Origin: Owenia fusiformis
Lineage: Eukaryota; Annelida; Polychaeta; Sabellida; Oweniidae
Direction of reading: 5' to 3'
DNA: 64,000 nt
Assembly: GCA_903813345.2 (NCBI GenBank)
Contig: CAIIXF020000009.1
Span: 30,104,740-30,168,739, forward strand
The notes under the pieces were generated by a model that had not been told where the DNA came from, ran no database searches, and saw only the letters and a list, made by a program, of their open reading frames with translations. Shown piece after piece: positions 1-64,000 of the stretch. Both the position numbers and the translations under genes were made by a program. Within the stretch, counting starts at the first letter, position 1; every line of letters starts with the position of its first letter.

Positions 1-168
1 CTTGACAGTATGGATAAATTGAATAGATATCATTCCCCCTAAAGTACGAGGTGAAGGATTTGGTTTCATTGTTATCTCATATAAAGTAATGCTTAATTTA
101 TGTACCTTTTCATTTGCATTTTCCAGTGATTGCTTTGCTTCTTCAAGGTCATCCCTAAGTTTGTAAAT
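1..168 (-). CDS. Internal or 3' exon, charged helical segment (possibly gene A)
   Basis: On the minus strand a good acceptor (T-rich tract ending in TTTTCAG at 169-171) opens a frame that stays open for 56 codons to the window edge. The peptide starts IYKLRDDLEEAKQSLENANE and is strongly helical and charged in its first half; the second half (KPNPSPRTLGG then ISIQFIHTVK) is not. The acceptor is phase 0, which matches the phase-0 donor at the end of the large exon at 21492-23747, so it could be the next exon of that gene across a 21 kb satellite-filled intron. It could equally belong to a different gene. There is no recognisable domain. Confidence 0.5.
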   Translation of the reverse strand, partial: MYKLRDDLEEAKQSLENANEKVHKLSITLYEITMKPNPSPRTLGGMISIQFIHTVK

Positions 169-234
169 CTGAAAAATAATTGAATTAACAAGTGTTAATT
201 TATTGTTACCAGCTGATGGATTTATTGAGTTTTT

Positions 235-1250
235 ATCCCACTGAACAAAGTTCGAGGGGGATATAGGAAAGCCATCCGTCTGTTTGTCTGGCCATCCATT
301 CCTCCATCTGTCCGTTTGTCGGAATAATGATAATTCAAATACTGGTTGATGGATTTGATTCAAACTTTATAGACTTATGCCTTATGGGAGTACAACCTCT
401 GCTCAAGAATGAATTTTCAATAATAGCCACTCAGTTCAAAATGACTGCCATTTTTCACAAATGTAATCTTTGATAACTCAAATACCAGTTCACAAATTCA
501 GTTAAAATTTTACATACTGATGCCTAGGGACAAAGGAGCTACGCCAAAGAAGAGATTTTTAAAATGGCTGCTAAATATCAAAATTTTTCGTAAAAAACAT
601 AATCTTTGATAATTCAAATACCATTGAACAGATGTGCTTCAAATTTTATATGATGATGCCTAGGGACAAATTATATTTATTCAAGAAAGAAATTTTAAGA
701 TGGTGGCTAAATTTCAAAATGGCTGCCATATTTTCATTAAAAAATGTAATCAAATACTAGTAGATGGATTTAGTTCAAATTTTATATGCTTATGCCTAGG
801 GACAAAGGAGCTATGCTGGAGAAGAGATGTTCAAAATGGTTGCTAAATATCAAAATGGCAGCCATTTTTTGTAACTCAAATACCAGTGAACAGATTTGGT
901 TCAAATTCTATATGGTGATGCCTAGGGAAAAAGGAGGTTTGTTCACGAAAGAATTTTCAAAATGGTTGCTGAATTTTAAAATGGCCACCATTTCCATAAA
1001 AAATGCAATCTTTGATAACTCAAATACAAGTTGACAGATTATGTTCAAATTTTATATGCTGATGCTTCGGGACAAAGGAGCTACGCTGAAGAAGGGATTT
1101 TCAAAATGGCTGTTAAAATATCAAAATGGCGGCCATTTTTCTTAGAAAATGCAATCTTTGATAACTCAAATACCAGTGAATATGTTGCTTCAATGGGATT
1201 GAAAGCTTTCAAAACTATGCAGAATTAATTTTCAAGTATGTCTAATCAAA
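235..1250. repeat. Dispersed repeat with about six degenerate 120-145 bp tandem units
   Basis: The block opens with a module containing GAACAAAGTTCGAGGGGGAT and a CTGTCTGTCCGT-rich stretch, then has about six tandem units. Each unit carries TTTGATAACTCAAATACCAG, CTAGGGACAAAGGAG and AAAATGGCTGCTAAATATCA-type words (starts near 471, 609, 745, 870, 1011, 1157). Related pieces recur at 44560-44830 and 60770-61080, so this is a genome-wide family. Short open frames at 786-1228 are repeat-derived and their peptides repeat with the unit; I do not call them genes. Confidence 0.8.
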
Positions 1251-1319
1251 TTATCAAAAAAGATTCATATTTAACTAGATTTGTAAATTGAACAAAGTTC
1301 AATTTAAGACTCCAGATTG

Positions 1320-1535
1320 ATTTACTTGAGTAAAGAGCTGAGTAAGTAACTGAGTAGGAAGCTGAGTAAGTAGATGATTAAGTAATTGAGTAAGTAGCTG
1401 AGTAGGTAGCTGAGTAAGCAGCTGAGCAGGTAGCTGAGTAAGTAGCTGAGTAGGTAGCTGAGTAAGTAGCTGAGTAGGTAGCTGAGTAGGTAGCTAAGTA
1501 GGTAGCCGAGTAGGTAAGTAGGTAGGTAAGTAGGA
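1320..1535. repeat. GAGTAAGTAGCT minisatellite, copy 1
   Basis: Tandem 8-12 bp units of the form GCTGAGTAAGTA/GCTGAGTAGGTA run for about 215 bp. The same minisatellite recurs at the same relative place in each of the first four higher-order satellite units, just after a conserved AAATTGAACAAGTTCAATTT element. Confidence 0.9.
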
Positions 1536-3020
1536 ATTTTTGACCGGAAGTCGGATTGAAATTTGGTTTGCAGATTTGGATTCCTGAGAAAATTCTACCC
1601 TTAATTCATAACTCATTTTATTTTGACCTACTTTACGGACACCATATCTCAAAAGTGGGTCAAAATACTCTCTGACGGCAAAAGGCTAACACTATTAGTA
1701 CACTCTTTGCTACATGTATACAAAATTTTGAAGCAAATCCTAAAAGTGTAGTGCCAGAATCGCAAAAATAAGGAAAAACTATGAATTTGACCTAGATTTT
1801 GACCTAGGCATTTTGGTGTCCGAATATTGAAATAAGGTAGCTTTTGAGGTCCCCTTCTTTTATAGGAATTCATTATCTTAAGCTGTACTCAATCTATATC
1901 TCGTATTTTACTCTTCAAAAAAATTTTTTTTCCTTGACTTTCTATCAGGATAACATCAGATCGATTTTTCTCGAAATTTCAAAACGCCATAACTTTCAAA
2001 CCGGAAGTCGGATCGAAATTTGATTTAAAGATTCGGATTCCTGACAAAATTCTACCCCTTATTCATAACTCATACGTTAAATTTGGCGAATTTTTATTTT
2101 GACCTACTTTTCGGACACGCCATAACTTTGGAAACAGAAGTCGGATCGAAATTTGGTTTGCAGATTCGGATTCCAGAGAAAATTCTACTCTTAATTCATA
2201 ACTAATATGTAAAATTTGGAGAATTTTTTATTTTGACCTACTTTTCGGACACCATATCTCAAAAGTGGGTCAAAATACTTCCTGACGGCAAAAGGCTAAC
2301 ACTATTAGCACACTCTTGGCTACATGTATACAAATTTTCGAAGAATATAATTAATCTGTAGTGTCAGAATCGCAAAAATAAGGAAAAACTTTGAATTTGA
2401 CCTAGATTTTGACCTAGGCATTTTGGTGTCCAAATTTTTATGAAAAGAAGGTCTTGTGGTCCCTTTCTTTTATGGGCTTCCATTATGTTTAGCTGTGCTT
2501 AGTCTATATCTCGTATTTTACACTTCAAAAAAATATTTTTTCCTATTGAATTAACATGGGGCACCAAATTTAGCGATTTTTGAATTTTCAAAACGCCATA
2601 ACTTCTGAACCGGAAGTCAGATCGAAATTTGGTTTTCAGATTCGGAATCCTGAGAAAATTTCCTATATGACTGATATCCTGGACATTGGATTCGAAGAAA
2701 TTTTTTTTGGACCTCGTTTTCGGACACTGATATCTCGAAATCGGTTTGAGATACCAAAAAACTAAATCGATCCTAGGTTTTCTACTTTTTTATGAGGAAC
2801 ACAATGAAAAAAACCAGGATCAAAAATATTGAAGGACGACCGAGATAATGGGAAAAAGTGACAAAGTACTGGATTTGACCTAGTTCTTGACCTTTGACCT
2901 AGATAAAAATTTGACCTAATTTCCCATCATCCCAGATACATTCCCTAGTTAATCATGTAAGCAGCTTAAAGTAAGCTCTTCTAGTTGGCGAGAAATCTGG
3001 GAAGGAGGAAGAGGAAGAAA
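1536..3020. repeat. Satellite block 1 (about 500 bp monomers)
   Basis: Diverged copies of a monomer, each with the words CGCCATAACTTCCGAACCGG, GGATTCCTGAGAAAATTCTA, TTTTGACCTACTTTTCGGAC, GACGGCAAAAGGCTAACACT and GTGTCAGAATCGCAAAAATA. Copies are sometimes truncated and joined at the CGGACA...GCCATAAC step (for example near 2105). The unit ends with a module holding a perfect TGACCT-T-TGACCT direct repeat (2888-2900). Open frames here are repeat shadows. Confidence 0.9.
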
Positions 3021-3079
3021 GAATAACTAGATTTGTGAAATTGAACAAGTTCAATTTAAGACTCCAGATTTATTTGACC

Positions 3080-3310
3080 TAGATAGATCAGTAAAGAGCT
3101 GAGTAAGTAACTGAGTAATTAGCTGAGTAAGTACCTTAGTAGTAGTTGAGTAAGTAGCTGAGTAAGTAACTGAGTAAAAAGCTGAGTAGGTAGCTGAGTA
3201 AGTAGCTGAGTAAGTACCTGAGTTAGTAGCTGAGTAAGTTGCTAAGTAAGTAATAATTAATTAAGTAATTGAGTAAGTAGTCAAATAAGTAGCTGAGTAG
3301 GGAGAGGTAA
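3080..3310. repeat. GAGTAAGTAGCT minisatellite, copy 2
   Basis: Tandem GCTGAGTAAGTA-type units, preceded at 3040-3060 by the AAATTGAACAAGTTCAATTT inverted repeat. It marks the start of the next higher-order unit. Confidence 0.9.
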
Positions 3311-5390
3311 AGTAGGGTATGCAGTATGCAGTATGTTTGATCAATCTGCATCGTGAATACTGACAAGTGGGAATTTCAAACTTCAAAATGGCGTAGAATC
3401 TAAACCGGGGGTCGGATTGCAATTTTAATTTCAGATCCGGATTCCTGAGGAAATTCTACCCCTAATTCATAACTCATACTTTAAAATTGGAGAACTTTTA
3501 TTTTGACCTACATTTCGGACACCATATCTCAAAAGTGGGTCAAAAAACTTATTGACGGCAAAATGTTAACATTATTAGCACACTCTTTACTACAAGTATA
3601 CAAAATTTCGGAGAATATCATTGAAGTGTAGTGTCAGAATCGCAAAATAAAAAAAAACTATGAATTTGACCTAGATTTTGAACTAGGTATTTTGGTGTCC
3701 AAACTTTGAAGGAAAGTAGCTTTTGAGGTCCCCTTCTTCTATGGGCTTTCATTATATTTAGCTTTACTCATTCTATATCTCGTATTTTTACACTTCAAAA
3801 AATTATTCGGTCCCATTGATTTAACATGGGGCACCAAATTTAGCGATTTTTGAGATTTGAAAACGCCATAACTTCCGCACGGGAAGTCGGATCAAAATTT
3901 GGTTTGCAGATTCGGATTCCTGATAAAATTCTACCCCTTATTTATAACTCATACGTTAAATTTGAAGATTTTTTTATTTTGACCTACTTTTGGGACACCA
4001 TATCTCAAAAGAAGGTCAAAATACTTTTTGACGGCAAAACGCTAACACTATAAGCATACTCTTGGCTACATGTATACACAATTTCGAAGAATATAATTAA
4101 AGTGTAGTGTCAAAATCGCAAAAATAAGGAAAAACTTTGAATTTGACCTTAATTTTGACCTAGGCATTTGTGTGTCCAAATTTTTAAGCTAGATGGCTTT
4201 TGAGGTCGCCTTCTTTTAAAAGCTTCCATTATATTTAGCTGAACTCAGTCTATATTTCGTATTTTTCACTTCAAAAAAAATCTTTTTTCCCATTGACTTA
4301 ACATGGGCACCAAATTTAGCGATTTTTGAGCTTTCAAAACGCCATAACTTCCAAACCAAAAGTCGGATTGAAATTTGGTTTGCAGATTCGGATTCCTGGG
4401 ATAATTCTACCCTTAATTCATAACTCATACGTTGAATTTGTAGAACTTTTTATTTTGACCTACTTTTCGGACACGCCATAACTTCCGAACCGGAAGTCTG
4501 ATCGAAATTTGGTTTGCAGATCCGGATTCCTGACAAAATCCTACCCCTAATTCATAACTCATACGTTAAATTTGAAGAACTTTATATTTTGACCTACATT
4601 TGGGACACCATATCTCAAAAGTGGGTCAAAATATTTTCTGACGGCAAAAGGCTAACACTATTAGCACACTCTTGGCTACATGTATACACAATTTTGAAGA
4701 ATATAATTAAAGTGTAGTGTCAGAATCGCAAAAATAAGGAAAAACTTTGAATTTGACCTAGATTTTGACCTAGGCATTTTGGTGTCCAAATTTTTAAGAA
4801 AAGAAGATTTTGAGATCCCTTTCTTTTATGGGCTTCCATTATGTTTTAGCTGTACTTAGTCTATATCTCATATTTTACACTTCAAAAAAATCTTTTTTTC
4901 CATTGAATTAACATGGGACACCAAATTTAGCGATTTTTGAGCTTTCAAAACGATATAACTTCCGAACCGAAAGTCGGATCGAAATTTGGTTTTCAGATTC
5001 AGAATCCTGAGAAAATTTCCTACAAGACCAGTAGCCTGGACATTTAATTGGGAGAACCTTTTTTTGGACCTCGTTTTCGGACACTGATATCTCGAAATCG
5101 GTTTGAGATATCAAAAAACTAAATCGACCTGTTTTCCCCTACTTTTTTATGAGGAACACAATGAAAAAAACCCGGATTGAAAATATTGAAGGACGACCGA
5201 GAAAATTGAAAAAAGTGACAAAGTACTTGATTTGACCTAGTTCTTGACCTTTGACCTAGATAAAAATTTGACCTAATTTCCCATCATCCCAGATACATTC
5301 CCTAGTTGATCATGTAAGTAGCTTAAAGTAAGTTCTTCTAGTTGGTGAGAAATCTTGTAAGGAGGAAGAGGAAGAAAGAATAATAATAAC
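3311..5390. repeat. Satellite block 2
   Basis: Four to five monomers of the same satellite, ending in the TGACCTTTGACCT module (5245-5257). The spacing from the 3040 inverted repeat to the one near 5400 gives a higher-order period of about 2.37 kb. No gene is seen. Confidence 0.9.
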
Positions 5391-5454
5391 TAGATTTGTG
5401 AAATTGAACAAGTTCAATTTAAGACTCCAGATTTATTTGACCTAGATAGATCAG

Positions 5455-5680
5455 TAAAGAGCTGAGTAAGTAACTGAGTAATTAGCTGAGTAAGTACCTT
5501 TGTAGTAGTTGAGTAAGTAGCTGAGTAAGTAACTGAGTAAAAAGCTGAGTAGGTAGCTGAGTAAGTAGCTGAGTAAGTACCTGAGTTAGTAGCTGAGTAA
5601 GTTGCTAAGGAAGTAATAACTAATTAAGTAATTGAGTAAGTAGTCAAATAAGTAGCTGAGTAGGTAGAGAGGTAAAGTAG
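5455..5680. repeat. GAGTAAGTAGCT minisatellite, copy 3
   Basis: Close copy of the 3080-3310 minisatellite, in the same context and orientation. Confidence 0.9.
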
Positions 5681-8250
5681 GGTATGCAGGAATTTTTGAA
5701 AGTATATTTGATCAATCTGCATCGTGAAAACTGGCAAGTGCGAATTTCAAACTTCAAAATGGCGTAGAATCTAAACCGGGGGTCGGATTAATTTCAGATC
5801 CAGATTCCTGAGGAAATTCTACCCCTAATTCATAACTCATACTTTAAAATTGGAGAACTTTTTATTTTGACCTACATTTCGGACACCATATCTCAAAAGT
5901 GGGTCAAAAAACTTATTGACGGCAAAATGTTAACATTATTAGCACACTCTTTGCTACAAGTTTACAAAATTTCGGAGAATATCATTGAAGTGTAGTGTCA
6001 GAATCGCAAAATAAAAAAAACTATGAATTTGACCTAGATTTTGAACTAGGTATTTTGGTGTCCAAACTTTGAAGGAAAGTAGCTTTTGAGGTCCCCTTCT
6101 TCTATGGGCTTTCATTATGTTTAGCTGTACTCATTCTATATCTCGTATTTTTATACTTCAAAAAATTATTCGGTCCCATTGATTTAACATGGGGCACCAA
6201 ATTTAGCGATTTTTGAGATTTCAAAACGCCATAACTTCAAAACAAGTAGTCGGATCGAAATTTGGTTTGCAGATCTAGATTTCTGAGAAAATTCTACCCT
6301 TAATTCATAACTCATACGTTAAATTTGGAAAACTTTTAACTTTGGCCTACTTTTCGGACACCATATCTCAAAAGTGGGTCAAAATACTTTCTGACGGCAA
6401 AACGCTAACACTATTAGCATACTTTTTGCTACCTGTATACAAACTTTTAAAGCAAATCATTTAAATATAGTGTCAGAATCGCAAAAATAAGGGAAAACTA
6501 TAAATTTGACCTAGATTTTGACCTAGGCATTTTGGTGTCCAAATTTTGGAGCTAAGTAGCCTTCGAGGTCCCCTTCTTTAATAGGCTTTCATTATATTAA
6601 GCTGTACTCAGTCTATATCTCGTATTTTACACTTCAAAAAAATCTTTTTTCCCATTGACATAACATGGGGCAGCAAATTTAGCGATTTTTGAGCTTTCAA
6701 AACACCATAACTTCCGAACAGGAGGTCGAATCAGAATTTGATTTGCAGATTCGGATTCCTGATAAAATTCTACTCCTTATTCATAACTCATACGTTACAT
6801 TTGAAGATTTTTTTATTTTGACCTACTTTTGGGACACCATATCTCAAAAGTGGGTCAAAATACTTTTTGACGGCAAAAGGCTAACACTATTAGCACACTC
6901 TTGGCTACATGTATACACAATTTCGAAGAATATAATTAAAGTGTAGTGTCAGAATCGCAAAAATAAGGAAAAGCTTTGAATTTGACCTAGATTTTGACCT
7001 AGGCATTTTGTTGTCCAAATTTTCAAAATTAGAAGGTTTTGAGGTCCCCTTCTTTTATTGGGCTTCCATTATGTTTAGCTGTACTCAGTCTATATCTCGT
7101 ATTTTACACTTCAAAAAAATGTTTTTTCCCATTGACATAACATGGGGCACCAAATTTAGCGATTTTTGAGCTTTCAAAACACCATAACTTCCGAACCGGA
7201 AGTCGGATCGAAATTTGGTTTGCAGATTTGGATTCCAGAGAAAATTCTATCCTTAATTCATAGCTCATACGTTAAATTTGGAAACTTTATATTTTGACCT
7301 ACTTTTCGGACACGCCATAACTTCTAAACCGGAAGTCGGATCGAAATTTGGTTTGCAGATTCGGATTCCTAAGAAAATTCTATACTTAATTCATAACTCA
7401 AACGTCAAATTTTGAGAATTTTTTATTTTGACCTACTTTTCGGACACCATATCTCAAAAATTGGGCAAAATACTTCCTGACGGCAAAAGGCTAACACTAT
7501 TAGCAGACTCTTAGCTACATGTATACAAAATTTCAAAGAATATAATTAATCTGTTGTGTCAGAATCGCAAAAATAAGGAAAAACTTTGAATTTGACCTAG
7601 ATTTTGACCTAGGCATTTTGGTGTCCAAATTTTGAAGCTAGATGGCTTATGAGGTCCCCTTCTTTTTAAAGCTTTCATTATATTTAGCTGAACTCAGTCT
7701 ATATTTCGTATTTTTCACTTCAAAAAAATATTTTTTCCCATTGACTTAACATGGGCACCAAATTTAGCGATTTTTGAGCTTTCAAAACGCCATAACTTCC
7801 GAACGGGAAGTCGGATCAAAATTTGGTTTGCAGATTCGGATTCCTGAGAAAATTTTACCCTTATTTCATAGCTCAAATGTTAAATTTGAAGAACTTTTTG
7901 GTTTTGACCTACTTTCAGGACGCCATATCTCAAAATCGCTAAGAGTAATCAAAAAACGGATGGCACACTCTCGATTTGTTTTTTTCTAAGCTACATGTAG
8001 AAACTAAGATGAAGTAGTTACGACAAACAACAACGAAGATAATTGACAGAATGTTGATTTGACCTTGATTTGACCTAGTTCTTGACCCTTGACCTAGATA
8101 AAAATTTGACCTAATTTCCCATCATCCCAGGAACTGCCCCTAGTTGATCATGTAAGCAGCTTAAAGTAAATTCTTTTAGTTGGTGAGAAATCTGGGAAGG
8201 AGGAAGATTCTGAAAGAATAATAATAATAATAAAGAAAACTGACGAAAGC
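5681..8250. repeat. Satellite block 3
   Basis: Five to six monomers of the satellite in the same orientation, with the terminal DR1-like module mutated here (TGACCCTTGACCT near 8085). The higher-order period from the preceding unit is about 2.9 kb. No gene is seen. Confidence 0.9.
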
Positions 8251-8253
8251 AAT

Positions 8254-8279
8254 AGACTCCAGATTTTCATCTGGAGTCT
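8254..8279. repeat. ACTCCAGAT hairpin
   Basis: A perfect 11 bp stem (AGACTCCAGAT / ATCTGGAGTCT) with a 4 nt loop, in an AT-rich (TAA)n setting after a GAAAACTG...CAAT lead-in. The same hairpin recurs in tandem near 19460-19551 and 21216-21464. Confidence 0.9.
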
Positions 8280-8344
8280 AATAATAATAACTAGATTTGT
8301 GAAATTGAACAAGTTCAATTTAAGACTCCAGATTTATTTGACCT

Positions 8345-8575
8345 AGATTGATCAGTAAAGAGCTGAGTAAGTAACTGAGTAATTAGCTGAGTAAGTACCT
8401 TAGTAGTCGTTGAGTAAGTAACTGAGTAAAAAGCTGAGTAGGTAGCTGAGTAAGTAGCTGAGTAAGTACCTGAGTTAGTAGCTGAGTAAGTTGCTAAGTA
8501 AGTAATAACTAATTAAGTAATTGAGTAAGTAGTCAAATAAGTAGCTGAGTAGGTAGAGAGGTAAAGTAGGGTATG
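8345..8575. repeat. GAGTAAGTAGCT minisatellite, copy 4
   Basis: Fourth copy of the minisatellite, slightly shorter than copies 2 and 3 because one sub-block is missing. Confidence 0.9.
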
Positions 8576-8705
8576 CAGGAATTTTTGAAAGTATATTTGA
8601 TCAATCTGCATCGTGAATACTGTCAAGTGCGAATTTCAAACTTCAAAATGGCGTAGAATCTAAACCGGGGGTCGGATTGCAATTTTGATTTCAGATCCAG
8701 ATTCC

Positions 8706-10497
8706 GGGTGTCTACAAAACTAAGACCTAAGACCTACAAAACTAAGACCCCCCACGTAATAAAACTAAGACCCTGGTATAAAACTAAGACCTCCCACGTT
8801 ATAAGACTAAGACCCTGTTATAAAACTAAGACCCCCCATGTAATAAAACTAAGACCCTGTTATAAAACTAAGACCCCCACGTTATAAAACTAAGACCCTG
8901 TTATAAAACTAAGACCGCCCACGTAATAAAACTAAGACCCCCCCACGTTATAAAACTAAGACCCTGTTATAAAACTAAGACCCCCCACGTTATAAAACTA
9001 AGACCCTGTTATAAAGCTAAGACCCCCCACGTTATAAAACTAAGACCCTGTTATAAAACTAAGACCCCCCACGTAATAAAACTAAGACCCTGTTATAAAA
9101 CTAAGACCCCCCACGTTATAAAACTAAGACCCTGTTATAAAACTAAGACCCCCACGTTATAAAACTAAGACCCTGTTATAAAACTAAGACCCCCACGTTA
9201 TAAAACTAAGACCCTGTTATAAAACTAACACCGCCCACGTAATAAAACTAAGACCCCCCCACGTTATAAAACTAAGACCCTGTTATAAAACTAAGACCCC
9301 CCACGTTATAAAACTAAGACCCTGTTATAAAGCTAAGACCCCCCACGTTATAAAACTAAGACCCTGTTATAAAACTAAGACCCCCACGTTATAAAACTAA
9401 GACACTGTTACAAAACTAAGACCCCCACGTAATAAAACTAAGACCCTGTTATAAAACTAAGACCCCCCAGAATATTTTGAATTTTTCAGAAAATGTGTCC
9501 AACATATTGCTCTAAATGATAGGAGCTTTGAAATTTTGATTAAAACATTAATTAATATATTGGGCACATTTTCTGAAAAAATCAAAATATTATGTTCAGT
9601 GACCTTACCGATACCCTTACTTTTAACTTTTTTCAGTCACATTTTCAGAGGGCTGAAAAACCATTTCAGCATGGTTAGGGTCATTTTGACATGTCCAGTG
9701 TGATCCTGGTCATGTAAATGATAAATGGGAGTAGTAAAAATGACTGAAGATCAAAGCAGAACTCTGCTATCTTAGTTCAAAAAATCTAAAATCACATGGT
9801 TTTTTCATTTCCTGTTTGGTGTAAATTTCGAATAACTTCTCCAAGACCTTAAGCTTATCTTTATATCTATATCTATAAGACTATCTTTTGTATAATCTGT
9901 ATGTTACTGGGGAACACATGTGCCAGAGGCAAGACTACCTCGCGAGCAGAGCAAGCCACGATGATTGATTCTTAGTTTTATAACAGGGTCTTAGTTTTAT
10001 AACAGGGTCTTAGTTTTACAACGTGGGGGGTCTTAGTTTTATAACAGGGTCTTAGTTTTATAACGTGGGGGGTCTTAGTTTTATAACAGGGTCTTAGTTT
10101 TATAACGTGGGGGGTCTTAGTTTTATAACAGGGTCTTAGTTTTATTACGTGGAGGGTCTTAGTTTTATAACAGGGTCTTAGTTTTATTACGTGGGGGGTC
10201 TTAGTTTTATAACAGGGTCTTAGTTTTATAACGTGGGGGGTCTTAGTTTTATAACAGGGTCTTAGTTTTATTACGTGGGGGGTCTTAGTTTTATAACAGG
10301 GTCTTAGTTTTATAACGTGGGGGGTCTTAGTTTTATAACAGGGTCTTAGTTTTATTACATGGGGGGTCTTAGTTTTATAACAGGGTCTTAGTTTTATAAC
10401 GTGGGGGTCTTAGTTTTATAACAGGGTCTTAGTTTTATTACGTGGGGGTCTTAGTTTTGTAGGTCTTAGGTCTTAGGTCTTAGTTTTGTAGACACCC
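8706..10497. mobile_element. Foldback-type DNA transposon, complete, with target-site duplication
   Basis: The termini are exact inverted copies: GGGTGTCTACAAAACTAAGA on the left and its complement ending GTAGACACCC on the right. Each arm is itself a tandem array: about 770 bp on the left and 530 bp on the right of a roughly 42 bp unit that alternates AAAACTAAGACCCTGTTAT and AAAACTAAGACCCCCCACGT. The flanks are TCCAGATTCC (8696-8705) and TCCGGATTCC (10498-10507), a 10 bp target duplication with one mismatch. Satellite copies without the insertion (3410-3440) show this site intact. The roughly 490 bp centre (9475-9965) has no open frame of note, so the element is non-autonomous. Foldback and some Mutator-like elements share this design (family knowledge); the superfamily is not fixed by the sequence. 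Confidence 0.92.
9472..9590. repeat. Inner inverted repeat of the foldback element
   Basis: AATATTTTGAATTTTTCAGA at the left side of the centre is matched in inverse by TCTGAAAAAATCAAAATATT about 90 bp further on, with GTGTCC/GGGCAC continuing the stem. It is a second, nested stem inside the non-repetitive core. Confidence 0.8.
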
Positions 10498-13400
10498 TCC
10501 GGATTCCTGAGGAAATTCTACCCCTAATTCATAACTCATACTTTAAAATTGGAGAACTTTTTATTTTGACCTACATTTCGGACACCATATCTCAAAAGTG
10601 GGTCAAAAAACTTATTGACGACAAAATGTTAACATTATTAGCACACTCTTTGCTACAAGTATACAAAATTTCGGAGAATATCATTGAAGTGTAGTGTCAG
10701 AATCGCAAAATAAAAAAAAACTATGAATTTGACCTAGATTTTGAACTAGGTATTTTGGTGTCCAAACTTTGAAGGAAAGTAGCTTTTGAGGTCCCCTTCT
10801 TCTATGGGCTTTCATTATGTTTAGCTGTACTCATTCTATATCTCGTATTTTTACAATTCAAAACATTATTCGGTCCAATTGATTTAACATGGGGCACCAA
10901 ATTTAGCGATTTTTGAGATCTCAAAACGCCATAACTTAAGAACAAGTAGTCGGATCGAAATTTGGTTTGCAGATCTAGATTTCTGAGAAGATTCTCCCCT
11001 TAATTCATAACTCATACGTTAAATTTGGAAAACTTTTTACTTTGGCCTACTTTTCGGACACCATATCTCAAAAGTGGGTCAAAATACTCTCTGACGGCAA
11101 AACGCTAACACTATTAGCATACTCTTTGCTACCTGTATACAAAATTTTAAAGCAAATCATTTAAATATAGTGTCAGAATCGCAAAAATAAGGGAAAACTA
11201 TAAATTTGACCTAGATTTTGACCTAGGCATTTTGGTGTCCAAATTTTGGAGCTAAGTAGCCTTCAAGGTCCCCTTCTTTAATAGGCTTTCATTATATTAA
11301 GCTGTAATCAGTCTATATCTCGTATTTTACACTTCAAAAAATCTTTTTTCCCATTGACATAACATGGGGCAGCAAATTTAGTGATTTTAGAGCTTTCAAA
11401 ACGCCATAACTTCCGAACAGGAGGTCGAATCAAAATTTGATTTGCAGATTCGGATTTCTGATAAAATTCTACCCCTTATTCATACCTCATACGTTAATTT
11501 TGAAGATTTTTTTTATTTTGACCTACTTTTGGGACACCATATCTCAAAAGTGGGTCAAAATACTTTTTGACGGCAAAAGGCTTACACTATAAGCACACTC
11601 TTTGCTACATGTATACACAATTTCTAAGCATATAATTAAAGTGTAGTGTCAGAATCGCAAAAATAAGAAAAAACTTTGAATTTGACCTAGATTTTGACCT
11701 AGGCATTTTGGTGTCCAAATTTTGAAGCTAGATGGCTTATGAGGTCCCCTTCTTTTAAAAGGCTTTCATTATATTTAGCTGAACTCAGTCTATATTTCGT
11801 ATTTTTCACTTCAAAAAAATCTTTTTTCCCATTGACTTAACATGGGCACCAAATTTAGCGATTTTTGAGCTTTCAAAACGCCATAATTTCCGAACGGGAA
11901 GTCGGATCAGAATTTGGTTTGCAGATTCGGATTCCTAATAAAATTCTACCCCTTATTTATAACTCAACGTTAAATTCGAAGATTTTTTTATTTTGACCTA
12001 CTTTTGGGACACCATATCTCAAAAGTGGGTCAAAATACTTTTTGACGGCAAAAGGCTAACACTATAAGCATACTCCTGGCTACATGTATACACAATTTCG
12101 AAGAATATAATTAAAGTGTAGTGTCAGAATCGCAAAAATAAGGAAAAACTTTGAATTTGTCCTAGATTTTGACCTAGGCATTTGTGTGTCCAAATTTTTA
12201 AGCTAGATGGCTTTTGAGGTCCCCTTCTTTTAAAAGCTTCCATTATATTTAGCTGAACTCAGTCTATATTTCGTATTTTTCACTTTAAAAAAATCTTTTT
12301 TCCCATTGACTTAACATGGGCACCAAATTTAGCGATTTTTGAGTTTTCAAAACGCCATAACTTCCAAACCAAAAGTCGGATTGAAATTTGGTTTGCAGAT
12401 TCGGATTCCTGGGATAATTCTACCCTTAATTCATAACTCATACGTTGAATTTGTAGAACTTTTTATTTTGACCTACTTTTCGGACACGCCATAACTTCCG
12501 AACCGGAAGTCTGATCGAAATTTGGTTTGCAGATCCGGATTCCTGACAAAATCCTACCCCTAATTCATAACTCATACGTTAAATTTGAAGAACTTTATAT
12601 TTTGACCTACTTTTGGGACAACATATCTCAAAAGTGGGTCAAAATACTTTCTGACGGCAAAAAGCTAACACTATTAGCATACTCTTGGCTACAGGTATAC
12701 ACAATTTCGAAGAATATAATTAAAGTGTAGTGTCAGAATCGCAAAAATAAGGAAAAACTTTAAATTTGACCTAGATTTTGACCTAGGCATTTGTGTGTCA
12801 AAATTTTTAAGCTAGATGGCTTTTGAGGTCCCTTTCTTTTATGGGCTTCCATTATGTTTAGCTGTACTTAGTCTATATCTCATATTTTACACTTCAAAAA
12901 AATCTTTTTTTCCATTGAATTACCATGGGACACCAAATTTAGCGATTTTTGAGCTTTCAAAACGATATAACTTCCGAACCGGAAGTCGGATCGAAATTTG
13001 GTTTTCAGATTCGAAATCCTGAGAAAATTTCCTACAAGACCAGTAGCCTGGACATTTAATTGGGAGAACCTTTTTTTGGACCTCGTTTTGGGACACTGAT
13101 ATCTCGAAATCGGTTTGAGATATCAAAAAACTAAATCGACCTGTTTTCCCCTACTTTTTTATGAGGAACACAATGAAAAAAACCCGGATTGAAAATATTG
13201 AAGGACGACCGAGAAAATTGAAAAAAGTGACAAAGTACTGGATTTGACCTAGTTCTTGACCTTTGACCTAGAAAAAAATTTGACCTAATTTCCCATCATC
13301 CCAGATACATTCCCTAGTTGATCATCTAAGCAGCTTAAAGTAAGCTCTTCTAGTTGGTGAGAAATCTGGGAAGGAGGAAGATTCTGAAAGAATAATAATA
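10498..13400. repeat. Satellite block 4, continuation after the transposon
   Basis: The satellite picks up at the base where it was cut by the foldback element and continues with six to seven monomers to the DR1-like module (13257-13269). The segment 12466-12900 is nearly identical to 4460-4900, showing that higher-order units have been copied. No gene is seen. Confidence 0.9.
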
Positions 13401-13504
13401 ACTAGACTTGGGAAATTGAACGAAGTTCAATTTCAGACTCCAGATCCAGACTTTTTTTAAGCCCAGTCATCTAAAATAAGCCGAGTCATCCAGAATAAAC
13501 TGAG

Positions 13505-13705
13505 TCATCCAGAATAAGATGGATGGATAAAACAGGAAGGTAGGATAGGATAGAATGGGAAGGAACGATAGGATAGAATAAGAAAGAAGGATAGGATAGA
13601 ACAGAATAGGAAGAAAGGATATGATAGGAGAGGATAGGAAGGATAGGAAGGAAAGGATACGAAGGAAGGATAGGATAGGATAGGATCAGATAGGAAGGAT
13701 GGATG
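13505..13705. repeat. Purine-rich GGATAGGAAGGA minisatellite
   Basis: About 200 bp of almost pure purine on the plus strand, in loose 5 and 10 bp units (GGATA, GGAAGGA). It replaces the GAGTAAGTAGCT array used in the first four higher-order units. The minus-strand open frame across it is a low-complexity artefact. Confidence 0.85.
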
Positions 13706-14385
13706 AATGAATTTTTCAATATTTTCTTCTCTACTCTTGACTTTCTATCAGAATAAATACTTTCTGACGGCAAAAGGCTAACACTATTAGCACACTCTTT
13801 CCTACCTGTATACAAAATTTTGAAGCAAATCATTTCAATATAGTGTCAGAATCACAAAAATAAGGAAAAACTATGAATTTGACCTAGATTTTGACCTAGG
13901 GATTTTGGTGTCCAAATTTTGAAGTTAGGTAGCCTTTGAGGTCCCCTTCTTTCATTGGCTTTCATTATTTCAAGCTGTACTTAGTCTATATCTCGAATTT
14001 TACACTTCAAAAAAATCTTTTTTCCCATTGACATAACATGGGGCACCAAATTTAGCGATTTTTGAGCTTTCAAAATGTCATAACTTCCGAACAAGAAGTC
14101 GGATCGAAATTTGGTTTGCAGATTCGGATTCCTTATAAAATTTTACTCTTAAGTCATAACTCATACGTTAAATTTGGAAAACTTTTTATTTTGACCTACT
14201 TTTCGGACACCATATCTCAAAAGTGGGTCAAAATACTTTCTGACGGCAAAAGGCTAACACTATTAGCACACTCTTGGCTACAAGTATACAAAATTTCGAA
14301 CAATATAATTAAAGTGTAGTGTCAGAATCGCAAAATAAGGAAAAACTTTGAATTTGACCTAGATTTTGACCTAGGCCCTGGACTG
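13706..14385. repeat. Satellite monomers
   Basis: Two monomers of the same satellite, the first entered part-way. The second has a long open frame (14062-14319) of the recurring repeat peptide type, not called a gene. Confidence 0.85.
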
Positions 14386-14680
14386 GATTTAGACCTAGAC
14401 TTGACTTGGACCTGGACATGTACCTGGACTTGGATTGAATGAGAAGGAAGAATAGGATAGAATAGGAAGGAAGGATAGGAAGGAAGGATAGATAGGAAGG
14501 GAGAATCATCCAGAATAAGATCATCTAGATAGAAAGGATAGGATAGACCTAAATTTTGATCTAGGTCCTGGACTGGATTTGGACCTAGACTTGACTTGGA
14601 CAAAACTGGACTTGGACCTGGACTTGGACCTGGACTTGAGCTTGACTTGGACCTGGAAATGGACTGGACTGGTATTTTTT
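14375..14680. repeat. GGACCTGGACTT and GGATAGGAAGGA composite minisatellites
   Basis: Two stretches of 6 and 12 bp GGACTT/GGACCT units (14385-14440 and 14560-14670) flank a purine-rich GGATAGGAAGGA stretch (14440-14545). The GACCTAGA word of the satellite appears to have been the seed from which the GGACCT units expanded. Confidence 0.8.
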
Positions 14681-14689
14681 TAATTTTAT

Positions 14690-15165
14690 TTCACTTTTCT
14701 TGACATTCTATGAGGGTACCATCAGATCGATTTTCCTCGAACTTTCAAAACGTCATAACTCCTGAATCGGAAGTCGGATATCAATTCGGTTTTCAGATTC
14801 GGAATCCTGAGAAAATTTCCTATAAGACTATAATCCTGGACATCGGATTCGGAGAACTTTTTTTCGGACCTCGTTTTCGGACACTGATATCTCGAAATCG
14901 GTTCGAGATATCAAAAAACTAAATCGACCCTAGCTTTCCTACTTTTTTATGAGGAACACAATGAAAAAAACCCGGATCGAAAATACTGAAGGACGACTGA
15001 GAAAATTGAAAAAAGTGACAAAGTACTGGATTTGACCCAGTTCCTGACCTTTGACCTAGATAAAAATTTGACCTAATTTCCGAGAAACTAGATACTGGAC
15101 CTAAATTAACCATATACAGGTCTTGACTCAATGTCTTCTAGTTAAGGAGAAAACGTTGGAAGAAT
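14690..15165. repeat. Satellite terminal module
   Basis: Single diverged monomer followed by the DR1-like module (15045-15057). No gene is seen. Confidence 0.85.
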
Positions 15166-17840
15166 AATAATAACTAGACATGTAAATTGAACAAGTTCAA
15201 TTTAAGACTCCAGATTTAATTCTTTTTTTAAGCTGAGTCATCCAGAATACTTGTAAGCTGAGTCATCCAGAATAAGCTGATCGAGTCAGCTAGAATTTAG
15301 ACATTTAGACAACTCTCCATTTTTTATCTTCGACTCCATTGGCTTAACATGGGGATATCATCATATCGACTTTTCGAGACTTCAAACCGCTATAACTATC
15401 TAACCAGAAGTTAGATTGTATTTTGGTTTAAAGATTCGGACTCCTGAGAAAATTCTACCCTTAATTCATAACTCATACATTAAATTTGGAGATTTTTTTA
15501 TTTTGACCTACTTTTTGGACACCATATCTCAAAAGAGGGTCAAAATACTTTCTGACGGCAAAAGGCTATCACTATAAGCACACTCTTTGCTACCTGTATA
15601 CAAAATTTCGAAGCAAATCATTAAAGTGTAATGTCAGAATCGCAAAAATAAGGAAAATTATGAATTTGCCCTAGATTTTGACCTTGGCATTTTGGTGTCC
15701 AAATTTTAAAGCTAGATAGCCTTCGAGGTCCCCTTCTTTTAAAGGCTTTCAGAATGTTAAGCTGTACTCAGTCTATATCTGGTATTTAAGACTTCAAAAA
15801 AATCTTTTTCCCTATTGACATAACACGGGGCACCAAATTTAGCAATTTTCGAGCTTTCAAAACGCTATAACTTTCAAACAGAAAGTCGGATCGAAATTTG
15901 GTTTGCAGATTCAGATTCCTCAGAAAATTCTATCCTTATTTCATAACTCATATGCTAAATTCGGAGAACTTTTATTTTGACCTACTTTTCGGACACCATA
16001 TCTCAAAAGTGGGTCAAAATACTCTTTGACGGCAAAAGGCTAACACTATTAGCACACTCTTTGCTACCTGTATACAAAATTTTGAAGCAAATCCTAAAAG
16101 TGTAGTGCCAGAATCGCAAAAATAAGGAAAAACTATGAATTTGACCTAGATTTTGACCTAGGCATTTTGGTGTCCAAATATTGAAACTAGGTAGCTTTTG
16201 AGGTCCCCTTCTTTTATAGGAATTCATTATCTTAAGCTGTACTCAATCTATATCTCGTATTTTACACTTCAAAAAAATCTTTTTTCCTTGACTTTCTATC
16301 AGGATAACATCAGATCGATTTTTCTCGAAATTTCAAAACGCCATAACTTTCAAACCGGAAATCGGATCGAAATTTGATTTAAAGATTCGGATTCCTGACA
16401 AAATTCTACCCCTTATTCATAGCTCATACGTCAAATTTGGCGAATTTTTATTTTGACCTACTTTTCGGACACGCCATAACTTTGGAACCGGAAGTAGGAT
16501 CGAAATTTGGTTTGCAGATTCAGATTCCTGAGAAAATTCTACCCTTGATTCATAACTCATATGTAAAATTTGGAGAATTTTTTATTTTGACCTACTTTTC
16601 GGACACCATATCTCAAAAGTGGGTCAAAATACTCTCTGACGGCAAAAAGCTAACACTATAAGCCCATTCTTTGCTACCTGTATACAAAATTTTGAAGCAA
16701 ATCCTAAAAGTGTAGTGCCAGAATCGCAAAAATAAGGAAAAACTATGTATTTGACCTAGATTTTGACCTAGGGATTTTGGTGTCCAAATTTTAAGCTAGA
16801 TAGCCTTCGAGGTCCCCTTCTTTTATAGACTTTCAGAATCTTAAGCTGTACTCAGTCTTTATCTGGTATTTTACACTTCAAAAAAATCTTTTTTCTCATT
16901 GACATAACATGGGGCACCAAAATTAGCGATTTTTGAGCTTTCAAAACGCCATAACTTCCCAACGAAAAGTCGGATTGAAATTTGGTTTGCAGATTCGGAT
17001 TCCTGAGAAAATTCTACCCTTAATTCATAACTCATAAGTTAAATTATGAGAAATTTTTATTTTGACCTACTTTACGGACACCATATCTCAAAAGTGGGTC
17101 AAAATACTTTCTGACGGCAAAAGGCTCTCACTATTAGCACACTCTTTGCTACCTGTATACAAAATTTTGAAGCAAATCCTAAAAGTGTAGTGCCAGAATC
17201 GCAAAAATAAGGAAAAACTATGAATTTGACCTAGATTTTGACCTAGGCATTTTGGTGTCCAAATTTCGAAGCTATGTAGCTTTTGAGGTCCCCTTCTTTT
17301 ATAGGCATTCAATATGTTAAGCTGAACTCAGTCTATATCTTGTATTTTACACTTCGAAAAAGCCTTTTTTCCCATTGACTTAACATGGGCACCAAATTTA
17401 GCGATTTTTGAGATTTCAAAACGCTATAACTTCCGAACCGGAAGTCGGATCAAAATTTTGTTTGCAGATTCGGATTTCTGAGATAATTCTACACTTATTT
17501 GATAATTCACACGTTGAATTTGGAGAATTTTTTATGTTCTGACCTACTTTTCGGACGCCATATCTCAAAATCGGTAAGAGTAATCAAAAAACGGTTTGCA
17601 TTACAGAATTAGCTTTTTTTCTAAGGAACATGATGAAAAAAACCCGGAGCGAAAATACCAAAGGACGACTGAGAAAACTTGTGAAATAGCAAAAAGAGAC
17701 GATTTGACCTAGTTCTTGACCTTTGACCTAGATAAACATTTGACCTAATTTCCCAGAAACTAGAACTCATTACCTAGTTGACTATGTTAGCAGATTTTAG
17801 GAAGTCCCTCTAGTTGCTGAGAAAACGCGCAAAGAAAGAA
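15166..17840. repeat. Higher-order satellite unit, later type, copy 1
   Basis: It starts with an inverted repeat of the AAATTGAACAAGTTCAATTT type and an AAGCTGAGTCATCCAGAATA duplicate pair instead of the GAGTA minisatellite, then has monomers ending in the DR1 module (17717-17729). The next unit begins about 2.67 kb later with nearly the same sequence. Confidence 0.9.
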
Positions 17841-19410
17841 TAACTAGACATGTAAATTGAACAAGTTCAATTTAAGACTCCAGATTTAATACTTTTTTTT
17901 AAGCTGAGTCATCCAGAATACTTGTAAGCTGAGTCATCCAGAATAAGCTGATCGAATCAGCTAGAATTTAGACATTTAGACAACTCTCAATTTTTTATCT
18001 TCGACTCCATTGGCTTAACATGGGGATATCATCATATCGACTTTTCGAGACTTCAAACCGCTATAACTATCTAACCAGAAGTTAGATTGAAATTTGGTTT
18101 AAAGATTCGGACTCCTGAGAAAATTCTACCCTTAATTCATAACTCATATGTAAAATTTGGAGAATTTTTTATTTTTACCTACTTTTCGGACACCATATCT
18201 CAAAAGTGGGTCAAAATACTCTCTGACGGCAAAAGGCTAACACTATTAGCCCACTCTTTGCTACCTGTATACAAAATTTTGAAGCAAATCCTAAAAGTGT
18301 AGTGCCAGAATCGCAAAAATAAGGAAAAACTATGTATTTGACCTAGATTTTGACCTAGGGATTTTGGTGTCCAAATTTTAAAGCTAGATAGCCTTCCAGG
18401 TCCCCTTCTTTTATAGACTTTCAGAATCTTAAGCTGTACTCAGTCCTTATCTGGTATTTTACACTTCAAAAAAATCTTTTTTCTCATTGACATAACATGG
18501 GGCACCAAAATTAGCGATTTTTGAGCTTTCAAAACGCCATAACTTCCCAACGAAAAGTCAGATTGAAATTTGGTTTGCAGATTCGGATTCCTGAGAAAAT
18601 TCTACCCTTAACTCATAGCTCATATAATAAATTATGAGAAATTTTTATTTTGACCTACTTTTCGGACACCATATCTCAAAAGTGGGTCAAAATACTTTCT
18701 GACGGCAAAAGGCTAACACTATTAGTACACTCTTTGCTACCTGTATACAAAATTTTGAAGCAAATTATTTAAGTGTAGTGTCAGAATCGTAAAAATAAGG
18801 AAAAACTATGAATTTGACCTAGATTTTGACCTAGGCATTTTGGTGTCCAAATTTTGAAGCTAGGTAGCTTTTGAGGTCCCCTTCTTTTATAGGCATTCAT
18901 TATGTTAAGCTGTGCTCAGTCTATATCTTGTATTTTACACTTCGAAAAAGTCTTTTTTCCCATTGGCTTAACATGGGCACCAAATTTAGCGATTTTTGAG
19001 ATTTCAAAACGCAATAACTTCCGAACCGGAAGTCGGATCGAAATTTTGTTTGCAGATTCGGATTCCTGAGATAATTCTACACTTATATGATGATTCACAC
19101 GTTGAATTTGGAGAACTTTTTATGTTCTGACCTACTTTTCGGACACCATATCTCAAAATCGGTAAGAGTAATCAAAAAACGGTTTACCATTCGTAATAAG
19201 CTTTTTCTAAGGAACATGATGAAAAAAACCCGGAGTGAAAATACCGAAGGACGACTGAGAAAACTTGTAAAATAGTGAAAAACCACGATTTGACCTAGTT
19301 CTTGACCTTTGACCTAGATAAAAAGTTGACCTAATTTCCCAGAAACTAGGCCTCATTACCTAGTTGACTGTGTTAGCAGATTTAAGTAAGTCCTTCTAGT
19401 TACCGAGAAA
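17841..19410. repeat. Higher-order satellite unit, later type, copy 2
   Basis: Close repeat of the unit starting at 15166, shortened by about two monomers, again ending in the DR1 module (19303-19315). Confidence 0.9.
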
Positions 19411-19439
19411 ACGTGACAAGAGAGAAAGAATAATAATAA

Positions 19440-19560
19440 TAAGAAAACCGGCAAAAGCAATAGACTCCAGATTTTCAATCTGGAGTCTAATAATAATAAT
19501 AATAAGAAAACTGGCAAAAGCAATAGACTCCAGATTTTCAATCTGGAGTCTAATAATAAT
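19440..19560. repeat. Two tandem ACTCCAGAT hairpins
   Basis: Hairpins at 19462-19488 and 19525-19551 have the same stems as at 8254. Both have one extra loop base (TTTCA), so they are a separate sub-lineage from the 21.2-21.5 kb copies. Confidence 0.9.
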
Positions 19561-19679
19561 AATAATAACTAGACTTTGAAAATTGAACGAAGTTCAATTT
19601 CAGACTCCAGATCTAGACTTTTTTAAGCCCAGTCATCTAAAATAAAACAAGTCATCCAGAATAAGCTGAGTCATCCAGA

Positions 19680-19940
19680 ATAAGATGGATGGATAAAATA
19701 GGAAGGTAGGAAAGGATAGAATGGGTTGGAACGATAGGATGGATGGATAAAATAGGAAGGTAGGAAAGGATAGAATGGGTTGGAACGATAGGATAGAATA
19801 AGAAAGAAGGATAGGATAGAACAGAATAGGAAGAAAGGATATGATAGGAGAGGATAGGAAGGATATGAAGGAAAGGATACGAAGGAAGGATAGATAGGAA
19901 GGATAGGATAGGATATGATCAGATAGGAAGGATGGATGAA
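19680..19940. repeat. Purine-rich minisatellite with 55 bp duplication
   Basis: GGATAGGAAGGA-type repeat. A 55 bp stretch starting GGATGGATAAAATAGGAAGG is present twice in tandem, nearly without change. Confidence 0.85.
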
Positions 19941-21140
19941 TTTTTCAATATTTTCTTCTCTACTCTTGACTTTCTATCAGGATACCATCAGATCGATTTT
20001 CCGAAATTTCAAAACGCCATAACTTCCGAACCGGAAGTCGGATCGAAATTTGAGTTAAAGATTCGGATTCCTGACAAAATTCTACCCCTAATTCATAACT
20101 CATACGTTAAATTTGGCGAATTTTTATTTTGACCTACTTTTTGGACACGCCATAACTTCGGAACCGGAAGTCGGATCGAAATGTGGTCTACAGATTCAGA
20201 TTCCTGACAAAATTCTACCCCTAATTCATAACTCATACGTTAAATTTGGAAACTTTTTATTTTGACCTACTTTTCGGACACGCCATAACTTCCGAACCGG
20301 AAGTAGGATCGAAATTTGGTTTGCAGATTCGGATTCCTGACAAAATTCTATTCCTAATTCATAACTCATACGTTAAATTTGGAGAACTTTTTATTTTGAC
20401 CTACTTTTCGGACACCATATCTCAAAAGTGGGTCAAAATACTTTCTGACGGCAAAAGGCTAACACTATTAGCACACTCTTGGCTACATGTATACACAATT
20501 TCGAAGAATATAATTGAAGTGTAGTGTCAGAATCGCAAAAATAAGGAAAACCTTTGAATTTGACCTAGATTTTGACCTAGGAATTTTGGTGTCCAAATTC
20601 TGAAGCTAGATGGCTTTTGAGGTCCCCTTCTTTTGAAGGCTTTCATTAAATTAAGCTGAACTCAGTCTATATTTCGTATTTTTCATCTCAAAAAAATCTT
20701 TTTTCCCATTGACTTAACATGGGCACAAAATTTAGCGATTTTTGAGTATTCAAAACGTCATAACTTCCGAACCAGGAGTCGGATCGAAATTTGGTTTGTA
20801 GATTCGGATTCCTGACAAAATTCTACCCCTAATTCATAACTCATACATTGAATTTGGAGCACGTTTTGGTGTGACCTACTTTCTGGACGCCATATCTCAA
20901 AATCGGTTTGAGATATCAAAAAAGTAAATCGACCCTAGCTTTCCTACTTTTTTATAAGGAACACAATGAAAAAAACCTGGATCGAAAATATTGAAGGACG
21001 ACTGAGAAAATTGAAAAAAGTGACAAAGTACTGGATTTGACCTAGTTCTTGACCTTTGACCTAAATAAAAATTTGACCCAATTTCCCACCAACTAGATAC
21101 TGAACCTAAATCAACTGTATAATGGTCTTTACTGGATACC
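19941..21140. repeat. Satellite block, last unit
   Basis: Monomers include three short copies in a row around 19995-20400 and end in the DR1 module (21050-21062). The longest repeat-type open frame (20246-20524, 92 codons) is here. This is the edge of the satellite field; gene A begins about 350 bp further on. Confidence 0.9.
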
Positions 21141-21204
21141 TTATAGTTACTGAAAAAACTCAAAAAGAAAAATAAGAATAATAAGAAGAAGAATAAGAAT
21201 ACTG

Positions 21205-21470
21205 GCAAAAACAATAGACTCCAGATTGACATCTGGAGTCTAATAAAGAAGAAGAATACTGGCAAAAACAATAGACTCCAGATTGACATCTGGAGTCTAA
21301 TAATAATAAAGAAAACTGACGAAAGCAATAGACTCCAGATTTTCATCTGGAGTCTAATAATAAGAAAACTGGCAAAAGCAATAGACTCCAGATTTTCATC
21401 TGGAGTCTAATAATAAAAAGAAAACTGGCAAAAGCAATAGACTCCAGATTTTCATCTGGAGTCTAATTAT
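21205..21470. repeat. Array of five ACTCCAGAT hairpins
   Basis: Stem-loops at 21216-21241, 21273-21298, 21330-21355, 21383-21408 and 21439-21464 have a period of 53-57 bp. All have the stem AGACTCCAGAT / ATCTGGAGTCT. Loops are TGAC in the first two and TTTC in the last three, so the array grew in at least two steps. The last hairpin lies just past the presumed splice donor of gene A's large exon. Confidence 0.92.
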
Positions 21471-21491
21471 CATATAACATAATGTGTTCAC

Positions 21492-23747
21492 CTCTGCTAA
21501 TGCTGGGTGTTTCTTTAAGAGGTCATCATGTTTTTCTCTCTTTCCACCCTCCTCATAAGCTGACAGCAAAAGTGTTAGCGAATTAACATCTTGAGGTGAT
21601 TCTTCAACACTTGTTTCTAGTACTTCAGTAGCTTCCTCAATATCACCCTTTTGTTGGAGGACACAACCAATTGTATTCATAGTATCTATGTTTTTGCTCT
21701 CAAGTACTCTATTTTTCAGTTTGTCCAGAAAAGGCTTGCTTATACTGTCATCCTCAATATACACATTACACAGAATATGCATAATCAGTTGCGTTGTCTC
21801 AGAGCTGACATATGTTTCATTTGCTTTTTCCAAGTACTCTTTTGCCTTGTCTTGATTTCTCATCAGTATATAGGCAATTGCATTGTTCAGATCTGATGGA
21901 TCATACAGAGATGCTTGTCCTTTAAGTATTTCAAGAGCTGATTCTTCTAAATTCTCTTTCTTGATAGCATTTGGGTCAGGTTGATTGTGGAGAGATGTCT
22001 TTTCTCCTTCCTTCATCTTTTCCACTGTTTCTTCTGAAGTTTCTACTTCAATAGCATAGACAAGTGGTATAGCAGATTGGTAGTAGCGCAAAATGAGATC
22101 TTCGCTAAAGGTTGTTTGGTCAGTGCCATCTGGGACAAGGAGCTTTGGTAACAATTGATCTTTTATCTCATCTACTTGACCATTGTTCTCTGCATAACAT
22201 CTTAATCGTATTTCTGCAGCTGTGGACAGGATCATTTGTAAGTCATGCATTATGGTACTATTCAGTCCTTTTAGTTCTTGAATGTCCCATATGCAATCTA
22301 CGTTGCCATTCATCAGTTGGAGTAAGTTGTTCACTACAACACTTGGCAAGCGATAAATTTCTCTCTTTACATGAAGTGATTTTTTCTTTATCAGTTTTTT
22401 CTTGTATTTACTGTCATACATTTTTTTTATACAGGAGTGTTTGACCAAGTCTTCCCTGAGCTGATTTTTGATAAGCTTCAAAATTGTTTGTCTTTGATTC
22501 TTATTGTTTTTGAATTTTTCTTTCAAATCTTTCTCAACAGTTGTGTCTCCAAACAATGTTGTGAAGTCCCCTTTAAAGAAATATAATTCCTTTTCCAGAT
22601 CACTTTCTTTCATTTCATCATAATTCGCTATAAATGCAGCCTTGGTATTTGTCAACCGGAAGCAGTTATTTTGAGGACTGACATAATAGGGTGTTTTGTT
22701 GGCATTTGGCATGAGTCCATCAAAAGAGATTCCCTGTTTTATTTTTACATAACTTCGTAAGTCAAGGTACCAGTCCTTTGTTTTGTCATTAAGGTCAGAT
22801 TGATTCAATGTATCTATTGACATAGCTGGGAGGACAGTTTCGCCAAATGCTAGGAACTTCAGGTGAAGGATCATAACCATCTTGGTTATGGTTTCTTTGT
22901 ATTCAGGCTGCATTTCCAAATCATCTGAGTTCTGCACTACAGCAAATTCTACATCAGAGAAAGGTGTTGTTTCTTTTCTTGAGAATGACCCAAATGCAAT
23001 TAGGGCAAGGTCATCCTCATGGAAATCAAGAAGATCCAAAGTCTGCTGTACCAAACTTGATATGAATGTTTTCATTTCCTGAAGGATCCATTTAAAAATT
23101 TCTCCAATTTGTTTAATTCTCTCTGCCTCACATTCTTTCCTTTCTTCTTTTGAGATTCCAGTTTCGTAACAGTTACAGGACTCGTTTCTGTCGATCTGTA
23201 AGATTCTTTCCTTTAATTTACTTCGTATTGCTTCAAGTTCATCTTTATTCTTCGTCTCATTTTCCGAGTACTTAATTGGAATTTCTGTTTTAAGACAATG
23301 CTTGAAGAAAAGTTTGAGAGCAGATCTTTTTTTCTGTTCATATTTAGATAACTCATCATTCAGTTCATCTCTACACTGCACTAACTCATCATTCAGTTCA
23401 TCTCTACACTGCACTATTCCTGTTTCATATATGCTAATAGCTTTCACATATTCCATTGGATTCCTTTCTACTTCACCAATCTCCTTATGGAGATTACCAA
23501 GTTCCCTCAGCAGCTGCACATGTGTTTGTCTATTACTTCGCCATTCCTCTTTAGATACCTCTCCTGGATTCTCTTGTTTATTGTTTATCAAATTTTTGTT
23601 TATTGATGGGATTTCTTTAAGTGACTTGGTTATGTCAAGTTCTCTTTTCTTGAGTTGGTCAAGCTTTAGTGTTATGTCTGGATATTGTTTTCTTAACATT
23701 TGGATGTATGTTTGTAGTTGATTGAGAGCAGATTCATTATTAGACAC
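21492..23747 (-). CDS. Gene A exon 3: nucleotidyltransferase (DUF294/GlnD-like) and TPR-like region
   Basis: 752 codons, opening after a TATATTACAG acceptor (phase 0) and ending at a GAG|GTGAAC donor. Residues 1-240 are helical and charged. Residues 250-271 carry the nucleotidyltransferase signature: GS at 253-254, then SDVEF with D265 and E267 as metal ligands; D312 (MSIDT) is a possible third ligand. Residues about 430-540 match the helical domain that follows DUF294-type transferases (KREIYRLPS, then WDIQEL and AAEIRLRCY). The C-terminal 130 residues contain TPR-like helix pairs (GCVLQQKGDIEEATEVLETS). The polymerase-beta superfamily moves nucleotides onto proteins, RNA or small molecules; the substrate here is unknown. 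Without splicing the frame would run 31 codons into the hairpin repeats, ending at 21396. Confidence 0.9.
23351..23416 (-). repeat. In-frame 33 bp tandem duplication inside gene A exon 3
   Basis: Two adjacent, essentially identical 33 bp copies encode QCRDELNDELV twice in the coiled-coil part of the protein. The frame is kept. The near identity points to a young duplication. Confidence 0.9.
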
Positions 23748-24514
23748 CTGTAATATATAGAGTTAATTTAATTGGAGGTTTCTGATAAAGGGTATATCTG
23801 AGGGAAATACAATGTATCAACGTGAGGTTCCGTAGAGTCCGAGGGTTAATATATATTTACCAAAGGATATTTCCCTGTATTAAAAATCGAGCATTTAATA
23901 ACTGATTTATTCTATACTTAGTAGATTATGAGGGTTTATAGTCAAGTCCCCTGGCTAAGTATCTACTTTCTGAATTTGTGACATGATAGATCTGATGAGC
24001 AGGTGATATCAGTGGGTGATATTTATATCACCCACTGTTATGTTATAATACATGTATGCCTTCCATGGCCAACTAGTCATGCTTGCCTTCTATGGCTAAT
24101 TAACTGTATTTCCCTTGGTGACTCATTTAAATCAATGCTTACAGTGGATCATTTATTTCTAATTTATGTGACTTTCTCTTTCACAAATCTGCTATAGGTT
24201 GCATTCTTTATATCTCATTTTGAATTATATAATATCTTCCTTTGTCTATTTTATAACGTATATTTGCAATATATATTATTCTGTTTGGTAAACCTTTGAC
24301 TAAGTTGCTCTGTGACCATATCCAAAATGATAAATTAACTAGCAAGAATTAAATAAAGTATTTTAAAGCCATCTTGAACTTCAACATATTTCTTAAAATA
24401 TAGAGGAACTCTTTAATTTCAAAGATCTCTTAATGTCGCAATCTTTTTTCTTTATCTGTACTATGTATCCTCGGGAGTACTGACACTATCTCAGGAGTAA
24501 TTTTCTGAATACAT
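23748..24514. other. Gene A intron 2, unique part with a perfect hairpin
   Basis: AT-rich intron sequence without a coding signal. A perfect palindrome lies at 24010-24037: stem CAGTGGGTGATAT with a TT loop. Confidence 0.7.
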
Positions 24515-25215
24515 ACCATGTTGAAATGGACCATGGCCATACCATGGTATACCATGGTATGGCCATGGTATACCATGGTATATGGCCATGAAATGCAATG
24601 AAATACCATGGTATTACCATGGCCGATCATGATCATTAAATGGCACCATTATATTTCATGGTTAACAGCGTGTTTTTAACATGGAGTTTTCCATTGAAAA
24701 AATACTGCAGAATACAGTATTTCGTGGTCAGAAACCATCAAATGCAATGATATCATGGTCAAGTTCTCGACCATGATATCATTGCATTTGATGGTTTCTT
24801 GACCATGACATCATTGCATTTGATGGTTTCTGACCATGAAATACTGTGAAACAGCAGTATTTTTTCAATGGGAAACTCCATGTTAAAAAAGCGCTCCCGA
24901 CCATGAAATCCAATGGTGCCATTTAACGATCATGATATACCATGGTATACCATGGTCAATTAACATGTAATTTTGTATCTAAAAAATACCACCGTTTCAC
25001 AGTATTACATGGTCAAATACCATCAAATGCAGTGATATCATGGTCTAGACATTCAACCATGATATGCAGTGGAGCCATTTAATTACCATGATCTACTATG
25101 GTATACCATGGTCACTATACTTAAAATTTTGCATTTAAAAACACTGTTATTTTGCAGTATTTCATGGTTGCAGACCATCAAATGCAATGATGGATGCAAA
25201 CCATCAAATGCAATG
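24515..25215. repeat. CCATGG/ATACCATGGTAT-rich repeat with a 225 bp inverted repeat
   Basis: Dense copies of the self-complementary words CCATGG and TACCATGGTA (24530-24625, 24935-24955). Between 24668 and 24893 a large inverted repeat has arms starting TTAACATGGAGTTTTCCATT and a centre of duplicated CATCAAATGCAATGATATCA words. Open frames across it consist of Pro-Trp-Tyr-His-Gly runs and are artefacts. Confidence 0.85.
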
Positions 25216-25504
25216 AAGTACAGTCAAGATGTTTAACCAAAGACTGGAGGTTGGACTTACAAAATATTAAGTTTATCTCCTATTTTACCGACAAAAGTCA
25301 AATAAAAGTAAAGCATATTTATTTACCCAAAATTTTTTGTTTCTAGGGTTATTAACTTAATTGTTCATCATAGAAATTAATTTATTAAATAAATGAACAA
25401 AAGTATATAAGGTTGTAATTTTGATGAATATCAGAATCACTAATTATAATAATTTGGTTATCTAATTAACATTTATTAATAAAGATATTTCATGTAAAAA
25501 TACT
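25216..25504. other. Gene A intron 2, unremarkable AT-rich spacer
   Basis: I see no coding signal, hairpin or repeat in this stretch. Confidence 0.6.
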
Positions 25505-26460
25505 TTTTGAACATGGTCTTTCATTGTATTTCACTGCATTGCAAGAAAGACCATTGCATTTCATTGCATATCATGATCAATCATTGTATTTCATTGCATT
25601 TCATGGTTAAACGTGGTATTTCAATGCATTTCATGATCCATTTCAACTCTGATCAATTTTAGACTTGACACTCTTCTTAGAGTTCTTTTTAGCAATGAAA
25701 TACCATGGTATTTGATGGTCAGGTTTGACAATGAAATGCAATGAAATACAATCAACCACGAAATGCAATGATATGCCATGATAAATGATAGTTATGACTT
25801 TGGCAATGAAATACCATGGTATGACCATAGTATTTGATGGTCAGGTTTGACAATAAAATGCCATGAAATACCACCAACCATGAAATGCTATGATAAAACC
25901 ATGATAAATGAGAGTTATGATTTTGGCAATGAAATGACACGGTATGACCATGGTAATTGATTGTCACACGGTACAATGAAATGCCATGAAATGTCATCAA
26001 CCATGATATACAATGGTAATACCATGGTAAATGATGGTCAGGAACATGGCAATGAAATACCATGGTATGACCATGGTATTTGATTGTCACATCTTATAAT
26101 GAAATGCCATCAACCATGATATACCATGGTAAATTATAGTCAGGAACATGGCATTGAAATACCATGGTATTTGATTGTCACACCTTACAATGAAATGCCA
26201 TGAAATGCAATCAACCATGATATACCATGGTAATACCATGGTAAATGATGGTCAGGAACATGGCAATGAAATACCATGATAATACCATGGCATTTGATGG
26301 TTAACTTTGAACATGAAATACCATGAAACATGGTATAACATGATATACCATGGTATGCCATGGTCAAAAATTGACCAAAAAACATCATTGCCACCATGGT
26401 CAGAGTTGATGGTAATTTCATGGCAACCATGGTATACCATGGTATCATGGTTTACGTTTA
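25505..26460. repeat. CCATGG array with about six 100-125 bp tandem units
   Basis: After a stretch of short TTTCATTGCATTTCAT words, units begin with GGCAATGAAATACCATGGTA at about 25690, 25799, 25925, 26047, 26149 and 26260. Each contains a GATGGTCA or GATTGTCA word and a distal ATACCATGGTAA word. Because CATGG words are palindromic, the array can form many alternative stems. Confidence 0.85.
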
Positions 26461-27208
26461 AACATGGTACTCTTCACAAACCTACATGGCTCAGTAAAAT
26501 TTTGGAACGCATTTTTCTTCTCTTGTGACTGGTTTTATAATATAATTGTTAATATATATGGCCATTTTTAATGAATGAGTAAATACAAGATAATACTGTA
26601 GTTATATGTACATGTATGTAATCATGATGATTGACATAGGCACATAAACTTTTGTAGCGAAAGATAGATGTCGTACTTGTGGTAGGTTTTGAGTTAATGG
26701 CCAATATTGAAATATACAAGTGAATTTCTCAAACTGGATTTGTTAGTTTTTATAGTAAATATATAACACCCGCTCACTTCAGATATCAATTATATTCCCG
26801 CATATTATTTACCTATATAACACTACTAAGTATGGAATAAATGCAGTATATTTCATATGTGAAATATATGTTAACCTATACAATTTTGCTAAAAATGAGG
26901 CATTATTCAACTGTACTTCCACCTGTTTACATGTCTAATAATGTTCAAAATGACTAATGTTTAGTTAAACATGTTTTTCAGTTGTAATTGCTACTTTATT
27001 TGCTGTTTTTTTTCTTGTTTGGTATCAAATTAAAATGAAGCATTAAAGTGTAATTTGATATATTAAAAAATAGATGAAGGTCAAAAATAGTACTTAAGTG
27101 TGCAAGTCATATATGCACACACTATTACAGAACAAAGCAAATGGTAGCAAACACAATGAAGTAATACAGTAAATTTGATGCTGATATTTTCCCTCTAATT
27201 TAGGGAGC
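26461..27208. other. Gene A intron 2, AT-rich spacer
   Basis: I see nothing beyond short low-complexity AT stretches. Confidence 0.6.
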
Positions 27209-27500
27209 ATTTCAAAAGATCGATATCAGAAAATTAACTGTATTTCAACAGTTTGATATAAACTTAGGATTCTACAGTGACATACAATACAAGAGATAAT
27301 CTCATACTGATACTGTACAAAAATACAGATTGGAATAATTACAAAAAATTTACTGTATTACATATTATGTAAGATAATGTGTTACTTTAACGCAATGACA
27401 CTTATCAACATTTCTCAAACATAGTTATGAGGGAGGAGGGAGGGGCATCACAGATTTACTGTCAAATACAGTTAATTTTCCAACATCGATCTTTTGAAAT
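27209..27500. repeat. MITE-like element with about 42 bp inverted repeats
   Basis: The left arm at 27209-27251 (starts ATTTCAAAAGATCGATATCA) and the right arm at 27460-27500 (ends ATCGATCTTTTGAAAT) are inverted copies with a few mismatches, enclosing about 210 bp without an open frame. No target duplication is obvious. Confidence 0.75.
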
Positions 27501-27952
27501 ATTGATCCTATATGAACAAGTACACATTTATATCCATATTCTGTCCATAAGTGTCATATACTGATAAATCATCTATAGTATACATAACACTATGATTATA
27601 CTATGGACATATAATGCTGCCCAATAAATGATGACACAATCAAACACCCCATGATAATAATAAACATGCTATTTAAGTGAGTTGTGAAATCTATCTAGAA
27701 TAGTGAAAGATAATTATTACTTCTTGTACATCAGTGAAAAACTTTATAATATGGTAACCTGTTATTAACTAGAAACATATTTTTCTCATTTACATACATG
27801 TAGCAGGATAAGAATTATTTTGAGATAACAGGCATGTATAGAAAGCTAAAATCATTCAAAATGGCATATGATGTTGTCAAGTGCAATTCAATTACATTTC
27901 AATATAGCTCTTGAGATATTTTTGTAAGAGATAATTTAAAAGGACTTCTTAC
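27501..27952. other. Gene A intron 2, unique part
   Basis: Plain AT-rich intron between the inverted-repeat element and exon 2. I see nothing in it. Confidence 0.6.
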
Positions 27953-28219
27953 ATCATTCTGTGCTTGTTTTTCCTTGTCTTCAAGATATCTCTCGTGTTC
28001 CTCTACTAGTTGCCTCTGTTCCTCCTCCTGCCTTCTTGCCTCTTCTACCCTTTTTGCTGCTTCTTCCTCTACCCTTTGTCTTTCTTCTTCTGCTCTCTTT
28101 CTTGCTTCATCAGCCCTTTTTCTTTCTGTCTCGAAATGTATTTCATCTTCTTTTGATTGATCCTTCACGCTCTGTAGTAACTGTGATACCTCTTCATCCA
28201 AGGTCTTGAGAGAAAGGAG
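27953..28219 (-). CDS. Gene A exon 2: charged coiled coil
   Basis: 89 codons between a TTACCTTCAG acceptor and a GAT|GTAAGA donor, both phase 0, so it joins exons 1 and 3 in frame. The peptide is an almost continuous Glu/Arg/Lys helix (for example RADEARKRAEEERQRVEEEA), typical of a long coiled coil or single alpha helix between a RING and an effector domain. TRIM proteins have RING, B-box and coiled coil; no B-box cysteines are seen here. A coiled coil would let the protein pair and bring RING domains together (inference). Confidence 0.88.
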
Positions 28220-28770
28220 CTGAAGGTAACATAGAATATATGTTTGATTAAAAAGGCAACACATTCACATATATTATATAAAAACATCATACATCTAATC
28301 TAAACTATCAAAATGCATAATAACAGTTATATAAAAAGAAAATTTATCATTCTGTTTTTGAAAAAAATATTTTAATGGCTAAGAATAAGGCCATGGTAAT
28401 CACCTTCAGTTATGGTCAACATGATCTTGTTATCAAATTGAACATACCAGTATATCTACTTCATTTATTTTCTCAAAGTAGTCAATCTTTAATAAATATA
28501 ATTGAAATCTAATTTGTCATTTGAATTTCTAGTTGAGAAAGAAATAGGGGTATCATTAAAAGAAAATATATTGCAACTGCTGTTAATGTCAAGATTAATC
28601 AGGACTAATGCAATATAGCATTTAAAGCATGATAGTACACAATTAAGAGACTTTTATAAATCTGTGCAATTAAGAAATTCAGAACTCTCAAGTTTGCTCT
28701 TATTATTTAATATTGTTTGATGGCTTTTTTGCAGGTACATTGTGTGTTGTGATTTATCATTAAGGTTATC
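28220..28770. other. Gene A intron 1, distal part
   Basis: AT-rich intron sequence. No coding signal or repeat is recognised. Confidence 0.6.
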
Positions 28771-29375
28771 TAGGCCTCAAAGGTTCGATATTGGATAACT
28801 AAGCAAGTCTCTTTTTCTAAGGGGAGGCATCAAAAGTTGATATCGGATATCTAGGCAAGTCTCTTTTTCTAAGGGGAGGCATCAAAAGTTGATATCGAAT
28901 AACTAAGCTAGTCTCTTTTTCTAAGGGGAGGCATCAAAAGTTGATATCGGATATCTAGACAAGTCTCTTTTTCTAAGGGGAGGCATCAAAAGTTGATATT
29001 GGATATCTAAGCAAGTCTCTTTTTCTAAGGGGAGGCATCAAAAGTTGATATCAGATATCTAGGCAAGTCTCTTTCTAAGGGGAGGCATCAAAAGTTCAAT
29101 ATCGGATATCTAGGCAAGTCTATTTTTAAGGGGAGGCATCAAAAGTTGATATCAGTTATCTAGGCAAGTCTCTTTCTCTAAGGGGAGGCATCAAAAGTTG
29201 ATATCGGATATCTAGACAAGTCTCTTTCTAAGGGGAGGCATCAAAAGTTCGATATCGGATATCTAGACAAGTCTCTTTCTAAGGGGAGGCATCAAAAGTT
29301 CGATATCGGATATCTAGACAAGTCTCTTTTTAAAGGGGAGGCATCAAAGGTTCGATATCGGATCGAAAACTTCAT
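28771..29375. repeat. 51 bp minisatellite, about 12 copies
   Basis: AGGCATCAAA occurs at 28825, 28876, 28929, 28981, 29033, 29083, 29134, 29186, 29236, 29287 and 29338, giving spacings of 50-53 bp, with a weaker copy at 28772. Each unit contains AAGTCTCTTTTTCTAAGGGG and GTTGATATCGGATATCTAG, with one or two GATATC sites. Copies differ at few positions. Confidence 0.95.
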
Positions 29376-30109
29376 AAGTTTATTTTTGAGTTTTACCCCT
29401 CTCCCCTCAAAAATTAATACTATAAAAGTTGATTGAGGACAAAATGTGTTTATGTTGGATCAATGCCATGGAAACAAAGAAAGATCCTATTTATTTTCCC
29501 TAGCCAGCTCTACCTTTTTAAAGCTGTGGTTAAAGAATCATTCAAAAAGTGCTCAGAATGGTGAAAAATGATTTTAATGATTTTAAAAGAATCTTAATCA
29601 GTACTAATTAAATGCTTTGAAATATCATGATATAATTTTTTATTTTACTTTTCTTTGATGTTTTGGTGAAATACTTCAAGATATGTACTTCAAGTTTTTC
29701 TATCTGTTTATTTTATGATCACTTGATAAATGTCATTTATGATAAAGGTGCAGACGATCACATGATAACGTTTACAAGGTCACGTGAAATAAAACAACAT
29801 AGAGTATTAGGCCAACAATTGTTCACAAACCTGCCACCATAGTTGATAAAATACCATAATTCATGAAAACGTTAAATAAAACTTTAAAAAGCAAATCAAA
29901 TCCCTAATTACAATGAAAGAAATACAAATATAAATGAAATGTTTATAGATCTGAAGATGCTGGCAAAGTTATAGATCACAGTATATACTGTATGAGATAC
30001 TCCAGGAATGCTCTCTACAACATGTATCTTTATCTCGTTTATCTTAGTTTCCTTTATAGCCTGTTTCAAAAGTTGCAAAACGAAAGATTGTTCAACATTT
30101 GTTTCTCCT
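29376..30109. other. Gene A intron 1, unique middle part
   Basis: No coding signal. I see nothing beyond AT-rich sequence. Confidence 0.6.
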
Positions 30110-31310
30110 TCAAAGAATGACTGGGTGGCCAGGTGGGTTATATATATTTTACAATTGGATCCAACAGACCAAGTGGTCCATTATTTTGCAGGAGTGGCAC
30201 ACAGATTTGCGCTAACATACTATCCTATTGCCCAGAGGGTTCTTTTATTGCTTCACTAATTGCCAGTATATTGCTGCCTTATGGGTTTGAAAATTGCCTG
30301 TGCCCAATCGCATTATGGTCCAGAACCTCATTCATTGCTGGTGAGAAAATTAGTCAAACACTCCTCGGCACTGATAAGGATCTTTTGATGATCCCCGTCA
30401 CATCGTAAACATCCGCTGGCCTACGTGACCAATAACTCGTAGTATCAGCGGAGTATAGTTTATGGTCCGAGATATGGCTGATAGACTATGATAATTGCCC
30501 AATAAATTGAATCTCCCAATTTAAATTGCTTGTTTAAATTCCTTCGACAATTAATAACTGTTATTTCATAACATAATACAAGAGAAAATGCATGAATTAA
30601 AAGAGATATAGGCATGAAATGGATCATTTAATCTGGTGTGAACTGTGTAAAATGTTGATGTTCTGGTGAAAATCGAACCAACTGAAAACGCTCATTTCAT
30701 GTTAATTCCTGCCGATTCCACTCTAATTTGAGTTGATTATGAAACATAAAAGCACTATATGTACATCCAAAACAATAAGCTTTTGAAACAGATATGGACA
30801 AATTATGGCTAAATCAGGGTTTTATGGAGAATCGACATTAGCAACATGTGGTTACTTTGGTTGCTATGAGTGTTCTCAGTAATTGCTTTACTACAAGTCG
30901 TAGCGTAAATTAAGCGGGAAATTCAAAAAAATAAAAATTAAAAAATCGTCAGAGTATTAATCTCTTGAATATACTCAAACATATTATTACAAAGGTACCC
31001 ACTACCTTGTGTGGAGGGTAGGTGAACTGCCGAGATAGGAAAATATACAGTCCAATCTAACATATAGCAATATTAGCAATTAGTGATCCATTTGCTATAC
31101 TTCATTTACTTTAGACTGGACAAATGTATATTCTTTTGCCCAAATGTCTTTTTATCATAATGTCAAAATACATATTTAGAGGCAGACAATCAATTAATGG
31201 AAATCTTGCCACCCCTGCAAAATATGGACTCACCCACTTGGTTTCTTGGATCAACTTGCAAAATATATATAACCAGCCAGGTGACCAGATTTCTAACGTT
31301 CCTAGTAGGG
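30110..31310. mobile_element. Possible MITE or other element with about 100 bp inverted repeats
   Basis: 30115-30215 and 31205-31305 are inverted copies. Shared words include GGTTATATATATTTT, GACCAAGTGG/AACCAAGTGG and TATTTTGCAGGAGTGGCA (GGGTGGCA in the other arm). Arms match at roughly four bases in five. No coding capacity is seen between them. The two open frames over the arms are shadows of this repeat. Confidence 0.6.
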
Positions 31311-32539
31311 GTACCAACTTTCAAAGTTGCACATTTTCCCTAATATAGTAACTAATTGACCTGTCGAGCACTAAATAGACATAGCCTCCCAAGTGTAGAC
31401 TACGGTACGAATATTTAAACATTTTCATTTTTATTTAGAACCTGTGAGCACTTTTTAAAATAATTGGCTAATTTATCAATATCGTAAAAAAACTAAATGA
31501 TTACCTGCTGGTTATACAAGATATCCTCTGAATAAACATGAAACGGACTGAATTCCTAGTAAGTTTACTTTTACACAGAATACACTTACGATGACATTTA
31601 ATAGTTGCTTGATTTATTGTCTGAGTGATTGACAGGATATCAGTGTTTGTTTTCTATGATGGGGATTTCTACTAATATTTAACAAATCTGGAAGATTTGT
31701 TTATATATTAAGGATGCATAAATGAAATGTCATTGCCAATTTTGTCTGACGATTAATGTATGATGTACAATCTTGATTTATTACCTAAGAGACAGAATAT
31801 CAATGTTTCTTTTGCCGGTTGGTTTATTGGTAGATTAGTTAGTTGCTTGTTTGCTTGATTGGTTGGTTGTATAACTGGTACATTGAGTTGGAGGTCTGTT
31901 GGGCGTTTTGAGGTATAAAATGAAAAAATCAAATTCTTAACCCTGGTAGGTACCCAGTCCCCATGCTACCCAGTTACCCATGGCTTAAAGTCTTCAGGAA
32001 TTTCAGGAAATTTCAGGAAAAAATGGACCAAAATCTGACCCTATTGAGTTCAATACAAATCTGGGTTTATTTCTAGAAGGGGGGGGGGGGGGTAGGTGGT
32101 CAAACAAGAGTTATTAAATAAGGTCATATTTGATTTTTTCCTATGAAAATACTTTTTCTTCTAAATTTTATAGTTTTTGTAATGAGTCTACATTACTCTT
32201 AAAAAGCACTCAATTAAATCTCTTTTCCCAAAATTTCTTAAGAGGGAGGACCCACCCAAATCACCGCTCACTTGGCCCGCATCTTTCGCCATTAAATTTT
32301 CAGGAAATTTGAAAGTTGTTGCTTTAAGCCATGGTTACCCATTCACCTGTTTTTTTTTTATACAAACCCTTAATCTCCTTCATGAAAATCATAATTTTAA
32401 ATTGATTAAAACAATTAATAGCCTAATATGGGACAATAATTCTAAACAATATTCATTTAGTTTGATAAGCAACAGAATTGTTGAACAATGAAATACATGT
32501 AGTCTTATGTTTAAATGAATTTTTTCTCTTGGTACTCAC
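31311..32539. other. Gene A intron 1, proximal part
   Basis: AT-rich intron with a run of about 14 G near 32080-32093 and TTGGTTGGTT-like short repeats near 31815-31870. No coding signal is recognised. Confidence 0.6.
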
Positions 32540-32734
32540 CTTCAACTGCTCCACTTCTTCAGGCACTTGACTTTCCTTTTTGCACTCGGGACAGTTGACA
32601 AGTCCATTTAATGATTTATTTTCTTTAATGAGATCTTGAATGCACCCCAAACAGCAAATATGCTCACAATCCAATGTCTTTGGTTCTTTTGGTGTGTTTT
32701 TACACGACACACAACAAATACCTCCTTCCTCCAT
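32540..32734 (-). CDS. Gene A exon 1: start codon and RING finger
   Basis: 65 codons from ATG at 32734 to an AAG|GTGAGT donor in phase 0. Residues 7-50 form a RING-type zinc finger: CCVSC as the first pair, CEHICCLGC with the Cys-x-His core, and a final CPEC pair. RING fingers recruit E2 enzymes and act as ubiquitin ligases (family knowledge). This is the N-terminus of a protein that continues with coiled coil and nucleotidyltransferase exons. The start is chosen because it is the only Met upstream of the RING and the upstream frame is not otherwise supported; a further untranslated exon upstream is possible. Confidence 0.88.
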
Positions 32735-33463
32735 GGTGTCACTCTCTGTTCTGTTTTGATCATTCTCTTCTACCTCTATTACCTCTATGACGAGGTATCA
32801 TATCGTATGACTTCTTCGTTAGACTTTAGATTATGGTTAATCCAAAGTCTAGCGTTGTTTCTTGAAAAAGTAAATTAATCATCTGAAACAGTGTCAATAA
32901 TAAAGTTTGCCCTAATAATTGATCAGTATGAAATAATGAATTAAACTGTTTTTGCTCCATCTTCAAAGCAAAGTCCCCTATATCACATCTGTCCACATAT
33001 TTCTATAATTCTTATAAAGGGTCCAGATCATAGGCTTCAACAATTTCTCATGTACATAATGGTTTCATCGAGAATAAAAGTGCAAGTTTTAATTTGTGAG
33101 GGCAGTTATTTTTATTCAAGGATTTCATTTTAATGACAGTGGTGTGTTTCATAAAATATAATCCAATTGACCTAAGGTTCATTTGCTGCTATAATTCATT
33201 TAGATATGTTTGTCTTGTGACATTAGAATTTGTCTAAAATTGTTAACACGTGAACATTTTGAAGGACATTTTGCATTTCAGAACTGTGTCAGAAATAGAC
33301 TTTGTGTTTTACTTGTGTCCGTTACCTTAAAGGAAAACCTATTTATATGACTTCATAACGTATTATACATTATTTGTAAAAATTTATATCAGTGCAATGT
33401 TTATATATAAACCAAAAAACTCAATACGATTCTTGAGTTAGATACCCATATTTTATGTTACAG
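32735..33463. other. Gap between divergent gene A start and first visible cadherin exon
   Basis: 729 bp with no coding signal on either strand. It must hold the gene A promoter unless that gene has an upstream untranslated exon. I looked here for a further short cadherin exon and did not find one. Confidence 0.6.
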
Positions 33464-33655
33464 TTCAGTGTGATAGCAAGTGATCAATCCAATCCAGAGA
33501 GAACAAATGAGACAACAATCCAAATAACTACACGGTTGGACGATGAGGCACCCAAGTTTGACCCAAGTAGATATGTTGTTAATATAAATGAGGACCATGA
33601 TGTCAATGGAACTTCCATAGAGACTGTAACAGCTACTGATGAGGATGGCACGATT
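33464..33655 (+). CDS. Cadherin long exon 1 (end of EC0, start of EC1)
   Basis: 64 codons, TATGTTACAG acceptor, ATT|GTAAGA donor. Begins FSVIASDQSNPE, linker LDDEAPKF, then ending with the calcium motif TATDEDG. Odd-type linker, the closest in the window to the canonical DxNDNxPxF. One NGT glycosylation sequon. It is the first cadherin exon seen, but is clearly internal. Confidence 0.88.
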
Positions 33656-33927
33656 GTAAGAGCTTAACACATATATTTCTTAATTTTCATAATAAATGAT
33701 AAATTTAACTAATAAAGTACTTGGAGCCTTTTCCCCCTTCTATAAAGTAAAACCAACTTCTGCTTGGCTGATTTGTGTTATGCAATGAAGACATCATTTT
33801 TTGAAGGTTTCAGTAATACACAATACAGGCATCACATCATATTCATAGTCAAAAATGAGATGAAATGGCTATCTGAATAATGCTACTGGCATTTATATAG
33901 AATGTAACATCCATGTGTTATTTCCAG

Positions 33928-34047
33928 GGCAATCTAGTGTATGAAGTGGTGGGGGATGTACCAGCGCCATCTTTCTTCTGGGTGACCCAAGGTGGCCTTG
34001 TTTATGTCAGCCAGCCCCTTAAGGGACACTACATTGACAAATACTAT
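33928..34047 (+). CDS. Cadherin short exon 1 (EC1 core)
   Basis: 40 codons, starting GNLVYEVVGD (G-type) and ending DKYY|GTAAGT. The usual PxTG turn is replaced by TQGG, so the central strand-turn is altered. Shortest exon of the set. Confidence 0.85.
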
Positions 34048-34671
34048 GTAAGTACAATGAGTTATCCATCTTATATCTGTACAGCTCCCTACCCATTACA
34101 TGCATCACAGTTGGGGAAGTAAAGACATATACATTTGATGTGAGACTAATCTGTAGCAAGATCCTGGGACCAAGATGACCTGTGAAATCGCTGTTATGAA
34201 GCCTCTTCTACTTTGAAAAAGATATATTTGCCTGAAGCAGTTATATATCAGCTTTTAATAGCAATAAGGGTCAAGTTGTTTAACAAGACTTATTTCACAC
34301 CATGCACTACCTCTATTATATTGTTTATGGGTTTAAGATTATAACTCTTGACATGCCAAAATCAGTCTTGTTATACTGACAGTTACTGAACTATTTAAAG
34401 GTCAACTGATAACATTATGCCCTTGAAATATAGGTTACATGTATGTCTAAATGACTTGAAAAACATAAGTCGATATTAATTTCATCACATATTTTGCTGC
34501 CTTTCCCTCTGATTTTATTATTTGATGATGTCATACAGGGCAGTTTCCAAATACTATTGACCAACAATTCATTTTATTTCATTGCTCTTAAATCAAGTAT
34601 GATAGTACTGTATACCAATTATTATATATATATGGTATATTGTCTCATAATATATTTATTTCTTCACTTAG

Positions 34672-34866
34672 CTACGTATCCATGCATACGATGATGCCAA
34701 ACCTACTTTTAAGTCGGAAGCCATAGTTGAGATCAATGTTGCACGTAATCCTAACAAGCCAGAATTTACTGGTCTCACAGGAGGTAAAATTGTAGCTGTT
34801 CTACCCACTAGTACGCCATTGGGACAAGTTGTTGGTGACTTTAATGCTACAGATGCTGATAATGAG
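34672..34866 (+). CDS. Cadherin long exon 2 (EC1/EC2)
   Basis: 65 codons, starts LRIHAYDDAKP, even-type linker ARNPNKPEF, ends NATDADNE|GTATGC. Longest of the long exons. Confidence 0.9.
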
Positions 34867-34987
34867 GTATGCCCATTGCAGTGATTTTGTGGAACTTATA
34901 TATTATGGACCACATATGTACACATACACAAACACGCACATATATACATGAGCATCTATTATGCATATATCAGTACAAATGGTGACA
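34867..34987. other. Cadherin intron, start
   Basis: Short CACACA/TATATA-rich stretch before the foldback-like element. Confidence 0.5.
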
Positions 34988-35991
34988 GGTCATCTCAACC
35001 CCAAGTCATCTCAACCCAGTCCAATTCAACCCCAAGTCAACTCAACCCCAAATCAAGTCAACCCCAGTAAAACTCAACCCCAAGTCAACTCAACCCTGTA
35101 AAACTCAACCCCAGTAAAACTCAACCCTATTCATTTGTGCAATGTCTAATTTAATTTTTTATGATGAATAATTTAAGTCATTCATTTCTGAAAATCTAGC
35201 ATTTTGCATGAGACTTTGAATAGAAAGTTGTAAAAGTATTAAAAGAAACGGTTAAGCTCAAGGTTTATTCATCAAGTTGTCACTATTATTTAATTGAAGA
35301 CATCTTTTGAAATCATATTTAGATAATTTAGAAATAATTAACAATGTGATATCTTTTTATTTATATGAACATGCATTAACAAAACCATTGACATTTACTA
35401 ACTAATAGATTGAAAGCATATAGGCGTAGCCAGGAGGGGTGCGCACACACCCTCTTCCCAATTTTGAAGGAAGTTGCATCATTTTTTGTCAAAACATATC
35501 TTTTTTTGGCTCGCTTATGCCACAATCGGCACCCCTGACTGAAAACCTGATTTTTTGGGCGATCGCATCCCCCCTGACTGAAAGCTGGCTATGCCCCTGG
35601 AAAGCAATGGTCATGTTCCAGTTTTCCAAATAATCACGAGGGTCAACCTCATAGGGATTACAACAAAACAAATGTATTAGCAAGATTAATAAAATGACCC
35701 ATATTTTAATCCTATTAGTGCCATGTTGACATTTTGGAGATAAACTCATTATTAACTATAATCTAAAAAGGCAGTGGTCTAAGAATGATTATTCAGAATT
35801 ATTTTTATGAAATAAACTTTCTTATAAGTTTATCAATATATAGAAAAATAGGGGTTGAGTTTTACTGGGGTTGAGTTTTACAGGGTTGAGTTGACTTGGG
35901 GTTGAGTTTTACTGGAGTTGACTTGACTTGGGGTTGAGTTGACTTGGGGTTGAGTTTTACTGGGTTGAGTTGACTTAGGGTTGAGATGACC
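34988..35991. mobile_element. Second foldback-like element, arms made of tandem AACTCAACCCC units
   Basis: The left arm (34988-35131) starts GGTCATCTCAACCCC and repeats AAAACTCAACCCCAAGTCAA-type units. The right arm (35847-35991) is the inverted version and ends GGGTTGAGATGACC. The roughly 715 bp between has no gene, and at 35425-35600 holds a dispersed sequence also present at 51918-52190. I cannot see a target duplication. Short frames inside are repeat shadows. Confidence 0.8.
35425..35600. repeat. Dispersed GCGTAGCC...GGCTATGCC repeat
   Basis: Shares GAAGGAAGTTGCATCATTTT, CACGATCGCACCCC-like and CTGACTGAAAGCTGGCTA words with 51918-52190. It has short imperfect inverted ends (GGCGTAGCCAGG at the left, CTGGCTATGCCCCTGG at the right). 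Non-coding. Confidence 0.75.
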
Positions 35992-36225
35992 AGGAAGCGT
36001 ACAAGTAATGTGACAACCCAGATAGTGAAAATGATTCATTAGCAAGTCGTTAAATGTCACTCATGTATTTACTAAATTCTCTCTTGAAAGCCCATGATCA
36101 AACCAATTTTAAAATACACATTGTACCTGATACTGGCAAGATAACTTGACATTAACCTTTTCAAATATCTGAATGTTTTATATTTTGAAAATACACTATA
36201 AAAACTTATATCTTTGTCTTAATAG

Positions 36226-36351
36226 GATGTACTACGCTACAGCTGGAAGAACATCTATGGGCCTGGAACTGACTTATTCTTCCTCAATCCTAGCACTGGT
36301 GTTGTAACATTAAAGAGATCTCTCAAAGAAACAAATGTCAACAATTTCACA
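36226..36351 (+). CDS. Cadherin short exon 2 (EC2 core)
   Basis: 42 codons, D-type start DVLRYSW, core LFFLNPSTGVVTLKRSL, ends NNFT|GTAAGT. Confidence 0.9.
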
Positions 36352-36718
36352 GTAAGTACTATTTGCAGCTCTACCAAATACCATACACATGTACTGTATC
36401 CACTTTGGTTTGTATTAAGGACTGTATAATACAAAAATGTCTATGGTTTCTTGTAAGACAGTGGGCCATCTGTCAACATTTACCAGACAAATGATTACTG
36501 CCATTCTGAACTTTATGCTTAGAACTTTCTGAGGTTTGTGCTGGAATATTTAATTCACACCTGCCTCCTACATGTAATTACCACAAATGTACTATAATGC
36601 CTCATTTTGAAGAAATCTGCTTTTACAGGTAATCGACGCCCTGGATGCATCAAATGGTGCCATTTTTATTCAAATCAATTGATATGCTATTTAAATTGCA
36701 CCCACTTCTGAATTTCAG

Positions 36719-36910
36719 ATCCCAGTCATTGTGTCTGACAATGGCTATCCCTCCAAGAGTGCAGAGGCCATACTTGAAGTGAAGATCATAGGAGATCGTG
36801 ATGCACCTTATTTTACAAATCCAGGTCCATTCAATGGAACAGTATCTGAGAATGAACCTGAGGGACATGTCTTCTTCACTGAGCTTGATGCCAAAGACCC
36901 TGATGCTCAG
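36719..36910 (+). CDS. Cadherin long exon 3 (EC2/EC3)
   Basis: 64 codons, starts IPVIVSDNGYP (canonical SDxGxP), odd-type linker GDRDAPYF, NGT sequon, SENEPEGH, ends AKDPDAQ|GTATAT. Confidence 0.9.
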
Positions 36911-37189
36911 GTATATATGATGTTATTTTATTCTGTTTTTATATGTTATTTGATTTGCAAATTAGTTGATTAGAATCTACATTTATTATGTTAATTATCC
37001 CAGAACATACTTTAGTGTACTCTTAAATAAGCATATCCATAATTAACTCAATAAGCTAACTTCTTTCTAAAGCCTGTCCTTAACTACCACAATGCCATGT
37101 GAACATTGCTCTATCAAATTCAGTCTTTGCGCAATATACAGTTATGCTAGATAGCAACCTTATTGACACACCATATTATATACTCATAG

Positions 37190-37312
37190 GGTAAACTGGT
37201 GTATGAGTTGATAGGTGTACCACCAACAGGGCAGTACTTTGCAGTTGATCCTAACAATGGAGATATCTCTGTTAAGACTGACTTAACAAGAGATGATCAA
37301 AGCCCATACATT
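37190..37312 (+). CDS. Cadherin short exon 3 (EC3 core)
   Basis: 41 codons, G-type start GKLVYELIG, core YFAVDPNNGDISVKTDL, ends SPYI|GTAAGT. The nearby LTRDD is the nearest thing to the canonical DRE calcium motif. Confidence 0.9.
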
Positions 37313-37590
37313 GTAAGTAAACCATATATATGTGCAGAATATCCATCATCAGCAGGTCAAGGAAAATGCAGTCATATAAATCTAGAAACAGAAAAGGGGT
37401 GTCAAGGAATGAGAATAGATCCATGCTTAAGAAATTTGATTTCTTACTTTAGACAGGATTAACCAAAAGCTTAACTTAATTGAGGGGGTTTTCTTTGTAA
37501 AATTATCTATGTACATGATATTCCATGTTTCTGAATGCTTGGTAAGATAATTATAAATTCACAATGTTCTCTATAAATTCACAATTTCAG

Positions 37591-37773
37591 GCGGAAGTAG
37601 TTGCTTATGATGACTTGAACCCAGAAGTGCGTGCTACAGCAACTGTTACAATCATTGTGTCTAGAAATGAGCATGGACCTGTGTTTAGTGAGAACCCATA
37701 CCTGGCAGATGCATCTGAGAACACACCTCTTGGTCAAGAACTCAAGAACATCACAGCCACAGATGAAGATGAT
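37591..37773 (+). CDS. Cadherin long exon 4 (EC3/EC4)
   Basis: 61 codons, starts AEVVAYDDLNP, even-type linker SRNEHGPVF, SENTPLGQ, ends NITATDEDD. The donor is GTTAGT rather than GTAAGT. Confidence 0.88.
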
Positions 37774-38157
37774 GTTAGTGTTATCCAATTTGCAATCCTG
37801 CCCATAAGTTAACTACTGTTTAAAAATTTTGACCCTACATTTTCTTCATATCACTTATAATGGTTAATTGAGCTTATAATTGATCAAAAACACAATTAGT
37901 TTATTTCTTTTCTAATTCTTGTACATGTAAGTACTAAGTCTGCTACTGAGTATTCCAATAAAACTGACATTTCTCTGGTGTCTCGAGTTTGCTTGTCCAA
38001 ACAAATACATGTAATTGAAATTGAGCAGTTCGCAGTGCAAATACAGCAAATCCCATTCTGCTCATAAAGTTTACTGTGACTACGTATTTTTAGTAAATAC
38101 AAAAATAAAGAAATTGATACACTCTTATACATACAGTTTATTGTGTATGTTTATTAG

Positions 38158-38280
38158 GATGTAATCAGCTACAGAATTGTTGGAGGAGAAGAAGAATTGA
38201 AATATTTCTACCTCAATCCTGACAATGGCAAGCTTATACTGAGACGATCATTGCATCCAGGGACACAGACCCTCTATAAT
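38158..38280 (+). CDS. Cadherin short exon 4 (EC4 core)
   Basis: 41 codons, D-type start DVISYRIVGG, core YFYLNPDNGKLILRRSL, ends TLYN|GTAAGT. Confidence 0.9.
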
Positions 38281-38643
38281 GTAAGTATCCAATACTTTGA
38301 ATGAAATTGATGTTAGGTGCACTGTATGGGGATCTAATCCATGGTCTCCTGGTGTCTGGCCAATGGGAACCATAGTTTCTATACTATACTATATGTCATA
38401 TAGTGCGCCTCTGAATTTTATATGTAATATAATCCCCATTTATTCAATTCTGAATGTGTTACTGGTGTATTCTTACGATAAATGCATTACAGTCTTTAAC
38501 ATTTGAGCTGGATTTAAAATACATGCATACAGTCCATATGTATGCTTTAACTGAAAATTCAAGAAATTGGTCTGAATTGTTTTCAATAATTGTTAACTGA
38601 ATGATTGGAAAAATTCTATCATCTGAGAAAAATTCTGTTTTAG

Positions 38644-38835
38644 ATTACTGTTGAAGCAAGTGACAACAGCTCACCAGAGAGATTTGCTAGAAGCCAAGTG
38701 TTAGTGAAAGTTGATCGTGATACGCATCTCCCCGTGTGGACAAAAGATCCAGAGGATCCAACCATTGATGAAAATAGACCTGAGGATCCTACTGATCCTA
38801 TCACTCATGTCAATGCAACTGATCCTAACCTCAAG
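38644..38835 (+). CDS. Cadherin long exon 5 (EC4/EC5)
   Basis: 64 codons, starts ITVEASDNSSP, odd-type linker DRDTHLPVW (Trp replaces the usual Phe), a Pro/Asp-rich stretch DENRPEDPTDP, ends NATDPNLK with a GTTAGT donor. Confidence 0.88.
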
Positions 38836-38967
38836 GTTAGTTTTCACTTACATATATTTTTAATAAAACCTTAATCACATTGCGATATACAAACAGAATA
38901 AAGCATATGGTACAACATGACAAATGTCGATTTATGATCTTTTACCATTTGTCCAATTTGATTGTAG

Positions 38968-39096
38968 GGTGAACTTGTGTATGAGCTCAATGGAGTTTAT
39001 CCATCAGAGGAATTCTTTGGTGTAAACAGGAAGACTGGCGCCATCTATGTGAAAAAGTCTCCACGCCTTGACCCTGCCAAGAGAGACCGCTATTCA
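38968..39096 (+). CDS. Cadherin short exon 5 (EC5 core)
   Basis: 43 codons, G-type start GELVYELNG, core FFGVNRKTGAIYVKKS, ends RDRYS|GTATGA. Closest in-window relative is the EC11 core (61733-61861). Confidence 0.9.
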
Positions 39097-39285
39097 GTAT
39101 GAAAATAATAATTGTACATTAATCATGATAAAAATTTCTTTTGACCACATTATTTCATGAAAAATTGGTATATGACTGTTATTTAAAAAAAGCAAAAATA
39201 TATATAGAATGAGAAAATCTCCAATAAGTTTACAGTTCATGTTTAAATGCAAAGCAAGAATTCAGACTTTCAATTATAATTTCAG

Positions 39286-39471
39286 TTGAAAATTGATGCC
39301 TATGATACAGCCTACCCCAAGAATGTTATCACCACCTACATCACTGTGTATGTCACAAGAAATCCTTCACGCCCTGTGTTTCCCGTTGATCCTGAGCAAC
39401 CCAAGATTCCTGAAGATATTGATCCTGGAACAGAAGTTAAGCCACATGTAACTGCAGAGGACCCTGATGGG
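39286..39471 (+). CDS. Cadherin long exon 6 (EC5/EC6)
   Basis: 62 codons, starts LKIDAYDTAYP, even-type linker TRNPSRPVF, ends TAEDPDG|GTAGGT. AYDTxYP is shared only with long exon 12. Confidence 0.9.
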
Positions 39472-39875
39472 GTAGGTGTCTTATTAGAACAGCAAATTGA
39501 ATTCCAATGTCAAATCATTGATATCTTAATGAAATATATAGGGGTTATACCAGTATTCAAGCTGATATGGGATAAAGAGTTTATCATATATCTTTCCAAG
39601 GAGACTGAAGACCAAGGGACCGAGGGAATATTTCCTGAGTGATAAACTTTATCCAAAACTGACTATACGACATAACCTGTGTAGATTAAACTTGAAGGCT
39701 TCCCAACATGATGGCATTCGTTTAGTATGTTTCTTGTTCATCATTTTCATCACAAAGTTCCATAAATGTCCTTTAACTCACAGTTTGCTAACATTTAAAT
39801 AAATAATTTATTATTATCCAGAAATGATGATATATATGTAATGAATACATAACTCATGAGACTCTTTTGTTATAG

Positions 39876-40007
39876 GATGAGGTTACTTATGAACTGGTGG
39901 GTGATGAACTGGCTAAGGAACATTTCTATGTTGATCCTAGCACAGGACAGATCTATGTGAAGAAGCCTCTCACTGAGGGGGAGAAACCACTGCCAGACTT
40001 CTATAAT
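39876..40007 (+). CDS. Cadherin short exon 6 (EC6 core)
   Basis: 44 codons, the longest short exon, D-type start DEVTYELVGD, core HFYVDPSTGQIYVKKPL, ends DFYN|GTAAGA. Confidence 0.9.
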
Positions 40008-40608
40008 GTAAGAGCATCTATTATTATATTAACTCAAAATAATAGTGTTATGTTCAAAGTTACCTATTTGCCATATGCAATAAAGCATGGTCATAATTTG
40101 TCATATTTAAAATATCTGGCTCATAATTTTAGCATGAAACCATATCCCTTAGAAATGCCAAATAGGTTAAGTAGCTTTAAACTGCAAATGAACACTTGTT
40201 GAACAAGGTGACCCGCAATTGTAGATGTAATTGAACAACATTTCATTAATTATGTATCATTTACTCCAGTTACAGTGACAGAGCTTGGACCCAAAAAATA
40301 AAAATCAATACTGTTGTGAACTTTGTATATTTTATTTTGGGTAACACTTGCCTTATGACTTTGATCTTCAGTGTGTTCTTACATTTAGTTATAGCAGCAG
40401 AGCACTGAAAGTAATAACTAATAACTGAATGTCTCACAATTTGACAATTTATAGGCACTGTAGTTTCAAGTTAAATTTTATTCAACAGTTCAATATTCAA
40501 TTTCTTTTTAATGCAATTTGATTCCCTTATTGACATTGAAATCAGACTGTTTTGTATTTGATATTATTATAAGCCCCTCTTATTTGGTAAATTAATATTT
40601 TTTCCCAG

Positions 40609-40794
40609 TTAACAATCAAGGCTACAGATAATGGTGAACCACCTAAGTCTTCCTATACAAATGTTATTGTGAACGTCGATCGTGACAAGTTTGCGCCAGA
40701 ATTCGCTGGGACACCATACAACAAAACTCTGGATGAGGATGTCCCAATAACCACACCTGTTGTCACGGTAACAGCAACAGATGCTGACCAATGG
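40609..40794 (+). CDS. Cadherin long exon 7 (EC6/EC7)
   Basis: 62 codons after a strong TTTTTTCCCAG acceptor. Starts LTIKATDNGEPP (canonical TDNGEP), odd-type linker DRDKFAPEF, ends TATDADQW|GTGAGT. Confidence 0.92.
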
Positions 40795-40840
40795 GTGAGT
40801 ATAATTGTACTTGTTTATCTCTTCTAATATTCATTGTCAT

Positions 40841-41020
40841 GAGTAAAAGTTAATACTAATATGTTTATGACCTTGTGTTATGTAACATAATGATTAAATC
40901 TAGATTTCCATCAACAGACTCTAATATATCGAGTAAAAGTTAATACTAATATGTTTATGACCTTGTGTTATGTAACATAATGATTAAATCTAGATTTCCA
41001 TCAACAGACTCTAATATATC
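40841..41020. repeat. Perfect 90 bp tandem duplication in a cadherin intron
   Basis: 40841-40930 and 40931-41020 are identical, both starting GAGTAAAAGTTAATACTAAT. There is no coding content. Perfect identity means a very recent duplication or an assembly artefact. Confidence 0.95.
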
Positions 41021-41140
41021 GACATTGTCACATTGTTGAGCATAATATCAAGCTATCTTGCTACAGGGTGATCTTCTGCAATAATATAGTAACTACATAA
41101 ATTCAACATACCAATATGGTACAATAAATCTCATTTACAG

Positions 41141-41263
41141 GGTGATCTTGTGTATGAGATAGAGAGTGTGTCTCCCCCTGCAGAACTATTCTCTATCAAC
41201 CCATCTACAGGTGCTATAACAGTTTCCAAGTCCCTGGAGAGTGGCAGTCAACCTATGTATAAA
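41141..41263 (+). CDS. Cadherin short exon 7 (EC7 core)
   Basis: 41 codons, G-type start GDLVYEIES, core LFSINPSTGAITVSKSL, ends PMYK|GTAAGA. Confidence 0.9.
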
Positions 41264-41564
41264 GTAAGAAGTCTTTGATGAACTATCAGATAGTAATAAA
41301 TTGCATGTCATCATGTTTCAAAAAGTAATGCCAGGAAAAATAAAATATAAAATAAGAGATTTTTTTATTTGATATATTTCTTGCCTTCTACCCTCATATA
41401 TATTTGAATTTTGATGTGTATCCATAGTTTTTGAGATCGTCCCGCCATACTTATAGGAAAATTTAACATGCATGTCATTTATTTCAAGATTACGTTATGC
41501 AGGAATCTTTTGTTCCATTCATCAGGCTGGGTCATTAATTTCTCCGTGTTTTATAACATTGCAG

Positions 41565-41747
41565 CTTGTGGTTGCTGCCTACAGCTCGAGGTACCCTAAT
41601 AACAAGGGACATGCAGATGTTACAGTCTATATCACACGTAACCTGAATGGGCCTAAATTCCCCGATGGTGGATTCAAGGCAAAGGTTGGGGAGACCATCC
41701 CTAATGGTGACCATGTTACAACAGTCACAGCAACGGATGATGATAAC
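41565..41747 (+). CDS. Cadherin long exon 8 (EC7/EC8)
   Basis: 61 codons, starts LVVAAYSSRYP, even-type linker TRNLNGPKF, ends TATDDDN|GTAAGG. The AYD aspartate is replaced by Ser. Confidence 0.9.
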
Positions 41748-41965
41748 GTAAGGACATTGACTGATTTTTTAGATCAAAGCTTTGTCTCACTGTCCATTTC
41801 TCACCTTTAGTTAAAAAGCAAGATTATTCCAAGGAGGCATTTCCATTTGATTGAATTTATATGCTAACTTTTGAATGGTTGAATTAGGTTTATCACCACT
41901 TTTTGATGTCAATCTATTGATGTACATGTACATGTAAGTATGTAGTGTTTACTTTGTTATTTTAG

Positions 41966-42088
41966 GACCCATTATACTACACATTGGAGGGAGATTCCAA
42001 CTGCACAGAATATTTCTATATTGATAGTTCAACAGGGAAGGTTTACCTCAAGAAACTCCTTACCGAGACCACGATATTGCAGTTCCAG
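41966..42088 (+). CDS. Cadherin short exon 8 (EC8 core)
   Basis: 41 codons, D-type start DPLYYTLEGD, core YFYIDSSTGKVYLKKLL, ends LQFQ|GTAAAA. An unpaired Cys with an NCT sequon precedes the core. Confidence 0.9.
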
Positions 42089-42515
42089 GTAAAACTATAA
42101 TACCATTAGCAATACAAACATATTATTTAATAATCAGTCACCTTTGTATATCCTTCCAAGGTTCCAATGGGTCTATAGTGTGTGTGTTAGTTATGATGCT
42201 TTATGCTTAACAAAAAAGCGATCCAAAATATTTGAACTAATATTTTGATCACTCCTTATGTGTCTTGAAATTGTTTGTTTGGAAAAAAGACCAAAACTCA
42301 AAATTGAAATACTGAAGTGATAATATGTGGCTAGTTGGTTTCGAATTTTGTAAACACGACATGATGCACTGACTGTAATACTTCATAGTATGACTCCATA
42401 TATCAGGATGGAACCCTGGGAGCCAATATTCCTTGGTTGATATTGGATGTCAATTCTGGAGAATTTCCACATATACTTTTTTATTATTTAATATGTTATT
42501 GTTGATGTTATGCAG

Positions 42516-42698
42516 TGTGTTATACGTGCCAATGACCAAGCTGTGCCAAACTCCAAATCTGCTGATACTCCTCTGATCATTGATGTAGACAGAACATTCA
42601 AGGGGCCAAGTTTTACAGTAGATTACACCACAAGGAATGTATCTGAAACGACACCTGTTGGTCAACTTGTTGCTGTTCCTGAGATTACGAGCACAGGG
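42516..42698 (+). CDS. Cadherin long exon 9 (EC8/EC9), calcium motif lost
   Basis: 61 codons, starts CVIRANDQAVP, odd-type linker DRTFKGPSF, SETTPVGQ. The usual ATDxD is replaced by PEITSTG, so the calcium-binding aspartates of this interface are absent. The donor is GTAAGA. Its downstream intron is the second largest seen and holds possible alternative exons. Confidence 0.88.
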
Positions 42699-42864
42699 GT
42701 AAGAAGTGAAAGCTTCTCACTACATTAATGCATGGATTTCAAGATAATTGCTGGTGCATATTTTGAACTAATAAACTGTTGTATATATGCATGTCATTTA
42801 TATTTCATTGTGTAAAATCTGCTGGTTTAATTTTGGAATTAAAGTTTTTTCGACTTCTTTTCAG

Positions 42865-42969
42865 AATGACAATCTGGTATGTTGTAATTTCGTTGTTGTA
42901 AATGTTTTTTTTTTAGTTTTATTTAGATATCAATATAAGGGTGGTGTAAAGACAGATTGGGTTTTGTAA
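42865..42969 (+). other. Candidate alternative last exon with a hydrophobic segment
   Basis: After a CTTCTTTTCAG acceptor in phase 0 the frame reads NDNLVCCNFVVVNVFFLVLF, then RYQYKGG, and stops at TAA (42967-42969). It would give a membrane segment and a very short basic tail directly after long exon 9. T-rich intron DNA often reads as hydrophobic, and NDNLV also resembles the opening of an ordinary short cadherin exon, so it may be a decayed exon or chance. Confidence 0.25.
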
Positions 42970-43389
42970 AGGTTGCTTTATTGCAAAGAATTATCTCCAG
43001 TAGTCTCATAATATTTAAGATAACCACGAAATTTATTCACACAATTTTTGACAAGAATGTTGAGTTAATAAATACCTGAGTAAAAATGAGAGATATCAGT
43101 CTATTGGAGATAATTGAGGAGATATGGATTGATGCCTTTTATCAGGGCCTCCCTTGATGCTTGTACACAGTTGGAGATCACCTGGATGCTTTGAATGTTT
43201 AGCTTTGTGTCTGCTTTCACCATTTAAATGGGTTTTTGGGAACCTTTTCAAAGGTTTGAAGAATATTTGGGAGTGATGGTTGAGATTTATCATTTACTCA
43301 AGTAATGGGCTTCTGGTTTCATAGAGAATTTTGCTTGTTATTTTTTTCATTCATTTCATGTTTGCTTTGTTTGTTATACCGTACTTGTT

Positions 43390-43530
43390 TTATGCACAGT
43401 GCATATTTAATGCACAGTGCTTGTTTTATGCACAGTGCTTATTTAATGCACAGTGCTTGTTTTACATGCACTGTGCAGTGCTTATTTAATACACAGTGCT
43501 TATTTAATGTATTATTTAATGCACAGTGAA
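43390..43530. repeat. TGCACAGTGCTTATTTA microsatellite
   Basis: About seven copies of a 17 bp unit (TTATGCACAGTGCTTGT / TTAATGCACAGTGCTTAT). Non-coding. Confidence 0.85.
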
Positions 43531-43615
43531 GAAACACAATTTATTCCATTTTATTTCTTGTATACTATATATACAACATGTACTGTATATGTTCCTATTA
43601 CATATGGTATTTCAG

Positions 43616-43639
43616 GGGCGAAGAAAACGTCAGAGCCAG
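43616..43639 (+). other. Candidate 24 nt microexon, GRRKRQSQ
   Basis: TGGTATTTCAG acceptor, eight codons GRRKRQSQ, then GTAAAC donor, phase 0 on both sides. RRKR would be a basic, furin-like cleavage motif or a post-membrane stop-transfer patch. The evidence is only splice sites and phase. Confidence 0.2.
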
Positions 43640-44437
43640 GTAAACTGTATAGAACTAGAAAAAAAATGAAAAGAATAGATATACTCAGGTGTAATACCTA
43701 CTTTTAACACCCCTCCCCCTAGTTATACTGTTGTTAATAATGATTGCCAACATTTGACTCGAACCCTCTTTTGAAAAATTATTTATTGAAGGCAGAATCA
43801 GATCAAGTATAAGTTGCCTTTTCAAAATATTTAATGAAGACTAACGGTTTTAGATTTATCTGTTCATTTTTTCTATAAATTGCAGATACATGTATCAACT
43901 TTCAAAATTTATCTTAATAATTTTGTACTCTATTTGACATCACTGAACTTTTGGGACTTAATATGTAAGACTTTGCTTTTAATGATGAATGTACTTCTTA
44001 TTCAATTCTAATTCAACTCTACGTCCTGGTTATTTCTATAATGAAATCTTCAAAATGATTTGAAAAATATGATTTTCTTGGTGGGATTAACTACTCCAGT
44101 AGTTGCTGTGTGACTTTTTACCATTATGGAAAAAGTGATAAGTAAAGTACATGACTGTTTCTCCAGACTATACCTATAATCGCTGAATTCATTTGTTTAT
44201 ATCGTACAATTTGAGTTTGTATAGATAGAATATAAATGTGTGCACAATTTCTGAGTGTGACCCCATCTTTTCTAATACCATCTCTGTATACATATGTAAA
44301 AGTATATACCTTAACATTAGTAGCACATGAATAATTACATTAGTGAATGATTTAGGTAATCAACATTTATATCACTATCTATATACTAGATATAGTAGTT
44401 GAAATGCACATAATTAAGTATTTCCTATTGATTTCAG

Positions 44438-44488
44438 TCAACCAGGAGTGACAGATATGATCCTGTTGACATTTATAGTGAAATGTAG
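44438..44488 (+). other. Candidate alternative last exon, STRSDRYDPVDIYSEM
   Basis: CTATTGATTTCAG acceptor then 16 codons and a TAG stop, in phase 0. The peptide looks like the end of a cytoplasmic tail (Tyr-rich, acidic, DIYSEM). It fits in frame after the 24 nt candidate microexon. No poly(A) signal is obvious nearby. Confidence 0.22.
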
Positions 44489-44559
44489 CATTGATTTTCC
44501 ATAAAATTATTTCTTGGATTTTTGGTTCATTATTGAATGATTGAACCCCAGAGAATTAT

Positions 44560-44830
44560 TATCCCAACGAACAAAGTTAGAATGGGATATACTGAAACCG
44601 TCCATCCATCTGTCTTTCTGTATTCATCCACCCCTCTGGAGCATAATTCCGATACTGACTGATTATCTTTAAGTTTTTTTTATAGTTTTTTTTTATAAGT
44701 TTGATATTTGCAGAAATGTTGAGATATTAACAATGTATTTAAGACTAAATTGCAATTATTTTGACATGTTTTACACTTATGAAATTTTTATCTCTAGAAT
44801 TCAAAATGGCTGCCATTGTGGAGGCATTTA
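44560..44830. repeat. Dispersed repeat fragment related to 235-1250
   Basis: CAACGAACAAAGTTAGAATGGGATATAC followed by CCATCCATCTGTCTTTCTGT and later AAAATGGCTGCCATTG, as at 240-340 and 60770-61080. Non-coding. Confidence 0.7.
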
Positions 44831-46052
44831 TTCTACTTCGTTCCAAAAAAGCACTAACATCAACATTTAAAAAAAAAACTCTTCATGAATATTTAGTGTC
44901 TTGGTATTAACAAGTAAATGCTAAATATTTTTTAAGGAATGATATATTGTTCGTTTGGATTCACTAAACCATGGAGTTGCTGTTATTTCTTGTTTTATAT
45001 TGGTTTTGATGTGTGAGAAAGATACATTTTAGCCAATATAAAATGTTTCTACAAAATCTATTCTTTAATTTGAACTATTTTTTATTACTTTCTATGTCAC
45101 CATCACAAGCATCTGTAACAAATGGCAGGTGGTGACATTTTACATGTTAAAATGTCTTGAATTGATTCTACGTTTGTCAGTAATCACTATCAGTTACTTC
45201 AAAAAACTCCCCTTTTTGTTGTTCAGCTAATATACAATCTATATTTTGATTCCACTGAATTGAGTTTCACTGAGAGTCGAGTTGACACATATTTTAGACA
45301 ATATAAAATGAAATAAGGGGTAGGCCATTAGATAATAAGGAATTTTACATTTCACGTTCATAGAGTGGTGATGAGTACAGATACAGTACCATTCAATGGT
45401 ATAGCATGGATCTTTTAAAATGTAAATCAAATTAAAGCTAATTAATGATGGACTTTAATGCTGTCAAATCTCTTCTCAGTTCTACATATTTGAAAAGAAA
45501 TTCTTCTGTAATCAGGGCTTAAAAGTCACCTTGTGGCCACTAGAATGTTAGTTGAAAAATACTTGTTGCTTTGATTTATTATAAGTTTCATATGTTTCTG
45601 CAGTTTAGAAAAGTTAATGTTGAAATGGTAACATTTCTCGGATCCAATGGTCTATCCCTTGATTTTTATGTTTTATAAAGAGTTAAACTGATCATTATTT
45701 ATAATTTAATAAAAAGAATCTTATAAACATCTCCATGATGCATTTTGTATACCAGTGCCATGGATTCAACAAAAGTAAATCATGCAATTTCACTATTGAA
45801 GCTATAAGTGTCATGGAAACCTATGAAGAAATTCAAATGGATTTTTTCACACAGCCCAAATAAATGCATGCATTTTGAGATGATCTCTCCATTCTTTTTA
45901 TATTTGTCATGTTTCGCTGACCATGCTTTCCTCAAGCTTTGCACTTGATTTTACATTATAGCATTCATCTAAAGTCATCTTTTGAATTTCATTTTTGTAA
46001 TATCTTTAGGACTTGTAATCCCAGATATGTAGTAGATTTGCTGTGGTTACAG

Positions 46053-46178
46053 GGCCATAAGTTTGAGATGGTTGGTAATTATCCTGGAGATGTATTCTTT
46101 GAGATACACCCTAACACTGGGGCAATCACCGTTAAGAAAAGTTTGCTGGAGGACTCACTCAAAACAGTAAAGTATGAG
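46053..46178 (+). CDS. Cadherin short exon 9 (EC9 core)
   Basis: 42 codons, variant G-type start GHKFEMVGNYP, core VFFEIHPNTGAITVKKSL, ends VKYE|GTATGT. It follows the long exon that lost its calcium motif. Confidence 0.88.
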
Positions 46179-46642
46179 GTATGTCTTTGTATATCATATA
46201 GCAAACTAAATGTCTGCAAAAAGTGCATTAAAGTAAAAATGCCAAGTAGAATTATAGTAAAACCTGACTAGGTGGTACTTCTAAAACTTGTTCTACTTGG
46301 GATTGATTTCTCACTTGTAGAGGTTCATTTTTTTTTATTTCATTAAAACATAATAACATTTTTACATATTCTTGGTCGTGACACCTTTTAACACTAAGTC
46401 AGTTAATCTTGGGACTGAAAGGTATTCCAATTCTAGAGGTGTTCCATTTAACAAGTTTCACTGTATACTCAGAGCATGAAATTGCCTTCAGACCCTTTTA
46501 AAATTCAAGGAGCAAAATTATATGATTTCTCCATTAAGTCAGATAAAATATAACAATGGTATTAATATATCGACGAATGGAATTCTATTCCATATTTCAC
46601 TATACATGTACATAATAATTACAGAATTATTTTTTTAAATAG

Positions 46643-46831
46643 CTTCGTGTAGCAGTGTACTACACAGACTTCCCTTACTATAAATCCTACACTACAATAG
46701 CCATCAACTGTCTTCGCAACCAGAATGGGCCCCAGTTCCCCACAGGGGTGGTATATAGGGTCACTATAGAGGATGACAAACCTACAGGGGAGCAAGTTAT
46801 TACAGTTACTGCTACAGACAATGATGATTCT
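46643..46831 (+). CDS. Cadherin long exon 10 (EC9/EC10)
   Basis: 63 codons, starts LRVAVYYTDFP, even-type linker LRNQNGPQF, ends TATDNDDS|GTAAGT. One Cys (NCLRN) sits just before the linker. Confidence 0.9.
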
Positions 46832-46959
46832 GTAAGTGACATTATCTTATCTTATACATGTGATAATGTAGGAAATATCCTTCAATATGTAGATTTAGTT
46901 CGCCACTCAATATACCTACATTTTATTTTGAATGCAAAATAATAAGGTTTATATGGCGC

Positions 46960-47340
46960 CTGCCACATTCCCCCACAGACAAGATGAAACCAAAATGGGG
47001 TGTCGACTTTTGGCAATCAACCGAAGATACCTCAAGAAAAACCGGAGATTGCCGAAGATTGCCGAAGCTTTTCTTTGCAAACGAAGTTGGCCGAGGGTAC
47101 CACGAATGAGAAGAGGATGCCTCTAATTGGTCAAAAATAGAGGCTCGGCATTCTCCGTCAGATTGAATCGGCGAAATTCGGTTGTATGGCTTACCTTCAG
47201 TTGTATGGCTTACCTTCGGCTGCATGGCCCAACCTCGATTGATTGGAAAAGATGCTGTCCCAACCAAAATGACAACCTATATTGAAAAGAAAAAAAAAAT
47301 GACAACCTATATAGCTAGCACTTCAAAAAAGTGTCAAAAA
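46960..47340. other. GC-richer island in a cadherin intron
   Basis: Contains CCGGAGATTGCCGAAG with GATTGCCGAAG repeated, and GTTGTATGGCTTACCTTC twice in tandem. It differs in base composition from the flanking intron, which suggests an inserted element. Open frames on both strands have no recognisable domain. Confidence 0.5.
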
Positions 47341-47619
47341 ATATTTTCCAATTCATTTTACTGACCACGAAAATTGAGCATATAGCAATGGTCCATGACC
47401 ATTCATGGCATTTTCTTCAATATAAACATTCAACTTTGTAACTTATACAAGATTTTTTTCATAAATTTCCTTCAATCTCCAGAGGAACCCAAGCCGAACA
47501 GATTCAGATAAAAATTGACATAGATTCACAAGGTTTATGTTGATAAATACATACTGATACCTCAATTGTTCATTTAGGTTTTGATACATGTACTAAGTAT
47601 TTAACTGATTATTTTGCAG

Positions 47620-47742
47620 GATAGTCTGATATATACAATAACAGGGGATGCCACAGCTAGAGAATTCTTCCTGATTGATCCATTGTCTGGCGAAATTCAG
47701 CTGAAAAAAACTGTCCGTTATGATGAAAGCTTAACATATGAG
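47620..47742 (+). CDS. Cadherin short exon 10 (EC10 core)
   Basis: 41 codons, D-type start DSLIYTITGD, core FFLIDPLSGEIQLKKTV, ends LTYE|GTATTA. Confidence 0.9.
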
Positions 47743-48004
47743 GTATTAAGATTGTATCCATCATTTATGTGCTGCTTTAATGCAACATTTTAGATAATGA
47801 GATTACATATTTGAGATACTATATAGACCATTTAAAAGAATTATATACCTAAGATTTGGCCAAAAAAATAATAAAAGCATTATGAAAAGTTTGTAAATCA
47901 GGGTTAATGATTTTTGAGTACATTCAGATTCAGTACAAGTGTTATCAACTGAGCCAATCCATATAAGAATAGTTGTTGACCTGTTGCATTCTAAACCTTT
48001 TCAG

Positions 48005-48181
48005 CTTGCTGTCTCAGCAGCAGATCCCCAGGACAGGTATGGGTCAACTACAGTGTATGTTGATGTGAACCGTGATTCAAGGCCACCATTGTTTATAGGC
48101 AGTTACTTTGGTAATGTAGCTGAGAATGATCCTATTGGTTACTCTGTTGTCACCGTGGTAGCCAATGATCCAGATCTCAAG
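48005..48181 (+). CDS. Cadherin long exon 11 (EC10/EC11)
   Basis: 59 codons (shortest long exon), starts LAVSAADPQDR, odd-type linker NRDSRPPLF, AENDPIGY, ends VANDPDLK|GTATTG. It lacks the Pro normally found after the AxD motif. Confidence 0.9.
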
Positions 48182-48427
48182 GTATTGTCGTCTCAAATCT
48201 TCAAGTTAATAACTTAAAGCAGCTTGTCATGAAATATCTTTGTCACAACTTGTCACCACTCATTTGTGCTTTTGTGAAATATTGCCTTGATATTTCTTTT
48301 AGTGACTTACAGGATTCATAGTATTCATCAATCCTGTTGTCATTTGAATTTTAGTCTTGCTACATTGCATTTATACTTATATCACAGATTCACAGTCCAT
48401 ATAGCTACATGCACCTACATATTATAC

Positions 48428-49080
48428 AGGGTGGTCAAAAAAACTTGAAACCCTTACACCATTTTCCTCATATCCTTATTATTTTAAGAAATTTGCACAT
48501 TTGTACATCACTCAATTCCCTACCAGCCTACCTAGGCGAGTAGGCCAAAGAAATAAATTATGAGTTTAATAGTTCAACTGACCCTATGGGAAAATTTGGT
48601 ATCATAGGAAAGCTTAGAGAATTGTCTATGTCGTGTGATAAATAATTAGTGTTGGAATAGGTGACGTTGCCATGGAAACGGGCGTTGAACAAAAGATCTT
48701 CTTAATAAGAAAAAAAGTACAGCACCATTGCAAGGGATATCTGGTTAAGTCAATGTGCAACTTTGAAAGAATAGAAATTAAGGAATTGAAAGAATTATAG
48801 TTCATCTTCAACATTTAACTCAAAATTATACATATTCTACTCTTTTTTGATTATTGTGATGTCATAATGGTCTATTTTGAATGAAAAACAGTTGGTCTCA
48901 TATGAAATTATTAACACCATTAGATTGTGTAATCACAACTGCTTACAAATGTTACCTTTATGTATATCAAATGAAAGGTACTGCTCTCACGATCATTTTG
49001 GTATATAAATTGTAAACATTGATCATTTACTCTCTGAGATATTATGATAAAAGGTGATTTAAATTGTGGCCTGAGTTACA
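48428..49080. mobile_element. Old Tc1/mariner-type element fragment, copy 1
   Basis: Starts TACAGGGTGGTCAAAAAAAC, an inverted match to the end at 61516-61535. Its inner part (48590-49000: GTTGCCATGGAAACGGGCGT, then GTGATGTCATAATGG) is a diverged copy of 56390-56800. No transposase frame is visible. Age is suggested by many substitutions. Confidence 0.6.
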
Positions 49081-49149
49081 GAAATTATCAGCAGTTCGGC
49101 ATTATCGCAAATGACAAAATATTGGCGAGTTTCTACCATTGTATACATT

Positions 49150-49305
49150 CTTCACTGCGTCAAATGTGAAATTCCAAGCAATTTCTAGACGTGCAAAGAT
49201 ACTCTAGGAACTCCGCGTATCTAGAGATTCCAAGACGTGTCAAGAGGTGCAAAGACCTCGCGTGTAAAGAGCGTGTCAAGAGTTTTGATATCTCTTTGCA
49301 CAGCC
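49150..49305. repeat. GTGTCAAGAG/GTGCAAAGA word array, copy 1
   Basis: Starts CACTGCGTCAAATGTGAAAT, then holds interspersed words TCTAGACGTG, CGTGTCAAGAG, GTGCAAAGA and CGTGTAAAGAG. The same words and an inverted version of the start occur at 56115-56360. Confidence 0.7.
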
Positions 49306-51300
49306 TTATCAAAACAAACAGTATAATTAGACCGGCCATATGTTGTTATGCGCGCTTAATTATACTTTACTAGGATTGGAATATAACAATCATTTTAATT
49401 TCGTGTTAATAATAATTTGTGTTTTTTAAATCATTATCAAAATAAAATTAATTTAAAAGTATGTGTGTGCGTGTAAGTATAGGCAATAGCTTAGTCGAAA
49501 TGAGTAGATGTGTGCAGATGGAGATCGCCTATGTATTTTGCTAAATCTGACATTTTTACAGGATCATGTTAAAGATCAAATGAAAACAAGAAATGTGTTT
49601 TTCTTAGGTTTATCTACCCTGATTTCGAGTGATTTTAACTTGGACGCATATTCCTAGATATTAAAACAGTTTGAATAATTAACAAAGTCCACTTTGAACC
49701 GTGTCAATCAAATTGTCAAATATGTAGATAGCACATACAGGCCCGAATACAGGGGGGATAGATTGGTTCTAGCGACCCCCCCCCCCCTCCGTGACCAAAA
49801 TTGCATTTTTTACCCCATACTGAGCACCTTTTAAATTATTTTGCTCATTTTTGAACTAACATTGCCAAAAGTAAACTCCCCCTGGAATTTCTTAAAAAAG
49901 TAACCCACCCCTTGGCAAATCCTGGCTATGGGTCTGAAATGCCTGAAACATGCTCTGATATAATGAGGCATATTCTGTGATCTGAGCATATCAGATGGGA
50001 AGAGTTATGAATGCCAATAAGTGTGATTGTTATCATGTAATCATCTACCTTAATGTCAATACATTACATAATGTAGTAAGGCATTGTACATGTATTTAAC
50101 AACAGGCACATCCTTCTTCAAAGGACTTCATTTATACTTGTAAAATACCCTTCCAGCGAGGATGCAACAGGCACAGTTACACAAGTTTTATGACCCCAAT
50201 TAGATGAAATATGAGCTGGGATGAAAGATCTCAAAAATCAAGGGCTGGGAAGATTTGAGATGTCATGGTTTACTATCATGACGCTGAAACATGTGTCGCT
50301 TATTGTCACCTGTATTGATCATGATGGGGCGACGGCAGTGCCCCGAGTCTTTTTGATCTGTTTAATCTTATTAGTTACTATTTAAAATTGAATAATTTAG
50401 GACCCCGGAAGCAAAACAACTCTTTGTTATGAAAGGAATACACCATGGACAGAACCCCTCATGTAAACCATCTATAAATACCTTTGAAATCAATTTGATT
50501 TTCGATCTACATCTGAATCTCAGATGGAGAGTACTCTTTGACAAGATCAACATTTAAAAGTGTAGGAAAGTTTTGATAAAGATGTTTAATAGCTAATTAT
50601 TCAGACATATTGTTCTTTCATGTTGACGATCATCGAACATAATTGCAATCAACTTCCATGATATTTGCAATTTTGAATTTTGAATTATTTTGAATGCAAA
50701 TGTACTCAAGTACTATATCCTGAGTTCTGCCCGGATCCCCGAAAACGTTTAAAATCAAACTTGATTATCTAGCTAGACTTCAAAATAAGGGATTCAATAG
50801 AAACATGAAATCCATATCACTGTATAAATTGTGGAATTTCTAGTAATTGTTAGACGTGCTTAGCCGGTCTAGAAACTCTGCGTATCTAGAGATACCTGTA
50901 GAGGAAGGGAGAGAGGACTAATTTTATAGCTGAAATTAAAAATAGCTTATGATCTATAAATATAATATATGGTTGTTCTTATAATGAACAACTATTGGTT
51001 TAATATCTGATATGTGGACGGATATTTCTTGATTTGGTTTAAAAAGAAACTGAATGTAGGGTTGCAAAAAATGAGAGAGACAAAGACGTTCGAAGGGTGG
51101 GGGTAAAATTTAATTAAAATCAAGCTGAGACAGAATGAGAATAAACATATCTGTTAGTTGCTCATGTAAACGAAAACAAATTAGAGGGTTCATTAGCACC
51201 GCAGACCAGATTTGCAAAATTGGGGGAGTGCATTTTCCCAGGATTTCAAACAATACTATATCTAAAATGTTGCCCCTCATATGCCTGGGCCATATTTGCT
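49306..51300. other. Large cadherin intron, region without recognised genes
   Basis: AT-rich with a C-run (49778-49792) in a dispersed repeat fragment ending CCTGGCTATGGG. A short piece of the TCTAGA/GACGTG word array lies at 50845-50895. No coding signal is seen. Confidence 0.55.
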
Positions 51301-51303
51301 GGG

Positions 51304-51366
51304 CCGGCCGATTGAGTGTTTTTTCAAACATGAAAACAATTCTAAACAAAATACTCAATCGGCCGG
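51304..51366. repeat. GC-rich hairpin
   Basis: Perfect 14 bp arms CCGGCCGATTGAGT and ACTCAATCGGCCGG around a 35 nt AT-rich loop, in an otherwise AT-rich intron. Confidence 0.85.
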
Positions 51367-51917
51367 AGGCCGGACGATGAATTTGAGCAAATGTGAACCA
51401 GACATTGCAAATTCCTTCAAAATTGAACTAGAATTTTCAAATGAAAGCCATTCAAAGCTCCTTTCTTCTTCCTTCTCTATTGGTTAAGCAGGGGTGGGGT
51501 GCGATCATTCACGAATCGCACCCCCCCCCCTGGTTACGCCTATGTGTTAAAACTTTACACAATATCAATATTTAAAACTGTATCTTGTAAGTGGCTTATT
51601 AAGCATCAGATCAATCACTAAGAACCCCTCTTATCTGCCGTTTGCGTTTGGAAGGATAAAGACAAAGGGGACGCGGCTACATGTATATCGCGATAACGTG
51701 AAATCTTTATGACATATCCCTTCACCAGGGCCTACACCAATATTCTTAACACCACTTATTAAAGGATGCATGCATCAAGGGGTAGACATCATTCAAAAGA
51801 CATAAACATGACCAGGTCGGTCAGGGGAAGGTTTGCATACGATGCAATTTGTACATGCAAGCTCATTTTTCACATATAAATTAATAAAGTCGATTCCTTG
51901 GGAATACGTTATTGGGT

Positions 51918-52190
51918 TTATAAGCGTAACGAGGAGAAGCGGTGGGTTCGCACCCCCTCCTACAAGCAATAAAAGGTACCATAAGGTAGAGGAAGAAAAG
52001 AGCATTAAATTGATTTTTTGTTTGAAGCTTCTAGCTCAGGTTTGAAGGAAGCTGCATCATTTTCGTAAAAATTCAAAACAAATATTTTTTGCCTCATTTA
52101 TGTCACGATCGCACCCCCCGACTGAAAACCTAAAAAATTTTGGTGATTGCATCACCCCTCCCCCCGACTGAAAGCTGGCTACGGTCCTGG
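51918..52190. repeat. Dispersed GCGTAACG...GGCTACGG repeat, second copy
   Basis: Same family as 35425-35600, with GAAGGAAGCTGCATCATTTT and CGACTGAAAGCTGGCTACGG. It is preceded by CGCACCCCCTCC. Non-coding. Confidence 0.75.
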
Positions 52191-54949
52191 GGTTTTATCG
52201 AAAATTATATCGTCAACATTTTATCATTATGCGGAAAGTCCAATATGAAATCTTAAATGGTAAATATGTTGCATTTATGGAGGGAATTCCACTGTAAACT
52301 ATAATGTGAATGTTTGATATGAATACTTCCATACAACCATCAATATCCATTCTTTTGAAATAAGATGTTACAACAAAGGGAATATTGAAAACTACAGTGG
52401 TAAGAGCATCTTTCTGACTGCTAATTATGTGTATCAACATTTTGATTGCACCTCAGCTGGAGGTTAAATCTTATAATAATTTGATCAAAGGGATTGTAAT
52501 TTTCCCCAATTCGCTTATCTATGTTACAATCTGTATACTTGTTATATTGTGAGCGGTATGTGTTGATAAACCAAAAAGATATGTTTTTTGGATATCAACA
52601 TTTAGAAAAAAGTGTAAGATACCATTCTATATGTTTATCTTAGTGTTTAGCATAGGTAAGAATGGGGGATGGGCTGGCGGGGGTCCGTCTTTGAATAATT
52701 CCAAGGGGTTCATATATTATCACAATTTTGCTACAAAATCACTTGGAAAGTGCATGATTTGAAAGATTATTTGGCCAAGGCGTCCGCTATTAACATGCGT
52801 ATGAATTTTATAAAAAAATTACTTGAATCAAAATCGAAGAATTCCTTGCCCCGTGTGTTGACCATTCACCCCGGGGGTTCACACTCGGCTCAGGTGGGGT
52901 ACCTTTTTTACATTTGGTATGTCAAGCCAATGGACCCACATTTTAAGACAGATTTTTTCATTTTCAGGTATAAGAATCGGTGTGGAAAATATGTTACCCC
53001 TCAATTGTGGTACGGCATTGGTCCCGGGGCATTGGTCTAGTTGTTACACATATCCTTCATTTGAGGTTGTTTTATGATCATTTTACTCAAAGATCTGCCT
53101 TCTTCTCGGGGCATTCGATATTTCGAATGGCCTTGGTCTTATATTCTTGATATTTGGTACCCGGGGGTATGGCATTGGTTCTATATTTGGATGTTTGACA
53201 TGGCATTGGTCTTGTGTTTGGACATTTGATATGGCTTTTTGGGGTTTATTATAGTTTGTATGAGAACACATTTAATGCCACCCCCCCCCCAAAATTACAA
53301 ATCTACATCTATTCTCTCTATCCCAAAGGTGGATCGGAAGCATGAAAAACAGATGCAGACTCGGGACAGTTGCAAGAGGGGCTATAATGGAGAAATTCGT
53401 TTTGATTTTGAGTCTAACTGAAATATTTTGTCACAAATATTAATTAAATACGCAAATAGCCTGTTTTATTAAATGAGACTAGGGCAAAAAATCTATTCAT
53501 TAAATCTAAAGCCTAGACGATATCTTCTGTAATCAAGGTGGTTTTGGTACACTTCCGCAATTATAAAAACAAAAACATAGACTAAGTTATTAATCTTTTG
53601 TTATCATATCAGATTAAGTCAGTTTTGTCTCCGATTGTTATGCAGGTGTGTGTATCGACTCCAGTGAACAACATTAAGTGAATCAATCCTTGAAATTCCC
53701 AAATTCATTCCAAATTCTGGCCGTTAACCCCCCCCCCTTCCCCCATGTCCCTTAATTACATTTATTTTGCAAATGATATATAAATTATAGATTAAAATAT
53801 TTCATTTTCGAATTGCACAAAGGGCAACATGTGAAGATAAAACCGCGATCCTAAAGCTACTTGCGAAACAAAGTGGTTTATGGTCCCCAATATCATTATT
53901 ATATTATTACCAATACAATGTACCTCTATCAATATCATAAATTCACTCCTTTTTAATATCAATAGTCAAACAAATTAAGCAGTATGCTACAGTTGGTTAT
54001 CAATCGGAGTTCACGACCTATTGATTACTCTTTAATACAAAATTTAACCATTTTAGAATGGGTAACTCACCCCCCCCCCGTCCATGCTCATGAAGTGCGT
54101 AGACTGACATAATAGTGTCATTTATTAATTAAACATCACTGATTTATGTTGAGACATTCAGTGCGATTATTTCATTTCTTTGTTCAAAAAGTTAAAGCAC
54201 CAATTAAATACATATTTTTATCACACAAAAGGGGCAGAATACTTGACCTTGTATCAATTCATATCCCGATAATTCTTTACAAGGGAATGTTTCTTATTAA
54301 AACATAAGCAGCGCCTAGGCGTCGATTGGGGGGGGGGGTCAATCCAGTGTTCTCAGGCTATGTACAGCCAAGTATCCTGTTTATGTAAAAACCCTACGTT
54401 CCCGAATCACAATCAGACAATTAATTAGTATATTTGCTCGATCATAGAATTAGATGTTGCGAAAACTATGGGAACTTGTACCTGTCTGTTTATGGATAGG
54501 CTGGGAAAGAACAGCAGAGAGAATGGTACATTCGATTGAATATGCTTGTTTTGCCCAATTGTGTATTAAAATGCCCCTCATTTATCATATGTATGGTCAC
54601 AAGTTAAGTCGGCGATAATTTGTATTGACTTAACTTGAAACAAATTACTCCGAAATCCAAATACTCATCGAAAAGTAAGGTTATCTTTATATTAAGCTAA
54701 TACAAAATAAATATATAAATAGGCCTGATGTATCAGTGTTTTCAAAGTTTATTGCACGTTTTATCCTTGAAACGCCTTTCTTTTTCTTATCATGATATGT
54801 ATTTCCTTCACTTAGGATCAATGCGTCGATTAGCATTGCCTGTAACTGATTTATATCTTCAAAAGGCGGCATGAAATTGCCAAAATGTTTAAATAAGTCA
54901 ATGTGTCAGCGTACATACAAAATAGTCTGTTTAATATTTGCTACATGTA
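52191..54949. other. Large cadherin intron, unremarkable stretch
   Basis: Some locally repeated words (ATGGCATTGGTCT with TTTGGACATTTGATATGG near 53100-53240) and C-runs near 53281, 53725 and 54070. I find no gene, including in the open frames at 52750 and 53239. Confidence 0.55.
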
Positions 54950-55982
54950 CAGGGTGTCCAAGAAGTAACGTCAATGACCCTGGCATTTTGTCATTTATGC
55001 ACATTTATAAATGTAAATATGAAGTATGGAGCTACTAGCATTTGATTGGCCGGTTTTATGGTTACCATAGTAACACAAGTGCATGGACCCCGGGGCAGCT
55101 CTGCAATCCGTAAGATCTTTGAAAAATAAAATAACCATAAACACTAGTTTTGAAGTATACATCTTTTATTTATAATATGACCACAAATATAATGTTTTCA
55201 ACTACACATCATTTATTCATAATATAGCTGTTGCTGGCGTTATATTAGTGTTATATTAAAGTTTATTGAATGTTACTTTACATAATCACCACCAAGTTCC
55301 ACACATCTCTGGTGTCTTCTTACCCATTCCAAGAAAACTCTATTGAAACCACCAGAGCTCATTTCTGCAAGGGATGACAGAACAGAGCTCTTAAGTTCCT
55401 CATTTGAAGAGAAAGACTGTCCAGCAAGTTTAGCCTTCAGTGCACCATAAAGATAGAAGTCACTGGGGCCAAATCAGGCGAATATGGAGCTTGTTCAATT
55501 AGGGGTATTCCTAGTATCTCAATTACTTCCATGGTGTTCCTGGCCTTGTGAACGGGGGCATTGTCCCAGTGCAGTGAAAGGCGCAATCCAGGTCTTTTTC
55601 TCTTCATTGCTCTATTCAGGTCTCGTCATATTATGATGTCATAAAGTACTCCAAAGAAGTGTTACCATGGTAACTCCCATTAACAATAAAACCGTTAAGA
55701 TTTGAAAAAGTCCCAAGACATTGCATTTCATTTTTTGCCAAAGGTTTTACCTTATGATAACCTGATTTACATAATATTTACCAGGTACATTCTGAACTGC
55801 CCCGGGGTTCATGCACTTGTGTTACTATGGCAACCATAAAATCGGCCAATCAAATGCCAGTCACTCCATACTTCGTATTTATATGTATAAATGTGCAAGG
55901 AACATTCTGACCAAGTCTCATGACATTTGAAGCATAAATGACAAAATGCCAGGGTCATTGACGTTACTTCTTGGACACCCTG
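54950..55982 (-). mobile_element. Mariner-family DNA transposon, 1,033 bp, TA target duplication
   Basis: Both ends read CAGGGTGTCCAAGAAGTAAC inward and match without gap for about 50 bp. The match then resumes after a roughly 40 bp deletion in the left arm, so the terminal repeats were originally 180 bp or more. Both flanks are TA (54948-54949, 55983-55984). Inside, on the minus strand, is a decayed transposase. Confidence 0.92.
55273..55700 (-). pseudogene. Mariner transposase remnant
   Basis: On the minus strand the DDE-family landmarks are readable: LHWDNAPVHKARN (second catalytic Asp), EQAPYSPDLAP, then SDFYLYGALK, and the tail CVELGGDYVK before a TAA at 55273-55275. A single-base frameshift separates PDLAP from SDFY, and an in-frame stop and loss of the N-terminal DNA-binding half are seen upstream. 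It cannot make an active enzyme. Confidence 0.9.
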
Positions 55983-56114
55983 TACTTGTTCCAAACAGTC
56001 TGCGAAAGAATGATTAAAAAATATATCAATTAAAAGTATCAGAGAAAATACTTGCAATCGTTAAAATACTGTATGTATTGCTATTGGTAATTAGGTTAGT
56101 TGTTTACACATAAT

Positions 56115-56360
56115 TATGTTGTTCAGTGTGCCAAGAGCGTGTCAAGAGATTCCATTAATTGTCACAGGGCGTGTAAAGACTTTTTGACATGGTCTTTACA
56201 CGTCTTTGCACTGCGTGTGCCAAGAAGTGCAAAGAGGTGTAAAGAGTTGAATTCATCGCGTGTCAAGAGGTGTAAATAATTGGCACGTCTAGAAACCCGG
56301 CGTGTAAAGACCAGTTTCTAGACGTGTCAAGAGTTGGAATCCCATATTTCACGCAGTGCT
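56115..56360. repeat. GTGTCAAGAG/GTGTAAAGA word array, copy 2
   Basis: Dense words GCGTGTCAAGAG, GTGTAAAGA, GTGCAAAGAG and TCTAGACGTG in both orientations (for example CGTGTAAAGAC and GTCTTTACACG), closing with TTTCACGCAGTG, the inverse of the opening of copy 1 at 49156. Confidence 0.75.
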
Positions 56361-57332
56361 TATTGATATCATAACTTTAGTAGTATTTTGACCCTATGAG
56401 AAAAGTTAGTATCAATGCAAAGCTTTGACAACTGTCTATGATGTGTGATATATGATTAGTGTTTAAACAGGTGCCGTTGCCATGGAAACGGGCGTTGAGC
56501 AATAGGTATCCTTAATAAGATTGAAATACGTATAGGAATGGGCATTTCCAGCCAGTGATCCAAATATGTATATTTTATTAATAGCAATTGTGTGGAAATG
56601 ACCAATTTTTATCAATCCTGAACTATAATGACTAAATGATTCTATATACTAAATTTTAAAGTGTTATTGTGACATCACAATAGCGGATTTCAAATGAGAA
56701 ACAGTTTGCTTTACATGGTCTCCGTGAAACTGATATCTTCCATGATTACAATTGCAAAAGAATATGCACTTTATGGATATCAAATTAAAGCTAGTGCAAT
56801 AACGAGTATTATGATAAGTAAATCAACATGATTAGATCAAGCTATGCCGTGGTTTCATGCTTTTGAATCTGGGGTATCAGTGGTTATAGACACAAAATAC
56901 TGTATGAGAGGTCTGAGACTAACATCTTTTATGCTAGTCTCGGGAGAGGTGGAACAACTTTTTATCCTGATCGATGAGTCTGAAAGTCGCAAGAAAAGTG
57001 TTTTCCTCAGTACATACAGTATGTTGTCATGTATGTCTCATATCAGACAAAGCTTTATAAACATTAAAGTCACTAATTTAAGTAAATACTCCTATTGTGA
57101 TGTCATTATAATAAATGATTTACAACTTTTGGTGTTTTTTAAAGTTGCACTAAACTGTTTTACTCATTTTAGACATGGGCGTGATTAAGAAATAATTATA
57201 TTCATTAATTCCGATTGGCTTGGTCTCCTTATTAAAAACTATTTAGAAAAGTACCCAAAATAAATTATTTTTCGGTAAAACTTATAAATTGTTCTTTATG
57301 ATTTGAAAGTTTCATGTTTATTAAAAAAATAG
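56361..57332. mobile_element. Old element fragment, copy 2 (related to 48428-49080)
   Basis: CCGTTGCCATGGAAACGGGC and GTGACATCACAATAGCGG align with 48655-48690 and 48855-48885 at diverged identity. At 57333 a CAGGGCGTTCAAAATTTTTG sequence resembles the terminal repeat at 48428. No transposase is visible. Confidence 0.5.
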
Positions 57333-57940
57333 CAGGGCGTTCAAAATTTTTGGACCCCCTCGTATATCAATTTTGTGAATACTAATTATTCCACTTTCGG
57401 AATCCATCGAGCTGTATTTGTAAGAGATAATTTTTCACAAGAATTATTTTTTGTGAAGTCGATTATAAATATTTTTGTTATTGAAATGCGTACAAATGAG
57501 AAACTAATGCATATTTCTACTTTGGTTCAGCCTTCAAATTTTGAAATCTCGACATGTCTATATATGGCAAAAATATCAATGTTGCACTCCATGAGCCAAT
57601 CATCCATGATAACTTCACATACTCTACAGCATGGTCACATGACCTCAAAAAGTCTGCGAAAATATTCCTTCAATAAATTCATGATTATTTGAGAATTCTT
57701 TTCATGTAGTCGACTATTGGATAAGTATCAATCTTATATTGTGAAAAAAATAATTAACTATTTAATTTGTATACAATCAACAAATTTAAAGAATGATTTC
57801 ATGAGAATTTATCATTCAATCAAGTTAGGAATACTGTGTTTATATAAATCAAATTCTGGTTCTGGCATCGCCTATTTGAAGGAGTTGCTATGTTTTAAAT
57901 GGGAATTATTTTAGCTAAGGACACTGTCTATCAAGGCACA
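57333..57940. other. Large cadherin intron, AT-rich stretch
   Basis: Two open frames of about 65-105 codons are found on the plus strand, without domains or splice context; I do not call them genes. Confidence 0.5.
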
Positions 57941-59080
57941 ACCAGGGATAGGGCCTTTTATGGAACAAAAATGCGAACTACTATGGATTGACGGGATACC
58001 ACTGTGGCCTTCTATGGAACAACCATGACCATGTAGTAATCTACAAGAGTCTTCCTTGAAATCACTGTTGTGCTGGTACTGGACCTTCTATGAAGGGTTT
58101 ATGGAAAAGACCGACCCCACCGACCACCGACCGGTCGGTGTTTTCCACTGGTAGCCTCAAAACAGGGTTTGACGACCATATCATGTAAAAGACCGAACAT
58201 ATTTGTAGCCTTAGAATATTAATAATTTGATTTTGAATGTCAATCGTTGGACTAGGCAACGTTTTTTACCGATTTTGTACCTTGCAACGAATGGCAAGCA
58301 AACAAATTGGTCATGACCGTCTCCTCTCGATTAATTGTCCTGCCTTAGGTCCTAATCTATCATTAATCAACCTATCGTTTCTACGGGAATCTATCCTAAT
58401 TTTTTACTGAAATTTAACAATTTCGAAACAAAAATGATTTGTTATCGTCATAGCCTACTGAATACTGAACACGATATAATGTTACATGCGTTCTCTTATC
58501 GGGATTAAAAGTGACTTACCATTTCAGTACACCATTAGAAAGCTTTTTTTGTCATATCAAATGTAGTTTTTACCAGTTGACGTTTAACAACTGAGAAATC
58601 AAACATAACGTTACGACGTCAACATCGACGATGTTTGTGTGTTTTTGTTATTGCGTTTCATATGAATGAAGAATGAACTTAATGTTACGTGCGTTTTTTT
58701 CCAAAGTGACTAACCAGGATGAAATTGGTCTTCTAGCAACTGAAACATCACTTAAAAATATGACATTACACACCACGACGATGTAACGTTTTCATCGTGA
58801 TTTGAAATGATAATTATACGTTTTTAAATCTCGACCTAGTAAAGGTACTATAGTCATTGGATTCCCAGTTTTAGTTTTACTTCTAATTTTGCATTTTTTC
58901 ATCTTTATGTAAAAGACCGTCAGCCGACCACCGACCACATGTACCCAACTGTGGAGAGTGACTGGTCGGTGGTCGGCGGTCGGTGTTTTACGAAAACCCT
59001 TCTATGAAGCCACTGTCCCTTATTCTGAAGATTCTAAATGCCAATCAGGACCTTCTATGCAGACACCACCATATGTATGG
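57940..59080. repeat. CCTTCTATGAA-type short tandem words hosting a transposon
   Basis: Irregular units, each with GGCCTTCTATGG/GGACCTTCTATGAA-like words (57950, 58005, 58080, 59050), are interrupted by the 905 bp element at 58095-58999. Confidence 0.6.
58095..58999. mobile_element. 905 bp DNA transposon with 9 bp target duplication
   Basis: TTCTATGAA flanks both sides (58086-58094 and 59000-59008). The ends are imperfect inverted repeats: GGGTTTATGGAAAAGACCGA on the left and, read inward, GGGTTTTCGTAAAACACCGA on the right. Subterminal CCGACCACCGACC/GGTCGGTGGTCGG clusters lie in both arms. There is no transposase frame, so it is non-autonomous. A 9 bp duplication with GGG ends fits Mutator-like or similar superfamilies (family knowledge); the assignment is open. 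Confidence 0.88.
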
Positions 59081-59780
59081 AAATCATTAAAGTCTTATTT
59101 GGACCTAATGTTTCCATCATTGAAAAAACGAAGGCCCTCCTTCAAGGAACTGTCTTTGTGTTTTTTGGGTTTTTTTATACTTAGATTTATTCCTTTAGTT
59201 AACAATTATAGACATGCAATTGATTGCCAAAGTTTTATAGAAAACATTAGCGGCAATTTTAGACAATATGAATAGGAATGCATTAACATTTAAAAATTCA
59301 TCTAAGTAATGTTATAACTCATATAAGAAACTATAATCCCATGGGCCAGGGATGAGTTAACACATGCATGCAAAAATTAGCCAAACCAATCAATTTGGCT
59401 CAAACTTTGATCCACAAAATGGTTCATTAGTTCTATTAATTTTTCATTTAATGAATTATCATAATCTTCATAACCATACAAAAGAACTGAATTTTGTCAA
59501 CTGTGTTAAAACTCTGAACCAAAAGATGTAGATCTGTCTTTAGTCTTTTATGGTTCCACTATTTTGGATCTTCAAGGATATTCTCTAAGGCCAACTAGGG
59601 GCTATAAACACAACACTAATACCCTAATACCTATTAGGGTACAAATTGGGTCAGCATGTATGAAGTATGGTGGTCTGTCTGTCATTCTCTGTCTGTCCAG
59701 ACATCTCCTCCGCCTAGACCGTTTGACCCTGAGCTCCCATACTTGGTCAACATACTAAGTGGATTGGTGGACATTCTACG
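59081..59780. other. Large cadherin intron, unremarkable stretch
   Basis: No coding or repeat structure is recognised, apart from ACTAATACCCTAATACC-like words near 59615. Confidence 0.5.
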
Positions 59781-59784
59781 AAGA

Positions 59785-60700
59785 TCAGAGGTCAAAGTCA
59801 TATAAAGGTAAAAGGTCAATATCTAGGTATTTGGCTTTTTAAGACCCTTGACGACCCATGATTAGGTGCCCGGAGGTCAAGGTCAACTTTATGGGGCAAG
59901 TTCATTCCCAGATCAAATGCATCTGGGGTTGTTGTGACCTTTGGCGACCAATGATAAGGTGATCTGAGGTAAAGGTCATTACTAGGTCAAATGTCAATAT
60001 CTAGGTATTTTGAAATTTTAGATTTCTGGGGCTGCTTTTACCCTTGGTGACCAATGATTTGGTGACCTGAGTTCAAGGTCAATATTTACGGGTCAAGGTT
60101 ATTCCAAGATCAGAGGTCAATACCTTGGTATTTGGCGTTTTAATGCATTTGGGACTGCTTTGACCCTTGGCGACCCCTGATTAGGTGACTTGAGGTCATG
60201 GTTATTCCAAGATCATAGGTCAATATCTAGATATGTGGTGATGTTACGTCCTTGGGGCTGCTGTGACCCTTGACGACCATTGATTAAGTAACCTAAGGTC
60301 AAAGTCAATTTTCATGGGTCAAGGTCGAGGGTTACTATCTAAGTAAGTACCTTAAGGGCTATTGTGACCCTTGTCGACCCATGATTACGTGACCTGAGGT
60401 CATACCAAGATCAAAGGTTGATATCTAGATATTTGGTGTTTTAAGAGCCTGGTGGACTGTTGTGATCTTTGGCAACCCATGACTAGGTGACCTTAGGGTT
60501 AAGGTCAACATTATATTTGTCAAGATCTCAAGAACAAAGTTCGACACTTACTTGAAGGATACTGTTACCCTCAGTGACTCATGATTAAGTGACCTGAAGT
60601 CAAAGTCAATGTTTCTTGGCCAAGGTCATATTAAGGTCAAACGATCAATACAGACGAGCATTTGATGGGAGCTGTTGCCATGTGGAGCTGTTATGGACCC
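59785..60700. repeat. AGGTCAAGGTCA-rich tandem repeat, about nine units of 100-110 bp
   Basis: Units contain CCCTTGGCGACCCATGATTA-like and GGTGACCTGAGGTCAAGGTC-like words at about 59850, 59945, 60045, 60160, 60265, 60375, 60470, 60570 and 60700. Many AGGTCA hexamers occur in direct orientation with varying spacing. Confidence 0.85.
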
Positions 60701-60769
60701 TTGGTGACCCACTCGAATGGGTAGATTGCTAGTTCTGAGCAGCTAAACGTTTAACTAGGTAACTCCTAA

Positions 60770-61080
60770 CTCTGAACGAAGTTTGAGGGGGATCAAGATG
60801 GCAGCTAAATTTCAAAATGGCCGCCATTGTAACCTTTGATAATTCAAATACCAGTTGATGGATTTGGTTCAAATTATATGCGCAGTCTCAAGTCTGTGGA
60901 CCCTGAAGAAAGATAAGCAACATCGCAATCAAATCAAGACAAAGAAAGAAGAAAATGAATGAAGAAACCAATGCAGCAACAACAAATGACGTCCGTTCGT
61001 CTGTCCGTCCGTTCTTGTGTCCGGGCAATAACTCAAATAACGGTTGACGGATTTCATTCAAATTTTATAGGCTTATATTC
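60770..61080. repeat. Dispersed repeat related to 235-1250
   Basis: GAACGAAGTTTGAGGGGGAT, AAAATGGCCGCCATTG and TTTGATAATTCAAATACCAG words, then CGTCTGTCCGTCCGTTC, then TTGACGGATTTCATTC. It is a rearranged copy of the family at the left end of the window. Confidence 0.75.
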
Positions 61081-61139
61081 CAGGACCATCTGATTGATAG
61101 TCACCGTGTTACAGCACTTTAAAGAACATTCCCGGTGGC

Positions 61140-61535
61140 CACTATTGTGCTGAAGACCAACATGCACATGTCGTCCAAAATGTCCCTACCTATGGGGATA
61201 TGGCAGAGATAGAGTGTATAATAATGACTTCAGGACAATTGCAGACCTCAAAAGTGAGATTATCTGTATCATTCAGGCCATACCTGCTGAGGAATGCATT
61301 TGGATCATTGACAGCTGTGCAGGTTTGCCTCAAGCGCGATTATGGCCAAACCTGAAGCATGTTGTTCAAAGTGCTGTAAAATTGTGACAATCAGTCTGAT
61401 GGTCATGAAATATAGTAGGGTGGTAGAAAATTGAATGATTTAGTAATGTGTGAAATATCAGGGAGTAATTTCTTAAATCACAAGATATGAGGAAAATGCA
61501 GGGGTTCCGTTTTTTTTGACCACCCTGTATATACC
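61140..61535 (+). pseudogene. 3' remnant of a second Tc1/mariner transposase with terminal repeat
   Basis: The plus strand reads LWGYGRDRVYNND, then FRTIADLKSEIICIIQAIP and ends HVVQSAVKL at a TGA. This is the layout of the Tc1/mariner C-terminus (WGYxKDRVYxNNPRTIxDLKxxI). About 140 bp further the end GACCACCCTG|TA at 61524-61535 is the inverse of the repeat at 48428. The 5' part of the gene is gone. Confidence 0.75.
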
Positions 61536-61732
61536 TCATAACGTGTGAACTGACTGTCAGTTTCCAAATAATTTGCTGTCACCACAAATATTGTTTGCAA
61601 GTGGCAGTTGGCATCTGTATCAAAGTGCAGATGGTGACATTTTGCATGTTAAAGCCTTGTTCCTTCATGGTGTCATTCATAAAACAGAATATAAATGTGT
61701 ACAATGTGTATGAAGTATCTATTTATTTTCAG

Positions 61733-61861
61733 GGTGACCAAGTGTATGAATTGACAGGAATATTCCCAGCTAATATTTTCTTTGGCATAAACAGAACCTC
61801 TGGTACCATCTATATTAGGAATGATCTGAAGGGAGACTGGATGAAAAGATCAACATATACT
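61733..61861 (+). CDS. Cadherin short exon 11 (EC11 core)
   Basis: 43 codons, G-type start GDQVYELTGIFP, core IFFGINRTSGTIYIRNDL, ends STYT|GTAAGT. It lies 13.5 kb from the preceding exon but keeps phase and type order, so it belongs to the same gene. Closest relative is short exon 5. Confidence 0.88.
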
Positions 61862-62173
61862 GTAAGTTTAAGTTATATGCTGGGGGACCCAATACATAGC
61901 ACCTGACCTTTTTAGATCCATCTTTGACTTTAAAAAGAAGATGGTCTCAATCTCTGACTCACACAAGAGATGGGATATTTTTCACATAAATATTTTGTTA
62001 CTATACCATTTTATTTCAAGACATCAAGATCTTTCCATGCACCTCAGTTTTAAAATTCAGAATGTGAGGGTTTTAAAGTTTAGGTTCCACTTTCATGCCT
62101 TCATTGTAATATAACAACCTATATTAAGCTATTTTATCAGGTAAATTAATGAATATTATTAAAAGTTGCTGTA
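61862..62173. other. Cadherin intron, unremarkable
   Basis: I see nothing in this stretch. Confidence 0.5.
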
Positions 62174-62977
62174 GCAAAGGGTCTAGTGCACTTTCCATTA
62201 TGATATCCCCATGAACAAAATGAATCATTTTTAGGTGTAACATAAAGAATACAATGTCACATAATACTGTGGAAAATATTTAAGCATTTGGACCCACATG
62301 GACTGAGGTTGAGGTCATTAAGTTCAACAAGGGTGTATTGACTTGCCATTGGATGTGCTCCATTGACTTAACATGTGGGTATCATCAGATTCCAATGGAG
62401 GCCATTGGTTTTTATTGATTTTCACAAAAATACCTAAAATACACTATGACCTGAATCGATTGCAAATTAAATAATTTCACAATATGACACAAATGGTATA
62501 TCACATCAGATGTGCAAATATAAAGTTTGCAATCGATTCAGGTCATACTTCATATTAAAAGATTATACATTTTTTTCATCATTTTTTCCCTACAAAATGG
62601 CTATAGAAAAATGCTCTAAAAGCAACTTTTACACTTATGAAATCCCATACAACTTTGTAAATCCAAAGATTATACTGTTATGTTCCATTAATTAATAACA
62701 TATTTGGATAAGATGTTGTGATGTGTAGGATGCAAATGGATTTTGACAGACACAAAAAGACTTCCTGGTTTGGCGTCTCTACCCCTGTACTGCTTTATGA
62801 TTGAATATTGGCCCTAATAAGTGGCCCATTCATCAGTACAGTGCTGAATATAGGTCAACAAGATACTAGTGTACATATAAATGTAATAATAAAAGCAGTA
62901 AATTTATTTTGAAAAATCAGATGAATTTATTTTTGTTCATCGGGAGATCATAATGGAGGGTGCACTAGATCCTTTGC
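62174..62977. mobile_element. MITE-like element with about 48 bp inverted repeats
   Basis: The left arm at 62174-62222 (starts GCAAAGGGTCTAGTGCAC) and right arm at 62931-62977 (ends GTGCACTAGATCCTTTGC) are inverted copies with few mismatches. Inside at 62446-62466 and 62526-62546 is a second, perfect 21 bp inverted repeat (starts ATGACCTGAATCGATTGCAA). No gene is seen inside. Confidence 0.8.
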
Positions 62978-63095
62978 AATCCATTAAAATTAAGGCTACA
63001 AGTGCAACAGTCGAGGAAAATCTACTTAAAGCTTTTTTATTAATGGATAATGAATGAATCAATTATTAAAAGTTCCTTATGTTCCTTATATTAAG

Positions 63096-63278
63096 GCTCT
63101 GATAGAGGCCTATGATACGCACTACCCAGAGACTAAAGCAAAGAAAAATGTGACAATCACTGTACGTCGTAATCCAAATGGACCTGAGTTCTCCCAGTTA
63201 GCTTATAACAAGACAATTGCGGAGACATACTCTGTGGGGAACTCAGTGTTGCAAGTGGCTGCCACTGATGACGATGGG
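63096..63278 (+). CDS. Cadherin long exon 12 (EC11/EC12)
   Basis: 61 codons, starts ALIEAYDTHYP, even-type linker RRNPNGPEF, ends AATDDDG|GTAAGT. The acceptor (CCTTATATTAAG) is weak. The next short exon must lie beyond the window and by the alternation rule should be D-type. Confidence 0.85.
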
Positions 63279-63440
63279 GTAAGTTTTGAGGTTCACTAAT
63301 GATAAATAAAGGTAAATGCTCACTATCAATTTTATTAGCTGTATCAGAATTCATTTTTTATTGATACAAATTACCTACATTTGTAAGATTTGTCAAGCAT
63401 TGATCATCCATTATTCAATCATTGTATATACATGTTTAAT

Positions 63441-63586
63441 GGGCAGAGGAATTTACCTTGTCACATTTTCACATAAATTCATTGTAAAAATCAAACATAA
63501 ATTCGAGCAAAATAATCATTAGTTATTCAATGTTTTATTTCTGACATTCAAGATGTATTGCATTTAATACAATCAATTTTATAATG
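63441..63586. repeat. Direct repeat, copy of the WAP gene 3' region
   Basis: About 146 bp aligned with 63701-63846; the last 100 bp match closely (TTAGTTATTCAATGTTTTAT, GTATTGCATTTAATACAATC). The copy ends at ATAATG, inside what would be the last codons, so it has the 3' untranslated part but not the coding part. Confidence 0.85.
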
Positions 63587-63700
63587 TTCAAGGGAAGAGT
63601 AGATGGGAAATATTACATTGTGACAAATACAGATTCATATATGTTATAGTGTTCATTGGTATTTGGTACTCTGTGGAGTGACCGTTTTCTAGTTACATAT

Positions 63701-63838
63701 GGGCAGGTATTCACTGAGGCATATACTTTCATGTCAAATCATTGTAAAAATCAAACATAAATTAAAGCCGAATATTCATTAGTTATTCAATGTTTTATTT
63801 CCGACATGCAGGATGTATTGCATTTAATACAATCAATT
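63701..63838 (-). terminator. WAP gene 3' untranslated region with poly(A) signal
   Basis: Downstream of the stop codon on the minus strand lies AATAAA (in GGAAATAAAACATTG, near 63793-63801), about 40 bases after the stop, so the transcript probably ends near 63770-63790. Confidence 0.6.
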
Positions 63839-63990
63839 TTATAATGGGTCAACACATTGATTTCCACATCCATTAGAACAGCATTTCTTGCATCCTAGAC
63901 AGTCTCTGTCATCATTGCATTCCTGTATGCAGATGCCAAATTTGTCGCGATTACCATTAACCGTGGGACATTTCCCAGGCTTTGGACCCA
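63839..63990 (-). CDS. Last exon of a WAP (four-disulfide core) protein
   Basis: On the minus strand a TTGTTTCTAG acceptor opens about 50 codons ending at TAA (63839-63841). The acceptor enters two bases before a codon boundary. The peptide starts GPKPGKCP and carries the WAP pattern: first Cys in KCP, then ICIQECNDDRDC, GCKKCC, SNGCGNQC, eight cysteines in canonical order with the KCC and GCG landmarks. WAP domains are small secreted protease inhibitors or antimicrobial modules (family knowledge). Upstream exons with the signal peptide lie beyond the window. It is antisense to, and inside, an intron of the cadherin gene. Confidence 0.88.
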
Positions 63991-64000
63991 CTAGAAACAA

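Follow-up and report, generated by a model that had tools for sequence, protein, structure and literature searches.

What kind of protein is encoded where a RING finger, a long charged helix, a nucleotidyltransferase and TPR-like helices follow one another in the annelid Owenia fusiformis? The original prediction joined these parts from three exons in phase 0 within the window, by which we mean the whole 64,000-nucleotide stretch of DNA that was analysed. All three exons lie on the minus strand and were found to be free of stop codons, to be bordered by AG and GT and to join in phase 0, and their order and strand are repeated in paralogues, which supports a single gene. Exon 1 (32540..32734; 65 aa) carries the start ATG and a C3HC4-type RING finger, assigned by phase and translation and by Pfam (zf-C3HC4, 28.1 bits; cut-off 21) as predicted. 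Exon 2 (27953..28219; 89 aa) encodes the charged helix, and exon 3 (21492..23747; 752 aa) encodes N-terminal helices, the nucleotidyltransferase, a helical domain and TPR helices, assigned with Pfam. For splice borders and dN/dS we used the nearest paralogue, P2, as the reference. The borders of exons 1 and 2, including the donor of exon 1, are conserved in P2, whose exon 2 carries an 18-nt in-frame insertion relative to the window gene, and dN/dS was 0.35 in exon 1, 0.45 in exon 2 and 0.21 in exon 3. The charged helix is part of the gene, and the recurring order and strand in paralogues, the conserved borders and the low dN/dS together indicate that the exons are more than chance. A block in intron 1 (29590-30522) is 83% identical in P2 and was considered as an extra exon, but its many frame-breaking gaps show that it is not coding.

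Position 21492 is a splice donor and not the end of the gene. It is followed by intron 3 (169..21491, minus strand; 21.3 kb), which consists mostly of tandem repeats, with satellites of 476 and 133 bp and shorter repeats of 12 and 42 bp, and by a phase-0 exon 4 of 21 aa (106..168, minus strand), recognized by its borders and by its match to exon 4 of P2 and of another paralogue, L005. Past exon 4, outside the window, we found coiled-coil exons of 96 nt arranged in tandem, with 15 intact units (C9:30090752-30087489), and an NHL-propeller exon (C9:30080981-30080184; PF01436, 54.7 bits, cut-off 20), so that the order of exons is RING, coiled coil, nucleotidyltransferase/TPR, exon 4, coiled-coil array and NHL, with borders in phase 0. 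The array units evolve as protein, as judged from N/S counts obtained here and below by Fitch parsimony on FastTree trees: N/S was 0.28 over the 15 units of the window gene (p 1e-6), 0.45 over 22 units of P2 (p 6e-4) and 0.58 over nine units of L005 (p 0.08).

Since the gene extends through the array as far as the NHL exon, both of its ends are TRIM-NHL-like. The RING of exon 1 is 38% identical to that of a single-exon TRIM-NHL gene in the same genome (E 1e-11), and the NHL domain is ~50% identical to those of the single-exon TRIM-NHL genes. Two such single-exon genes, L071 and L072, contain RING, B-box and NHL by Pfam. When the B-box/coiled-coil parts of these two genes were used in tblastn, the best match in the window had an E value of 0.19. 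In P2, which was read gap-free from RING to NHL, the best B-box matches (E 0.05) fall beyond the NHL, and the search of the window gene's downstream stretch, which covered the sequence other than C9:30091501-30104739, gave a match of E 0.011 ~5 kb past the NHL stop. At the level of the gene model, the sequence shows an anatomy of TRIM-like ends, an inserted enzyme and an array.

The window gene is one of a multi-copy family, in answer to the paralogue count proposed with the original prediction. Among the RING and NHL matches listed, at most about 150 scored candidates each, a RING was located within 40 kb upstream on the same strand in 10 of the 22 close nucleotidyltransferase exons (p 4e-18), an NHL within 60 kb downstream on the same strand in 12/22 (p 1e-19), and both together in eight of them. 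Ten of the 22 close copies have neither RING nor NHL, or one alone, in range, which is explained for some by a contig end.

The nucleotidyltransferase core occupies approximately residues 240-345 of exon 3 (22713..23030, minus strand), as delimited by Pfam (240-291), the GlnD model and a residue survey of 44 loci. The predicted intact GS...D-x-E motif was confirmed, with GS at 253-254 and D-x-E at 265/267. The profile search gave a divided answer: the NCBIfam GlnD model matched residues 205-305 (1.6e-7), but the Pfam models were all below their cut-offs in the window protein (Polbeta 20.0 against 26.9, NTP_transf_2 19.5 against 21, DUF294 17.7 against 21). Elsewhere in the genome, the 53 listed matches of PF03445 (DUF294) were all above the cut-off. 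PADLOC reported a weak match of the window exon to the candidate-defence family PDC-S09 (22.6 bits, E 2.4e-5). In the residue survey, which included the window gene and represents 42 genes because two locus pairs are each one gene, GS was present in 43/44 loci and D-x-E in 44/44. Conservation does not show a third catalytic Asp inside residues 240-330; the best candidate is Asp343 in the motif G-x-SFD, which 43/44 loci have, although the structure models were poor in this region. The Glu of a GET motif was rejected as the third carboxylate, being replaced by Gln in three of 14 bacterial loci (two of the three are one gene).

It may be asked whether this fold is a pseudoenzyme, namely a non-catalytic module or switch that binds a nucleotide or a partner and leaves the RING as the only enzyme. 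D-x-E replaces the D-x-D of GlnD and GlnE, the third Asp is putative, the window protein stays below the DUF294 cut-off, and one relative, L033, has lost both GS and the SFD Asp. These points are opposed by the RING-type clade, in which GS, D-x-E and SFD are each retained in 20/20 members despite divergence to ~43% identity, and by a dN/dS of 0.17 against P2 over the nucleotidyltransferase and helical domain. A pseudoenzyme is thus unlikely, and judging from the conserved residues the DUF294/GlnD-like nucleotidyltransferase is probably active.

The helical partner domain predicted behind the nucleotidyltransferase (approximately residues 346-600; 21948..22712, minus strand; approximate borders) could be assigned to the window protein only by way of its chlamydial relatives, which share it. 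DUF294_C exceeded the cut-off in one of the five relatives scanned (L051, 25.0 against 22.5), was below it in three and was not listed for one, but no DUF294_C match with E ≤1 was obtained with Pfam for the window protein. The TPR helices (~residues 614-742; 21522..21908, minus strand) were detected by TPR_8 at 689-720 (30.7 bits; cut-off 25.7), and consensus TPR structures match 658-741; the predicted TPR tail therefore holds as a domain but not as a tail, the gene continuing through exon 4, the array and the NHL.

The enzyme and coiled-coil exons are conserved, whereas the NHL is not. N/S was 4.0 at 30 loop positions of the NHL and 0.56 at the other 230. Over the whole domain it was 2.15 in a chromosome-9 trio (p 0.004) and 1.36 in seven chromosome-7 copies (p 0.025); with all ten copies pooled it was 1.12 (p 0.17), which is not significantly above 1. 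The nucleotidyltransferase N/S in the chromosome-9 trio and chromosome-7 groups was 0.27-0.39. Since the 30 positions had been picked from the same ten copies, they were retested on held-out blades and on other NHL clusters. When blades 4 and 6 supplied the offsets and the anchors of each blade were placed by eye, 15 of the 20 positions predicted in blades 1, 2, 3 and 5 were among the 18 hypervariable positions of 250 (p 3e-17), and the pattern was reproduced in two further four-gene NHL clusters. Between the window gene and P2, dS was 0.05 for the NHL and 0.55 for the nucleotidyltransferase; such a difference within the same gene pairs indicates that gene conversion or exon exchange has taken place, which distorts the ratios. 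Judged by the repeat pattern, the variable positions probably share one face of the propeller, and the immune-type role offered as a guess in the original prediction gains support because this face evolves fast.

The variable face might instead read fast-changing partners of the animal itself, such as transposon or germline RNAs or gamete and self markers, so that the protein would be a germline or genome-conflict regulator rather than a pathogen sensor. In model animals, the NHL domain of TRIM-NHL proteins binds RNA, and the very large number of NHL copies (at least 145 PF01436 matches in the genome, among the matches listed) also suits genome conflict. The sequence results contain no tie to germline or transposons, and equally no direct tie to microbes. 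We consider this regulator role unlikely.

Relatives of the nucleotidyltransferase-TPR core were found in Chlamydiae, in 31/232 genomes and with a best profile E value of 4e-77. PF03445 was passed by all five chlamydial relatives scanned (32.3-36.2 bits; cut-off 21), one relative (L049) has an F-box beside the core, and SidM_N was over its cut-off in L051. An OTU domain spotted by eye in L048 obtained no Pfam support at E 0.01 and was dropped. A scan of genome contigs with two short patterns recovered at least three relatives, and no relative was present among 108 pattern matches in viral contigs. In the tree, animal and bacterial cores fall on either side of one branch (97). The AlphaFold model of the window protein, made from a four-sequence alignment, was too poor (pLDDT 44.7) and was not used. 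The model of the chlamydial L039 core (206 aa; pLDDT 59.1) was better in its first half and mostly poor at residues ~104-187. Its best fold matches were DrrA (Z 9.9, 9.5) and GlnE (Z 9.1, 8.0), at 10-15% identity in the structural alignments, with MNT of HEPN-MNT lower in the list (Z 5.2); Foldseek with the chlamydial model gave no match at E <0.001. Searched against the PDB by itself, the animal profile also retrieves DrrA (E 6e-4). The fold comparison of the chlamydial member thus points to protein adenylyltransferases.

These matches bear on a further reading, in which the nucleotidyltransferase would produce a diffusible nucleotide signal as cGAS and OAS do. Its Pol-beta superfamily fold would allow this, and a variable sensor of antiviral type placed before it would be in keeping; the best profile and fold matches are, however, the protein-modifying DrrA and GlnE, with HEPN-MNT further down, and no cGAS, OAS or CD-NTase chain appears among the best 50 matches of each profile or fold list, an absence that excludes nothing. 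A diffusible signal is very unlikely. Also very unlikely is that RING, nucleotidyltransferase and NHL are a chain of separate neighbouring genes, or that the window copy, with its 21-kb satellite intron, is decaying. In favour of this are the position of the NHL exon 45 kb downstream of exon 3 and an unread stretch of 13 kb that separates exon 4 from the array. Against it, all borders are in phase 0, order and strand repeat in paralogues (p ~1e-18 and 1e-19), and the exons are stop-free, with exon 1 and the array exons under purifying selection.

We therefore favour, at a probability of about 0.4, a ubiquitin ligase derived from a TRIM-NHL protein, with a DUF294/GlnD-like nucleotidyltransferase-TPR exon and an expandable coiled-coil array between RING and NHL, which would capture a variable ligand and act by ubiquitination and NMP transfer. 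We infer that the window gene encodes a TRIM-derived immune sensor that captures the ligand with its variable propeller and modifies it, or a partner, through its RING and nucleotidyltransferase. The NHL propeller, with loops that vary between paralogues, would bind a variable ligand, most likely derived from a microbe or a mobile element. Through the long coiled coil the protein would dimerise or form larger bundles, and this assembly would place both RING and nucleotidyltransferase next to the captured ligand or a partner bound by the TPR. The target would then be ubiquitinated and would also receive AMP or UMP as a nucleoside monophosphate on one of its side chains, in the manner of GlnD, GlnE and DrrA with their protein targets.

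A wider and more doubtful proposal is that the animal has an immune-receptor repertoire parallel to the known ones, with hundreds of NHL propellers bearing a hypervariable ligand face and one branch coupling that face, through an extendable rod, to two modifications of proteins together, RING ubiquitination and DUF294-type nucleotidylylation (AMP/UMP). On this proposal the natural substrate may belong to the ubiquitin system itself, as the same enzyme core is found next to an F-box in chlamydiae that live as symbionts in amoebae. To our knowledge, few animal immune receptors have their variation concentrated on one binding face, and a ubiquitin ligase with a variable NHL propeller would be a further case. 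Protein nucleotidylylation is a bacterial regulator and a pathogen weapon (GlnE, DrrA), and its use by an animal ligase whose core is common to chlamydial proteins would form a direct link between host defence and the effectors of symbionts. The array of coiled-coil exons is itself a clean example of a protein rod that lengthens exon by exon. If the proteins work as the anatomy suggests, this family of large genes would encode a so far unrecognised type of immune sensor that carries its own, bacterial-type enzyme.

Neither the window architecture nor variable NHL faces appeared among the matches listed in titles and abstract openings of the open-licence PMC literature. The TRIM-NHL ligases, of which TRIM2/3/32/56/71 form subfamily C according to PMC3503706, resemble the window gene in the front RING, the coiled coil and the terminal six-blade NHL. 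The window gene differs in having no B-box in the parts read, as is also described there for Malin/NHLRC1, in the nucleotidyltransferase-TPR exon and the array of coiled-coil exons that lie between its two ends, and in its hypervariable NHL loops. The HEPN-MNT toxin-antitoxin systems, with DUF294 and HEPN fusions (PMC3710099), have a Pol-beta nucleotidyltransferase beside a HEPN-clan helical domain, a partner that is putative in the window protein, but are separate small bacterial proteins without TPR, RING or NHL. The protein nucleotidylyltransferases DrrA/SidM, GlnE and GlnD are nearest to the window core by profile and fold and differ from it in its D-x-E motif and other domain company. The claim that the design is unlike any standard pathway has to be tempered by NEX2 of Neochlamydia, described in PMC4209131 as an F-box-DUF294-TPR protein, sometimes with an OTU. 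The chlamydial relatives, matched to NEX2 by their architecture, share the nucleotidyltransferase-helical-TPR core by profile, and in L049 it likewise stands behind a ubiquitin-ligase-type domain. The five chlamydial relatives scanned have an F-box or a methyltransferase instead of the RING, and neither NHL nor coiled-coil array was seen in them, whereas the window gene places a RING where NEX2 has its N-terminal F-box, in front of a homologous core.

The three exons of the RING-nucleotidyltransferase gene lie on the minus strand of the window. Exon 1 (32734-32540) opens with ATG and codes a C3HC4 RING, exon 2 (28219-27953) codes a charged helix, and exon 3 (23747-21492) codes 752 residues. 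AG/GT borders and phase 0 were found at every junction, in agreement with the original prediction of three exons joining in phase 0, and the predicted RING and TPR both scored above the Pfam cut-off. The assignment of exon 3 to nucleotidyltransferase families held in part: the GlnD model of NCBIfam matched the window protein at 1.6e-7, whereas its DUF294, Polbeta, and NTP_transf_2 scores were all under the Pfam cut-off. The gene extends beyond 21492. Every nearby paralogue read carries a splice donor at the end of exon 3, and the regions around it were therefore compared. In the nearest paralogue, P2 (L002 and its flanks), a 21-aa exon comes next after exon 3, and behind it stand tandemly arrayed 96-nt exons (period about 206 bp), each coding 32 coiled-coil residues. 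In the window gene, a third intron of 21.3 kb, satellites for the most part, leads to exon 4 (168-106, minus strand; 21 aa, correct splice borders), and 13 kb farther on the same chromosome lies an array of 15 intact 96-nt units (C9:30090752-30087489). Downstream of the array are a 19-aa exon and a terminal 266-codon exon ending at C9:30080184, whose NHL propeller scores 54.7 bits against a cut-off of 20. Against P2, dN/dS was 0.35, 0.45, and 0.21 in exons 1, 2, and 3, and 2.36 in exon 4, the last from 21 codons only. The nonsynonymous/synonymous ratio (N/S) among array units was 0.28 in the window gene (15 units), 0.45 in P2 (22 units), and 0.58 in the paralogue L005 (9 units; not significant). 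Coiled-coil exon arrays also occur at G000:C7:36436036-36438226 (-) and G000:C39:504-4855 (+), with no nucleotidyltransferase exon seen close by.

The window corresponds to G000:C9:30104740-30168739 of a 498-Mb genome, which yielded a set of 22 closely related nucleotidyltransferase exons with identities of 43% or more. Among the matches listed, 10 of the 22 have a same-strand RING exon no more than 40 kb upstream (chance 0.005 per gene, p 4e-18), 12 have an NHL exon no more than 60 kb downstream (chance 0.009 per gene, p 1e-19), and 8 have both. Checking further RING and NHL matches on the same contigs left the counts of 10/22 and 12/22 unchanged. The misses at L003 and L008 are contig ends, and the NHL of L020 is a distant match (34%) that may be part of another gene. 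All four parts, including the array, are present in at least six genes (the window gene, L002, L004, L005, L007, and L009). Exon order and homology are shown by the sequence, as are the selection contrasts described below. On the plus strand, a divergent cadherin-type gene occupies 36695-48217, perhaps to 61903, with cadherin matches in three of six exons tested, all under the Pfam cut-off. The block upstream of exon 1 (33458-34978) is 95% identical to that of P2, compared with 85% in exon 3, and may be a promoter, a conversion tract, or another element.

Selection differs between the NHL and enzyme parts. Within the chromosome-7 and chromosome-9 groups, pairwise dN/dS was 1.0-2.1 in the NHL and 0.09-0.41 in the nucleotidyltransferase; L004 and L005, for example, have an almost identical enzyme (dN 0.001) but different NHLs (dN 0.093). 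Between groups, NHL dN/dS was 0.42-0.68. Tree-based N/S of the NHL reached 2.15 in a group of three genes (p 0.004) and 1.36 in a group of seven (p 0.025), with 1.12 over all ten (p 0.17); the enzyme gave 0.27-0.39. At least five nonsynonymous changes fell on each of 28 of the 260 NHL codons, at positions directly before and directly after the same strands in every one of the six blades, and these positions probably form one face. N/S was 4.0 at 30 positions of this kind (14 synonymous, 208 nonsynonymous changes) and 0.56 at the remaining 230 codons. When blades 4 and 6 were used to predict the variable positions, 15 of 18 hypervariable sites in the other blades were hit (p 3e-17). The same positions vary in four single-exon TRIM genes on chromosome 2 (N/S 6.6 versus 0.68 elsewhere) and in four NHL genes on chromosome 11 (3.2 versus 0.72). 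The putative variable face is therefore a trait of the genome-wide NHL repertoire (at least 145 matches), within which the nucleotidyltransferase genes make up a single branch.

Ten of roughly 50 more distant matches in the genome were read, and all are nucleotidyltransferase-helical-TPR proteins with long open frames. L017, L019, and L020 form a sister branch of the RING-type cores; their frames have a myristoylation-like start, MGN, followed by STDTEALFERKETSTNTPVLPQK-type repeats in place of a RING. A profile built from 13 animal cores matched at least three bacterial assemblies (Parachlamydiaceae, another chlamydial, and a gammaproteobacterial one) and, at E <=1e-8, 31 of 232 genomes in the phylum of the Parachlamydiaceae assembly (best 4e-77). 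Five chlamydial proteins scanned all contain DUF294 and TPR, one with an F-box and another with a methyltransferase domain, which fits the F-box/DUF294/TPR family NEX2 of Neochlamydia as reported in section 8 of PMC4209131. The gene next to the gammaproteobacterial nucleotidyltransferase (L041 8117-10663) resembles, on visual inspection, an effector-type protein with protease and TPR parts. A quick tree was built from 40 rows, the 44 loci minus three lacking the search motif and one duplicate. One branch (100) placed the 20 RING-type cores on one side and another (97) set off the bacteria; the tree carries flagged long branches, and no transfer direction is readable from it.

The GS...D-x-E motif, predicted to be intact, is kept in nearly all the loci compared: of 44 that the profile detected (42 genes), 43 have GS, all 44 have D-x-E, and 43 have the G-x-SFD Asp. 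The exception is L033, which lacks both GS and this Asp. Asp343 of exon 3 (G-x-SFD) is the putative third carboxylate. The modelled core of the chlamydial member L039 (pLDDT 59.1) was, among the matches listed, nearest to the protein-modifying enzymes DrrA (Z 9.9) and GlnE (9.1, 8.0), followed by aminoglycoside transferases (6.5) and MNT (5.2); Foldseek also ranked DrrA and GlnE first (E 0.01). Since the top matches modify proteins, protein nucleotidylylation is proposed. The NHL would capture a ligand, the coiled coil would assemble the protein, ubiquitination and nucleotidylylation would be the outputs, and immunity would be the purpose. No account of this RING-nucleotidyltransferase-TPR-coiled-coil-NHL architecture was found in the open-licence literature.

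Outside the multi-exon family, the RING (37-46% identity) and NHL (about 50%) best match, among the matches listed, single-exon genes of ~640 codons, and in two of these, L071 and L072, RING, B-box, and NHL all score above the cut-off. One further NHL match (G000:C3:4363824-4364483, -) lies within a 3750-codon open frame, and disrupted NHL copies together with two stop-containing RING copies (G000:C8:2236355-2243893, +; G000:C9:11972635-11973604, +) are probably family pseudogenes. A weak B-box-like stretch occurs about 5 kb past the NHL stop (C9:30075291-30075368, E 0.011) and also in P2 (E 0.05). As queries, the B-box/coiled-coil parts of L071 and L072 had no match in the window or, in P2, in the RING-to-NHL stretch. 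The window gene therefore appears to have TRIM-NHL ends without B-boxes, and is in this respect comparable to Malin, which likewise lacks B-boxes according to PMC3503706.
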